A stretch of 64,000 nucleotides of DNA from Chlorops oryzae (Eukaryota > Arthropoda > Insecta > Diptera > Chloropidae), in NCBI GenBank assembly GCA_020466095.1, contig CM035807.1, forward strand, positions 112,855,786 through 112,919,785. The letters run 5' to 3'. Positions 1 to 64,000 of the stretch are shown in pieces. Position 1 is the stretch's first letter; each line of letters begins with the position of its first letter. Both the position numbers and the translations under genes were made by a program. The notes under the pieces are model-generated. The model saw only the letters and a list, made by a program, of their open reading frames with translations, was not told the origin of the DNA and did no database searches.

Positions 1-1117
1 TAGAATGAAAATTAAAAGTGAGAATAAGGAAACGAAAAATTATAAATAGCTTAATATATATCCTACAGCTTAACAGGCCAATTTATATTCCTTGGGCTAT
101 AGGAAAATGTACCAAAAAAAAACAATACATTTTTTCCAAGCAATTACGAAAACGTTCATTCCATTAAAGACCCTTGCAGAGGTACAGCCAGATACAATGG
201 ATGAGAACTTTTTAATTTCCCTTTTATGACTTCGAAACCTCGACCAATAATTTCGCTCTCATGTACAGTTTTAAGCCTTACTGGGGAATCACTAAACCAG
301 TGTCTAATTAAAATCAAGTTAAAAGCTCATTTGTTGAACGAATTTAACTTTTTATTGAACAAATAAAACCTCACGAGAACAAATTGTGGTGTGTCTGTTA
401 AAAAAAAAAATAAAAATAAAAACAGAGGACCCAATCCGCATTCAGAGTTCATGAACGTTCACGCAGAAACTTTAGAACTGCGAGAGCATTCCTACAGCAT
501 CTTGTTTTGATTTCGCTTGCTTCGTCGTTCATTTGAGAATAGTCCTCAAAAGTTTTACAAGCTTTCCGCAGAGGTTTTCAGTTGTCTCTATAAATGGCAA
601 AGAAGGAGGAACTTAGTTTTTTTTTTTTCTATATCGCATTGAGTAAATAAAAGATTATAGCACTGCGAAAAAGCTTTGAAAAAAAAAAACCTCAACTACT
701 TGCCACCACGATAAGACAATTTTCTGTGCTAGCAATTTCTGACTTTATGAGGGAAAAGTTTTTAAGTGAGAATATATTTTCTTTACTGAAATCCTCGAAG
801 GAATTATGAAATTAACATTCAAGTTATGAAACTAGGGTAATTTTAAGCTGCAGAGTTCTTTCTTCCTTTAGGCACTTTTCGTTAGATTTGAGGAAAAAAA
901 AAGAAAGGGATTTTATGATTTTTTCTTTGTGGAAGTTTTCAAGTCATTACTGTCGGAAATTCTTTGTTGGAATTAAGTGAATCTTGATCTAAAATAACTG
1001 GCTTTTTGTTGGCAACTCATTAAATTTAACATCAAAAATTATTGTTTTAAATCTTTTCTAAAAAATTTCTTGCTTTGAATTCATAATGAAAATGGGACAC
1101 TTCGCTGTTGGGTACAT
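1..1117. other. AT-rich sequence without a recognised gene
   Basis: No open frame with protein-like composition, splice pattern or RNA gene is visible on either strand. The stretch holds A and T homopolymers. It may be intergenic or an intron of Pde1c, whose N-terminal exons are not found in this window. Confidence 0.5.
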
Positions 1118-1879
1118 ATGGGTATTTCCAGAAAAAAGGAAATATTTTGTCACGTCCGAGCATATCTAATTGCTAGAGCTCGGATTTTGGATATTTTGAA
1201 TTTTTTTGAATTATTTGAATTTATTGAATATTTTGAATTTTTTTTGTTTTGCATTTAACTTTGCTTTTTGAATTTTTTATTCACTGAAGTAGGTTTTTTT
1301 TTTTTGTTAATTTGACAATTCAAAATTTTAAAAGGCATACTAAATCGAACTAATTTGGAATTTTTGACTTTGAATTTTTTGAATTTTTTTTTTGAATTTT
1401 TTTAAATATTTTTTGAATATTTTTTTGAATTTTTTTTTTCATTTTTTTACATATTCAAATTCCAAGGCATACTAATTGCTAACGCTCGGATTTTGTTGAC
1501 TTTTAAAAATGTAAGGCATACTTTATGGCGCCAAAATTTTTCTTAACAACATTTTGCGAATCAGTTTGGTGAAATCGAACTTCAAACCGCTTTTCTTACT
1601 TCAAAAAAATGCATATTGAAGTTAAAAATCGATTTGAATCTTGAATTTATGTGAGTTGAACAAAATTTTTACTCCCGAAAGTATGCATTAAATATTAAAA
1701 AGTCAACAAAATCCGATCCCTGCTAATTGCCTTTCTGATATGCATAAAATTTTGATAAATATCAAATTCCAGAAGGGCTCCGCGATAATAGTTAGAAACA
1801 AAATTACCATTTTCTACATTCTTCAATTCGGGACTTAAAATTGCTAAAGTAACTGTCACGTCCGTTCGGAAATACCCAT
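1118..1879. mobile_element. Non-autonomous TIR element (ATGGGTATTTCC ends)
   Basis: A 12-bp perfect inverted repeat, ATGGGTATTTCC at 1118-1129 and its complement at 1868-1879, bounds about 760 bp. Just inside both ends lies the shared word GTCACGTCCG in inverted orientation. The interior is mostly T-rich GAATTTTTT runs and two copies of a GCTCGGATTTTG word. No transposase frame is seen, so this is MITE-like. The superfamily is not assigned. Confidence 0.6.
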
Positions 1880-1901
1880 ATCATATGGGCCATATGTATT
1901 A

Positions 1902-3348
1902 GGGTGCCCCAAAATGAAAATTTCCCATTTAATCCTGAAAGTATGCAACGATTTTTTTGTTATAATGTTTTTGGGAAGATAATGGGACATAGCTTTGGAA
2001 CTATAAGGCCGGATATTACAGTGTATACTTAAGTTAAGGAAGCTTGAAGACTTAAGAACGCCTTAAGTGTCAAGCGGCTTAACAGTCAATTTTTTTTCCA
2101 AAACTTACGAAAATTGTTTTCGGCAGGCAACATTTGAAAAAACCTATATTTTTTGTTTATATTTTTTTAAAATTCGTAAAGTTAGTGAAATTCCTTCATT
2201 AAATTAATTTGAAAACTTATTTAAGGAGCACTTAAAATTTGTACTGTTAAAATGCTTTACAGACTTAAGGTTTACTTAAGTGCTAAGAAGACCTTAAGTA
2301 TGCACTGTAATATCGGGCCTCAGAGTAAAATTCTTATTTCGTTTAACAAATTACAAAGGAGTTCGTATTCTTTGAAATTGCATCAATATTTTAAACCAAA
2401 TCACATAAAATTGAGAAATTATGAAGCTTCCTTTGTAGATTTGTAAAATATCGTTACTATTCGGTAAAAAGTAACGACTACTGTAGTCAGTAATAAATAA
2501 CGTCTCGTTACTGATGGAAGTATCTCGTTACTAGTACTTTTTTGCACACATGCCAGCTGATGATTTCCGGAGTAATTAAGTACTAAAATAATGGGTCCGC
2601 AAAACCGTATGGTCGTAGGTAGAGTAAGTTGATATTTTATTACTAACTACTGAATGAAGAGTCAAAGAGCATGAGGGAGTTTTGAGTACTTTATCAACCT
2701 TGTATTCATTTAGAACAATAGCTGCAACTTCGGCCAAATTTTGCCGCGAGTCACCATGTTTTGGTGAAAAAGTTCAACTGTGGTGAATCACACCATAGCT
2801 CACACTATTGTTTGGTGTACCACGTAAAAGCTTTTGGCCGTAGTAGCAGCTATAGTTCTATATGCTTGAGTTTTTCAATGAATAAATGAGCAATATTTAT
2901 AAAAAAAAAAGAACGAGTACTTAGTAACGAGTAATTAGTAACGATTACTTCACCAAAAACAACGAATACACCCGAGTAGTGTAAATTTTTGCATTTTTAC
3001 AGCTCTACTGCTTTGTGTGAAGCCAAATTTTGTTCATAAAAATTGCTATTAATGACGCCTAAATAGCCTATAAAGTTAGTTTATTTTGAAGTTTATGTAA
3101 GTCAGAACAAATATTGAATACTTTTCCACCGACTATTACCTAAAAATCCTGAAAAATCTTGGCTAATAAAGCCGCTTACACCAAAAATTTGGAAAAGCGG
3201 GGCTTTTTAGGAAAATCCGTTTAGCACAACCTCTAAAAGTATTACTAAAAATTTTTTAAAAATTCTCAAAAATACTTTGACCCATAAGCTTTCGGAATCC
3301 TTACGTTTAACTATGAAATTCGAAAAAAAAATTTCTTTTGGGACACCC
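1902..3348. mobile_element. TIR element flanked by TA (GGGTGYCCCAAAA ends)
   Basis: The ends GGGTGCCCCAAAA (left) and the complement of GGGTGTCCCAAAA (right) are immediately flanked by TA on both sides. That fits a TA-duplicating DNA element of Tc1/mariner type; this assignment is inference. The 1.45-kb interior has no long frame. It carries a second inverted-repeat element at 2006-2321. Confidence 0.6.
2006..2321. mobile_element. Small nested TIR element
   Basis: About 25-bp imperfect inverted ends, reading GGCCGGATATTACAGTG on the left and GGCCCGATATTACAGTG on the complementary right end. They continue into ATACTTAAG on both sides. The interior repeats the words CTTAAG and TTAAGT. It lies wholly inside the 1902-3348 element, so it inserted later or is an internal foldback of it. 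Confidence 0.55.
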
Positions 3349-3535
3349 TAATATGTATGTGTATGTTCATGGAAAAGATGAATTGGGTATTATTGATGGG
3401 GAAATCTTTTTTATATTTTGGGAGTTGGCTTCTGATTGTAGCAATCCATTCTCTTAGTAATAAATAAAAATATATATACATATATAAAGAAGCTTCGACT
3501 TTGGTATGGTACTGAAATCAGTTAACCCATTGAAA

Positions 3536-3666
3536 GCCAAAGAATAGAAAACTTGCAAAAACTAAGTGATATTAGCAAAGCATATTAATCGTGTAGCTTC
3601 AAAGCTTTCTTTAACGATTTATTTTCAGTCAAATCATAATTGACTATACTGGTGGTCCTTCAAGGG
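3536..3666. mobile_element. TTAA-flanked mini-element (piggyBac-type)
   Basis: 131 bp starting CCC and ending GGG, flanked by TTAA on both sides (3532-3535 and 3667-3670). The TIRs are only approximate (CCCATTGAAAG against CCCTTGAAGG). TTAA target duplication with CCC...GGG ends is the piggyBac hallmark. There is no coding content. Confidence 0.5.
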
Positions 3667-3670
3667 TTAA

Positions 3671-4759
3671 TTGGTATAAATAAGTGACTATTATTTATTG
3701 TGTTAACATATTTACTAATTAAGACGTGTAAACACTGATGAAAATATGCTTCAAAAGCTCTTGTAGCTAACTCTGTTGAAAGTATTCAAGAATGATTCTT
3801 GCAGTCTCTCTTTCTCAAGAATATTATGTAATCCGTAATAAATGTTCTCAAGTTTAATTAGCCCATCAGTAATAAATGCACGTTGTAGAAATTTATGTAA
3901 TATCCTTCAAACCATATATCTATGTACATTTATTTTATGCACGTGTCTTCACTTGGCTGTACTCATAATAACAACCTACCATGCGACCCACACACCTATT
4001 GCTGCTACTTAGTGCTCTCACACTTCTTATTCCACTCGACACTCCACTCATCATAAAAATAATTACCGCATGCCTTGACTGCTTGCATGAACTTGTCTAG
4101 AATTCTTGCATTGCTGCACAACAAAAACAAAAAAATGCCTATCCTTTCGCTCTAACTAAAGCATGCTTTTCAAACCACTTTGGCCTAACTTCGTTTTGAA
4201 CAAACCATAATTAAACATTTTACATATTTTCTTGAATTTCTTTTCAACAATTTTCTTATGCACCACAACAAATGTTGGTTTGGTTTTCCAAGTTTATTTT
4301 TTCCATTTCTTTTTTATTTATTTTTTGTCTCCTTTTAAAAGGAGCTCTTCTTCCGAGTACACAAAAAAGCTTCACACACATTTTTAAAAAATTAATTTCA
4401 ATTTTATCTCATTCTTTTTTTTACCTTCCCTTTTACTCAGTTGTGGTGGTGCATAATTTGTTTGTATGCAATAAATTTTCTTCTGTTCTTTTTTTTACTC
4501 AAACATATAACATCCGAGTTGATTTCTTTTGTCAAAGTTTTCTTTTACCTTCAAGTTCTTTTTGATTTGCCCAGAGATAATATGGCAACAGTTTTTGTAT
4601 TTTTAATAATTTTTATTATTTTTTTTTTTTTTTCAATAAAAAATTTCCTTCTGAATGAAGACTAACAAAAAATATGTTCTCCTCTCTCTCTCTCTCTCCC
4701 TCAATATTTCGCTACGTCTCGCTGCGTGTGTTGAATGAACTTGATCGACTCTGAAATAG
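3671..4759. other. Sequence upstream of the first visible Pde1c exon, pyrimidine-rich
   Basis: No gene is recognised. The + strand becomes T/C-rich toward the exon, with a (TC)n run at about 4681-4700. This fits a long intron leading to the exon at 4760. Confidence 0.5.
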
Positions 4760-5009
4760 GCGTTTGGCTGATGAGGATGATGAACTGTCTGAAGTGCAAC
4801 CGGATGCCGTTCCACCTGAAGTTCGTGAGTGGCTGGCTTCCACGTTCACACGACAATTGGCCACGACTCGACGTCGGACGGACGAGAAGCCGAAATTCCG
4901 TTCGGTTGCACATGCAATACGCGCCGGCATATTTGTGGATCGAATATATCGTCGCGTCTCGAGTACGGCGCTGATGCAATTTCCTCCGGAAGTTGTAAAG
5001 GTTCTTAAG
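4760..5009 (+). CDS. Pde1c: Pde1c exon: N-terminal segment of Ca2+/calmodulin-dependent 3',5'-cyclic nucleotide phosphodiesterase
   Basis: This exon encodes the region just before the PDE catalytic core. Recognisable PDE1 landmarks in order are an acidic stretch (ADEDDELSEVQPDAVP), then EVREWLASTFTRQ, EKPKFRSVAHAIRAGIFVDR and PPEVVKVLK. All are strongly conserved between insect and mammalian PDE1. The acceptor is placed at the AG ending at 4759, and the donor AAG|gtaagt leaves the frame in phase 0 at 5009. That joins in frame to the exon at 7922. The upstream calmodulin-binding exons and start codon are not visible here. The acceptor choice is less certain than the donor, because the polypyrimidine tract lies about 60 nt upstream. 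Confidence 0.9.
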
Positions 5010-5548
5010 GTAAGTGTGCAACTTGAATTTAACTCTTAACTCGAAAAGAAACTGTGATTCTTCAACGAAAATTCTAAAGTTCGAAAGTTCGCCTAATGTG
5101 CCCCCATTCCATCCAAGGAGCAATTTATAGAAGCTACAAATATATCTTAAGTATATTTGTACATACATATGTATTTATATATGAAATCAAAAAGAAAATG
5201 AACTTTTGAAATTATTTCTAGTTAGTGAAGTGAAGTGCTTTGATAGTTTGTTCCGAACGCAATGATTTCGCATTGAAAATAATAAGATTTAAATTGCGGT
5301 TAAAACGTTAATTGGATGGAATGGGTTAAGAACTTAAACTAGAAAGATTTTTTGTGATTTTTAATTTTGAGGCTAGAATAGTGAAGAAGATAAAACCAAA
5401 AACCAAATATGGTACTTCATCTTTCTGTATCAGGATCTTTATTTTTTATTTGCTTCAGTAATCAGTACTTTGGATAAATTAAGTTTTGAGTATTTTTACT
5501 TAAATGTTTATATTTTTAATGCGAATGTGTTCCTAGATCATTCTTTGA
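5010..5548. other. Pde1c intron, start
   Basis: Intron sequence after the gtaagt donor at 5010. No embedded gene is seen. At 5538-5548 lies the left copy of the target duplication of the next element. Confidence 0.7.
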
Positions 5549-5906
5549 TGTGCATCAAGTTAGCATTACAGCACAAAAATTTTTTTCGGGAAATTCGAAA
5601 AAGTGCAAGCTAACTTGACACGAAAAAAGGACCTCCTCATATAAATGGCATCCTTTGAGGAATTTTTTTTTTCGAAACGGCACATGATAGCACAAACTGG
5701 GCACATTACAGCACAATAATTTTTTTCGGGAAATTCCAAAAAGTGCAAGCTAACTTGACACGAAAAAATTGACCTCATAAAAATGGCATCCCTTGAGGTC
5801 TCTTTTTTTTTTTTTGAAACGGCACATGTTAGCACAAACTGGGCACATTACAGCACAATAATTTTTTTGGGGAAATTCGAAAAAGTGCAAGCTAACTTGA
5901 TGCACA
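5549..5906. mobile_element. TIR element with perfect 16-bp ends, 11-bp target duplication and internal tandem repeats
   Basis: TGTGCATCAAGTTAGC at 5549-5564 is perfectly inverted at 5891-5906. The 11-bp word TCATTCTTTGA flanks it directly on both sides (5538-5548 and 5907-5917), a clean target-site duplication. The interior is about 2.5 copies of a ~140-bp tandem unit carrying GCACATTACAGCACAA and GTGCAAGCTAACTTGA. The unit therefore ends in a partial TIR. No coding capacity. Confidence 0.75.
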
Positions 5907-6382
5907 TCATTCTTTGACGTCAAAAGAAGAAACAAAATGCAAAAAATTGTACATTGTGTAATTTAGACTAAAGCCCAAGATCCAATATAGCGAGAGTGAG
6001 TGACGTCACGAAAATGTTTTGCGTGACGCATTTCAATCTCCAATGAGAGTTTTGCGTCACGCAGATGATAGCATAATTTCACTTCTAGTAATGCAATATT
6101 TGAACCAAGTACCAATCTAACGTGTACCGAGTACTCATAAAATTTATACGTTATCACGAGCTAAAATTTGAATGAAAAATTTTCAAAAAATTTCAAAATG
6201 AACCAAAACTTGCGAAATATTCTAAAAGCTCTTTCACGGAACAGTGAACAGTTTTTGTTTTATAAGTTTAAACGAGTATCCAATGGCGAGCACTCAAAAA
6301 ATAGCTACATCATTAACCTGTCAAATTGCCTCGCAACGAGAAATATTCAATTTTTTCTAACTTTTCTCGCATTGGAGCTTGA

Positions 6383-7338
6383 AGGCCAAAGTCCAACCTA
6401 GCGAGAGCTCGTTGCAAGAGAACGAGACGTCACGCAAATCTTTAGCGCAACGCATTCCAATCTCCAACGTCTCGTTCTGCGAGAACAGATGATAGATAAA
6501 TTTGTTTTTCTAGTCTAGCCTAGTGATTTAACATTTTTACTTTAATATATCTTATTTAGTGAAAAAAATATGTAGGGCCAAAAACGGAAAATGAGAACTG
6601 TTTTTTACCAGGTAGAATGTTTTTTTCTTGTTGGTTTAGGTACTTCCTAAGACATCAGAAAATCAACAATGATCGAGTACCAAACTGTGCGTACTCAAAA
6701 AAGTTTCTTCATCACTATTTGCTTCTCTGTTCGGCTGTCAAGCCCAAAATCCAACATTGCGAGAGCCCGATGCGAGAGCTCGTTGTGAGGCAATTTGACA
6801 GGCTAATGATGCACTTATTTTTTGAGTACTCGCTATTGGGTACTCGTTTAAACTTATAAAACAAAAACTGTTCACTGTTCAGTGAAAAAGAGCTAAACTA
6901 TTTCGCGAGCTTTGGTTCATTTTGAAAATTTTTTGAAAATCTTTGAAAATTTTGAATTAAAATTTAAACTCAGAGGATAACGTATAATTTTTATGAGTAC
7001 TCGGTACACGTTAGATTGGTACTTGGTTCAAATAATGCATTACTAGAAGCGAAATTTTGCTATCATCTGCGTGACGCAAAACTCTCATTGGAGATTGAAA
7101 TGCGTCACGCAAAACATTTTCGTGACGTCTCGCACTCTCGCATCGGGCTCTCGCAATATTGGATTTCGGGCATTAAATTTCCTCGCTGCGAGAAAATATC
7201 AAATTTTTGAATTTCTCTCGTTGCCAGCTCTCGCAACAAGTCACATTGGAGCTGGCTTCATATGATTGCATTCATTGAAACTGTTTTGACATTTCTCTGC
7301 GTGACGTCTCGCTCTCTCGCTAGGTTGGACTTGGGCCT
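6383..7338. mobile_element. Middle nested TIR element (AGGCCAAAGTCCAACC ends)
   Basis: The left end AGGCCAAAGTCCAACCTAGC is matched by the complement of 7319-7338. It sits inside the outer 5972-7412 element and encloses a further copy, so three inverted pairs are concentric. No coding content. Confidence 0.5.
6742..7171. mobile_element. Innermost nested TIR element (GCCCRAAATCCAAYATTGCG ends)
   Basis: GCCCAAAATCCAACATTGCG on the left matches the complement of the right end near 7152-7171. The match continues into GAGAGCCCGATGCGA. The ends are nearly the same as those of the element at 26280-26818. Confidence 0.5.
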
Positions 7339-7415
7339 TGAGTCATATAATTGAATGTTTTGAAATTTGTGTTCGTCGCGTCTCGGGCTCTCGCAATAGT
7401 GGATTTTGGGCTTAA

Positions 7416-7876
7416 AAGTGATTTTTTATTTATTTAATGGAAATTTTGTTTAAAAATGAAAAAGTTCATTAATAGTTTCTATGCCAATGGTTGGATCGAA
7501 AGGTGTTCTAGGGGCCGTTAATAGGGAATTTCATTACCCTTAATTTTATAGCTTAGAACTTCAAAGCGGTTAAGTATGTCCGGAGATAATTGGAATTTAC
7601 CAATCATACTTTTTTCCATAACTCAAAAAACGGGAAACAGATTTTATCTCAAAAACTGTTCTACTTAAAAATAATCCGACGATTTTATTCGGATTCAGCT
7701 AGAAATTTTGCTCGCAATTTTTTTTAAATTTTTGTAGACTAGTATATTTAGGGGGAAAATTCTTTCGCAGTAAATGGCCAAAGTCTCACACCTGTATGAG
7801 GAATCACCCACTAGAATTATGAATAGAAAAGAAAACCTACTCTCTTCTCACATCCTTCATTTAAATTCTCTCTTAC

Positions 7877-7913
<37 letters not shown>

Positions 7914-7921
7914 CTCAACAG
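7416..7921. other. End of Pde1c intron with (TC)n polypyrimidine tract
   Basis: No gene here. A ~40-bp TC repeat at about 7872-7911, followed by TTTTTCTCAACAG, forms an unusually long polypyrimidine tract. It runs directly into the acceptor at 7921. Confidence 0.75.
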
Positions 7922-9047
7922 ACTCTCGACGACTGGTCGTTCGACGTTTTTGCATTGGCAGACGCTGCCAATGGACAGCCCGTGAAGTACATAGGGTACG
8001 ATTTGCTCAATCGTTATGGTATCATACATAAATTCAAAATAGCCCCAGCAACGTTGGAAACGTTTCTTCATCGAATAGAGGAAGGCTATTGTCGCTTTCG
8101 CAATCCATATCATAATAACTTACATGCAGCGGACGTAACACAAACGGTCCATCATATGCTCTGTCAGACAGGCCTAATGAATTGGCTAACAGACTTGGAA
8201 ATCTATGCGACACTACTCGCCGCATTGATACATGATTACGAGCATACGGGCACCACGAATAATTTTCATGTTATGTCCGGTTCGGATACGGCGCTCCTTT
8301 ACAATGATCGTGCTGTTCTCGAGAATCATCATGTGAGCGCTGCATTCCGTTTGCTTAAGGACGACGATTGCAATATCCTATCGAATTTATCGAGAGAGGA
8401 ATTCCGTGAATTGCGAACGCTCATCATTGATATGGTACTCTCGACGGACATGTCCTTTCATTTTCAACAGCTAAAGAATATGAAAAACCTTCTGACACTC
8501 AACGAGGCAACGGTGGATAAATCGAAAGCGCTGGCGCTTGTTCTGCACTGTTGTGATATCTCGCATCCGGCAAAACGTTGGAATCTTCATCACCGCTGGA
8601 CGATGCTACTGCTCGAGGAGTTCTTTCGTCAGGGCGATCTGGAGCGTGAGCTGGGTCTGCCATTCAGTCCGTTGTGTGATCGAAATAATACTCTTGTCGC
8701 TGAATCGCAAATTGGTTTTATCGATTTCATCGTTGATCCGAGCATGTCGGTCATGGCCGATATGCTCGAGTACGTCCTCTTGCCCATTGCGCCGATGTGT
8801 AAAAATGTAAATGCCAGCATGGATATCGCTGACAGTGCCATTGAAGGGCCCGGCGGCAGTGCTAACCGTGGCGGCAGCATCGTTAACCCGTGCACAACAA
8901 TACAAGAATCTGGCGAAGATTGCTCGAATTCACCACCGAAATGTGTGGCCACCGATGAAAGTGGAAAGCACAAATTCACGATACGCAAACCATGGATACT
9001 TTTCCTAACAGAAAACAAAAAAATCTGGAAGGAGCAGGCCGTCAAGG
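7922..9047 (+). CDS. Pde1c: Pde1c exon: PDE1 catalytic domain
   Basis: This large exon encodes 375 codons and contains essentially the whole HD-type cyclic nucleotide phosphodiesterase domain. The enzyme hydrolyses cAMP/cGMP to 5'-nucleotides under Ca2+/calmodulin control. Visible landmarks are WSFDVFALADA at the start, the metal-binding NPYHNNLHAADVTQ (first His codon at 8111), the PDE signature HDYEHTGTTNNF (HD pair at 8231-8236), HHVSAAFRL, MVLSTDMSFHFQQ, CDISHPAKRW, LPFSPLCDR and the substrate-binding SQIGFIDFIV. A ~90-residue tail after the core is Ser/Gly-rich and looks like a variable linker. Acceptor at 7921, phase 0. The donor AAGG|gtgaga leaves phase 1, which matches the exon at 19836. 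It is the only exon between the two long introns. Confidence 0.96.
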
Positions 9048-9530
9048 GTGAGAACCGAAAATATGCGTCCGAATCATATGTCACTTAGCAGTTCCTCTTT
9101 ACTCTCATCACTTTTAACTTATGATTTTGTAAAAATGAATAAACTTAAAATATTAATTTTTCTATGGAATTTTATTTTTGTTTCATGTGTTCTAATTGGC
9201 TTTTATTTTTTTAAATTTTTTTTTTCTTTCTAAAAACGTCTTATTTTTTAAATTTATTATTTTAAAGCTTTTTTGAGTTCAACATTTTCAACAAAGGGAC
9301 CGACTGAAAAAGAAAAGAAACAAATTCTCAATGAAAAAAGTAGATCACCTTTTTCAACTAATAATAAAATATATTTGACCTAACTTATGGCTCACCTTTT
9401 AAATCAGAGACAAACCTTTAATAATGCTTGAAAAGGCTCAAGCACAATTCGTGGTAAACCCTCAAAATTTTAATTAGCTGGCAATTTCATTCAAATGTCA
9501 ATCAATAACAAGAAATGATAAGGATAAGCT
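9048..9530. other. Pde1c last intron, proximal part
   Basis: AT-rich intron between the donor at 9048 and the palindromic array. No gene or structured element is recognised. Confidence 0.7.
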
Positions 9531-12500
9531 TGTGTATTCGCTAAGCCTAGTTCAGACACCAAATGGCATAGCGAATACACGAACTTTAGTTGTGACATAT
9601 TTCATACACAAACTAATTTGGCCAATACACCAACTTTTTTGTCTTAGCTAGGCACGTTAGTTTTGGTGCGGGTCTGCGCTATGCCAGTTGGTGTCTGAAC
9701 TCTGTTCTTACGTCACGAATTACTGACAGAGGTCTTTGCGTGGGCGTAGCACAAAGAGTAGGCGTGGCAGAGTTACGAAAATAAACTTTTCCAACTCTGG
9801 GGCACAAAATTAAGCTAAATTCCGAATGTGGGTCCCATGGGTTCAAAATTGTGGATTTTAGAAAAACCCGTTTTCTGTTTGAGGGGGTTGGGGTGGTTGG
9901 ATTTCGAACATTTTTTGGGAATCTCTTAGATCTAGAGATAGAAGCGTCCATGCCAAATTTCAAGACCCTAGGGTAACTCCTTCTATGATTTTCCAAGAAA
10001 TGTATGGAGGTTAAGCGCTTGAACTCCATACATTTCTTGAAAATCATAGAAGGAGTTCCCTAGGGTCCTTGAAATTTGGCATGGACGCTTCTATCTCTAG
10101 ATCTAAGAGATTCCCAAAAAATTTTCGAAATCGAACCACCCCAACCCCTTCAAACAGAAAACGGGTTTTTCTAAAATCCACAATTTTGAACCCACCGGAC
10201 CCACATTCGGAATTTAGCTTACTTTTGTGCCCCAGAGTTGGAAAAGTTCAAGTTCGTAACGCTGCCACGCCTACTTTTTGTGCTACGCCCTCTTAAAGTC
10301 CTTTATCAGATATTCGTGACGTAAGAGCAGACTTAAGACGCGAACGTGAAAATGCTTGTCAAAAGCTTGTGTATTCGCTATGCTAGTTGTTTGAGTCTTA
10401 GCTAGGCATGTTATCTGAACTAGGTTCATACGTCACGAATTAGTGACAGAGGTCTTTGAGTGGGCGTAGCACAAAAAGTAGGCGTGGCAGAGTTACGAAA
10501 ATGAACTTTTCCAACTCTGGGGCACAAAATTAAGCTAAATTCTGAATGTGGGTCCCATGGGTTCAAAATTGTGGATTTTAGAAAAACCCGTTTTCTGTTT
10601 GAGGGGGTTGGGGTGGTTGGATTTCGAAAATTTTTTGGGAATCTCTTAGATCTAGAGATAGAAGCGTCCATGCCAAATTTCAAGACCCTAGGGTAACTCC
10701 TTCTATGATTTTCCAAGAAATGTATGGAGGTTAAGCGCTTGAACTCCATACATTTCTTGGAAAATCATAGAAGGAGTTACCCTAGGGTCTTGAAATTTGG
10801 CATGGACGCTTCTATCTCTAGATCTAAGAGATTCCCAAAAAATTTTCGAAATCGAACCACCCCAACCCCTCAAACAGAAAACGGGTTTTTCTAAAATCCA
10901 CAATTTTGAACCCACCGGACCCACATTCGGAATTTAGCTTACTTTTGTGCCCCAGAGTTGGAAAAGTTCAAGTTCGTAACGCTGCCACGCCTACTTTTTG
11001 TGCTACGCCCTCTTAAAGTCCTTTATCAGATATTCGTGACGTAAGAGCAGACTTAAGACGCGAACGTGAAAATGCTTGTCAAAAGCTTGTGTATTCGCTA
11101 TGCTAGTTGTTTGAGTCTTAGCTAGGCATGTTATCTGAACTAGGTTCATACGTCACGAATTAGTGACAGAGGTCTTTGAGTGGGCGTAGCACAAAAAGTA
11201 GGCGTGGCAGAGTTACGAAAATGAACTTTTCCAACTCTGGGGCACAAAATTAAGCTAAATTCTGAATGTGGGTCCCATGGGTTCAAAATTGTGGATTTTA
11301 GAAAAACCCGTTTTCTGTTTGAGGGGGTTGGGGTGGTTGGATTTCGAAAATTTTTTGGGAATCTCTTAGATCTAGAGATAGAAGCGTCCATGCCAAATTT
11401 CAAGACCCTAGGGTAACTCCTTCTATGATTTTCCAAGAAATGTATGGAGGTTAAGCGCTTGAACTCCATACATTTCTTGGAAAATCATAGAAGGAGTTAC
11501 CCTAGGGTCTTGAAATTTGGCATGGACGCTTCTATCTCTAGATCTAAGAGATTCCCAAAAAATTTTCGAAATCCAACCACCCCAACCCCCTCAAACAGAA
11601 AACGGGTTTTTCTAAAATCCACAATTTTGAACCCACCGGACCCACATTCGGAATTTAGCTTACTTTTGTGCCCCAGAGTTGGAAAAGTTCAAGTTCGTAA
11701 CGCTGCCACGCCTACTTTTTGTGCTACGCCCTCTTAAAGTCCTTTATCAGATATTCGTGACGTAAGAGCAGACTTAAGACGCGAACGTGAAAATGCTTGT
11801 CAAAAGCTTGTGTATTCGCTATGCTAGTTGTTTGAGTCTTAGCTAGGCATGTTATCTGAACTAGGTTCATACGTCACGAATTAGTGACAGAGGTCTTTGA
11901 GTGGGCGTAGCACAAAAAGTAGGCGTGGCAGAGTTACGAAAATGAACTTTTCCAACTCTGGGGCACAAAATTAAGCTAAATTCCGAATGTGGGTCCCATG
12001 GGTTCAAAATTGTGGATTTTAGAAAAACCCGTTTTCTGTTTGAGGGGGTTGGGGTGGTTGGATTTCGAAAATTTTTTGGGAATCTCTTAGATCTAGAGAT
12101 AGAAGCGTCCATGCCAAATTTCAAGACCCTAGGGTAACTCCTTCTATGATTTTCCAAGAAATGTATGGAGGTTAAGCGCTTGAACTCCATACATTTCTTG
12201 GAAAATCATAGAAGGAGTTACCCTAGGGTCTTGAAATTTGGCATGGACGCTTCTATCTCTAGATCTAAGAGATTCCCAAAAAATTTTCGAAATCCAACCA
12301 CCCCAACCCCCTCAAACAGAAAACGGGTTTTTCTAAAATCCACAATTTTGAACCCACCGGACCCACATTCGGAATTTAGCTTACTTTTGTGCCCCAGAGT
12401 TGGAAAAGTTCAAGTTCGTAACGCTGCCACGCCTACTTTTTGTGCTACGCCCTCTTAAAGTCCTTTATCAGATATTCGTGACGTAAGAGCAGACTTAAGA

Positions 12501-15500
12501 CGCGAACGTGAAAATGCTTGTCAAAAGCTTGTGTATTCGCTATGCTAGTTGTTTGAGTCTTAGCTAGGCATGTTATCTGAACTAGGTTCATACGTCACGA
12601 ATTAGTGACAGAGGTCTTTGAGTGGGCGTAGCACAAAAAGTAGGCGTGGCAGAGTTACGAAAATGAACTTTTCCAACTCTGGGGCACAAAATTAAGCTAA
12701 ATTCCGAATGTGGGTCCCATGGGTTCAAAATTGTGGATTTTAGAAAAACCCGTTTTCTGTTTGAGGGGGTTGGGGTGGTTGGATTTCGAAAATTTTTTGG
12801 GAATCTCTTAGATCTAGAGATAGAAGCGTCCATGCCAAATTTCAAGACCCTAGGGTAACTCCTTCTATGATTTTCCAAGAAATGTATGGAGGTTAAGCGC
12901 TTGAACTCCATACATTTCTTGGAAAATCATAGAAGGAGTTACCCTAGGGTCTTGAAATTTGGCATGGACGCTTCTATCTCTAGATCTAAGAGATTCCCAA
13001 AAAATTTTCGAAATCCAACCACCCCAACCCCCTCAAACAGAAAACGGGTTTTTCTAAAATCCACAATTTTGAACCCACCGGACCCACATTCGGAATTTAG
13101 CTTACTTTTGTGCCCCAGAGTTGGAAAAGTTCAAGTTGTAACGCTGCCACGCCTACTTTTTGTGCTACGCCCTCTTAAAGTCCTTTATCAGATATTCGTG
13201 ACGTAAGAGCAGACTTAAGACGCGAACGTGAAAATGCTTGTCAAAAGCTTGTGTATTCGCTATGCTAGTTGTTTGAGTCTTAGCTAGGCATGTTATCTGA
13301 ACTAGGTTCATACGTCACGAATTAGTGACAGAGGTCTTTGAGTGGGCGTAGCACAAAAAGTAGGCGTGGCAGAGTTACGAAAATGAACTTTTCCAACTCT
13401 GGGGCACAAAATTAAGCTAAATTCCGAATGTGGGTCCCATGGGTTCAAAATTGTGGATTTTAGAAAAACCCGTTTTCTGTTTGAGGGGGTTGGGGTGGTT
13501 GGATTTCGAACATTTTTTGGGAATCTCTTAGATCTAGAGATAGAAGCGTCCATGCCAAATTTCAAGACCCTAGGGTAACTCCTTCTATGATTTTCCAAGA
13601 AATGTATGGAGGTTAAGCGCTTGAACTCCATACATTTCTTGGAAAATCATAGAAGGAGTTACCCTAGGGTCTTGAAATTTGGCATGGACGCTTCTATCTC
13701 TAGATCTAAAGATTCCCAAAAAATTTTCGAAATCCAACCCCCCAACCCCCTCAAACAGAAAACGGGTTTTTCTAAAATCCACAATTTTGAACCCACCGGA
13801 CCCACATTCGGAATTTAGCTTACTTTTGTGCCCCAGAGTTGGAAAAGTTCAAGTTGTAACGCTGCCACGCCTACTTTTTGTGCTACGCCCTCTTAAAGTC
13901 CTTTATCAGATATTCGTGACGTAAGAGCAGACTTAAGACGCGAACGTGAAAATGCTTGTCAAAAGCTTGTGTATTCGCTATGCTAGTTGTTTGAGTCTTA
14001 GCTAGGCATGTTATCTGAACTAGGTTCATACGTCACGAATTAGTGACAGAGGTCTTTGAGTGGGCGTAGCACAAAAAGTAGGCGTGGCAGAGTTACGAAA
14101 ATGAACTTTTCCAACTCTGGGGCACAAAATTAAGCTAAATTCCGAATGTGGGTCCCATGGGTTCAAAATTGTGGATTTTAGAAAAACCCGTTTTCTGTTT
14201 GGGGGGTTGGGGTGGTTGGATTTCGAACATTTTTTGGGAATCTCTTAGATCTAGAGATAGAAGCGTCCATGCCAAATTTCAAGACCCTAGGGTAACTCCT
14301 TCTATGATTTTCCAAGAAATGTATGGAGGTTAAGCGCTTGAACTCCATACATTTCTTGGAAAATCATAGAAGGAGTTACCCTAGGGTCTTGAAATTTGGC
14401 ATGGACGCTTCTATCTCTAGATCTAAAGATTCCCAAAAAATTTTCGAAATCCAACCACCCCAACCCCCTCAAACAGAAAACGGGTTTTTCTAAAATCCAC
14501 AATTTTGAACCCCCGGACCCACATTCGGAATTTAGCTTACTTTTGTGCCCCAGAGTTGGAAAAGTTCAAGTTGTAACGCTGCCACGCCTACTTTTTGTGC
14601 TACGCCCTCTTAAAGTCCTTTATCAGATATTCGTGACGTAAGAGCAGACTTAAGACGCGAACGTGAAAATGCTTGTCAAAAGCTTGTGTATTCGCTATGC
14701 TAGTTGTTTGAGTCTTAGCTAGGCATGTTATCTGAACTAGGTTCATACGTCACGAATTAGTGACAGAGGTCTTTGAGTGGGCGTAGCACAAAAATAGGCG
14801 GGCAGAGTTACGAAAATGAACTTTTCCAACTCTGGGGCACAAAATTAAGCTAAATTCCGAATGTGGGTCCCATGGGTTCAAAATTGTGGATTTTAGAAAA
14901 ACCCGTTTTCTGTTTGAGGGGGTTGGGGTGGTTGGATTTCGAACATTTTTTGGGAATCTCTTAGATCTAGAGATAGAAGCGTCCATGCCAAATTTCAAGA
15001 CCCTAGGGTAACTCCTTCTATGATTTTCCAAGAAATGTATGGAGGTTAAGCGCTTGAACTCCATACATTTCTTGGAAAATCATAGAAGGAGTTACCCTAG
15101 GGTCTTGAAATTTGGCATGGACGCTTCTATCTCTAGATCTAAGAGATTCCCAAAAAATTTTCGAAATCCAACCCCCCAACCCCCTCAAACAGAAAACGGG
15201 TTTTTCTAAAATCCACAATTTTGAACCCACCGGACCCACATTCGGAATTTAGCTTACTTTTGTGCCCCAGAGTTGGAAAAGTTCAAGTTGTAAGCTGCCA
15301 CGCCTACTTTTTGTGCTACGCCCTCTTAAAGTCCTTTATCAGATATTCGTGACGTAAGAGCAGACTTAAGACGCGAACGTGAAAATGCTTGTCAAAAGCT
15401 TGTGTATTCGCTATGCTAGTTGTTTGAGTCTTAGCTAGGCATGTTATCTGAACTAGGTTCATACGTCACGAATTAGTGACAGAGGTCTTTGAGTGGGCGT

Positions 15501-18276
15501 AGCACAAAAATAGGCGGGCAGAGTTACGAAAATGAACTTTTCCAACTCTGGGGCACAAAATTAACTAAATTCCGAATGTGGGTCCCATGGGTTCAAAATT
15601 GTGGATTTTGAAAAAACCCGTTTTCTGTTTGAGGGGGTTGGGGTGGTTGGATTTCGAACATTTTTTGGGAATCTCTTAGATCTAGAGATAGAAGCGTCCA
15701 TGCCAAATTTCAAGACCCTAGGGTAACTCCTTCTATGATTTTCCAAGAAATGTATGGAGGTTAAGCGCTTGAACTCCATACATTTCTTGGAAAATCATAG
15801 AAGGAGTTACCCTAGGGTCTTGAAATTTGGCATGGACGCTTCTATCTCTAGATCTAAGAGATTCCCAAAAAATTTTCGAAATCCAACCACCCCAACCCCC
15901 TCAAACAGAAAACGGGTTTTTCTAAAATCCACAATTTTGAACCCACCGGACCCACATTCGGAATTTAGCTTACTTTTGTGCCCCAGAGTTGGAAAAGTTC
16001 AAGTTGTAACGCTGCCACGCCTACTTTTTGTGCTACGCCCTCTTAAAGTCCTTTATCAGATATTCGTGACGTAAGAGCAGACTTAAGACGCGAACGTGAA
16101 AATGCTTGTCAAAAGCTTGTGTATTCGCTATGCTAGTTGTTTGAGTCTTAGCTAGGCATGTTATCTGAACTAGGTTCATACGTCACGAATTAGTGACAGA
16201 GGTCTTTGAGTGGGCGTAGCACAAAAAGTAGGCGTGGCAGAGTTACGAAAATGAACTTTTCCAACTCTGGGGCACAAAATTAAGCTAAATTCCGAATGTG
16301 GGTCCCATGGGTTCAAAATTGTGGATTTTAGAAAAACCCGTTTTCTGTTTGAGGGGGTTGGGGTGGTTGGATTTCGAACATTTTTTGGGAATCTCTTAGA
16401 TCTAGAGATAGAAGCGTCCATGCCAAATTTCAAGACCCTAGGGTAACTCCTTCTATGATTTTCCAAGAAATGTATGGAGGTTAAGCGCTTGAACTCCATA
16501 CATTTCTTGGAAAATCATAGAAGGAGTTACCCTAGGGTCTTGAAATTTGGCATGGACGCTTCTATCTCTAGATCTAAGAGATTCCCAAAAAATTTTCGAA
16601 ATCCAACCCACCCCAACCCCCTCAAACAGAAAACGGGTTTTTCTAAAATCCACAATTTTGAACCCACCGGACCCACATTCGGAATTTAGCTTACTTTTGT
16701 GCCCCAGAGTTGGAAAAGTTCAAGTTCGTAACGCTGCCACGCCTACTTTTTGTGCTACGCCCTCTTAAAGTCCTTTATCAGATATTCGTGACGTAAGAGC
16801 AGACTTAAGACGCGAACGTGAAAATGCTTGTCAAAAGCTTGTGTATTCGCTATGCTAGTTGTTTGAGTCTTAGCTAGGCATGTTATCTGAACTAGGTTCA
16901 TACGTCACGAATTAGTGACAGAGGTCTTTGAGTGGGCGTAGCACAAAAAGTAGGCGTGGCAGAGTTACGAAAATGAACTTTTCCAACTCTGGGGCACAAA
17001 ATTAAGCTAAATTCCGAATGTGGGTCCCATGGGTTCAAAATTGTGGATTTTAGAAAAACCCGTTTTCTGTTTGAGGGGGTTGGGGTGGTTGGATTTCGAA
17101 CATTTTTTGGGAATCTCTTAGATCTAGAGATAGAAGCGTCCATGCCAAATTTCAAGACCCTAGGGTAACTCCTTCTATGATTTTCCAAGAAATGTATGGA
17201 GGTTAAGCGCTTGAACTCCATACATTTCTTGGAAAATCATAGAAGGAGTTACCCTAGGGTCTTGAAATTTGGCATGGACGCTTCTATCTCTAGATCTAAG
17301 AGATTCCCAAAAAATTTTCGAAATCCAACCACCCCAACCCCCTCAAACAGAAAACGGGTTTTTCTAAAATCCACAATTTTGAACCCACGGACCCACATTC
17401 GGAATTTAGCTTACTTTTGTGCCCCAGAGTTGGAAAAGTTCAAGTTCGTAACGCTGCCACGCCTACTTTTTGTGCTACGCCCTCTTAAGCCTTATCAATT
17501 TCGTGAAATAAGAGAGCTTAAGGGCTGAAATTTGAAAAGCTTTATTCGCTAGAGTTTTTGAATCAACACATTAACGAACGGTTTCAACCACAATTTGACC
17601 AGAATCTTTAGTCGTGCCAAAGTAGGGTCAAGTTCGAATGAACTTTTCACTGGCACAAAATTACTAAATTCAGTGGCCAGGTTCAAAATTGGATTTAGAA
17701 AACCCGCAGGGTGGGTGTGACGAAATTTTTTGGAATTTTGTTAGAATGGTCACCAACAAATGGTATCCTATGATTTTCGAAGTTGGATAACCTTGAACTC
17801 CATACATTTCTTGGAAAATCATAGAAGGAGTTACCCTAGGGTCTTGAAATTTGGCATGGACGCTTCTATCTCTAGATCTAAGAGATTCCCAAAAAATTTT
17901 CGAAATCCAACCACCCCAACCCCCTCAAACAGAAAACGGGTTTTTCTAAAATCCACAATTTTGAACCCACCGGACCCACATTCGGAATTTAGCTTACTTT
18001 TGTGCCCCAGAGTTGGAAAAGTTCAAGTTCGTAACGCTGCCACGCCTACTTTTTGTGCTACGCCCACTCAAAGACCTCTGTCACTAATTCGTGACGTAAG
18101 AACAGAGTTCAGACACCAACTGGCATAGCGCAGACCCGCACCAAAACCAACGTGCCTAGCTAAGACGCAATATTTTGAGTCTTGGCTAAATTATTTTGTG
18201 TACGAAATGTGTCACCACAAAGGTTTGTGTATTCGCTATGTCATTTGTTGTCTGGACTAGGCTTAGCGAATACACA
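9531..18276. repeat. Giant tandem array of ~720-bp long-palindrome units bracketed by inverted ends
   Basis: About 12 units with centres near 10018, 10738, 11459, 12180, 12901, 13621, 14338, 15054, 15769, 16489, 17211 and a degenerate one near 17790, so the period is 715-722 bp. Each unit is two arms of roughly 270-300 bp that are almost complementary. They meet at ATGTATGGAG and CTCCATACAT around a 14-nt loop (GTTAAGCGCTTGAA). Units are separated by a ~120-bp spacer holding ATTCGTGACGTA and its complement. The whole block begins and ends with a 28-bp inverted repeat (9531-9558 and 18249-18276, one mismatch) that starts TGTGTATTCGCTAAGCC. It lies entirely within the last Pde1c intron, so Pde1c pre-mRNA would contain about a dozen long hairpins. 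No target duplication was found. Frames of about 107 codons occur on both strands, but these are mirror images of the palindrome and not genes. Confidence 0.93.
17487..17800. repeat. Degenerate, deletion-ridden segment of the palindromic array
   Basis: The stretch follows the consensus unit in order but with many scattered small deletions. Adjacent sequence on both sides is nearly perfect unit again (from about 17795 on). The pattern resembles an unpolished long-read consensus more than biological decay, so the number of units here is uncertain. Confidence 0.65.
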
Positions 18277-19835
18277 ATCCTTTGACAAGCTGTTTTCACG
18301 TTCGCTTCTTAAGTCTTTGATCTATTATTTTCGCTTTTTATAACAGAACTGCACAAACGGAAAGTGAATACAAAGGAACCATGTATTTAGAAGCAGAAGC
18401 CATCACATTTATAAGATTTGAAAATACAAAAGATCTTCCGAATGGGGGAAAACATTTATATATGACATAGCATACTTACCGACGAAGTTCTTCCGGAAAA
18501 CCTTATGTTTTCCACCAATTTGAAACACCTTTGCTGTTTTCCTTACCCAAGGAAATATTTAAAATTTATTCATTGCAAAGTGTGCTGGTGGCTCAAACAG
18601 AAGCATACTTACCATTTAAGTTCTCGAAAAAAAAATCTAGCCTTTGAGAAAAAATGATGCCCGAGAAATGCGGATTTCAGTACAAAAATTCTTCTGATTC
18701 ACCAGGCGAACAGGAAAAGCAGAAGGTGGATGCCAAAATTTCAAGTCGTTATATCTCGGAAACTACGAAGAGTTTTGGGGTTTTGAAAATTTTGGTTTTT
18801 TCGTTATTTTTTGAAGTTTTTTTGAAATATTTTGTTTGGCGGGAAAATAAAGCCGTTGTATTTTTTTGAATTTAGTACATTTATCGGGCTTAACTGTTTC
18901 AAAATGGCATTTCCTACAGGGTTTTTGAAATTTTTTTTTTCTTAAATGGTTCCTCAGATCCTAAAGAAAATTCCCATGGAGAAAACTCCTGGGAAATTCC
19001 ACGTTTTCCCCCTATTTGAAGCACTTTTCGCATTTTCCTTACCCAAGGAAATATGAAAAATTTATTCATTGCAAAGTGTGCTAGAGGCCCCAACAGAAGA
19101 TTTGATAGATAGTGGTATTGGCTTTGATACGCAACCAACCATAATATGTTATTTAAGCGTTAATATATATTTTTTTCCGTAAAAGTTAAAGAACTGAAAA
19201 TTTTTCAGAAAGTCAATAGTAGATCCCAGACCAGAGCTGAAAAAATATTTTCAAAAATATTCCTTTTGTCACCGTTGCCACCTTAATGCAAAACTCTTAA
19301 ATAAATCGCGGCAACAAACAAAAAGTTTAATTTTGTAAGCTTGTGTTATTCTGATTTTTTTTCAATAAAATAAAGAATTCTCTCATTAGAGGGTTAAGGT
19401 TTACAAAAGAAAAAAAAATCTCGTTACATAGTTTCTTTATGTACAGATGGCAATGTTCCATATAAATCAAGTGAAAATTCCTTTCCCGATATTTAAGCAA
19501 AAGCGCTTTTTAAAAAAAAACAGCAAGACACCCACGTCTACGTTACGAAATCCGTTCGTACGTAATAAACGCTGTTCATACGGCGTGACGAAGCGAATGA
19601 AGAAGAATGAATGAACGAATGAAAACACTTCGATCAAAATTATTTTCCAATAAATCATCATGGTGAGACCATAACATTTTTAGCATTTTTTGCTCCATTT
19701 TTTTTAATTCAAAGTAAATTTTTTTCATTTCGATTTCAATTTCATTTTTAATTTCAATCAGTAATTCAATATATAATAACAAGGTGTTTGCTATGAAATG
19801 TGGATTTTAATTGATTTTGATTTTTCGATGAACAG
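18277..19835. repeat. Pde1c last intron, distal part with a dispersed repeat family
   Basis: Two partial copies of a dispersed repeat lie here, at about 18471-18625 and 18990-19110. Shared words are TTTTCCTTACCCAAGGAAATAT and TTATTCATTGCAAAGTGTGCT. A third copy, inverted, is at 28380-28445. The word AGCATACTTACC occurs at both ends of the first copy. The rest is AT-rich with no gene seen. Confidence 0.6.
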
Positions 19836-19909
19836 ATGCCGAAGCACGTGCCGCTGCCGCAGCATTGGAAGAGGCCAAATCAAAAGAAAACGAAGGTGAT
19901 GATGTTTGA
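19836..19909 (+). CDS. Pde1c: Pde1c terminal exon (24-residue C-terminus)
   Basis: After the acceptor aacag at 19831-19835, the phase-1 codon completed from the previous exon gives Asp. It is followed by AEARAAAAALEEAKSKENEG and DDV, then TGA at 19907-19909. The Ala/Glu/Lys-rich helix is typical of PDE1 C-terminal tails, and phase and position agree exactly with the donor at 9048. A second possible donor lies inside the exon (GAAG|gtgatg near 19895), which would skip this stop and continue to a distal exon. See the candidate at 30720. Confidence 0.8.
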
Positions 19910-20110
19910 TAAGCTTGATAAGCATCTGGAGCGATGATGAAAAATTTGATAATATGGACTTTGAAATGAGTAAGTGGAGAAACCACGATGCGAACAAATG
20001 CTACGAAATGAAAAGAAAAGCAAAAAAAGAGTACAGAAAATATGAAAACTTTAAAATTATTTCTATTTATGCTATTTTCGGCTACTTTTTTTTGTGGTGA
20101 TTTTTAGGAA

Positions 20111-20140
20111 AATAAAAATATGAACAATTGAATAAAAAAA
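20111..20140 (+). terminator. Pde1c polyadenylation signals
   Basis: AATAAA hexamers at about 20111 and 20131, 200 nt after the Pde1c stop, are suitable as the 3' end of the transcript that uses the 19909 stop. Confidence 0.5.
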
Positions 20141-21732
20141 TAAAAACAATGCGCTGTAGTCTAGCATAAAATGTTATTGAACGAATAATTAATGAATAGG
20201 AACTCCTGCTTTCTTCAATCAAATAGATTTAGTAGATACATAAATATATACCTATACATTAATATAATTGTTTGAACAAAAGGATCTTTAGAAACAAAAC
20301 AAAAAATACAAAAAACAAAAATTGTTAAAATATTATTTTTCTTGTAAATATTTTATAGCAATTGTTATTAGAGTTACATTCAAAAAAAATTTTTAAACGA
20401 AAAATGAATTTTGCATGAACGCTATTCAAAACTTAAGCATATTCTGTATCCTTATACACAATAACTTAAATGGGCAATAAAAAAAAGTTGTGTCACATGT
20501 CAAATAGAGTAAAAAAAAACAATAAATAATAAAACAAAAAATTTGTTGCTTTATGAGCATTATTATGAGCCATATATAACATGTTTCCACATAGTGCATT
20601 AACTATATGCATTAAAGTTAACGCATATAGTTAATCACTGTCGTTTCCATTTGCGGACTGTGCATTAACTAATCAGCTGGTTTCGTCGGAAGCTGCTGTA
20701 AAAAAAAAGTGAAAATACCCTTTTCTTATATTTTGCTAGACATAAACGATAAATGGATATATTACAATCTTCATTTGATTTCAATTTGTGAAAAAACTTG
20801 TAAATTTACTAATTCCTTGGACTTTCCATTTTCAATTTGATTTTTATTTCAGCGGTTCTTTTGATTTGACAGACCAGTTGTTATTTTACGTACTTTTCTA
20901 TTGAGGGTTGAAATTTTTCGTAACATTTGCAAGCAAGTCCAAATGCAAATGTTTTTACGTTAAATTTTAATGCATGCATTTTGAGGTGATTAACTTGACA
21001 TTTTTGTATGGGTAATCACATATTTAATCATGCGTTAACGAGTTAATGCAGGCAAATTGAGTTAATGCACAGCAATTAAATATTTAATATTCAAAATAAT
21101 TGATAAATACTATAAAAAGAATAAAAGAATATTTTATGAGATAATCAAACTACGAAAATCCGCTAACGTCAAAGCACATAATCACAATATAAAACAAATA
21201 TCTAATATAAAGAGATATAATGGCGAAAGCAAAAATATTTCGTTGTTATTTTAAAGAAAGTAAATAAAAAAAAGATGACAATGTGTTGTATTCAGACAAA
21301 ATTCGATCAAAATTTATATATCATATCTTTGATTGGAAAAAAAATCTTCCCGCATTTGCGTTTCTTTTGCCTTTATGCATTAGTCCGTAAATGAGCAGAA
21401 AATATTTTCCAATGCATCTCAATAGACCGAAATGAGTGTTGCACCCAATACCAGTCCTAGCCTTACATTCATTAAGTTCTTGAATTTTTTTTTTAAATTT
21501 ACTTGCTTTTTTAAATGATTTTTCTTGCCGTTTTTATTCTCAACGAACAAATTCTAAACAACCCGAATTTCCAAAAAAAAAAAAAAACTAATAATAATAA
21601 TATAAATAAAACTCATTCTTAAGCCATTTGTAGATTTCTACACCATTCCACAACAGTGATTTAAGATACACCCTATGAATGAATGAAATACCATATACAA
21701 CTTAACTATCCTCATATATTTATATTTAAACA

Positions 21733-21763
<31 letters not shown>

Positions 21764-22313
21764 GCTTCATATTATGAATAACGTTTTGTTCAAATCAAAC
21801 AATAAAATACTGTATTTTTATACGTGTGCCCTCTTAGTTCCGAGAACAAATTTGAAGAGAAAAAGTATATAAAGAAAATAATAGTATAAATAAAACTAAA
21901 AACTCTTAAGCATGTTAAAAGTTAAAAATTATCTATAAATAATGTATAAATATGTACTTAAAATGGATTTTGTTGAAATTTTATGAATTTTTGTTTCGTA
22001 TCTGTGAAATGCATAAGATATTTCAAAGTTTTTCAAAATGTCTGATAGCAAGGGACCAGTCTTTTAAGATTTACCATTGCTCTTCAAAAGTTTTTGAAAT
22101 CGAAATTTATCCAAAATCTTACAGAAAAATACCTTCCGAAGAAATAATTAGGTTCGAATTAAAGTAGTGTCTTTGATGATTTGAATTCAATTTGGCTAGC
22201 AACATACATATCGCATCCTTGCTACTAAATCGGCACATTTCAAAATTTCACATTTCTCGAATATCATTCAATATCTCTTGAAACTGTGGAGAAATAATAT
22301 ATTTACTAAACTA
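20141..22313. other. AT-rich intergenic or intronic sequence, no gene recognised
   Basis: No coding sequence is supported. A short imperfect palindrome at about 20598-20634 (ATTAACTATATGC facing its complement) lies among several GCATTAACT/AGTTAATGC words between 20595 and 21075. These may be a decayed foldback element. A (AT)n microsatellite is at about 21734-21756. Confidence 0.5.
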
Positions 22314-22772
22314 AGAGGCCGTTTCCACTATAGCCGCATCCTGCTTTCGCAACTTCAAGAGGCGAATTTTTGAGATTGGTGTTTCCACTAGCATTTTGCA
22401 TGTAGCATCTTTCAAATCACCTGATTTTTGTTCACAATCGATATGCGCATGTCCAGCACACTCGCTCGCCTTCATTGTTTTCATTGAAAGTTTCAATTTG
22501 AAACAAAGGAATTTAATAAATTTTATTATAATTTGAAATGGTTTTCTTACATTTTATCTTTGGTTTCGCGCGCCAGTCCTGTTGAAAATTTCTGAAATGC
22601 TGGTTATTCACATATGTTTCAATAGATATGTGCTATTAAAATCGATAGATAATCGGAAAAATATCGAGGTTCAGCATACAATAACAATTGCATGTATATT
22701 CATACGGCATTTTTTCGCATCTTGCCAAAATGCTGAAAGATGCAAGATGCGGCTATAGTGGAAACAGCCTCT
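22314..22772. mobile_element. TIR element (AGAGGCYGTTTCCACTATAG ends, TA flanks)
   Basis: The left end AGAGGCCGTTTCCACTATAG matches the complementary right end AGAGGCTGTTTCCACTATAG, and both continue into CCGCATC. TA flanks both sides. The 459-bp interior has no coding capacity, so this is a MITE. Confidence 0.75.
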
Positions 22773-23121
22773 TATATTACTCTCAATCGACTGCTGCATC
22801 TGTCAATATAAGCGTTAATTTTCTGGGTGTTGGGTTTCTTACAGAAAAATGCAATAGAACATAAAAAAAATTTTTATTAAATTTTTAATTGTGCCGATTA
22901 ATAGCAAGGGTGCGATATGTAGTTGGACACTTTTCATTGTCAGTAAAAATGCAGTAAAAACAATTTTATTCTCATATTGCAATTGAATAAAGAGTGCATT
23001 GACTTTAAGCTACCAGTATATATTTTTAGTATCAGTAAACTTTTACTGGTAAAGCAGGTGAAATTTCGGTATTCAGTAAAAATTAACTAGTAATGCAGTT
23101 GAATTTTCGGTAGCAATAAAG

Positions 23122-23424
23122 GGGCCGTCCATATATTACGTCAGCATGATTTTGACCATTTTAGACCCCCTCCTCCCCCTTATCATCAATCGTCTCGTCC
23201 AGAAACCCCCTCCCCCCTTGTTTGACATCATCTTTGAGCTCTTTTTACTTCCAAGTAAATAGAAATTAATTTCTTCAAAATATAGTTTAATAGTGTTTTC
23301 TTGTAAGATAGAGATGATGGCGTGATCATTGCGGATTGACCCCCCCTCCCCCTCATCGTCAAGCGTCATCATTCGCGAGACCCCCTCCAACCTCCTGTAA
23401 GATGACGTAATATATGGACGACCC
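23122..23424. mobile_element. TIR element (GGGYCGTCCATATATTACGT ends)
   Basis: GGGCCGTCCATATATTACGT on the left is matched by the complementary right end GGGTCGTCCATATATTACGT, and both continue CA. Pyrimidine-rich CCCCCTCC tracts lie just inside both ends. About 303 bp, non-coding. Ends of this kind recur in many insect genomes. Confidence 0.75.
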
Positions 23425-24267
23425 GAAACTAATACTGGTACGTTAAATGTCTAATACACTTTTAAAATACTGCAGTGTGCCCATGTATGGCAATCATATA
23501 AATTAGTATGCAGATTCGAAGAAGTTTTTTTCTCATCTACAGTTTCAAATTAATAGCTATATAGAAGAATTTATGGGCATTTCCGCTCCCAGTACTATTT
23601 TCGAATGTTCACGACCACATTTTCCAAGGTTTTCCTTTTAGTTTCCTTTGTAATTTGATAGCATTTTGGTAGCTTTACATGTGGTGCATAAGATGAACTT
23701 CTTTGAGTTTCAAGTCCTCATAAGGATAGCAATAAAAATGCGGTACTGGTAGCGGAAATGCCCATAAATTTTTCATTTTTATTTCCTATATTTTTTTTTA
23801 TTTTTTCGTCCCACGAAAGAGCAATGGTAAATTTGCTTAGCAGTAGGGTACCAAAATATCAGCTGAAATTGGGATCATAGCTTTATTAAAATAGTAAAGA
23901 GAAGAAGAAAAAATTTAAAATTTACTAATATATAAACAAAAAACAAAGAAACCCTAAGGAAACTAAATGTAATTAGCCGCGTAATTCCTTCAAAAATAAA
24001 AAAAAAAAAATTATCTAAAAAACTAAACATATAGGTATAATAAAGTATAGTTCTAGGCGATTCAGACTTGTTGATATATAGGTCCTTATTGTGCAAAGCC
24101 AGAGCATTGTAAACTACACTGAACACACACACACACACACACAAAAACGAAGATCTTAGCGCTCTCTTAAAATGTTTCTCTAAATATAAAGAAAAATATT
24201 AAAATATTCAATCAGTGCCTCAGAGACTAAATATATCTACGTTTTATTTATGATAGAATATATTCAT
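23425..24267. other. AT-rich sequence, no gene recognised
   Basis: Only an (AC)n microsatellite at about 24125-24143 and A/T homopolymers stand out. Confidence 0.5.
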
Positions 24268-25378
24268 CCCAAGTAGCAAAATAGGTCGAAAATTGGTAAA
24301 TTCTTACCTATATTAGGTCAGAATATTTACTTGACCTAACCTAAATAGGTCGAAATTACGTCGATTCGACGTCGAGTCGACGTAAGTGGGGAATAGATTG
24401 GAAGTCGATTGGCGGTAATAATAGGTCATAATAGGGCATTTCGACTTCAAAGTCAGGGCGAAAAGAAGTCCGTTTACCTAATATTAGTCGAAAAGAAGTC
24501 GCAATGACCAATTTTCGACCTAATTGGACTTATGAGTAAAACGAAAGAGAACGTAAAAGGAAACGAAAAAAGTGAGAGAGAGAGTAACAGAGAAAGATAT
24601 AAATACATAATATCTTACTCAGTCATTCGTATTACTCGAAAGCAGAAATGAAAAGAGAGATTTTCTTCTTCGTGTGTCTTAAGAAATAAATAATAAATAA
24701 AATATGGACTTCATTAAAAATTATTTTGCGCTTAATAAGTCCCAAAAACATATGCCCGCTGAGATTTTTCGTGAAAGTGTTCCTTCTACTTCTTCATTTT
24801 TAAGGGGCTTTCTCATTGATGGAAATTAAATAAATATTGCTTGAAAAAAATTATTTTTCTTAAAGAAAAAACATATGCAGAAGAATAATTCTCAGTTTGC
24901 CATTCGAAAAACATGGCGGAGCTCGACCTATTTTGACCTATTTCGACTTTAAAGTCAAACCGACTATGAAGTCCAAAAATCAAGTCCGCTCGACTTTGAA
25001 GTCGAAGCATGCAACAAAATAAGTCAACTTTTGACCCTATTTCGCCCTATAAGTCAAACGGACTTTAAAGTCGAATTTTAGTCGAAAAAATTGGTCGGTT
25101 TGCCTTGAAAAATTACCTAATTTGGAAGTCAAAGTCAAGTCAATATTAAGTCACAAAATAGGGCATTTTTACCTCTTTTCGACCAAAAATCGACTTGTTA
25201 GTCGAAACGACTTTGAAGTCATGAAATAGGTAGAATAGAGGTAATTTGGACCTTCGAAACGGACTTTTAAGTTAGGTCATATTTAAGGCCGGAAAATAGG
25301 TCAGAAATAGGGTATTTTCAACCTAAATAGGTCGATTCGACTTGCTGCTGGTCGAATCGCTCTATTTTGCTGCTTGGG
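24268..25378. mobile_element. TIR element filled with GTCGA/AGGTC words
   Basis: The ends CCCAAGTAGCAAAATAG and the complement of CCCAAGCAGCAAAATAG bound 1.1 kb. AT lies on both flanks. The two end zones (about 24268-24540 and 24915-25378) are packed with GGTCGAAA, AAGTCGAA and TTTCGACCTA words and their complements every 10-20 bases. The central third is ordinary AT-rich sequence with a GAGAGAGA run. No coding capacity is visible. Confidence 0.7.
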
Positions 25379-26279
25379 ATATTTTTTGTAGTTTAGCTTG
25401 CTGGTTATTCTGTTGCATTTCAAATTGAAGATAAATATTCGGTTCTTAATTAAAAAGAACTTTGATTTCAATTCGACATTTCCAATATAAAATCCAGCTT
25501 ATTTGATTTTTAATTGAATTTCCACTTTATTAACAGGACCTCCTTTTAATACTAGCTTGATCTACGATACTCAAAATGAAATGAAAATAAAGCAATAAAT
25601 TTTTTATATCAATTTATGCTCTCTACTATTGCACACACATATGCACACACACGCACGCGCGCGCCTACCAGATAATTCCAAACGCGATATCCTTTTGAGG
25701 TCATTCGAGACCAATGTCCGTTGTTTGACTTATTTGGCGTATTTTCATCCAAAATGTATCAGTTCTTTAAATCAGCTGCAATAAAATTTGAAACGAAAGA
25801 AAAAATACATTGAAATATATGGAAAAAAATATATATAGGAAATATGAGAATTACAGCGTTTATTAAGAAAAAGGCATTAAGTACTTGTATCCTTAGCTGC
25901 TGCTGCTGCTGCTGCATAATAACACAGTTTAGAAAATGTAGAGCACAAATATTTTGTTGAATCCGAAAGTCAACAGATTTCAAATGTAAATAATTAGTTT
26001 ATAAAATTCGATGTGTATGTACGTATGGGGAAAGAAAGCAATCATTCAAAAAAAAAAAAATCGTTATTATATAAGAGCAGCATATAAGTAAATTAAGAAC
26101 GTATCTATTAAGTTTATTCAAGGCATGCGCCTAGACATATATGGATTAAAAACACACACGCATAGTAGTCAAAAATATTTAACCGAAAAGAAAAAAGTGA
26201 AAAATTCAATTGCACAATAAAATCCCGCCATTCGAAGTGAGAAGATCGATTTCAATACTGAACAAAATTTCTCGAATTA
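25379..26279. other. AT-rich sequence, no gene recognised
   Basis: Contains a CA/CG dinucleotide tract near 25631-25665 and a CTG run near 25898-25915. No supported gene. Confidence 0.5.
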
Positions 26280-26818
26280 AGCCCAAAATCCAATATTGCG
26301 AGAGCCCGAGACGAGACGCACACAAATTGCAAAACATTCAATCGTATGGCTCAAGCTCCAATGTATCGCACTGCAAGACCTCGTAGAAAGAAAAGTTTGA
26401 AAAATTGAATATTTCTCGTTGCGAGGCAATTTGACAGGTTAATGATGTAGCTATTTTTTGAGTACTCGCTATTTATTGGGTACTCGATTAAACTAATAAA
26501 ATAAAAGCTGTTCACTGTTCCGTGAAAAAGACCTTTTAAAATAATTTGCGAGTTTTGGTTCATTTTGAAAATTGTTTGAAAATTTTTGAAAATTTTTCAA
26601 AAAAAAAATTTTAGCTCAAGTCATAACGTATAAATTTTATGAGTACTCGGTACACGTTAGATTGGTACTTGGTTCAAATATTGCATTACTAGAAGCGAAA
26701 TTATGCTATCATCTGCGTGACGCAAAACTCTCATTGGAGATTGAAATGTGTCACGCAAAAGATTTTCGTAACGTCGCGCACTCTCGCAACGGGCTCTCGC
26801 AATATTGGATTTTGGGCT
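26280..26818. mobile_element. Solo TIR element of the AGCCCAAAATCC family (TTA duplication)
   Basis: Near-perfect inverted ends (AGCCCAAAATCCAATATTGC and its complement, continuing GAGAGCCC) are bounded by TTA on both sides (26277-26279 and 26819-26821). The 3-bp TTA duplication suggests PIF/Harbinger. The interior is itself a foldback and matches blocks of the nested cluster at 5972-7412, so this is the simple form of that family. Confidence 0.75.
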
Positions 26819-26896
26819 TTAGAGTAGAAAAAGGAAATGCCTATTAAAATTTTTTTCTAGATCTTTTTATAGAGCATTTCAGCTAAGTCCATACCA

Positions 26897-26954
26897 GGGG
26901 CCCTACTCTCGAAATAAGCTATCGCATCGCAATACAGAGTAAGGCCCCAGACTT
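26897..26954. repeat. 58-bp inverted repeat with GGGGCCYTACTCT ends
   Basis: GGGGCCCTACTCT at the left faces the complement of GGGGCCTTACTCT at the right, with the inner arms CTATCGCATCGC partly complementary. The right arm shares CGCAATACAGAGT with the TIR of the 61399-61615 element. It is probably a minimal relative. Confidence 0.5.
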
Positions 26955-27492
26955 TCGAATAAATCTTAGCAACAAGAATATTAATGTTAATAACCAATTC
27001 TCTTCCCAGTCGATAGTAACATTTAGTTTGAACCTTTCCGATTGCTCAATATCACAATCGATTCTTCTCATTCGGTCTTCAATTTAATATACCTACATAT
27101 TAATCAAATATGATATTTAAAAAATAAGAAAATGTAACGCAAAATATTCTTTGACTACCATAGCCAAAAATAAAAATAATCTCCTGCTCACTCTTATTTT
27201 GAACTCAGCAAACTGCAAAACATTTCTCCAGCAAAATATGAAAGACAAGAAAAAAAACCACAACATATTTTAAATTTCCTCAATAGCAAATATTTCTGTG
27301 TACATTTAGAAATGAGCAAAAAGCCACACGAACAGAAACTGTTTATTTAGTCACCGTTATATATCTATGTTTTTTTGGAATTATAAAAATAAAAATTGGT
27401 TCTTAAAAATGGTTAAAGTATTTTTGTTTTTTTTTTTTGCTTAAGAACATTCGAAGGGAAATTTTTTCAATTACAATTACATTTCTTGAGCA

Positions 27493-28333
27493 TACCCTGC
27501 AGAAATGAAGCGGTTAATTTCCTAAAAAGGACTGACCTTTAACCAGTCCCACATCGACCGGTCAAAATAGGACTCTTTCTTATAGCGAAATCGGTTAGCC
27601 GGCGGTCAGTCCCCCAAACGACACTCATATTAACTTAGAAAATTTTTGTGAATTCCATACAAAAATAATAGCAACTTATTCGAAGCATGCGAGAGAGGAT
27701 GCTGTTTCAATTCTTTATATTCTTTATTTTCGTTTCTTCTATGGACTTAAATGGAATATTGTCTTTAAGTGAGTCACAGCCAGTGGTAGCTCAGAGGATA
27801 GCGTGCAAGCTTACTAATCAAAATTCCGCAGGTTCGCTTGTTCAAATCCCGTGCCCATCAAAAAATTATTCGAAAAAAGATGTTCAAATAGAATTCTATA
27901 AATTTACACGCGAAGGGAGAGGGAGGCACATTGCCTACGCGCAAGGCTCTCGAATTTTTTTGACTCCATAAATAAAAACTTTCAAAAGAGACAGAGAGAA
28001 AAAGAGAGAAAAATTGGGGGCACCGCTTTATACACTTTTGTTGCTATCATGAATATGTCTATAAATAGAAACATTCGAAAGAGAAACAGAGAAAAAGAGA
28101 GAGAGATTGACGTGACGCTCTCAACAAAAAATCAAATTTTCGAATATTCTTTCGAATGACCCTTATGGGACACACCTACGGTCAGTCCCTCAGCGGACCG
28201 GTCCCTCCCCTAGGACAGGCCCATGTTAAAAAGGTCAGTTGAATTTATTAGAAGTGGAATTAAGAGGGGACTAGTAGTGGTAACATGAGGGACTGACCGA
28301 AGGCTACACTTGGGTCAGTCCATATTTCTGAAG
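27493..28333. mobile_element. Composite element with GGACTGACC-rich ends, carrying a tRNA-like segment
   Basis: The left side CCTGCAGAAATGAAG, followed by GGACTGACC, roughly matches the complement of the right side (CTTCAGAAATATGGACTGACC). Between them lie several GGTCAGTC/GGACTGACC words, two purine-rich blocks of the GAGAGAAAAAGAGAG type and a segment with RNA polymerase III promoter boxes (27784-27851). No long genuine frame is present. The outer boundaries are approximate. Confidence 0.45.
27784..27851 (+). repeat. tRNA-derived (SINE-like) segment with A and B boxes
   Basis: TGGTAGCTCAGAGGATAGCG fits a tRNA D-arm/A-box, and GTTCAAATCCC about 50 nt downstream fits a T-arm/B-box. The spacing suits an internal pol III promoter. 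The segment lacks a convincing acceptor stem and anticodon arm, so it is a tRNA-derived repeat or pseudogene and not a functional tRNA. Confidence 0.5.
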
Positions 28334-28379
28334 GTTAATTTCTTCTCGAAGGCTTGAGTCCTTTCGGAAACTTCGCCGG

Positions 28380-28445
28380 TAAGTATGCTATCTTTAGAGC
28401 CTCCAGCACACTTTGCAATGAATAAATTGTTGCAGTAATATAAAG
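28380..28445 (-). repeat. Inverted third copy of the AAGTGTGCT dispersed repeat
   Basis: On the minus strand this reads TTTATTCATTGCAAAGTGTGCTGGAGGC, then AGCATACTTACCGGCGAAG, matching 18471-18625 closely. The surrounding 28446-29089 has no recognised gene and ends in GAATTTTTT-type runs. Confidence 0.55.
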
Positions 28446-29089
28446 GGTCTTGCCGACTGCGGCCCAATGAAAGAGATTTTAAAGTTTTGTGTATAATTAT
28501 ATATGTTGGCAAGCGGAATCCTTACACGAATAATAGTTAATTGTGAGCCATTTATTCTACAAAATATAAATGAGCCAGCGCAAAAATGAATATTTGAATA
28601 ACGTCCAACATGTCGTATAAGTGGTGCCTCTGCATAACGCATGTCTAGGACAGCATATAAGTACTGAGGATGTCTATATGGGCTTACGTTTTTGTTAATA
28701 TCTCCTAAAAATACCTTTTGGTTTTGATAAAAATTTGTATAGTTACAGGTCATTCTCAGAGGTATTTTTTAGAAGCAGCAAGAAAGTGGCTCGGAAATGG
28801 GGAATACATTGAAAAAAAATTTTTAATTTTTATTTTCGATTTACTACGGGAAGCTGTGTATACCATAGTCGGACCGACCTTAGCTCTCTTACTTGGTTTT
28901 TTTTTTGCTTGTTTCGAATAGTTGTTAAGTTTTTCGAATATTTTGGAATTTTTGACATTTGAATTTTTTGCATTTTTTGAATATTTTGAATTTTCTGCAT
29001 TTTTTAAATTTTTTTTAATTTTTTTGGAATTTTTTGAATATATGTATTTTTGAATTTTTTTTTTCATTTTTTACATATTCAAATTCCGA

Positions 29090-29490
29090 GGCATAGTTAT
29101 GAAAATCACAAAAACTGATCTAAAACCGCATTTTTTCAAAATATTTTGATTAAATTTGATATTTGAACATGTTTAAAGGCGATTTTCAACAATTGCAAAA
29201 GTGGGCGTGGCCGAAGGGCATTTTTCGAAAATTGCCTCCTACACCCAAAATTCAAATGGGACTAGAACAAAATTTGGCAGTTATGCTTCCCTTGTAGCCA
29301 TAAACATCCTCTCAAAAAATTGCCTTGATCAGTCCACTATTAAGGGTACCTCTAGTACTAGGGTCTGTCACAGAAATCTCAAAACTGCCGATTTCAATGT
29401 AATTTAGAATTTCAGCGTATATTTAAGCCTCCGATTCGAATGCCAAAAAGTATGAAAAGTGGGCGTGGCAACGAGGCGGTTTTCATAAAT
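29090..29490 (+). repeat. Dispersed repeat with CTAGTACTAGGGTCTGTCAC core
   Basis: This is the reverse orientation of the repeats at 40288-40790 and 47230-47732. Shared blocks are GTGGGCGTGGCCGAAGGGCA, GGTACCTCTAGTACTAGGG and the AAAATTTGGCAGTTATGC segment. No protein frame is supported. It is probably an old non-autonomous element. Confidence 0.65.
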
Positions 29491-29750
29491 AAATTGAACA
29501 AAAGTCGGTATATGGGGCCCTTTACGGCCTTAAAAATCTGCATGCTCGAGTGTGGATTAGCCACTCAAAGCAAATATTGCAAACAAGGTTCATTATCTTT
29601 CCCTTCCTGCCAAGTGAAATGTTTGGATTGGAAAATTTTTCTATCAATCGAATATAAATCACATTTCTCCGGAGTAATTATCTTAAAAATACATTCTATA
29701 AGGTTAAAATTTTAGCAGGCAGTACTTATTTTTTTTTTGTTTTTACATAC

Positions 29751-29985
29751 TAGTGGTATTCAAGCAGCTGTCGAAATTTAAGTGTGCAAATTTTGCACCT
29801 TTTGTATGAACGACCCTGCGAAGAACGAGTGCAAAACATGTGCGATAACATGGCGCAAATTTTGCCCATCAAAATCGATGTGAAATATTTGCGCGGCCGC
29901 GCAATTTTTTTCCCATACAAACAATTTTGCACAAACGCGAAATTTGCAAGGGTGCAAAATTTGCACACCTGCTTGAATCCCACTA
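29751..29985. mobile_element. Foldback element with ATTCAAGCAG ends
   Basis: TAGTGGTATTCAAGCAG on the left is matched by the complement of the right end at 29969-29985. The GTGCAAATTTTGCACC arms continue the pairing. The centre holds the palindrome GCGCGGCCGCGC. Non-coding, 235 bp. Confidence 0.65.
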
Positions 29986-30018
29986 CTATTTCCATCATAA
30001 TTTGAAGAAACTACTTTT

Positions 30019-30181
30019 ACACTATTTACATGTCAAAAAATTTCGATAATGAAACGCACTTTTTGTGGACTCGAGACGCGCGGGGATCTGGTATGGCAGC
30101 TTTTTCTCCCATCCCCCTGCGTCCCTTGCGGACGAAAATTTGTTTCATTATCGAAATGTGTCTTAACGTGTAAATGGTGTA
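30019..30181. mobile_element. Small TIR element at the left edge of the first duplication
   Basis: ACACTATTTACATGTC...TTTCGATAATGAAAC (30019-30055) is imperfectly inverted at about 30143-30181. The interior has a TCCCCCTGCGTCCC block. The duplicated copy at 36346 starts inside this element, so the duplication breakpoint lies within it. Confidence 0.5.
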
Positions 30182-31913
30182 TTTGTTAAGTACACTTAAT
30201 TGAGCATGAATACCCGCGGAATCGGTAAGACTGAAGTGAGTACACGAACCACTCGACTACTGGGTACTGGAAATTTCCAACATCACTAGTAAGTTGTGAG
30301 AACTTGACGTGAAATCATTGGATTTGTGTATTTTCTTTTCTTTTTCCTCGTATCGCAACCGTAAATGGACATTAAACAAGCGTCACCATAGCAGATAAGC
30401 TTTTTCAACAATTAAAGCAAATGTAAGAAATTAATTAGGTTTTTTAACGTTGAAATTTTAAGACTGCTAAAGTAAACATTCAAGCATAGTTATACGGCTA
30501 TTAGGCCTTCTTAAAATGTTATTCGATTTGCTAATTATTTCGCACAATATTTGATCAGTATTTTCACGTTATTACTATTATTATTATTATTATTGTTATT
30601 TTTAAATAAATAACAATACGCAACTTTTTCTAGGAGAACAGTTGTGAAAGAATTAGATTAAGATGAAGAACGATTTGAATTTTGTCGCAGAAGTCCTTAA
30701 TTATTTTCTTAAATTACAGATTCGGCCGGAACTCAAGTCGTCTGAACAGCACAGACCACGTCAAAGCAATCGCAATCGCAATCGCAATGCGATGCAATTA
30801 CGTCACAGAGACGATGAATAATTCCCAAAGACTTCTAAGCTATAAATCCTATAATCCCTAGGCAAACACACAGACACACAGAAAAAAAGCAATGTGAACG
30901 ACAGAACAATTATTGAAACATAAACCTTAAACAAACGCCAATTTTAACCGAGCTACCATCTAAGATACGACGAAATTTAATTATAAAATAAAATAAAATA
31001 CAATTTTTTAAATAGAACTGCAGCAGATAGAAAATTACTTAAGACAAGAACCATTTTTTAATCAAGATAAATCCTATAAATATATTTTGCTAAAACTCAA
31101 AAGACAAATTTTTTAATAATATTATAAACGTAAACATTTTAAAGATTATATAAATATTAACTTCCCAACTTTAATATGCAACTGACTAGTCACAGACATA
31201 CACACCACACATGCATACATAGGTATATACGTTAATGTCACTATCGCCTTCGGACCGAAGAATTCAACATACAAAAGACGTAATTTGCATTTAAATCCAA
31301 ACTTTCGGGAGATCGAACGCAACGCATTTCTTCAAAACTCCAAACTTCATCATCATCATAATGGGCAGTAAGACTTCTTGCTGTGCTTATTCGAGTCCAC
31401 AATCGGATCGAAAATCGAAAGAAATACCGCCCGTATACGAGGAGCGGCATCACGTGCACTCGATTCATGCGAATATTTCGCCACACCAATTGATGGATGG
31501 CGGGCATATGATGACCTCATCGACGGCTGCCATACATCATAGCGCTGGAACGCTCGAAAATCCGCACAATCTTCAACACATCTCCGAGCGCGAAGCACTC
31601 GAGGGCGATGAAGATCCATCGGTGGATCCAACAGCAGCGACAATGTTCCTCGAACGTTCCAAAGTCGAAAACGGTGGCATCACGAGAAAACGTTCGCAAC
31701 ATCAAATCGCACAGCAAACAATCAATTCCACTGGAGGCGGTGTCAGCGGCGGTGGTGGTAGCAGTGGCGGCGGCGGTGCCCTCAAAAAGAGTTCATCATG
31801 CTCGACAATCTATTTGGACGATAGTACCGTATCTCAACCAAATCTCAAAAATACTGTGAAATGCGTTTCGCTTGCCATTTATTATCATATTAAGAATCGT
31901 CAATCCGATCATC
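30086..31913. repeat. Segmental duplication A, copy 1
   Basis: Nearly identical to 36346-38165 from about 30133 on. Seen differences are one AATCGC repeat unit, one base in an ATATTATA stretch and a few substitutions near the left edge. It contains the sequence upstream of Cyclin Y and the 5' half of the coding region. It stops abruptly after CAATCCGATCAT, where the LINE begins. Confidence 0.9.
30720..30821 (+). CDS. Candidate spliced exon upstream of Cyclin Y (possible alternative Pde1c 3' exon)
   Basis: A good acceptor (TTTTCTTAAATTACAG) ends at 30719. In phase 0 the sequence stays open for 33 codons rich in Arg/Asn/Gln and ends RHRDDE, TAA at 30819-30821. In phase 1 it gives an Asp (with a preceding G), SAGTQVV and TGA at 30743-30745. 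Phase 1 would fit the internal donor at about 19895 of the Pde1c terminal exon. The duplicated copy (36979-37074) differs by exactly 6 bp, which keeps both readings open. It may equally be a 5' UTR exon of Cyclin Y. This is a candidate only. Confidence 0.3.
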   Translation: MRPELKSSEQHRPRQSNRNRNRNAMQLRHRDDE

Positions 31914-31939
31914 ATCATCAGCGTTACAGCTCGGGGTGA
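31361..31939 (+). pseudogene. CycY: Cyclin Y copy 1, truncated by a LINE junction
   Basis: Starts with the same [13 protein letters not shown]-terminus as the full copies and is identical through residue ~184 (NRQSDH). At 31913/31914 it runs into the 3' end of a minus-strand LINE and stops after a few foreign codons (192 aa in all). The cyclin box and second exon are missing and are not found downstream before the next copy. The remaining protein would keep the N-myristoylation signal, the Ser/Gly-rich region and the pre-box segment but could not bind a CDK. It is most likely a non-functional partial copy. Confidence 0.85.
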
Positions 31940-32928
31940 GCTTTAGCTTCATCAACGATTTTTCTCCATTCTTCCTTATTCCTTGATCTCTCCATCCAGT
32001 TTCTTATTCCCATTTTATTGACATCACCTATGACGTCATCTAGCCATCTTATTCGGGGTCTGCCGGTCGCTCTGGCATTATACGGTGTAAAGTTTAGTAA
32101 CGCTTTCTGCGGCCTGGTGTCAGGCAATCTTATTACAATACGTGCCCTGCCCAACGTAATCTTTGCGCTTTTATAAATTTCACCGCATCTTCGCCATTGC
32201 ATAGCTGCAGTAATTCCTCGTTTGTACGCCACCTTCTCTCGCCGTTCACCAGTCACCAGTCGAACAATTTTTGGACGAATTCCCAGTGCCAGCAGGGCTT
32301 CTTGCATTTTTCCTCTTTTTATACTATCAAATGCTTGTCTGAAGTCGATGAACAGTATGTGTACAAACGCCTTATACTCATAGCATTTTTCCAGGTTTTG
32401 TTTTAGTAAAAAGGCCTGGTCAGTTGTTGCGCGATTCGCTCTAAATCCGCCTTGATACTCTCCTAGTGTATTCTCTGCAGCTTCCCGTAGCCTCTTGTTT
32501 AAAATGTGCGCAAGTATTTTATAACACACACTTAGCAATGTTATCCCTCTTTAGTTCTCACACTTCATTTTGTCGCCTTTCTTGTGCAGTGGTACTATGA
32601 CACCAGTCAACCACGCTTTTGGAAGCTCCTCTGCTGTCCAGGCCCGCATTATTAGCTTGTGGATTTCCCTCGTAGCCGTTTCGCCGCAGACTTTTATTAA
32701 TTCTGCAGTTATTCCGTCTTCACCTGGTGATTTATAATTCTTCATCTGCCGTATACTTTCTTTCACTTCTTCCAAAGTCGGTTCGTTTTCTGCCCCTTCT
32801 TGCCCAGCAGGTTCTACGCTGTTCGCACTATCCTCATTAACGTTGTAGAGCTCTTTAAAATATTGCTCCCATCTATCCACAATGCATTCTTTTTCGACTA
32901 TGACTTTTCCGTTTCTATCTTTGCACAT
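31924..32928 (-). pseudogene. LINE reverse transcriptase remnant, catalytic YADD region deleted
   Basis: Two broken frames cover the RT fingers and part of the palm: WEQYFKELYNVNE, KSPGEDGITAELIK, VPLHKKGDK, then CYKILAHILNKRL, GFRANRATTDQ and motif A FIDFRQAFDSI. The frame jumps directly from RPKIVRLV to the C-terminal region (GRPRIRWLDDV, then NKEEWRKIVDEAKAHPEL). The segment with the YADD motif C is missing. A stop near 32553 separates the two frames. It cannot encode an active enzyme. Confidence 0.8.
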
Positions 32929-33253
32929 GTTTATTCTCGGTTAGAAACCTTTCGACTGTTTCTTTATGTTGCTTAAAAAAATTCCTAGGGTTATTTGCAA
33001 TAAATTCATTGTTTATTTCCATGACCTCCCGGTTTTGCGCGTTTTTTTTTCTTCCTCTTGCATAGTTTATTGGCAATTCTCCGTTTGCTATTGTAGTCTT
33101 CCTGGTTTTCTATGGTGTTGTTTTCCAGCATTTTCTTCCTTGCACTATTTTTTCTGTTAATGGCTTCCTCACATTCTTCACCGAACCATGTTTCTCGTCT
33201 TTGCGCCTCCTCTGTCCCTATTACTTCTTGCGCCGCCCTCGTTATAGCGGTGG

Positions 33254-34146
33254 CTAGTTTTGACCATTGCTCGTCAATGTCGTTTCGCTCTTCATTCGTT
33301 TCCAGTAGTTCATTGATACGAGTTTTTTAAAGCCACGCACTCTCTCACTACTTTTCAGTCTATTGACGTTCCATTTTCTCTTTCTCGTTTCCCGTGTTCG
33401 CTGTATTTTCTGACATGTCTGTCTTAATTTCGCCTTCACCAAAAAATGGTCGCTATCAATGCTGGCACTCCTACAGCTATGTACATCAAGTATTTGCGCT
33501 TGCTTTTCCTTGTTGATTAAAATATGGTCTATCTGGTTTGTTCTCGTCGATCCCGGCATTCTCCAAGTCCCCTTGTGAATCGATTTGTGTTTGAAATGCG
33601 TGCTATTGATGTACATACCTGCCATTGCTGCAAATTGGCATAATCTTTTACCATTTTCTGATGTTGTCTCGTGCAAAGTATGCACCCCTGCTACACTACT
33701 ATTGAACTGCTCTTTTCCTATTTTTGCATTAAAGTCGCCAAGTACCATTTTTGTGTCATATCCCGGTATTTCGCTGTACGTGTTCTCCAGCAACATATAG
33801 AAATCCTCTTTGCAGTTGTCTTCTGCATCTTAGGTTGGCATCTTATTAGGCTTATATTATTGAACTTTCCCTTCAGGCGGATTACACACAATCTGTCGCT
33901 TACTGGTTTGAAGCCGATTACCTTATTCCTAAACGATTTACTTATCAGGAAACCGGTGCCGCAGTACCCTGCTTTTTCAGTATTACCACTGTAATAAAAC
34001 GCCGTATTTTCGCATATTAACTCCCCGCAGTCCTTCAATCTTATTTCCTGCATCGCTAGCACGTCCACATGAACTTCAATCATTTGTGCATCAGCCTCAT
34101 GTAACGCCCCTGCTCTTAGTAGAGTTCTTACATTCCATGTGCCCAA
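33254..34146 (-). pseudogene. LINE apurinic-type endonuclease domain remnant
   Basis: The minus strand begins MGTWNVRTLLRAGALHEAD and continues VLAMQEIRLKDCG, GTGFLISK, LGDFNAKIG and DHFLVKAKLR. These are landmark motifs of the exonuclease-endonuclease-phosphatase fold of LINE ORF2 (catalytic E in QEIR, D/N in GDFNA, H in SDHF). A frameshift near 33800 splits it. The domain would cut target DNA during insertion. Confidence 0.8.
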
Positions 34147-34329
34147 AACTGTTTCTATATATCTTTCTTTTTACGCCTTGCTTTGTTTCTCCTTTTTTTC
34201 GTTGATGATGATTCACATGATCTTTTTCCGAGGCGGGTAGTGAACCCAGCGCTCAACCCTAACATCCTAGGGGGTACGCTGTTGTATATTTGCTAGTATC
34301 CGATTTTTCTTCTCTTCTGCTCCAACATC

Positions 34330-34745
34330 TTTATATATGCCGGGCAAATTCCTGTCCAAAACAGAGTTATTCTCGTCCAGTCCAGCGTTTACCCGTTCAT
34401 TTACACGCATACAGTTGATACATTTGTTGCACGGCTCTTTATTACATTCGCTTGTTCTATGTGTTCCTAAACATTTTCGGCAGCTTTCCTCGTTTTTGCA
34501 GTTCGGCGATCTATGGTTGAAACCTTGACATTTTTAGCACCTCATAATATTAAGCTTCTCTATTGCCATAACTTTTGTAAAAGTATCCGCATCGGCTTCG
34601 AATATTGACAGCCGAATTTCATTTCTATGAATTTTTCAAAGTGTGTATATCGTCAAAATGGATTGGTGCGTCGCCGATATTTATAAGATAATAAATCTTT
34701 ACCGACAGTTCGAATGTCTTTGGGCTATAAAGCCTCACATATAAA
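34330..34745 (-). pseudogene. LINE ORF1 remnant with CCHC zinc knuckles
   Basis: Reading the minus strand, a CX2CX4HX4C knuckle (KCQGFNHRSPNC, at about 34541-34500) is followed by a CX2CX3HX4C knuckle (CRKCLGTHRTSEC). Upstream is a segment with LYSPKTFELSVK and IGDAPIHFDDIHTL, typical of LINE gag-like ORF1 proteins. Stops interrupt the frame. Confidence 0.6.
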
Positions 34746-35231
34746 TGTACTGATATGAAAAAATAATGCGTGGCTTCAAATGGCGAAAAAAAGGACTACG
34801 TTGAAATAAAAAAAAAAAAAAAAATTAGAAATTTGCGAACTGCCTATATCGCAGAGAAGAAAAAATAAGAGAGTTCCTTCTTTGTCACACTCATCGCAAA
34901 GTTGTTTCAAGGCATCGAGAGCGCGTGCGCAGCGTAGTAGCCTGTTCGACGTCATTTTGAATATGAAGATGGCCATAACATAAAATCCCACCCTGGCAAT
35001 ATTGCCTCTACCTGGCAAAGCAATTTTGACCGATTGCTATGCAATAATTATTGCCTGTCTTGAGTGCTGCAGTGTTATGAGCAGAGGTATTTCTTTTCTG
35101 AAATCTGGCAACACTTTTTCACTTTTTTTGGCTTTGTTTACTTTAACGGCCTCAGCATATGACTCTTGTTTGTTTTTGTTACTCTGTTTTTGTCACTCTG
35201 TTTGTTATTTCCTTTAATTCTTCGCAAATAT

Positions 35232-35530
35232 TCATATTCGCGTTATTACACTTTTCGATTTCAATGACTTCAATCGCCTTCCGTCGGTTTTTACCGCAAC
35301 ATTTAACTCCCTAATTACCTCGTCCACATTTTGAATTAGTGTTACACAATTATCGCACATAAAACGCACATTTGGCCGACTTAGAGCATTTACTGCGTAA
35401 TCATCCAGACCCGAACATGTACTCTTCATATGGATCTTCTTTGACATACGCCTTCACATGCAAGAAAGTTTTCGCCTCTCAGCGCTTTATTGCATTTATT
35501 ACACTCCATCTTGTTATTTTGGCGCTTTCA
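35232..35530 (-). pseudogene. LINE ORF1 remnant with PHD-like finger
   Basis: The minus strand reads CNKCNKALRGENFLACEGVC. After a frameshift it continues STCSGLDDYAVNAL, FMCDNCVTLIQNVDEVIREL. The Cys/His spacing is that of the N-terminal PHD-type finger found in ORF1 of several insect LINEs. It probably belongs to the same element as the RT at 31924. Confidence 0.55.
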
Positions 35531-35752
35531 CCGCCCGCGTCACCAATTTCGCTTTTTTATCTGTTTTCCGCACTTTTTCAAATATTGAATTACACTGCTG
35601 TATGTTAGAGTCACTGTCTCAAATATCTACTTTTATGGTTATCCAATATTTTTTCAAAATTTTCAAATAATTGCTTTTGCTCCGATTTTTTAAAACACCT
35701 CCGTCGTATAGCGTTGCCACACCAGCAACCAATAAAACAAATGCATATATAA

Positions 35753-36260
35753 TAGCACTGACAGACATAGGTATTTTACACCATGATGGTGTGAAGTCTA
35801 GGTGACACACATAGGTATTTCTCAAAAGTCTACCTTAGCCAACATAGACTTTTTATAGACTTCACACTACATTGAAAGGGAGGATTTATTGTGGACTTCT
35901 TAGATTGATATGGCAACGCCGCACCAAATTAAACGAAATATCGATTATTTTATCGGAAACCAGATGTTTTAATTTACAACTTCAAGTAATTTGTGCGAAA
36001 TGCATGAAATTAATTCCATCGTATGGATTTATATAACAAACAAACGATATTTTCATAGATTCTTTTGAGATAAAATCGAGGCTAAATGCTACCAAAATGT
36101 TTTTATTGTTTTTGTTGTTGTTTTAATTTTCAATTATCAGCTGTTTTAAAGAAGTCCACAATAGAAATCCACAATCAATTGTAGTGTGTCACCCCAACAT
36201 CGACTTTTTTCATTGTAGTGGGAAGTCTATAGACTTTACACCATATGTCTGTCAATGCTA
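35753..36260. mobile_element. TIR element (TAGCAYTGACAGACATA ends, TAA duplication)
   Basis: TAGCACTGACAGACATAG on the left is matched by the complementary right end TAGCATTGACAGACATATG. TAA flanks both sides (35750-35752 and 36261-36263). Inside, GAAGTCTA and GTCCACAA words are also inverted. 508 bp, non-coding. It separates the LINE from the second Cyclin Y block. Confidence 0.7.
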
Positions 36261-36345
36261 TAAGTAAAAAAAAAAGGTGGTAGATTTGGACCTAGCGTGG
36301 TTGAAGTGGTAAAAAGTGAAAAAAGTGGTAGAAGTCCGAGCACTG

Positions 36346-38165
36346 GTGGTATGTCAGCGTTTTTCTCCCTTCCCCCTGCGTCCTTTGCCAACGAAAATTT
36401 GTTTCATTATCGAAATGTGTCTTAACGTGTAAATGGTGTATTTGTTAAGTACACTTAATTGAGCATGAATACCCGCGGAATCGGTAAGACTGAAGTGAGT
36501 ACACGAACCACTCGACTACTGGGTACTGGAAATTTCCAACATCACTAGTAAGTTGTGAGAACTTGACGTGAAATCATTGGATTTGTGTATTTTCTTTTCT
36601 TTTTCCTCGTATCGCAACCGTAAATGGACATTAAACAAGCGTCACCATAGCAGATAAGCTTTTTCAACAATTAAAGCAAATGTAAGAAATTAATTAGGTT
36701 TTTTAACGTTGAAATTTTAAGACTGCTAAAGTAAACATTCAAGCATAGTTATACGGCTATTAGGCCTTCTTAAAATGTTATTCGATTTGCTAATTATTTC
36801 GCACAATATTTGATCAGTATTTTCACGTTATTACTATTATTATTATTATTATTGTTATTTTTAAATAAATAACAATACGCAACTTTTTCTAGGAGAACAG
36901 TTGTGAAAGAATTAGATTAAGATGAAGAACGATTTGAATTTTGTCGCAGAAGTCCTTAATTATTTTCTTAAATTACAGATTCGGCCGGAACTCAAGTCGT
37001 CTGAACAGCACAGACCACGTCAAAGCAATCGCAATCGCAATGCGATGCAATTACGTCACAGAGACGATGAATAATTCCCAAAGACTTCTAAGCTATAAAT
37101 CCTATAATCCCTAGGCAAACACACAGACACACAGAAAAAAAGCAATGTGAACGACAGAACAATTATTGAAACATAAACCTTAAACAAACGCCAATTTTAA
37201 CCGAGCTACCATCTAAGATACGACGAAATTTAATTATAAAATAAAATAAAATACAATTTTTTAAATAGAACTGCAGCAGATAGAAAATTACTTAAGACAA
37301 GAACCATTTTTTAATCAAGATAAATCCTATAAATATATTTTGCTAAAACTCAAAAGACAAATTTTTTAATAATATATAAACGTAAACATTTTAAAGATTA
37401 TATAAATATTAACTTCCCAACTTTAATATGCAACTGACTAGTCACAGACATACACACCACACATGCATACATAGGTATATACGTTAATGTCACTATCGCC
37501 TTCGGACCGAAGAATTCAACATACAAAAGACGTAATTTGCATTTAAATCCAAACTTTCGGGAGATCGAACGCAACGCATTTCTTCAAAACTCCAAACTTC
37601 ATCATCATCATAATGGGCAGTAAGACTTCTTGCTGTGCTTATTCGAGTCCACAATCGGATCGAAAATCGAAAGAAATACCGCCCGTATACGAGGAGCGGC
37701 ATCACGTGCACTCGATTCATGCGAATATTTCGCCACACCAATTGATGGATGGCGGGCATATGATGACCTCATCGACGGCTGCCATACATCATAGCGCTGG
37801 AACGCTCGAAAATCCGCACAATCTTCAACACATCTCCGAGCGCGAAGCACTCGAGGGCGATGAAGATCCATCGGTGGATCCAACAGCAGCGACAATGTTC
37901 CTCGAACGTTCCAAAGTCGAAAACGGTGGCATCACGAGAAAACGTTCGCAACATCAAATCGCACAGCAAACAATCAATTCAACTGGAGGCGGTGTCAGCG
38001 GCGGTGGTGGTAGCAGTGGCGGCGGCGGTGCCCTCAAAAAGAGTTCATCATGCTCGACAATCTATTTGGACGATAGTACCGTATCTCAACCAAATCTCAA
38101 AAATACTGTGAAATGCGTTTCGCTTGCCATTTATTATCATATTAAGAATCGTCAATCCGATCATA
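36346..38165. repeat. Segmental duplication A, copy 2
   Basis: Matches 30086-31913, then continues into the intact rest of Cyclin Y. The left edge (36346-36391) is the more divergent part. It corresponds to the middle of the small TIR element at 30019-30181, whose left arm is missing here. It holds the second copy of the 30720 candidate exon at 36979-37074. Confidence 0.88.
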
Positions 38166-38853
38166 GACTAGACATTTTCGATGAACGAGCCCATCCATTG
38201 ACACACGATCCCGTGCCCGAAGACTACGATACGCACAATCCGGAACATCGGCAGATCTATAAATTCGTACGCACACTCTTCAATGCAGCACAATTGACCG
38301 CCGAGTGTGCCATCATTACGCTAGTCTATCTGGAGCGTTTGCTAACCTATGCCGACTTGGATGTCGGCCCGTGCAATTGGAAGCGCATGGTGTTGGGTAT
38401 TTATTTGCATACATAATATCCGAATATGGAGTGTTTTGATTGCTAATTAATGGATAATTTTTTTTTTTAGGTGCCATACTACTTGCTTCGAAGGTCTGGG
38501 ACGATCAGGCCGTTTGGAATGTTGACTACTGCCAAATATTAAAAGACATTACTGTGGAAGATATGAACGAATTGGAGCGTCAGTTTCTCGAATTGCTGCA
38601 ATTCAATATTAATGTGCCCTCGTCCGTCTATGCCAAATATTACTTTGATCTACGTTCGCTCGCCGAGGCGAACGATCTGAGTTTTCCAACGGAACCGCTT
38701 TCCAAAGAGCGTGCACAAAAACTCGAAGCAATGTCGCGTGTCATGCAAGATAAGGTCACTGCCGAAGCTTTAAAGAATGGCATGAAAAAATGGTCATCCA
38801 TGGATAATATTAGTCAGGGCGGACCACGCCGGAGCGTGGCGATATTATCGTGA
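37613..38853 (+). CDS. CycY: Cyclin Y (copy 2, intact)
   Basis: Two exons, 37613-38396 and 38471-38853 (donor TTGG|gtattt, acceptor tttttag, phase 1), give 388 residues, close to the usual length of insect Cyclin Y. Cyclin Y is a membrane-anchored cyclin that activates PFTAIRE-type CDKs (CDK14/16; Eip63E in flies). It acts in Wnt co-receptor phosphorylation and developmental signalling. The start MGSKTSCC has Gly2 for N-myristoylation and adjacent Cys for palmitoylation. A Gly-rich linker (about residues 125-141) precedes a Ser-rich [20 protein letters not shown] segment and the cyclin box, from about residue 165 through exon 2 ([61 protein letters not shown]). The C-terminal tail ends SVAILS. 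This copy keeps the upstream region, so it is the best candidate for the expressed gene. Confidence 0.95.
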
Positions 38854-40080
38854 TTTTCTGTGTTAGTCTATTAGAAGAACGTACGTAAAACGCGAACACA
38901 CGAAACTTTTTCCTTTCCCTTTTTTTTTACACATATTTATATTGGAACGTAAAAATCTAGTAGCTTTTAAGTGAGAAGTGAAAGGGGGCGAAAGCTAAAC
39001 GAAAAAATATTCGACTATCGTTAGAGTAGAGGAAAAGTTTTAAGAGTTTTTTAAAGTACATACATACATACGTACATTTGGAAATGATTGTACGGCTTAG
39101 AACAACGGTATTTTTAAATCGCAATATTGTACAGTACGCACGAAACTATCATGAAAATCCAATCATAATAGTTTGACGAAGTTTATTGTTAAGAAAAAAA
39201 AAAAGAAAAAAAAATAGTAACGAAATAACGGTAAAATAATAAAGAAAATAAAATTTTTTAAATCTAACTTAACAATTGAGGAGTGCGCGATATGAACCTC
39301 AAAAGATACTTTACGCTTAAGTATCCCAATGTAAACACAACACCAGTCTCGAATTTCGTAAAAGAGAGAACCATATATTTACATATATGCCTAATTGATA
39401 CACATTGTGAGACCATTTATTATATATATACATATATACATACTTACTTTATTATTAAACAGTGAAGCTATTGTTTATAGAAATATGGAATTATGAAAAG
39501 AAAGGTTGCCAAAAAAAAATTCAAAATTGAAGAAAACTTTAAAAGAATTGAAGTAGAACATTTTTATATATATATATAAATATATATATACATACGTAGA
39601 TAAAACTTTAAGAATATTATTAACCGCGAAAAAAATAAAAAATAAAATGAGAAAGGAAAAGGAAACGGAAAGCGATAACTCAGTAGTTTTAAAGCAAAAA
39701 GTGATCGAAATCGTTATTATTTGCATTAATATTAATTATTAATAATTGTTTAAATATGCTTGATTATTGAAATTTGTATTAAGGAATTATGCATTTTTTT
39801 TTTTTGTGTGTGTTATATATTAATTTATTTATATTGTCATTCTGAACGAATTTAACTCGCTTCATTAATTTTCCATATGGCACAAAATGCATCAAAGCCA
39901 AATCATTTTGTTTTCAATGTATGTAAATTAAAAAAAAAAAAATTTTTTTGTGCTTAAATTTTCATCATTTGTATGCATATTTGAATGTTAAATTTTAGTT
40001 GAAAATGCTTTGAAGCAAACATTAAACTCTATGAAATAAAATTACGTAAAATGAATTCATTGTTGTGTCTTTTTTAATGC
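38854..40080 (+). terminator. Cyclin Y copy 2 3' UTR and polyadenylation site
   Basis: AT-rich 3' UTR with ATACATACATAC and TATATATA tracts. AATAAA occurs at 39238 and again at 40035-40040. The second is followed by a GT/T-rich element (TTGTTGTGTCTTTTTT), the better cleavage site. No other gene lies here. Confidence 0.6.
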
Positions 40081-40287
40081 AATCCTTTATGATTTGCTAA
40101 ATGCATATATGGCCAAATTTTACATAAGTTTCATTTTTGTAACGTTAACAGAAATCTTTAATCGCTTATAGCTCCTTAACCATATGTGCATCATCATGTT
40201 TGAGGTGAAACATATTAACACAAGAAAAGGACCACTAACAAAGAATATTCAAGATGTTTCTAAGCCCATAATGGGCGTCATACACTG

Positions 40288-40790
40288 ACTTTTGTGCAAT
40301 ATCTTTATGAAAACCGCCCCTTTGCCACGCCCAAACTTCCAATTTTTTTTGGAATTCTAATCCGAGACTTAAATATACACTCGAATTTTAAGTTTCATTG
40401 AAATATTTCAAAAACTGCCCCGATTTTGTGGCAGTTTTAAGATTTTTGTGACAGACCCTAGTACTAGAGGTACCCTTAATAGTGGACTGATCAAGGAAAT
40501 TTTTGGAGAGGATGTATATGGCTACAAAGGAAGCATATGTACCAAATTTTGTTCAAGTCCCATTTGAATTTCGGGTGTGGGAGGCAATTTTAGAAAAACG
40601 CCCTTCGGCCACGCCCACTTTTGCAATTTTTTGAAAACCGCCTTTGAACATGTTCAAATATCAAATTTCATCAAAATATCTTGAAAAACTTTGATTTGAG
40701 AGCAGTTTTTGTGATTTTCATAACAGACCCTAGTACTGGAGGTACCCTTAAAAATGGTCCGATCGGGTCCATTCTCGAACTTGTTTTTAC
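40288..40790 (-). repeat. Dispersed repeat with ACAGACCCTAGTACT core (unit 1)
   Basis: Two internal sub-repeats about 285 bp apart each contain CAGACCCTAGTACTRGAGG followed by TACCCTT. A CTTCGGCCACGCCCACTTTT block lies between them. It is inverted relative to the copy at 29090-29490. Non-coding. Confidence 0.65.
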
Positions 40791-40881
40791 TCATGTCCCC
40801 GTGAGCACGCATACCAAATTTTGTCAAGATAGCTGAACTCCTTCGAAAAGAAAACTGTATACTATCTATCTATCTCGACTG

Positions 40882-41073
40882 CCCAGTAGGAAAAGTCCCC
40901 CTGACAAAATCAGTGATCTCAGGGTGACTTTGGAGCCGGTATGCATGCCAATTCGTAGGACAGTTTGTATGACATTTGTACACGAACTGACAGGGACTTC
41001 CTGGGTGACTTTGTCTTCGTGGGATTAGAAAAAGTCACTAGTAACTCCCAGCAGGAGTTTTTCCTGCTGGGGG
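40882..41073. mobile_element. Short TIR element with CCCAGYAGGAAAA ends (unit 1)
   Basis: CCCAGTAGGAAAAGTCCCCC at the left roughly matches the complement of the right end (CCCAGCAGGAAAAA). A second CAGCAGGAGTTTTTCCTGCTG hairpin lies at the right margin. About 190 bp, non-coding. From 41074 to 41799 no gene is seen. A weak inverted pair (GTAGTCTTCA near 41190 and TGAAGACTAC near 41343) may be another relic. Confidence 0.5.
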
Positions 41074-41799
41074 TGCAATGGCGAAAAAACATTTGAGAGC
41101 ATATGTCCCCCAAGATGTAAGTAAGCAACGAATAGACAGATCTCCGGATCTCTTGATTCATTCGGTGGCAATATCCCAATTAGGGTCGTAGTCTTCAACT
41201 CCGTTTAAGAGCATCGAAAGTTTAAATTTTCTAGTATATTATTTTAGTCCCAATGCCAGTTTAACTCAATTAATTGCCTTTGCTATATTTGAATTTTTCC
41301 AAAAATTTCATATAAAATTACTAAGCCTGGCTTAAACTCTCCTGAAGACTACCAACTGAAAGTTTAAACCTTCAAAAAGTTTTATCTAGGTTGAAGACTA
41401 TGAGCCTTAATGATTAGATAACTTTTGAAATGTCAGTACTATCGATATTATCGAATAATTTTCAACGAAGATCAGTTCCGACCATATATGTACCCTAGTA
41501 AGAAGATTTTCCAGGATATCTCTCTTAGGAGGGAATAACTCACGGACGCTGAAATCGAAATTTATAAAATGGAATAGTCGAGGGCATATTGTGCTTGTGT
41601 GTATGGGCTTTATAATCAGAACTGTTTGTAATAGACCAAAATATTATACCATTCAGCCATGTCTGCCTCTCTGTGCAATTTTTATTTTTTGATCGATGGA
41701 GTTGAGCAATTTTGACGGCGTGAAGCGTAAAAACAAGTCCATGAATGGCCTTGATGGTATCATACTCACGGATACCTCCACTAATGGGATTTGTTATCA

Positions 41800-42269
41800 C
41801 CCTGTAGAAAGCTGTTAAGCAATTTGCCTAAAAGAACTACTACTTTTACCAGTACTAAAAGAACTAGTGCAATGTTTGGGTAAGTTTGCACCATAACTAT
41901 ACTAGTGATCAGTGGAATAATTGCATTCATTCATTGAGGCGTTATAAATTGATAATAAATACACAACCGAATGGTTTTCTTTTATTATACAATACAAATT
42001 TATAATTATAAATATTTATTTCCATTTTGTACTGAAAAAAAATCCACGATTCGAGTACCTTTTCCCCGTAAACATCACTAGTATTTAACTGGTGCAAATT
42101 AACCCAATTGGATCGAAAAGTACTAGAATAATTCTGGTGCATACTGTACTAGTGCTTTCCTGTACAGATGTTATACTGATTTTCGACAGAATTTTATATG
42201 GACAGGGGTATAGAAAAGAACTAGTACTAGTAAAGTACTAGTACGACACTAGTTCAAATTCCTACAGGG
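41800..42269. mobile_element. TIR element with CCCTGTAGRAA ends and ACTAGT words (unit 1)
   Basis: CCCTGTAGAAA at 41800 is matched by the complement of 42259-42269 (CCCTGTAGGAA). Many ACTAGTAC/GTACTAGT words lie inside both ends. 470 bp, no coding capacity. Other members are the copy in unit 2 (48744-49212) and the partial one that runs off the window at 63920. Confidence 0.7.
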
Positions 42270-42645
42270 CAAGAATTGAAATTCAAAATATTTCAGATTG
42301 AGCGAATTTTATTGATTGATCGCAATATTCTTTCAAGCTTGATGGCGATTGTCTCAGATTTAACAATCCTTTGAGCCTCTATTGAAGCATTTTCTTTGGC
42401 GTAGTTCGCCATGCTTTTCATTGGCATTGTGTACTGTCGAAATATGCCAATTTTTGAATTTTGCATAATTTTTTTTTCTTTTTTTTTGCAAATATATTTT
42501 CATACAAAGATTGCTCATTTAAAATTAAAAAAAAAAAATATTTTTAAGGAAGGATTTTAGGTCGTATTTCCATTAAGGATTCCTGCCTTGAAGGATTTGT
42601 TTTTCCCCGGGTTTCTGTTGAGTAACAAGGGAAAGCACCGAAAGT

Positions 42646-43850
42646 ATGTGGCTTGAATTGGGATTTCTGGGACTCATTTTATTCGGATGTTTGCCCAGTG
42701 CAAGTGAGTGAGAGAGCTTCATCTCGATTTGTTCTTTGGCTTCGACTAATTAAATTTTTCAATTGGATTTAATCGGAAAAGATTGCGATGATGAAAAAAT
42801 AATAAACGGTACACTAGCGACATGGGAAGAAGCAAGATATACAGCGTCACTGAGAATACGCATTTTGGATATGGAATCGTTTGGTCCGGGACACAAATGT
42901 GAAGGTGTATTGATAAAGTCGAACGTCGTGCTTTCTGCGGCATATTGTACCCGGTTGTAAGATAATAATAGAAGAAAATAAATATATAAAACTCGATTAA
43001 ATTTTGCCATGCTTGCAGACGTTCCAACATTACCTTGAGAGCCTGTGATTTGTATGTGGTTTTAGGTTTATTGAAGGGTGACGCTGTGAATAATTATACC
43101 ATTATACGTGATATCGCCAAAGTTGTGCTCCATGAGCAATACGATCCTGTGACGGTTGCTAATGACATTGCATTGTTGTTTTTACTTGAAGAAGTTCCAA
43201 GGGGCCACCCAGTTGTCCGACCGATTTCCATAAATCGAGTTATGAAACTACCACACAAAACGAGGTGCGAAATTGCTGGATGGGGTAAAACTGAACATGT
43301 AACTCAATTACAATATTTTCAATGTTGAGGCAATACTAATTTCTTTAATTTAATCAAAGGTGAACGCTTCATCCTATTTGTTGAAAGCCAGTTTGAGTAC
43401 GATTGACTACGATAAATGCGCTTCAATTCCAGGATTTGAAAAACTCTTAAAAAAAGGAATGATGTGCGCCAGGTATGAACAAGAAGGCGATGGTGGTGGT
43501 TGCTCAGGGTTAGTTTTAAATTTTGTTTAATTATTTTTTTAAAACGCCTATTACTGTTCTGGTTGATTTTTGAAAACAGAGACTCAGGAGGACCATTAAT
43601 TTGTGATAAAAAATTGGCTGGAATTGTTTCATTTGTAATTAAGGATTGCTTTGATTCTATATCAGCATTCTCTGATGTTGCTTTCTATTCTTACTGGATT
43701 GATAAACATATAAGGAGGGAATTAAGGGGCAACAATACATCACGTTTGGAATACCACCACTTCGTAGTGATCGTTTCGATAGTTGGAAATTTATTCGTGA
43801 TGACGTATGGAAAACTTTTCGGCCATCTTGAATATATTTTCACATTTTAA
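42646..43850 (+). CDS. Secreted chymotrypsin-fold serine protease homologue, catalytic His replaced by Tyr (copy 1)
   Basis: Five exons: 42646-42703, 42782-42956, 43019-43298, 43360-43508 and 43580-43850 (310 aa). All introns are short GT-AG, with phases 1, 2, 0 and 2. The ATG opens a signal peptide (MWLELGFLGLILFGCLPSA). Activation-like IINGT follows, with Cys42 in GHKCEG and the His57 motif changed to SAAYC. ANDIALL (Asp102) is intact, then CEIAGWGKTE and GCSGDSGGPL (Ser195). Residue 189 falls on Gly, elastase-like. With Tyr at 57 the catalytic triad is broken, so this is a pseudo-protease (serine protease homologue) unless Tyr is a sequencing error. An unusual hydrophobic C-terminal stretch (FVVIVSIVGNLFVMTY) could anchor it to membrane. 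The exon 3 donor (gtaact at 43299) is my choice; the reading frame otherwise stops at 43326. Confidence 0.85.
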
Positions 43851-44323
43851 GTGATTTTTTTTTTTTTTTTTAATAAAAAACTTTTGGAGTATCCCCCGGT
43901 TACAAAAAGAAATAAGGATTTCAGCCGCTATTACAACTGACAATATACTTTTTTAAAATTAATGATGGCTCTCATACCTGTGTACTTAAGCCAAAATATG
44001 AATAAAATTTGAACAGTGGAACAAGAAAAATTTTTTATATGCCTACAGAAAACTTTGGGCGGTGCCACAGAATACTGGACGTCTGGCCGCCTTATTCAAA
44101 AAAAGGGACAGCTGATGCTAAATGCAGATATGTTCAGTCTGAAAGGGTATTTTGAAGTTATGCATTTATTGCGCTAAATACTGAATTTCTATGCTAATCT
44201 GAAAAGCCTTTAATCGATCTTTATAGGCGATTTCATCAAACTACAGCCATCAATATAGAAAAACTTTCCCGTCCAGACATAGGGGTAGTGATACATAAGG
44301 CTTATTTAGAACAATCGAATATG
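43851..44323. other. Protease 3' region up to the duplication junction
   Basis: AATAAA at 43872-43877, 20 nt after the stop, is the likely polyadenylation signal. The rest holds no gene. The junction to the next unit falls at 44323/44324, where GAATATG meets AAATATT without visible shared bases. Confidence 0.6.
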
Positions 44324-44532
44324 AAATATTAACTTCCCAACTTTAATATGCAACTGACTAGTCACAGACATACACACCACACATGCATACATAGGTATAT
44401 ACGTTAATGTCACTATCGCCTTCGGACCGAAGAATTCAACATACAAAAGACGTAATTTGCATTTAAATCCAAACTTTCGGGAGATCGAACGCAACGCATT
44501 TCTTCAAAACTCCAAACTTCATCATCATCATA

Positions 44533-45773
44533 ATGGGCAGTAAGACTTCTTGCTGTGCTTATTCGAGTCCACAATCGGATCGAAAATCGAAAGAAATACC
44601 GCCCGTATACGAGGAGCGGCATCACGTGCACTCGATTCATGCGAATATTTCGCCACACCAATTGATGGATGGCGGGCATATGATGACCTCATCGACGGCT
44701 GCCATACATCATAGCGCTGGAACGCTCGAAAATCCGCACAATCTTCAACACATCTCCGAGCGCGAAGCACTCGAGGGCGATGAAGATCCATCGGTGGATC
44801 CAACAGCAGCGACAATGTTCCTCGAACGTTCCAAAGTCGAAAACGGTGGCATCACGAGAAAACGTTCGCAACATCAAATCGCACAGCAAACAATCAATTC
44901 CACTGGAGGCGGTGTCAGCGGCGGTGGTGGTAGCAGTGGCGGCGGCGGTGCCCTCAAAAAGAGTTCATCATGCTCGACAATCTATTTGGACGATAGTACC
45001 GTATCTCAACCAAATCTCAAAAATACTGTGAAATGCGTTTCGCTTGCCATTTATTATCATATTAAGAATCGTCAATCCGATCATAGACTAGACATTTTCG
45101 ATGAACGAGCCCATCCATTGACACACGATCCCGTGCCCGAAGACTACGATACGCACAATCCGGAACATCGGCAGATCTATAAATTCGTACGCACACTCTT
45201 CAATGCAGCACAATTGACCGCCGAGTGTGCCATCATTACGCTAGTCTATCTGGAGCGTTTGCTAACCTATGCCGACTTGGATGTCGGCCCGTGCAATTGG
45301 AAGCGCATGGTGTTGGGTATTTATTTGCATACATAATATCCGAATATGGAGTGTTTTGATTGCTAATTAATGGATAATTTTTTTTTTTAGGTGCCATACT
45401 ACTTGCTTCGAAGGTCTGGGACGATCAGGCCGTTTGGAATGTTGACTACTGCCAAATATTAAAAGACATTACTGTGGAAGATATGAACGAATTGGAGCGT
45501 CAGTTTCTCGAATTGCTGCAATTCAATATTAATGTGCCCTCGTCCGTCTATGCCAAATATTACTTTGATCTACGTTCGCTCGCCGAGGCGAACGATCTGA
45601 GTTTTCCAACGGAACCGCTTTCCAAAGAGCGTGCACAAAAACTCGAAGCAATGTCGCGTGTCATGCAAGATAAGGTCACTGCCGAAGCTTTAAAGAATGG
45701 CATGAAAAAATGGTCATCCATGGATAATATTAGTCAGGGCGGACCACGCCGGAGCGTGGCGATATTATCGTGA
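44533..45773 (+). CDS. CycY: Cyclin Y (copy 3, intact frame, upstream region missing)
   Basis: Exons 44533-45316 and 45391-45773 encode the same 388-residue protein as copy 2. The only coding difference I find is one synonymous base (TCC here, TCA in copy 2, near 37983). It shares TCC with truncated copy 1. The N-myristoylation start, Gly-rich linker, cyclin box and splice sites are all intact. However, only 209 bp upstream of the ATG are duplicated, and what precedes is the protease 3' flank. The copy therefore lacks the upstream sequence present before copies 1 and 2 and may be silent or driven by a fortuitous promoter. The high identity points to a very recent duplication or to two haplotypes placed in tandem by the assembler. 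Confidence 0.92.
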
Positions 45774-47020
45774 TTTTCTGTGTTAGTCTATTAGAAGAAC
45801 GTACGTAAAACGCGAACACACGAAACTTTTTCCTTTCCCTTTTTTTTTACACATATTTATATTGGAACGTAAAAATCTAGTTTGAAATTTTTCAATCCAG
45901 TAGAATTTAAGTGAGAAGTGAAAGGGGGCGAAAGCTAAACGAAAAAATATTCGACTATCGTTAGAGTAGAGGAAAAGTTTTAAGAGTTTTTTAAAGTACA
46001 TACATACATACGTACATTTGGAATGCATTGTACGGCTTAGAACAACGGTATTTTTAAATCGCAATATTGTACAGTACGCACGAAACTATCATGAAAATCC
46101 AATCATAATAGTTTGACGAAGTTTATTGTTAAGAAAAAAACAAACAAAAAAAATAGTAACGAAATAACGGTAAAATAGTAAAGAAAATAAAATTTTTTTA
46201 ATCTAATTTAACAATTGAGGAGTGCGCGATATGAACCTCAAAAGATACTTTACGCTTAAGTATCCCAATGTAAACACAACACCAGTCTCGAATTTCGTAA
46301 AAGAGAGAACCATATATTTACATATATGCCTAATTGATACACATTGTGAGACCATTTATTATATATATACATATATACATACTTACTTTATTATTAAACA
46401 GTGAAGCTATTGTTTATAGAAATATGGAATTATGAAAAGAAAGGTTGCCAAAAAAAAATTCAAAATTGAAGAAAACTTTAAAAGAATTGAAGTAGAACAT
46501 TTTTATATATATATATAAATATATATATACATACGTAGATAAAACTTTAAAGAATATTCTTAACCGCGAAAAAAAATAAAAAAATAAAATGAGAAAGGAA
46601 AAGGAAACGGAAAGCGATAACTCAGTAGTTTTAAAGCAAAAAGTGATCGAAATCGTTATTATTTGCATTAATATTAATTATTAATAATTGTTTAAATATG
46701 CTTGATTATTGAAATTTGTATTAAGGAATTATGCATTTTTTTTTTTTTGTGTGTGTTATATATTAATTTATTTATATTGTCATTCTGAACGAATTTAACT
46801 CGCTTCATTAATTTTCCATATGGCACAAAATGCATCAAAGCCAAATCATTTTGTTTTCAATGTATGTAAATTAAAAAAAAAAAAATTTTTTGTGCTTAAA
46901 TTTTCATCATTTGTATGCATATTTTGAATGTTAAATTTTAGTTGAAAATGCTTTGAAGCAAACATTAAACTCTATGAAATAAAATTACGTAAAATGAATT
47001 CATTGTTGTGTCTTTTTTAA
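45774..47020 (+). terminator. Cyclin Y copy 3 3' UTR and polyadenylation site
   Basis: Same layout as in copy 2. AATAAA at 46978-46983 is followed by a GT/T-rich downstream element. It carries the ~19-bp insertion TTGAAATTTTTCAATCCAG (itself nearly palindromic at TTGAAATTTTTCAA). Confidence 0.55.
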
Positions 47021-47229
47021 TGCAATCCTTTATGATTTGCTAAATGCATATATGGCCAAATTTTACATAAGTTTCATTTTTGTAACGTTAACAGCAATCT
47101 TTAATCGCTTATAGCTCCTTAACCATATGTGCATCATCATGTTTGAGGTGAAACATATTAACACAAGAAAAGGACCACTAACAAAGAATATTCAAGATGT
47201 TTCTAAGCCCATAATGGGCGTCATACACC

Positions 47230-47732
47230 GACTTTTGTGCAATATCTTTATGAAAACCGCCCCTTTGCCACGCCCAAACTTCCAATTTTTTTTGGAATTC
47301 TAATCCGAGACTTAAATATACACTCAAATTTTAAGTTTCATTGAAATATTTCAAAAAATGCCCCGATTTTGGGGCAGTTTTAAGATTTTTGTGACAGACC
47401 CTAGTACTAGAGGTACCCTTAATAGTGGACTGATCAAGGCAATTTTTTGAGAGGATGTTTATGGCTACAAAGGAAGCATAACTGCCAAATTTTGTTCAAG
47501 TCCCATTTGAATTTCGGGTGTAGGAGGCAATTTTAGAAAAACGCCCTTCGGCCACGCCCACTTTTGCATTTTTTGAAAACCGCCTTTGAACATGTTCAAA
47601 TATCAAATTTCATCAAAATATCTTGAAAAACTTTGATTTGAGAGCAGTTTTTGTGATTTTCATAACAGACCCTAGTACTGGAGGTACCCTTAAAAATGGT
47701 CCGATCGGGTCCATTCTCGAACTTGTTTTTAC
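47230..47732 (-). repeat. Dispersed repeat with ACAGACCCTAGTACT core (unit 2)
   Basis: Duplicate of 40288-40790 with scattered substitutions, for example CATACACCG against CATACACTG. This stretch looks more diverged between units than the Cyclin Y exons. Confidence 0.65.
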
Positions 47733-47823
47733 TCATGTCCCCGTGAGCACGCATACCAAATTTTGTCAAGATAGCTGAACTCCTTCGAAAAGAAAACTGT
47801 ATACTATCTATCTATCTCGACTG

Positions 47824-48015
47824 CCCAGTAGGAAAAGTCCCCCTGACAAAATCAGTGATCTCAGGGTGACTTTGGAGCCGGTATGCATGCCAATTCGTAG
47901 GACAGTTTGTATGACATTTGTACACGAACTGACAGGGACTTCCTGGGTGACTTTGTCTTCGTGGGATTAGAAAAAGTCACTAGTAACTCCCAGCAGGAGT
48001 TTTTCCTGCTGGGGG
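47824..48015. mobile_element. Short TIR element with CCCAGYAGGAAAA ends (unit 2)
   Basis: Duplicate of 40882-41073. It is inside the duplicated unit and so was inserted before the duplication. Confidence 0.5.
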
Positions 48016-48743
48016 TGCAATGGCGAAAAAACATTTGAGAGCATATGTCCCCCAAGATGTAAGTAAGCAACGAATAGACAGATCTCCGGATCTCTTGATT
48101 CATTCGGTGGCAATATCCCAATTAGGGTCGTAGTCTTCAACTCCGTTTAAGAGCATCGAAAGTTTAAATTTTCTAGTATATTATTTTAGTCCCAATGCCA
48201 GTTTAACTCAATTAATTGCCTTTGCTATATTTGAATTTTTCCAAAAATATTAAATATAAAATTAATAAGCCTGGCTTAAACTCTCCTGAAGACTACCATC
48301 TGAAAGTTTAAACCTTCAAAAAGTTTTATCTAGGTTGAAGACTATGAGCCTTAATGATTAGATAACTTTTGAAATGTCAGTACTATCGATATTATCGAAT
48401 AATTTTCAACGAAGATCAGTTCCGACCATATATGTACCCTAGTAAGAAGATTTTCCAGGATATCTCTCTTAGGAGGGAATAACTCACGGACGCTGAAATC
48501 GAAATTTATAAAATGGAATAGTCGAGGGCATATTGTGCTTGTGTGTATGGGCTTTATAATCAGAACTGTTTGTAATAGACCAAAATATTATACCATTCAG
48601 CCATGTCTGCCTCTCTGTGCAATTTTTATTTTTTGATCGATGGAGTTGAGCAATTTTGACGGCGTGAAGCGTAAAAACAAGTCCATGAATGGCCTTGATG
48701 GTATCATACTCACGGATACCTCCACTAATGGGATTTGTTATCA

Positions 48744-49212
48744 CCCTGTAGAAAGCTGTTAAGCAATTTGCCTAAAAGAACTACTACTTTTACCAGTACT
48801 AAAAGAACTAGTGCAATGTTTGGGTAAGTTTGCACCATAACTATACTAGTGATCAGTGGAATAATTGCATTCATTCATTGAGGCGTTATAAATTGATAAT
48901 AAATACACAACCGAATGGTTTTCTTTTATTATACAATACAAATTTATAATTATAAATATTTATTTCCATTTTGTACTGAAAAAAATTCCACGATTCGAGT
49001 ACCTTTTCCCGTAAACATCACTAGTATTTAACTGGTGCAAATTAACCCAATTGGATCGAAAAGTACTAGAATAATTCTGGTGCATACTGTACTAGTGCTT
49101 TCCTGTACAGATGTTATACTGATTTTCGACAGAATTTTATATGGACAGGGGTATAGAAAAGAACTAGTACTAGTAAAGTACTAGTACGACACTAGTTCAA
49201 ATTCCTACAGGG
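48744..49212. mobile_element. TIR element with CCCTGTAGRAA ends (unit 2)
   Basis: Duplicate of 41800-42269, one base shorter because of a small indel near 49008. Inserted before the duplication. Confidence 0.7.
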
Positions 49213-49587
49213 CAAGAATTGAAATTCAAAATATTTCAGATTGAGCGAATTTTATTGATTGATCGCAATATTCTTTCAAGCTTGATGGCGATTGTCTCAG
49301 ATTTAACAATCCTTTGAGCCTCTATTGAAGCATTTTCTTTGGCGTAGTTCGCCATGCTTTTCATTGGCATTGTGTACTGTCGAAATATGCCAATTTTTGA
49401 ATTTTGCATAATTTTTTTTTCTTTTTTTTTGCAAATATATTTTCATACAAAGATTGCTCATTTAAATTTAAAAAAAAAATTATTTTTAAGGAAGGATTTT
49501 AGGTCGTATTTCCATTAAGGATTCCTGCCTTGAAGGATTTGTTTTTCCCCGGGTTTCTGTTGAGTAACAAGGGAAAGCACCGAAAGG

Positions 49588-50792
49588 ATGTGGCTTGAAT
49601 TGGGATTTCTGGGACTCATTTTATTCGGATGTTTGCCCAGTGCAAGTGAGTGAGAGAGCTTCATCTCGATTTGTTCTTTGGCTTCGACTAATTAAATTTT
49701 TCAATTGGATTTAATCGGAAAAGATTGCGATGATGAAAAAATAATAAACGGTACACTAGCGACATGGGAAGAAGCCAGATATACAGCGTCACTGAGAATA
49801 CGCGTTTTGGATATGAAATCGTTTGGTTTGGGACACAATGGTGGAGGTGTATTGATAAAGTCGAACGTCGTGCTTTCTGCGGCACATTGTATCCGGTTGT
49901 AAGATAATAATAGAAGAAAATAAATATATAAAACTCGATTAAATTTTGCCATGCTTGCAGACCTTCCAACTTTACCTTCAGAGCCTGTGATTTGTATGTG
50001 GTTTTAGGTGTATTGAAGGGTAACGCTGTGAATAATCATACCATTATACGTGAAATCGCCAAAGTTGTGCTCCATGAGCAATACGATCCTGTGACGCTTG
50101 CTAATGACATTGCATTGTTGTTTTTACTTGAAGAAGTTCCAAGGGGCCACCCAGTTGTCCGACCGATTTCCATAAATCGAGTTATGAAACTACCACACAA
50201 AACGAGGTGCGAAATTGCTGGATGGGGTAAAACTGAACATGTAACTCAATTACAATATTTTCAATGTTGAGGTAATACTAATTTCTTTAATTTAATCAAA
50301 GGTGAACGCTTCATCCTATTTGTTGAAAGCCAGTTTGAGTACGATTGACTACGATAAATGCGCTTCAATTCCAGGATTTGAAAAACTCTTAAAAAAAGGA
50401 ATGATGTGCGCCAGGTATGAACAAGAAGGCGATGGTGGTGGTTGCTCAGGGTTAGTTTAAAATTTTGTTTAATTATTTTTTTAAAACGCCTATTACTGTT
50501 CTGGTTGATTTTTGAAAACAGAGACTCAGGAGGACCATTAATTTGTGATAAAAAATTGGCTGGAATTGTTTCATTTGTAGTTAACGATTGCTTTGATTCT
50601 ATAACAGCATTCTCTGATGTTGCTTTCTATTCTTACTGGATTGATAAACATATAAGGAGGGAATTAAGGGGCAACAATACATCACGTTTGGAATACCACC
50701 ACTTCGTAGTGATCGTTTCGATAGTTGGAAATTTATTCGTGATGACGTATGGAAAACTTTTCGGCCATCTTGAATATATTTTCACATTTTAA
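49588..50792 (+). CDS. Secreted chymotrypsin-fold serine protease, catalytic triad intact (copy 2)
   Basis: Exons 49588-49645, 49724-49898, 49961-50240, 50302-50450 and 50522-50792; 310 aa, same architecture as the copy at 42646. Signal peptide MWLELGFLGLILFGCLPSA, IINGT activation-like site, His57 in SAAHC, Asp102 in ANDIALL, Ser195 in GDSGGP and Gly at position 189 (elastase-like pocket). Here the triad is complete, but Cys42 of the otherwise universal Cys42-Cys58 disulphide is replaced (GHNGGGV where CGG is usual). It differs from the other copy at 19 residues, 16 of them in exons 2 and 3, and at one synonymous site. The same hydrophobic C-terminal extension is present. Substrate and role are unknown; gut digestion or immune cascades are typical for the family. 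Confidence 0.87.
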
Positions 50793-51266
50793 GTGAATTT
50801 TTTTTTTTTTTAATAAAAAACTTTTGGAGTATCCCCCGGTTACAAAAAAAAATAAGGATTTCAGCCGCTATTACAACTGACAATATACTTTTTTAAAATT
50901 AATGATGGCTCTCATACCTGTGTACTTAAGCCAAAATATGAATAAAATTTGAACAGTGGAACAAGAAAAATTTTTTATATGCCTACAGAAAACTTTGGGC
51001 GGTGCCACAGAATACTGGACGTCTGGCCGCCTTATTCAAAAAAAGGGACAGCTGATGCTAAATGCAGATATGTTCAGTCTGAAAGGGTATTTTGAAGTTA
51101 TGCATTTATTGCGCTAAATACTGAATTTCTATGCTAATCTGAAAAGCCTTTAATCGATCTTTATAGGCGATTTCATCAAACTACAGCCATCAATATAGAA
51201 AAACTTTCCCGTCCAGACATAGGGGTAGTGATACATAAGGCTTACATATTTAGAACAATCGAATAT

Positions 51267-51429
51267 GTCGCCGTTCGTATTTGGCGACAAAGATGTTTAT
51301 GGGGGTCGAGGGACATTAGGGAATGTACTGGTAGTATGGGGGAAAATTTTCTCTCTTCCCCATTCGTCCCTCGTTCAATAAAAACCAACTTCTGTCACTG
51401 CTGATTTGTTGCCTAATATGAACGGCGAC
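51267..51429. mobile_element. Small TIR element at the right edge of duplication B (GTCGCCGTTC ends)
   Basis: GTCGCCGTTCGTATT at 51267 faces the complement of GTCGCCGTTCATATT at its right end (51429). Inner arms TTGGCGACAAAGAT and ATTTGTTGCC also pair. The interior has a TTCCCCATTCGTCCCTCG block similar in style to the element at 30019-30181. The element is absent at the corresponding point in unit 1 (44323). Confidence 0.65.
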
Positions 51430-51583
51430 TACCGAATTAACCCATCCCTAAATTTTAGAGATGAAAAATATGAAAAAAATTCTGCCCGTATTTATTCGTT
51501 ACAAGAAGAACAAGTACTCGTTACTATCTTATCGCTACGTTACTAATTACTGGATCATAAGATACTGTTATTCATTTTATTAT

Positions 51584-51801
51584 CAGCCCGATTCTGAATA
51601 TTTCCGGGGAATTTACTACTCTTAAGACTGAAATGCTTTCTTTTTTTAAATAGATAGGTAAAGGAGAATTATGGGTATGGCTCACATACCCATTCCCCAA
51701 TCAAAATTCTTCCCCAAAATATTTAAAAAAGAAGCATTTCACTCTCGAGAAAAGTAAATTCCCCGGCAATTCGTCCCCCGGGAAAATTCAGAAACTTACT
51801 G
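51584..51801. mobile_element. TIR element of the CAGCCNNATTCTRAATATT family
   Basis: CAGCCCGATTCTGAATATTT on the left roughly matches the complement of the right end (CAGTAAGTTTCTGAATTTTC). TTCCCCGG words lie just inside. Related copies are at 55277-55507 and 59864-60346. From 51802 to 52297 nothing is recognised. Confidence 0.5.
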
Positions 51802-52297
51802 TGCAGTCCGTTAAATTTGCTTTGGTGATCAGCTATTTGTGTGACGTCACACGAGAATTGGAACTTCGTATGGATTTGAAATATCTTTGTTTTGGGCGGA
51901 AAGCGGTGTGGACGAAAAGGTAGAATCTTCATTTTTCCAAGCACGTACATAATTTATAATATACGACGGTCAAGCCAAGAACGCGTAGGAACATCCAAAT
52001 CTAGAAAGGAAAATTTTTTAAACATTTAATCTGATTAGAAAACGAATAAAATCATGTCATACAAGACAAAATATATTTCGCTCGTGGGTGCTTATATAAA
52101 ATAATAAAATAATAAAAGTTTTTGCTCTTCTGTTCACGTTTCATTTGGAGCTGAATGCTCAATCTGAGCTGAGTTTAAAATTATTTTTATTTATTTTATT
52201 TTTTATTTTTGAAAGTTAACTATATAATAAATTGGATAGCTAACAAAGCTTAAAAATATATTCCCTCTGTTATTAGGTTTCTCTTAACGCTTCAAGT

Positions 52298-53224
52298 GGC
52301 CCCATCCACATTCGAGCATGCTCAAGCGTGCGGCTCGGCTCGGCTCGATTCAATGCTCGAACCATATAGAACGAACTCGAACGTAGGTGGTGATTTTGGC
52401 GAGCCAATTCATCAACCAAAAGCACCATAGCGCCCGTTTAGACGTGCTTCAACATCGTTCAACAAAACGCAGTTCGTTGGAGAGACGCTAGCGGGGAGAG
52501 GAAGATGGTTTTTGTTGAACGTACTCGGCTATTCTCCTTGTGCCAATATTCTTAGCGTGAAACTTGAAAACAACCCTTGTGCGATTTTTACATTTGCTTC
52601 ACATATTTTTGTCATTCGAGCGGAAAGGTTCGAATGTCTTCGCTAAAAATTTTGTTAATGTTTTTTTTTTTGGCATCTTTTTTGATATTTTTCATTTTAT
52701 TAGCTTTTTAATAATTTTAAATTCGAAATTTGATTTTTATTTTTGAACGGAAAATAATAAAAATCAAGCAATGAGGATTATTTTTGATTTTTTAAAATAA
52801 AACTTATAACTGGTACAATCTCTCCTATTAAATCATTTAGATGAAAATAAAAAAAACGTATCCAAGCAATATTAAATATTTTTTGGTTTTTTGAAATTGC
52901 ATTGTTGTATTTGCGTTCAATACATTCGGAATATCAATCCTTTTTGAGAGATGCATCAGGATTTTATGTTCTTTCATTTTTAACATCGTTCCTACGCGCA
53001 AGAGGGAAACGTCGAAATATAAAATGTTGAAGGATTTGTTGAACGAAGCAATTTTTGGCTGTGTGGACACGAACGAAACATAAAAAGGGAATCTGATAAT
53101 TTGTTGAACGATAATAACCATACGTCTAAACGGGCGCATATGGTAAGTGCACTTACTATCGAGCATTGCATCGAGCCGAGCCGAGCCGAGCCGCTTGCAT
53201 GATCATGCTCGAATGTGGACGGGC
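52298..53224. mobile_element. TIR element with GGCTC-repeat ends
   Basis: The ends share TCCACATTCGAGCATG in inverted orientation, followed by runs of GGCTC (left) or GAGCC (right), then AATGCTCGA. The element is interrupted by a second TIR element (52430-53137). Non-coding. Confidence 0.7.
52430..53137. mobile_element. Nested TIR element (GCGCCCGTTTAGACGT ends, ATA duplication)
   Basis: GCGCCCGTTTAGACGT on the left is matched by the complement of the right end. ATA occurs at both junctions (CACCATA before, ATATGG after). GTTGAACG/CGTTCAAC words lie inside each arm. No coding capacity. Confidence 0.7.
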
Positions 53225-53357
53225 GACTTTACTGTATGAAATATTAAATAAACGGAATTAATTTTTCCGTGGTACAAAAATGATTTTATTGATCTTTTTC
53301 TGCATAAAGTATGAAATAATTGGAAAAAATTATTTTCTCTCTAAATGATTTTATTAA

Positions 53358-53516
53358 CCCTTTACTGTATGATATATCAAAAAATTGAGAAAAAACATTT
53401 TTTTTTTGTTTTATTAAGGCTTCAAAACAATTAATTAACGTTTTCCATCAATAAATAATCTATTTTTCCGTTATTTTTGACAGTAACCATATTACGGGTT
53501 CGCATGCGGTAGAGGG
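53358..53516. mobile_element. TTAA-flanked mini-element (piggyBac-type)
   Basis: 159 bp with CCCTTTACTGTATG facing the complement of CCCTCTACCGCATG. TTAA is on both sides (53354-53357 and 53517-53520). Confidence 0.55.
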
Positions 53517-53520
53517 TTAA

Positions 53521-54239
53521 GAATTCTTTTCCGCTTTATTTTTATTAAATAACATTTAGGCTATTCTACGAAATCTCGAGCATTGCTAAAATCTTTAGAA
53601 CATAATTGACATTTGAAATCGATGTCATTTTTTGAAATATATGTTGAGTTTGACAGCATATTAGACATTCACAAGGCTGCTAATCTTCTAAGCAAATCTT
53701 TTTAATATGGAGTTATATCTTTAGAAAATTTTCAAGGATTTAAGATTCGATGAAAGGTCAATTATATCTGACATTTTTAAAAAATTAACATAATTAAATC
53801 ATAAAATTAACAAATCAAACGGCTACGCTTCTGCTGTGACGTAGCCGCGCAGCAGAATTTTTTTCCTACATCCGGAGTAGGTTTTTGTGTTATTTTTCAT
53901 ATCAGACGAAGATTCGAGTTCAAGTCAATTGTACTGTCGCAGCTCTATTTAGTGTAAGAATTAAAGTGGAAAAAGCAATATTAAGTGCAGAAAAAAATAA
54001 AATAAGATAAAATACCATAAAAGTCCTGCGAAAACGAAACGAGTAGTAATAAGAATATCGAATTTCATCAAAAGTAAAAAAAAAAATTACAAAAGATACA
54101 TATATGCGTACATCCATACAGACACAATAGTGTATACACAACATATTCAGTGTGCTAGAGAGAGAGAGAGAAAAACAAAATAACGTCAGATTTAGAAATT
54201 AATTACTTTGCGAGAAAATTAGAAAATTTTCGTAAAGCG
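53521..54239. promoter_or_regulatory. Upstream region of Herp
   Basis: No gene is seen between the mini-element and the Herp start. A short inverted pair GGCTACG/CGTAGCC with a TGACGTAG word (53837-53844) lies 400 bp upstream of the ATG. It resembles the unfolded-protein-response core TGACGTG but is not an exact match. No clear TATA box was found. A GAGAGAGA run precedes the 5' UTR end. Confidence 0.3.
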
Positions 54240-57200
54240 ATGATGGAGGAAACGGCAAATCCGACACCCTCTTCGACACTTGCCCCCGAAATGCCAGGAA
54301 CGGCGACCGATGGCGATCCAAAGGAAAACAGTACGAGCATTAAATTACTGATAAAGGTAATTATGTAAATATGTATGTATGTACGTGTACCTACGTAACG
54401 CATAACGTAGCCAATAACATAACAAGTATCCCTCTTATGTGTAAACTAACGTTTGTGTATATTGCATGCATTCATCCGAACAGGCGTCCAACCAGCAATA
54501 CGATGATGAAATCATTGAATGCGATCTTATGTGGACCGTCTACCGATTGAAGACGCAATTGTCGTTGGTGTACCCCAGTAAACCGGTAAGCATTTTAAGA
54601 TACAAGTAGTAAAATTAACCGTAACGATGACGTGCCCATTTTTCTTAATGAATTCCCTAAACAAATTGATATCATCGTTACTCTTGAAACAATTCAAAAA
54701 TATTTGCATTTAATGAGGGCTTTTTTTTTTTTTTTTTTTTGAAGCTTTTTAAAATCGATTCGATTCGCTGAATTTGTAGTTTTTTTTTTGTTCTCGACAT
54801 GTTCGTCTTCACTTAATTAACATAAAAATAAAAACAAACTTTGTTATGACTTGGCGTTTCTAGTTCAGCGATGTTCGAAATGTTCAAAATTTCGAATCTT
54901 AAGTTCTACAGTGAAATCTCAAGCAATGGAACACAAATAATCGGTTGATTTGTATCAAAAATAGATAGAATGAAGATAGGTGGATATATAGAATAGATTT
55001 GATATAACTAAATAGAATGAATGAATAAGGATGAAAAGAATGAACAAGATAGGCTTCATATATTTAGACCTCTATTAGATGGAAATAGTAGACTAGAGCT
55101 GAGAAATGTGTTGTTCTGCTATTCAAAAAAAAAAGCGTTTACATGGAAACAAAAAGAATCCGATTATTATGGACTTTTTCTCATGCATATTTTTTTTATC
55201 TGATATATTTCGAGAAAAATGTAGGACTTCTCTTATTCAATATTAAATGGATTGAAGTCTAAAGTCCAGACTTAAGCAGCCTGATTCTAAATATTCCCGG
55301 GGAGTTTTTCCGTGCGGAATTGAAAACAATTCTGCCTTTCTAAGCACATTGGGGAAACGAATATTAAGGAACCAATTATTGTGAACATTTTTAAGAAAAG
55401 CTCATCACATTTTTTTATTTTATTGACCCTTAGAAACCTTCCTTTTTCCGCGGAGTAAAATTTATGGGGGAAAAAATCCCGGGGAATATTCATTTAGAAT
55501 GGGGCTGAAGAAGTCTAGAAAATTCATTTAATTTCTATCCGAAAACTGTTATCAAATTAATGTCAATTATGAGACCTAGAGTGATATCGGACTTTCGACT
55601 CAATGCCTTTGCTATATTTGCTCTTGACATACAGTAGTACCTCAGATATTCGAACCACTTTGTTTTTTGGTCGGTTCTATTTTCTGGAACTATCCAGTTT
55701 TAATACAAAAAAAATTAATTTTCAAGTAGCTTTAATCATTTTTTTTTTATTATTATTAACCCTCTAATGCCAAAATTGTTTTTTCAATGAAAAGTTCAGA
55801 TATGACTATTTTTGGGTAGAGAAACATAAATCTGAAATAATTATTATTAGTTTTTTTTTTGGTAATTTTGTTCGGAGCCAGGAATTAGAGGGTTAATGGT
55901 TTTGCAAAATAAAATCAGTAAGCATATCGCTACGATTTTCCAAATTTTTGCTCGAAAGTCGTTCTTTTTTTAGGACCACTTTGTAGAGTTTTTGATGCTT
56001 TCAATGGATTTTGAATAATATGAACTTCATCCACTGTTCTTAAAACTTTCATTTTACTATTTAAACAATGCCTTCGCAACTTTTCCCATCGTAAATTTTC
56101 ATATAAAAGTGGGACTCGTGCAGCTTCGCAAATTGTGGGAAATGAGAAATTTGTCACACAACTGTCAAAATTTAGTGGTACTCATGCAGCTTCGCAAATT
56201 CTTCGCAACTTTTCCCATCGTAAATTTTCATATAAAAGTGTGGACTCGTGCAGCTTCGCAAATTGTGGGAAATGAGAAATTTGTCACACAACTGTCAAAA
56301 TTTAGTGGTACTCATGCAGCTTCGCAAATGCCTTCGCAACTTTTCCATGTAAATTTTCATAAAAATGGGACTCGTGCACTTCGCAAATTGTGGAAATGAG
56401 AAATTTGTCACACAACTGTCAAAATTTAGTGGTACTCATGCAGCTTCGCAAATGCCTTCGCAACTTTTCCCATCGTAAATTTTCATATAAAAGTGGGACT
56501 CGTGCAGCTTCGCAAATTGTGGGAAATGAGAAATTTGTCACACAACTGTCAAAATTTAGTGGTACTCATGCAGCTTCGCAAATGCCTTCGCAACTTTTCC
56601 CATCGTAAATTTTCATATAAAAGTGTGGGACTCGTGCAGCTTCGCAAATTGTGGGAAATGAGAAATTTGTCACACAACTGTCAAAATTTAGTGGTACTCA
56701 TGCAGCTTCGCAAATGCCTTCGCAACTTTTCCCATCGTAAATTTTCATATAAAAGTGTGGGACTCGTGCAGCTTCGCAAATTGTGGGAAATGAGAAATTT
56801 GTCACACAACTGTCAAAATTTAGTGGTACTCATGCAGCTTCGCAAATGCCTTCGCAACTTTTCCCATTGTAAATTTTCATACAAAAATGGGACTCGTGCA
56901 GCTTCGCAAATTGTGGGAAATGAGAAATTTGTCACACAACTGTCAAAATTTAGTGGTACTCATGCGGCTTCGCAAATGCCTTCGCAACTTTTCCCATCGT
57001 AAATTTTCATATAAAAGTGTGGGACTCGTGCAGCTTCGCAAATTGTGGGAAATGAGAAATTTGTCACACAACTGTCAAAATTTATATGAAAATTTGCGAA
57101 GGCATTTGCGAAGCTGCATGAGTACCACTAAATTTTGACAATGGCTCTTCGATTGTGTTTTGCTTCATATAACACCGAAGGATCTAATTTCGGAGTGTGC

Positions 57201-59438
57201 AATACATTGGAATGACCGGCTCTTATTTCTAGAGAGCTCGAATTTGTGAGGCTTCTCATTTCCGGGGTTCTATTGTAATTATATTTGTACAGTACAGACC
57301 TTCCCAGATACATACATATGTGTGTACGATAGAATTAGCTTCTCAAATGTAACATGCGATTATTTAGAACCGTAGCGCATGTTCTTTTCTATTCATGAAC
57401 ATTTGTTTCAATTCCATTGTTCGTAATAAAAACACACTCCGAAGCGAACTCAGCTCAGCTTATCTTATCGAAATTATATTCCAAAGCGAAGACCAACTCT
57501 GCTTGCTATTGGCTTTTGTATCAAAGAAAAAAAAAAAAAAAACTAAATAAAAAATAAATAAATAAAAAGAAAATATTGACGCACAGGCGGCAGTGGCAGT
57601 GGCTTTCGTTTTATCATCAAACTAAGATGTCGGCAAAAAATAAATAAATAAATAAATAAATCGAGGGTGTGAGGGCAAACCAATCGCATTTTAGACGTAC
57701 TAGGACAGATGGATCTGAAATTCTTTAATTTCTAGAATTTTTCTGCCTATTTTTTCGCTCTCCCCCATAGTAGAGACTTTAATTAGAGGGTCACATGAGC
57801 ATGTGAGTTCTCTTATAAAAATACTCTTCAGAGACTGTAATATCGTGTGCAATAATTAAGAGAGCAAGCAAAAAAAAAAAGAACACGTCATCCCTAGGCC
57901 CCTGACCACGACAGAATCAATGGGGCAGTGCGATGCAACATTATCTATATGATGGAAATTCTTTTAATTTCAAGAAACAAATTTTTTTCTCCTTGCAGCC
58001 AGTGTCGGAACAGAAGCTCATCTATTCTGGACACTTGCTGAACGATAAAACACAGTTGAAGGACGTTATCCGCAGCTATAAAGATGTCTATACACACAAT
58101 CATATCCTACATTTAGTTTATACACCAAAGAATCAGCCATCATTGCAAACAAGAATCCCTTCAAAAATGGCAACACCAAACAATAAGTTGGACGGTGTGC
58201 GACAGCGCCATAATGCTGCTGCGGCGTCCTCAACAACAAGCACACGCAGCGGCAACAATATTAATAACGGCATTTTAAACGGTGACACGGAAAGAGCTTC
58301 GCAGAATGTCAATCAACAGCAACAGAATTCCGCATCGTCATTTGGATTAACGGGCCTTCGACCAATGGCAACAACAACGGCAACAGCAACAGCAACAAGT
58401 GCCGGAATGATCAGCAACAATGGAATGCCATTTGGAGGAGGTTTTGATATGCAAAGTCTGGCATTCCAACAAGCGGCAATGTACAATTGGATGTGGCAGA
58501 CTTACGGTCAATATATGCAGCAGTTTCATCAAGCGTGAGCGAGCATATTCATCGTAATCAAAGAGTGTTCTTTTTGTTAATTTTTTTAATTTCTAATAGA
58601 TCTGTTCAATCAATGACGGCGGATTCAACAAACAATACGAATCCTTTAAACCCTGTGATAGCATTCCCCAGTTTCAATCCAGCAGCAGCCTTCTTTGCTC
58701 AGCCATATCTTAATCAGCAACACCAAATACCAATGACAACAAATGCGCCGCCATCAACACAACCGGCTGAGCCCTTGCAACAAGAACAACAACAGCAACA
58801 GCAAGCTCAGCAGCAACCACAACCACAGCAGCAACAAGCGCAGCAACAAGACCAACAACAGGCTGAGGGGGCACAACCGCGATTTCTTAATATCGTTCAA
58901 GAGGAGCAAGATAATCGCGATTGGTTGGACAGTTTCTTTTCGATAATGCGTTTGGCCTTATTCCTAACCATACTCTATTTCAATTCATCGGCCATACGTT
59001 GTTTCATCGTTTTTATCATCGCTGGTGGAATTTATCTGTATGATGATGAGAGTGGCATTGCTCATATATATATGTTTAATTGCTCCTTTCTTTCTATTTG
59101 ACAGTTATCATATTGGTTTCTTTCGCATACGCCAGGAGCGCAACAATAACGATATCAATCGAAATAATAATGATGCACAGGAAAATGATGAACAGCAGCA
59201 GAATCCATTGAACAACGATGCGAATGCACCAGCACAGAATAATGAGCAAAATAATGAATCGACAGCTGCTGCAGTGGCATCAAATGCCAATGATAATGCT
59301 GCTGCTGCTGCTTCTTCTATTGCAGCACAGGATGCTGTTGCTGTCGACAACAATTCGACATCTGTGATTGCCTTTATGCGCACTTTTATTGTTACGTTCT
59401 TCACATCGCTATTGCCAGAGACACCTGCCGCCCTCTAG
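54240..59438 (+). CDS. Herp: Herp/HERPUD homologue: ER-membrane ubiquitin-like protein of the unfolded protein response
   Basis: Five exons: 54240-54356, 54484-54585, 57999-58534, 58600-59037 and 59105-59438; 508 aa, phases 0, 0, 2 and 2. HERPUD proteins sit in the ER membrane and scaffold the Hrd1 ubiquitin-ligase complex in ER-associated degradation. The ubiquitin-like domain spans about residues 33-118 (IKLLIKASNQQYDDEIIEC, TVYRLKTQLSLVYPSKPPVS, EQKLIYSGHLLNDKTQLKDV, HILHLVYTPK). Asn/Ser/Thr/Ala-rich and Gln-rich low-complexity linkers follow. Next come the conserved NRDWLDSFFSIMRLALFLTI motif and a hydrophobic hairpin (RCFIVFIIAGGIYLYHIGFF) matching the family's membrane segment. The tail ends in an Asn/Ala-rich region and MRTFIVTFFTSLLPE. 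Two in-frame ATGs start the protein; I take the first. Intron 2 is 3.4 kb and filled with repeats. Confidence 0.93.
55277..55507. mobile_element. TIR element of the CAGCCNNATTCTRAAT family, in Herp intron 2
   Basis: CAGCCTGATTCTAAATATTC on the left faces the complement of CAGCCCCATTCTAAATGAAT. AAG is present at both junctions. It is the uninterrupted relative of 59864-60346 and shows the empty TTAA target there (CCTTAATATTCG on the complementary strand). Confidence 0.7.
55760..55892. mobile_element. TTAA-flanked mini-element (piggyBac-type), 133 bp
   Basis: CCCTCTAATGCC faces the complement of CCCTCTAATTCC. TTAA lies on both sides (55756-55759 and 55893-55896). Non-coding. Confidence 0.65.
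56068..57135. repeat. ~130-bp tandem repeat array (about 8 units) with an inverted final piece
   Basis: Units contain GGGACTCGTGCAGCTTCGCAA, AATGAGAAATTTGTCACACA and TTAGTGGTACTCATGCAGC at about 130-bp spacing from 56068. The unit near 56337-56400 has several small deletions. The last ~65 bp (about 57068-57135) are the same sequence inverted, so the array ends in a hairpin. Frames across it are repeats, not genes. Confidence 0.85.
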
Positions 59439-59863
59439 AATCGCAGTTCTTTTTGTTTTTTTTTTTTGTTTTGAATTTTAAGACTTACACAAAACAGAAG
59501 AACAACAAAATAGCCTTGGAGCCAGTCATGTTCTGCAACTGTGTGTGTGACCAGTTAATAGCTTAAAAAATAAGAAAGATATTTTTTTTTGTCGGTTTCC
59601 ACTTCATCGCATTGTATTTGCTTCCCATTAAATTGGCGCCAATGTGTGCTTTAAAAAGCTTTACGAGTAAAATTCTCTTCACCCAAGATTTATGGAAAAC
59701 TTCGGTGTTAAATTCATAGATTTTTTTTTTTTCCTCTTCAATAATACAGAATTTTTTTTCAGGACATCTAAATGCTCTTTTCTAATAGGCATTGGCCTTC
59801 TAAACTCGAAGAAAGGATTTAAAAATTTTTCTATGAAAACGTTTTTTTTTTTATTTTTATATT
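59439..59863 (+). other. Herp 3' flank
   Basis: AT-rich 3' UTR-like sequence. No canonical AATAAA was found before the next TIR element; ATTAAA at about 59629 is the nearest variant. No other gene. Confidence 0.4.
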
Positions 59864-60346
59864 CAGTCCTATTCTAAATGAATATTCCCCGGCAATTTTT
59901 CTCTGCGGAAAAGAGGAAGGTTTCTAAGGGTCAATAAATTTAAAAAATGTGATGACCTTTTCTTAAAAATGTTCATAATAAATTGGTTCCTTAACCCTAG
60001 AAAGATAACGTACGCCTACGAGACGTAGTCATTTTTAATTTTTTGCTCCCGCTTTTGAAAGCATATTTAAGTTTTTTCTTATTTTCTTTTAATATATACA
60101 AGTTTGGTTATTAAAATGAGCCGAAATGACTGACAATAAATTAAATAATGTATTTAAATTACAATCTGTTCACATTTTTTTTTAAAACATCCTTAAGGAT
60201 AGTAAAAACAAACACACGTCGCTCAGGCGTATCGATATCTTTTCAAGGTAAAAAAATAACGTTATCTTTCTAGGGTTAATATTCGTTTCCCCAATGTGCT
60301 TTGAAAGGCAGAATTGTTTTCAATTCCGCACGGAAGAACTCCCCGA
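59864..60346. mobile_element. TIR element of the CAGYCYNATTCTAAAT family, interrupted and right-truncated
   Basis: Begins CAGTCCTATTCTAAATGAAT and runs collinear with the complement of 55277-55507, but stops at ACTCCCCG without the expected right end. It is split by the piggyBac-type insertion at 59995-60275. Confidence 0.65.
59995..60275. mobile_element. piggyBac-type MITE (CCCTAGAAAGATAACG ends, TTAA duplication)
   Basis: Perfect 16-bp TIRs CCCTAGAAAGATAACG at 59995-60010 and 60260-60275, with TTAA on both sides (59991-59994 and 60276-60279). The motif CCCTAGAAAGATA is the terminal sequence known from piggyBac. The 281-bp interior has no transposase. The sister element at 55277-55507 shows a single TTAA at the same place. 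Confidence 0.9.
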
Positions 60347-60388
60347 TTGATTTTTGAAACACATTTTTAAATGGGGATTTTGCAGCTA

Positions 60389-60545
60389 CAGTCGACTCTC
60401 GTTAATTCAAACCTGCGGTAATTCGAACCTATCTATAATTCTAATTGATCACGAGTTCTCTACAAAATTTCTTTATACATTCGGGTCTCGATAATTCGTT
60501 AAATTTTAAGAGTCCCTCGAGATTCGAAATGTCGAGAGTCGACTG
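60389..60545. mobile_element. Pogo/Tigger-like MITE (CAGTCGACTCTCG ends, TA flanks)
   Basis: CAGTCGACTCTCG is perfectly inverted at the right end and continues into TTAATTC/ATTCGAAA-like words. TA is on both sides. 157 bp, non-coding. Pogo-type assignment rests on the CAG ends, TA duplication and AATTCGAAC-like subterminal words. Confidence 0.75.
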
Positions 60546-60969
60546 TATTTCAACTAGAACGAAAAAATGATTTATTCGATTTTTTAGAAAGAAAAATTTT
60601 CATGAATTTTCTCTAAAAGTGTGGGGGGTTTTTTTTTAGGTTTAAAGGATTACGGTATCTTATTTTCTTGACCGATCTTAAAATGATGTAAGAAAAAGGG
60701 TTAATTTTCTATAATTTTAAGGGTATTTTGTTCAAATCGAATCTTGATTTTTTGAATTCTGCTCGAAAAAGCTGCAATACACCATTAAAAAAAAAAACAA
60801 TTTTTTTTTTCATAAATTAATATAGAAAAAAATGCTTCCGAAAAAGATTTATTAAAATATTGTTACCGTGTTTGGAAGGCCAAAGTCCATAAGGAAAATG
60901 CATTTAGAACTCGTGAAAAAAATAAAAATTAATTATTTGTAGACTAGTGTAATAGACTAGAAATACAAT

Positions 60970-61316
60970 CAGGGGTGTCATAGAATCCGATAGCTGTCGG
61001 AATCGGAATTAAAACCGATCGAAATTTCATACAAAATTTACAAATTTGATTGTTTTTGATTTTGAATCGGAACTATTATCGGTTCTTAATTGCACAGAAC
61101 CCTATTTTATCCGGCTGTCTATGAAATATATATGAAAATTCATTATATCTGCCACGTAATCGAATTGGCAATTTCAGAACAAAATTTAAATTGCTCAATT
61201 TCAAATGTTAGATTGTTCTGAAATTTTTTGAAATTGAGCAAATTCGATCTACGTGTGGCAGGCATATTAGACTAAAATTTCAATTCCGACAGCTATGGGA
61301 TTTTGTGACACCTCTG
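60970..61316. mobile_element. hAT-like MITE (CAGRGGTGTCA ends)
   Basis: CAGGGGTGTCATAGAATCC on the left faces the complement of CAGAGGTGTCACAAAATCC, and both continue AGCTGTCGGAAT. CAGRGGTGTC termini are typical of hAT elements. An 8-bp target duplication is not clean (AATACAAT against AATAAGAG). Confidence 0.65.
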
Positions 61317-61398
61317 AATAAGAGCTTTTTGTTTGCGTTTCAATTTTTACACATCATACTAATGTTTGTGCGTTTATTTTTTGTTCGCTTTATATCCT

Positions 61399-61615
61399 GG
61401 GGGGGTCACTCTGTATTGCGATTCGACTATGAATGCGTTGCTAAAGCTCATTTTAAAATGCAAGTGATACGCTTTTTTGAAGTTTTTTGATTCCTAAATA
61501 CAAATTGCAAGGTTCAGAAATGAATTTCCAACGCTTAGAAACGAAACGAGTTCAAAGGACCGTTCCAAATGCAATTCAAAATCAGCTTTCGAATCGCAAT
61601 ACAGAGTGACCCCCC
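61399..61615. mobile_element. TIR element (GGGGGGTCACTCTGTATTGC ends)
   Basis: GGGGGGTCACTCTGTATTGC, continuing GATTCGA, is perfectly inverted at the right end. About 217 bp, non-coding. The small inverted repeat at 26897-26954 shares CTCTGTATTGCGAT. Confidence 0.75.
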
Positions 61616-62967
61616 TGTACAGACCGCCAGACCTCTGCTTCATACACATAATTAAGTGCTTTATATTTGTTGCATTGCATTCCAAACGTTTATATATTGT
61701 ATATCAATTCTTAAATTATTATTATTATTTTATTTTATATTTTTCTGCTATTTAAATCCTTTATGCCTTTTACACCGATTATTAGCTAAAGGAGCCGCCC
61801 ACTGTAAGCTACTTTAGTGAATTACGCTACCAAATCTTTTTGTTAAAATTATTACTGATTATTAGTTAAGCAATGGTTTTTTTGAAAAAAAAAAATGAAA
61901 AAAAAAATATTTTTTAGTTTTAGTAATACCTTATATATGTAGTTAATAATAAGCTCCAATGAATTCAATAAAGGAGGCGTGCTTTCACAAAATTTATTCG
62001 AATTTTTAAAATTTTTTTTTCGAAAATGAATTATTTAAATATTTTCGTTGAATTCATTGCCAAATAAGAGGAAATAGCATTAAGAGGAGGATTCTGGCAT
62101 ATGTGGTTTAGGCTCAGCCATTGAATTAAAGCCCAAAAAAAAAAAAGGAATTAATTGCCAAAATCTTTTTGCCCACAAATCGCAAAACGTTTTGCGTTGT
62201 TCCCTTTTGAGATGAAACATCGTTACGCATTTAATTCGAAATTCCATCGGAAATGGCATTCGAAAATAACGAGAGGAAAAAAAACAAAAACATTTTCAAG
62301 AATAATATCAGTAAATAATAAATTATTACTCTCACTTTCGAAATGAGCCCAATTATTTCATTCCCACAAAGCCAAAAAAAAAAAAAAAAATGCTTAATCT
62401 TAAATTGTGTGTCAGTTTTCTGTGTTATCAATTTTGAACGCCAGAGAAAATCGCGAGAGGAGAATAAATCAAAAAAAAAATTGTTTTGCGTTGGAAAGTT
62501 TCAAAGTTGTTGTGATAGAGGCACGGCAACTGTTCCGTCCCGATCCGATCAGATCCGTTGAATGAAGCCGAAAATATAAAAAATATATATATGAGGAAAA
62601 ATTCCAAGATTAGATTTACTCCAGCTTTCGAAGGAAGTGGATCGATCGTCGCAGTCGGAAAGAATAACATGAACGTCTATAAAATCGACGAAAAACTTGA
62701 AGAGTGTGATTAAAGAGTGCTTTGCTGCTGCCAGAATTTTATTTATTTACAAGCGGTATTTTTTTTCTTCAAAATTTTGATTTAAAACACCAAAAAAATA
62801 AAAGAAAAAAATTCAAAAAAAAAAAAATACCAAAATTCATTTATTTTTTATTTATGCGGGTTAATATTTTCGTACACCGTGTGTCGTTCATGCCGTTGAT
62901 TACAAAATTGCAATCGAAAGTCGTCAGCATCAGAGTTTGAAAATTTTCAAAATTGCCTTTTGGCACT
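61616..62967. other. Upstream flank of the LKR/SDH gene
   Basis: No gene in between. Many A/T homopolymers. The stretch CTATAAAATCG at about 62677 is a possible TATA-like sequence, but no transcription start can be fixed. Part of this is probably 5' UTR. Confidence 0.4.
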
Positions 62968-63297
62968 ATGATGCGTTTATATAAATCACGTTCGGCCATT
63001 ATTATATCAGCTCCATTGAGACAGTTATTATCAGCCAAGGATGTCATTAGGCAAACATTCAAGCGCAGGCGAAGTCATGCAGTAAGTTTTGAGAGTTTGA
63101 GAGTTGGGGGAAAATCGATCATTATTTTTTATCCATTTTTATCGTCCTAGCCGGAATATGTCATCGCTATAAGAAGAGAAGATCAATCGGTGTGGGAGCG
63201 ACGTGCTCCATTCGCACCTTCGCATGTACAGAAATTAGTTAAAGGAGGCGTCAAAGTCATTGTCCAGCCATCGAATCGGAGAGCATATCCAATGCAG
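62968..63297 (+). CDS. LKRSDH: Lysine-ketoglutarate reductase/saccharopine dehydrogenase, N-terminal exons (partial)
   Basis: Two exons are visible: 62968-63081 and 63151-63297, phase 0 each, 87 codons. The enzyme is the bifunctional mitochondrial first step of lysine catabolism: lysine plus 2-oxoglutarate to saccharopine, then to aminoadipate semialdehyde and glutamate. Exon 1 starts MMRLYKSRSAIIISAPLRQL and is Arg/Lys/Ser-rich without acids, as expected for a mitochondrial targeting peptide. Exon 2 encodes VIAIRREDQSVWERRAPFAP followed by SHVQKLVKGGVKVIVQPSNR, the characteristic beginning of the LKR domain. The donor CAG|gtgagt at 63298 leads to exons beyond the window; more than 90% of the protein is missing here. 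Confidence 0.9.
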
Positions 63298-63919
63298 GTG
63301 AGTGAAGTTCGGAGTGTTTTTCGAAGATATTTTTTTTCTATTTTTTTGCGATTTATTTTGACGAAATTGCGCCTTTGATAAGAAAACGAAAATAGAATAA
63401 AAGAAGGCGCGTCATAATTTTTATTTTTTTTTTTTTGTCCAAATAAAAAGATCAAATCAACCTTGAAATGCAGAGAAACATTTGTGCAATTTTTAAGGGT
63501 TAAAGAACTGCAGCTATCAATACAAAATGAGAAGCGTCACCATTTCTTGATAAAAAAAATTAAAAAAAAATAAATAATTTTTTACTAAAATTCCACTTGT
63601 GAGCGTATTTTTTTTTATGTTGGAACCCTAAAATAAATTTTTTTTGTGTTATCGGCACTTATCAAGCTGTTGTTTATCAAGTTGTTGTTGATTGATATGG
63701 ATAAGTTAAGGAGCTGAGATAATTTTATTTTTATTTTTTTTATTACAGTTGCTGAGAAAGTATCTGAGGTGAATATTTTTATTTTATTTTAATTTATTGA
63801 ATCGTCACAGAAAACGTAGTACTGAATAGATAGCGATATTTAGGTTAGGAAGACAGAAGGTACACTTCGAAAGCATAACCTTCCGTGGGGTTGGTCAATG
63901 GAATTTCAGATTACGAATA
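63298..63919. other. LKR/SDH intron 2 (start)
   Basis: AT-rich intron. A TTACAG|TTGCTGAGAAAG...GAG|gtgaat pattern near 63749-63769 could mark a 20-nt micro-exon, but its translation does not fit the expected LKR continuation. It is not annotated. Confidence 0.5.
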
Positions 63920-64000
63920 CCCTGTAGGAAATTGAACTAGTACAGAAGTATTCTTCGACTACTTCCCAAGTCAACAGTACGAGTAATACTCGCTCGTAAT
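63920..64000. mobile_element. Partial TIR element of the CCCTGTAGRAA family
   Basis: Starts CCCTGTAGGAAATTGAACTA, like the complementary end of the elements at 41800-42269 and 48744-49212, and carries ACTAGTAC words. It runs off the window end. Confidence 0.6.

Follow-up and report, generated by a model that had tools for sequence, protein, structure and literature searches.

Tetris, a foldback transposon of Drosophila virilis, is modular and non-autonomous with long inverted ends. Its internal tandem repeats, units of about 220 bp inside the terminal repeats, grow into satellite-like arrays; it has many rearranged forms and 8-10 bp target-site duplications, and no coding capacity is reported for it (PMC4079207). 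Galileo, a P-superfamily transposon with foldback-like ends, has inverted ends that vary in length and contain direct repeats of about 210 bp, and also occurs as two-end-only and solo-end copies (PMC3573991). HINE and DINE-1, non-autonomous Helentrons, carry inverted repeats of about 13 bp in subterminal position and a short hairpin close to the 3' end, and have tandem repeats between the end modules (PMC4067079, PMC7492417). The satellite TmSat2 of Tribolium madens consists of tandem monomers of about 704 bp with imperfect inverted arms of about 300 bp, also forms inverted subarrays, and occurs as a minor satellite of putative (peri)centromeric regions that span megabases (PMC13081366). The hp-CG4068 locus consists of tandem hairpins in variable copy number, which yield Dicer-2-dependent siRNAs with a target (PMC10317233).

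The window analyzed here, 64,000 nucleotides of Chlorops oryzae DNA, contains an array of long hairpins in an intron of a Pde1c-like gene. The array is very probably part of a mobile-element copy that lacks its left modules; the element would be non-autonomous, dispersed and modular, with a foldback-like body whose core has been multiplied locally. The features are as follows.

9048..19835, + strand: last intron of the Pde1c-like gene, holding the whole preserved element (splice sites reconstructed; tblastn with five fly PDE1 proteins)
9530..19350, + strand: probable element copy as preserved, without left modules, from an edge at about 9526-9530 to the right terminus at about 19348-19350
9530..10015, + strand: left 486-bp inverted end (outer domain O, 9530-9690, plus arm P); 93% gap-free inverted match to 17792-18277
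9687..17506, + strand: tandem palindromic units, 11 near-intact, period 715-722 bp (loop positions and arm alignment)
17480..17792, + strand: left half of hairpin 12, read as damaged consensus (comparison with the unit upstream)
17792..18277, - strand: right 486-bp inverted end (arm plus outer domain); inverted match to 9530-10015
18281..18335, - strand: E domain adjoining the outer domain, common to many other copies
18507..19099, + strand: R497, 1.2 copies of a repeat of about 497 bp; arrays of it lie beside the module at other loci
19224..19350, + strand: terminal domain X, with a 13-14 bp subterminal repeat (19306-19319), a short hairpin (19323-19342) and the terminus; 42 genome copies of the motif

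The sequence-only reading had placed the array in the last intron of Pde1c. The donor GT at 9048, the acceptor AG before 19836 and tblastn of the five fly PDE1 proteins confirm this placement, with the flanking exons at 7919-9047 and from 19836 onward. The spliced product reads ...WKEQAVK-DAEARAAAAALEEAKSKENEGDDV-stop; at the splice point the fly homologues have DAEARA (3 of 5) or DAETRA (1 of 5), and the Ceratitis homologue is different.

About 12 long hairpins had been described, in head-to-tail units of about 720 bp with arms of about 270-300 bp and a 14-nt loop. This description is borne out by 11 near-intact hairpins, all in direct orientation, and a partly damaged twelfth. The loop motif lies at 10011, 10731, 11451, 12172, 12893, 13613, 14330, 15046, 15761, 16481 and 17203, the period is 715-722 bp, and the spacer is 14 nt in 11 of 11 hairpins. 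The arms are 291-324 nt long, mostly about 304 nt, and 92-95% complementary (identity 91.7-95.1% after reverse complementing). The other ten units are 97.6-99.7% identical to the query unit over 651-722 bp. The array spans 9530-18277 including hairpin 12, one half of which is read as damaged assembly consensus. Its ends, earlier put at 9531 and 18276, coincide with the outer edges of the 486-bp inverted repeat, so that the whole array itself has inverted ends on both sides. The outer 160 bp of this repeat are mostly absent from the internal units and are also found at other genome sites, some of them flanking single hairpins. One unit has a predicted RNA fold of -558.8 kcal/mol (20 shuffles, mean -186.7; z = -65.5), a fold in which the long inverted repeat can pair as dsRNA. 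An Rfam search returned 0 matches at the gathering threshold.

Compared with the unit upstream, the left half of hairpin 12 lacks 142 bases, has 5 extra ones and shows 6 mismatches; a few of these gaps are alignment ends. Real decay was rejected for this stretch in favour of consensus error, and the half is read as a failed consensus, not biology. Single-base deletions are present in several other units. These defects would suit an array that is mostly an artefact of assembling long reads at a palindrome, but that explanation is hardly credible, as comparable arrays stand at many loci, each with locus-specific variants, and the units all point the same way and are joined by a linker that is not palindromic. 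Missed-adapter reads are not expected to give such an arrangement.

The hairpin centre has 351 genome copies at no more than 2 mismatches (reversed control, 0), a count taken from an imperfect assembly. The 100 listed places, all on contigs C1 and C2, fall into 23 loci with at most 14 hairpins each, spread along the chromosome-size contigs; further arrays may lie outside the assembled sequence. At least 165 genome matches were obtained for the unit query (11 of 858 candidates scored) and at least 40, on C1-C4, for the outer domain (40 of 175 candidates scored). The hairpin and unit counts rule out a locus private to the Pde1c intron. The 31 sequences examined, namely the Pde1c locus and 30 others chosen for a match to the unit or to the outer domain, share modules that stand in related orders. 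Low-copy forms have the same flanking domains around one hairpin (L031), two (L030) or three (L029). Foldback-type features were found in the form of long terminal inverted repeats (486 bp, 93% in the Pde1c copy; 549 bp, 93% in L018; 556 bp, 91% in L019; 547 bp, 93% in L031) and of tandem repeats (R497) within the inverted ends. At L041, L043 and L048, R497 copies flank the module on both sides in inverted orientation; at the other R497 loci, including the Pde1c copy, it lies on one side only within the stretch at hand.

To the left of the array, positions 1-9529 of the window gave one 96-bp match to the 30 other loci; to its right, modules common to other copies run as far as 19350. Similarity breaks sharply at the right terminus in the 19 copies aligned. 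The left terminus motif has 30 genome copies (controls for both termini, 0). Left and right ends pair in the same orientation three times, about 0.3-1.6 kb apart; that only 3 of 30 left ends have a nearby same-orientation right end of the kind searched, and that the left end of the Pde1c copy is missing, count against a mobile element. The upstream 2 kb was examined for five right ends, of which L053 and L062 were picked since their near context already showed family sequence. Subterminal repeats occur at both family ends (TCGCGGCAACAAA right, TTTGTTGCCGCGA left), and the Pde1c copy retains only the right one. The hairpin near the 3' end, AAGTTTA / TAAACTT, is perfect in 13 of the 19 aligned copies and has one mismatch in the other 6, including the Pde1c copy. 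An 11-bp direct match, TAAGCTTGTGT, at 9525-9535 and 19336-19346 of the Pde1c copy was rejected as a target-site duplication because it lies mostly inside element-derived sequence at both places; another candidate at this copy is a 9-bp match with one mismatch, at 18712. No target-site duplication was evident in the flanks examined for other copies.

By description alone, the family resembles Tetris in its modular, non-autonomous build, inverted ends and expanding tandem repeats, and differs from it in having amplified a whole long hairpin at its centre (PMC4079207). The likeness to Galileo, likewise by description alone, lies in inverted ends of variable length that contain direct repeats; the Galileo repeats are not described as hairpins (PMC3573991). 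With HINE and DINE-1 the family shares subterminal inverted repeats (12-15 bp, at both ends), a hairpin near the 3' terminus, and tandem repeats between end modules (PMC4067079, PMC7492417). It differs in its long foldback body with hairpin monomers, and its ends can also be read as an outer inverted repeat. The left subterminal repeat is set back by some 20 nt or more from the start of the shared left sequence (a start placed only approximately), in contrast to the published 2-4 nt from the terminus, and for this reason the family was not assigned to HINE. The superfamily may be Helentron-type or TIR-type.

Arms were compared in hairpins with both arms near full length (n = 71, at 15 of the 31 sequences; 10 of 12 in the Pde1c array). 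In 64 of the 71 the arms belong to two sequence classes, A and B, which diverge by 7.85%, against 1.3-1.6% within loci and 3.3-3.9% between loci. For 60 of the 66 A arms and 63 of the 76 B arms, the nearest arm of the same class is found at the locus itself. A search with one arm ORF gave no protein in the database used that has three 5-residue words in common with it, and a coding repeat was rejected.

The array had been suggested to be a hairpin-RNA gene, a self-silencing transposon cluster or a structural satellite; the transposon cluster fits best, since the same hairpin and end domains recur at many loci and do not suit a single hairpin-RNA gene. Such a gene, dedicated like hp-CG4068 to intronic tandem hairpins yielding AGO2-loaded endo-siRNAs against a defined target, would agree with the very stable fold and the position in a gene intron, and single transcripts with tandem hairpins are known, with 20 copies in D. 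melanogaster and 9 in D. simulans (PMC10317233). It is very unlikely for a dispersed high-copy family. Changes on both sides of the stem were 0 of 27 changed cells in the Pde1c array, i.e. uncompensated, and over the 10 loci with at least 3 near-full-length hairpins 9 two-sided paired changes stand against 325 one-sided ones; these counts give no sign of selection on pairing. The 54 two-sided changes at C2_6.60, of which 48 are unpaired and 6 paired, probably stem from the opposite orientation of its two subarrays. The arms form two old classes that differ by about 8% and are not refined duplexes, and the arm ORF gave no candidate in the database. The likeness to hp-CG4068 is one of tandem hairpins in variable copy number; siRNAs and a target are described there (PMC10317233), and the family here is high-copy.

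The sequence-only reading had counted the same palindrome occurring as an ordinary high-copy satellite against itself; a high-copy repeat is largely what the palindrome proves to be. An ordinary structural satellite with palindromic monomers, dispersed other than by transposition, would account for the 710-730 bp spacing in 71 of 74 adjacent pairs among the hairpins listed, the limit of 14 per listed locus, the arms homogenized within loci and the opposite-orientation subarrays at C2:6.6M; tandem palindromic monomers of similar size and inverted subarrays are known from TmSat2 (704 bp, arms of about 300 bp; PMC13081366). It is nonetheless quite unlikely. Unlike TmSat2 (PMC13081366), the arrays here are short and lie within dispersed element copies, one of them in a gene intron; single-hairpin copies occur, the outer domains are conserved and the termini are sharp at different sites.

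Under the preferred reading as a mobile element, the body would be foldback-like with long inverted modules, and the ends would be short conserved inverted sequences with small hairpins. The core unit, an asymmetric palindrome made up of arm A, loop, arm B and a short linker, probably arose once and spread along with the element. Its amplification and homogenization would then have taken place locus by locus, with unequal exchange or replication slippage at the hairpins as the most likely means. Transcription through Pde1c would give a nascent intron with a chain of duplexes of about 300 bp, which in the simplest proposal would be removed together with the intron and be processed in part by Dicer-2 or ADAR. 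An unlikely extension is that copies in transcribed introns serve as dsRNA sources, with putative siRNAs silencing the family in trans; array length would then track a balance between element amplification and self-silencing.

The family joins two usually separate subjects, mobile elements of the foldback type from which tandem arrays start, and satellites built of one long palindrome per monomer. Because its single-, few- and many-hairpin copies coexist in one genome, the passage from mobile element to hairpin array can be followed step by step. The copy in the Pde1c intron is a direct test case for arrays that feed RNAi or disturb the splicing of a conserved gene.

Part of the family's dispersal could be by recombination or segmental duplication, because module order is variable and several loci have half modules only. 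A flipped loop within the L049 array was rejected as a whole-hairpin inversion, since the unit retains its arms and linker and the tip alone is flipped. The inverted repeat of L029 extends about 620 bp past the shared modules, and at C2:112.03M about 6.07 kb is repeated, with flanks 99% identical.

The hairpin array lies inside the last intron of a Pde1c-like gene. Fly PDE1 proteins (n=5) match the window at 4755-5009 and 7919-9070, and the C-terminus resumes past a donor GT (9048) and an acceptor AG directly before 19836 (...KEQAVK-DAEARAAAAALEEAKSKENEGDDV-stop); at this point the homologues read DAEARA (three of five) or DAETRA (one of five), and the Ceratitis protein differs. Because the two splice sites restore the C-terminus, the last intron is placed at 9048-19835 and encloses the array, where the sequence-only reading had put it. 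The closest named PDE1 among the matches listed is that of Lucilia cuprina (83%). The Pde1c copy is most simply read as an insertion tolerated within the intron. An earlier intron of the gene holds a 142-bp tandem repeat (5564-5900, 2.4 copies).

The array consists of 11 near-intact head-to-tail hairpins with loops at 10011-17203, arms mostly of about 304 nt, arm complementarity of 91.7-95.1% and a 14-nt spacer in all 11. The count of about 12 made from the sequence alone is borne out by a twelfth hairpin with a damaged left half (17480-17792), a deletion-ridden version of the upstream unit (142 bases deleted, 6 mismatches and 5 inserted, a few gaps being alignment ends) that is read as unpolished consensus. 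A single unit is predicted to fold at -558.8 kcal/mol (20 shuffles as control, z -65.5). The array limits proposed earlier are the outer edges of a bounding inverted repeat (486 bp, 93%, no gaps), the outer 160 bp of which survive inside internal units just as short remnants (19-46 bp matches).

The assembly searched comprises 442 Mb, with the window located on contig C2 (G000:C2), and the array belongs to a dispersed family. At least 165 matches were found with the unit and at least 40, spread over contigs C1-C4, with the outer domain (11 of 858 and 40 of 175 candidates scored, respectively). A 34-nt pattern of the hairpin centre, with up to 2 mismatches, has 351 genome matches (reversed control, 0), and the 100 of these that are listed lie in 23 loci. 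Among the matches listed, the biggest loci hold 14 centres each and neighbour spacing is 710-730 bp in 71 of 74 adjacent pairs; loop orientation is opposite in 8 of the 74. C2:6.6M has a junction between two oppositely oriented hairpin subarrays (L015 1895-8773). C2:112.03M carries the array with its flank twice, at a distance of about 6.07 kb (L009 1000-2040 and 7069-8110); the flanks are 99.2% identical, and the repeat is a higher-order duplication.

Modules were mapped in 31 sequences (the window's array, 10 further arrays and 20 outer-domain loci). The modules in common are P (arm), O (outer domain), E (beside O) and R497, a repeat of about 497 bp that makes arrays adjoining the module; lower case denotes inversion. 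The single hairpin at L031 has the typical order E-O-P-p-o-e, and the window's array, L029 and L030 carry tandem Pp units joined by a linker bearing E in either orientation. Partial or rearranged forms make up many of the 20 outer-domain loci. At three loci (L041, L043, L048) R497 flanks the module in inverted orientation on both sides. L018 and L019 have inverted ends of 549-556 bp; those of L029 extend to 1278 bp at 98.2%, and their outer 620 bp had no match in the other fetched loci. To the right of the window's copy follow E, 1.2 copies of R497 and the terminal domain X, to about 19350; on the left it lacks partner modules, window positions 1-9529 showing a single 96-bp match to the other loci.

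The ends of the family are conserved. The right-terminal motif has 42 genome copies with up to 3 mismatches (control, 0), and in 19 aligned copies similarity breaks sharply a few nt beyond a short terminal hairpin, which is perfect in 13 and has one mismatch in 6. P, E or Y pieces of the family occur in the upstream 2 kb of four of five right ends, two of these four having been chosen because family sequence was already visible around them; at L068, the fifth, the stretch adjoining X is the only part recognised. The left terminus, CAGTGG[CT]TTTGTTGCCGCGA..., has 30 copies (control, 0). A left and a right end stand together in one orientation at just three places (C3:34.80M, C3:14.14M and C1:142.33M), with 0.3-1.6 kb between them. 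Read by eye, both ends have TTTGTTGCCGCGA in common, inverted, and further out also TAACAC[TA]AGTTTAC. In several features the ends agree with non-autonomous Helentrons, but their left spacing differs from the 2-4 nt published for these (PMC4067079), and a TIR element is equally possible.

Arms of 71 hairpins from 15 loci were classed by nearness to the left or right arms of the window's array. The two classes, A and B, are 7.85% apart, and 64 hairpins have one arm of each; the seven AA or BB exceptions are at C1_148.0 (2), C2_104.2, C2_6.02, C2_6.60, L030 and L031. On the arm tree the labels require 4 changes (shuffles, 44.2), and 60 of 66 A arms and 63 of 76 B arms share their locus with the nearest same-class neighbour. 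The asymmetric unit thus predates the spread, and the same-locus neighbours indicate that homogenisation or amplification of arrays was local. Transposition would account for the spread, and unequal exchange or hairpin-prone replication may have amplified the arrays.

Pairing changes were scored at 10 loci (20,387 cells, 19,141 of them forming pairs, G-U included). Of 325 one-sided changes, 128 lead from paired to unpaired and 116 from unpaired to paired, while 77 keep the cell paired and 4 keep it unpaired. Two-sided changes comprise 9 paired and 51 unpaired, of which 6 and 48, respectively, are at C2_6.60. In the window's array 27 cells are changed, none of them on both sides: 11 changes break a pair, 9 restore one and 7 are neutral. 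Restoring changes are over-represented per site there because about 200 mismatched cells stand against about 3,000 paired ones, the sole result tending towards maintenance of pairing. Their excess suggests sequence exchange between arms, and could also reflect old variation held in common. Exchange is also what a hairpin at L049 (701-1346) points to, with its loop tip flipped and its arms and linker in the neighbours' orientation.

The nearest mobile-element precedent is Tetris, with arrays seeded within a foldback element (PMC4079207), and the nearest for long palindromic monomers is TmSat2 (PMC13081366); Cg_HINE is a precedent for satellite-like arrays borne by Helentron-type elements (PMC7492417), and hp-CG4068 for tandem hairpins, which there do yield siRNAs (PMC10317233). 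The Chlorops array might give rise to dsRNA. Among the titles and abstract openings listed from an open-licence library, none was recognised as describing a mobile element whose core is a tandem array of long hairpins.

Other features of the window are as follows; the best cyclin-Y match among those listed is 82% identical, and the retrotransposon remains have a reverse transcriptase match and an endonuclease match under the curated cut-off.

6779-7175 and 26415-26821: repeat of about 400 bp, 89% identical, separate from the hairpin array
37400-51267 and 30089-38164: three near-identical copies of a cyclin-Y-like gene region, with a direct tandem duplication (6.96 kb, 98.7%) and an earlier copy that is partial (1.8 kb at 99.2%); each long copy with a trypsin-like gene (first by family match, second by ORF similarity)
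31924-34170, minus strand: non-LTR retrotransposon remains, adjoining the position at which the first cyclin-Y copy breaks off
56067-57084: 132-bp tandem repeat, about 7.8 copies, 96% matches
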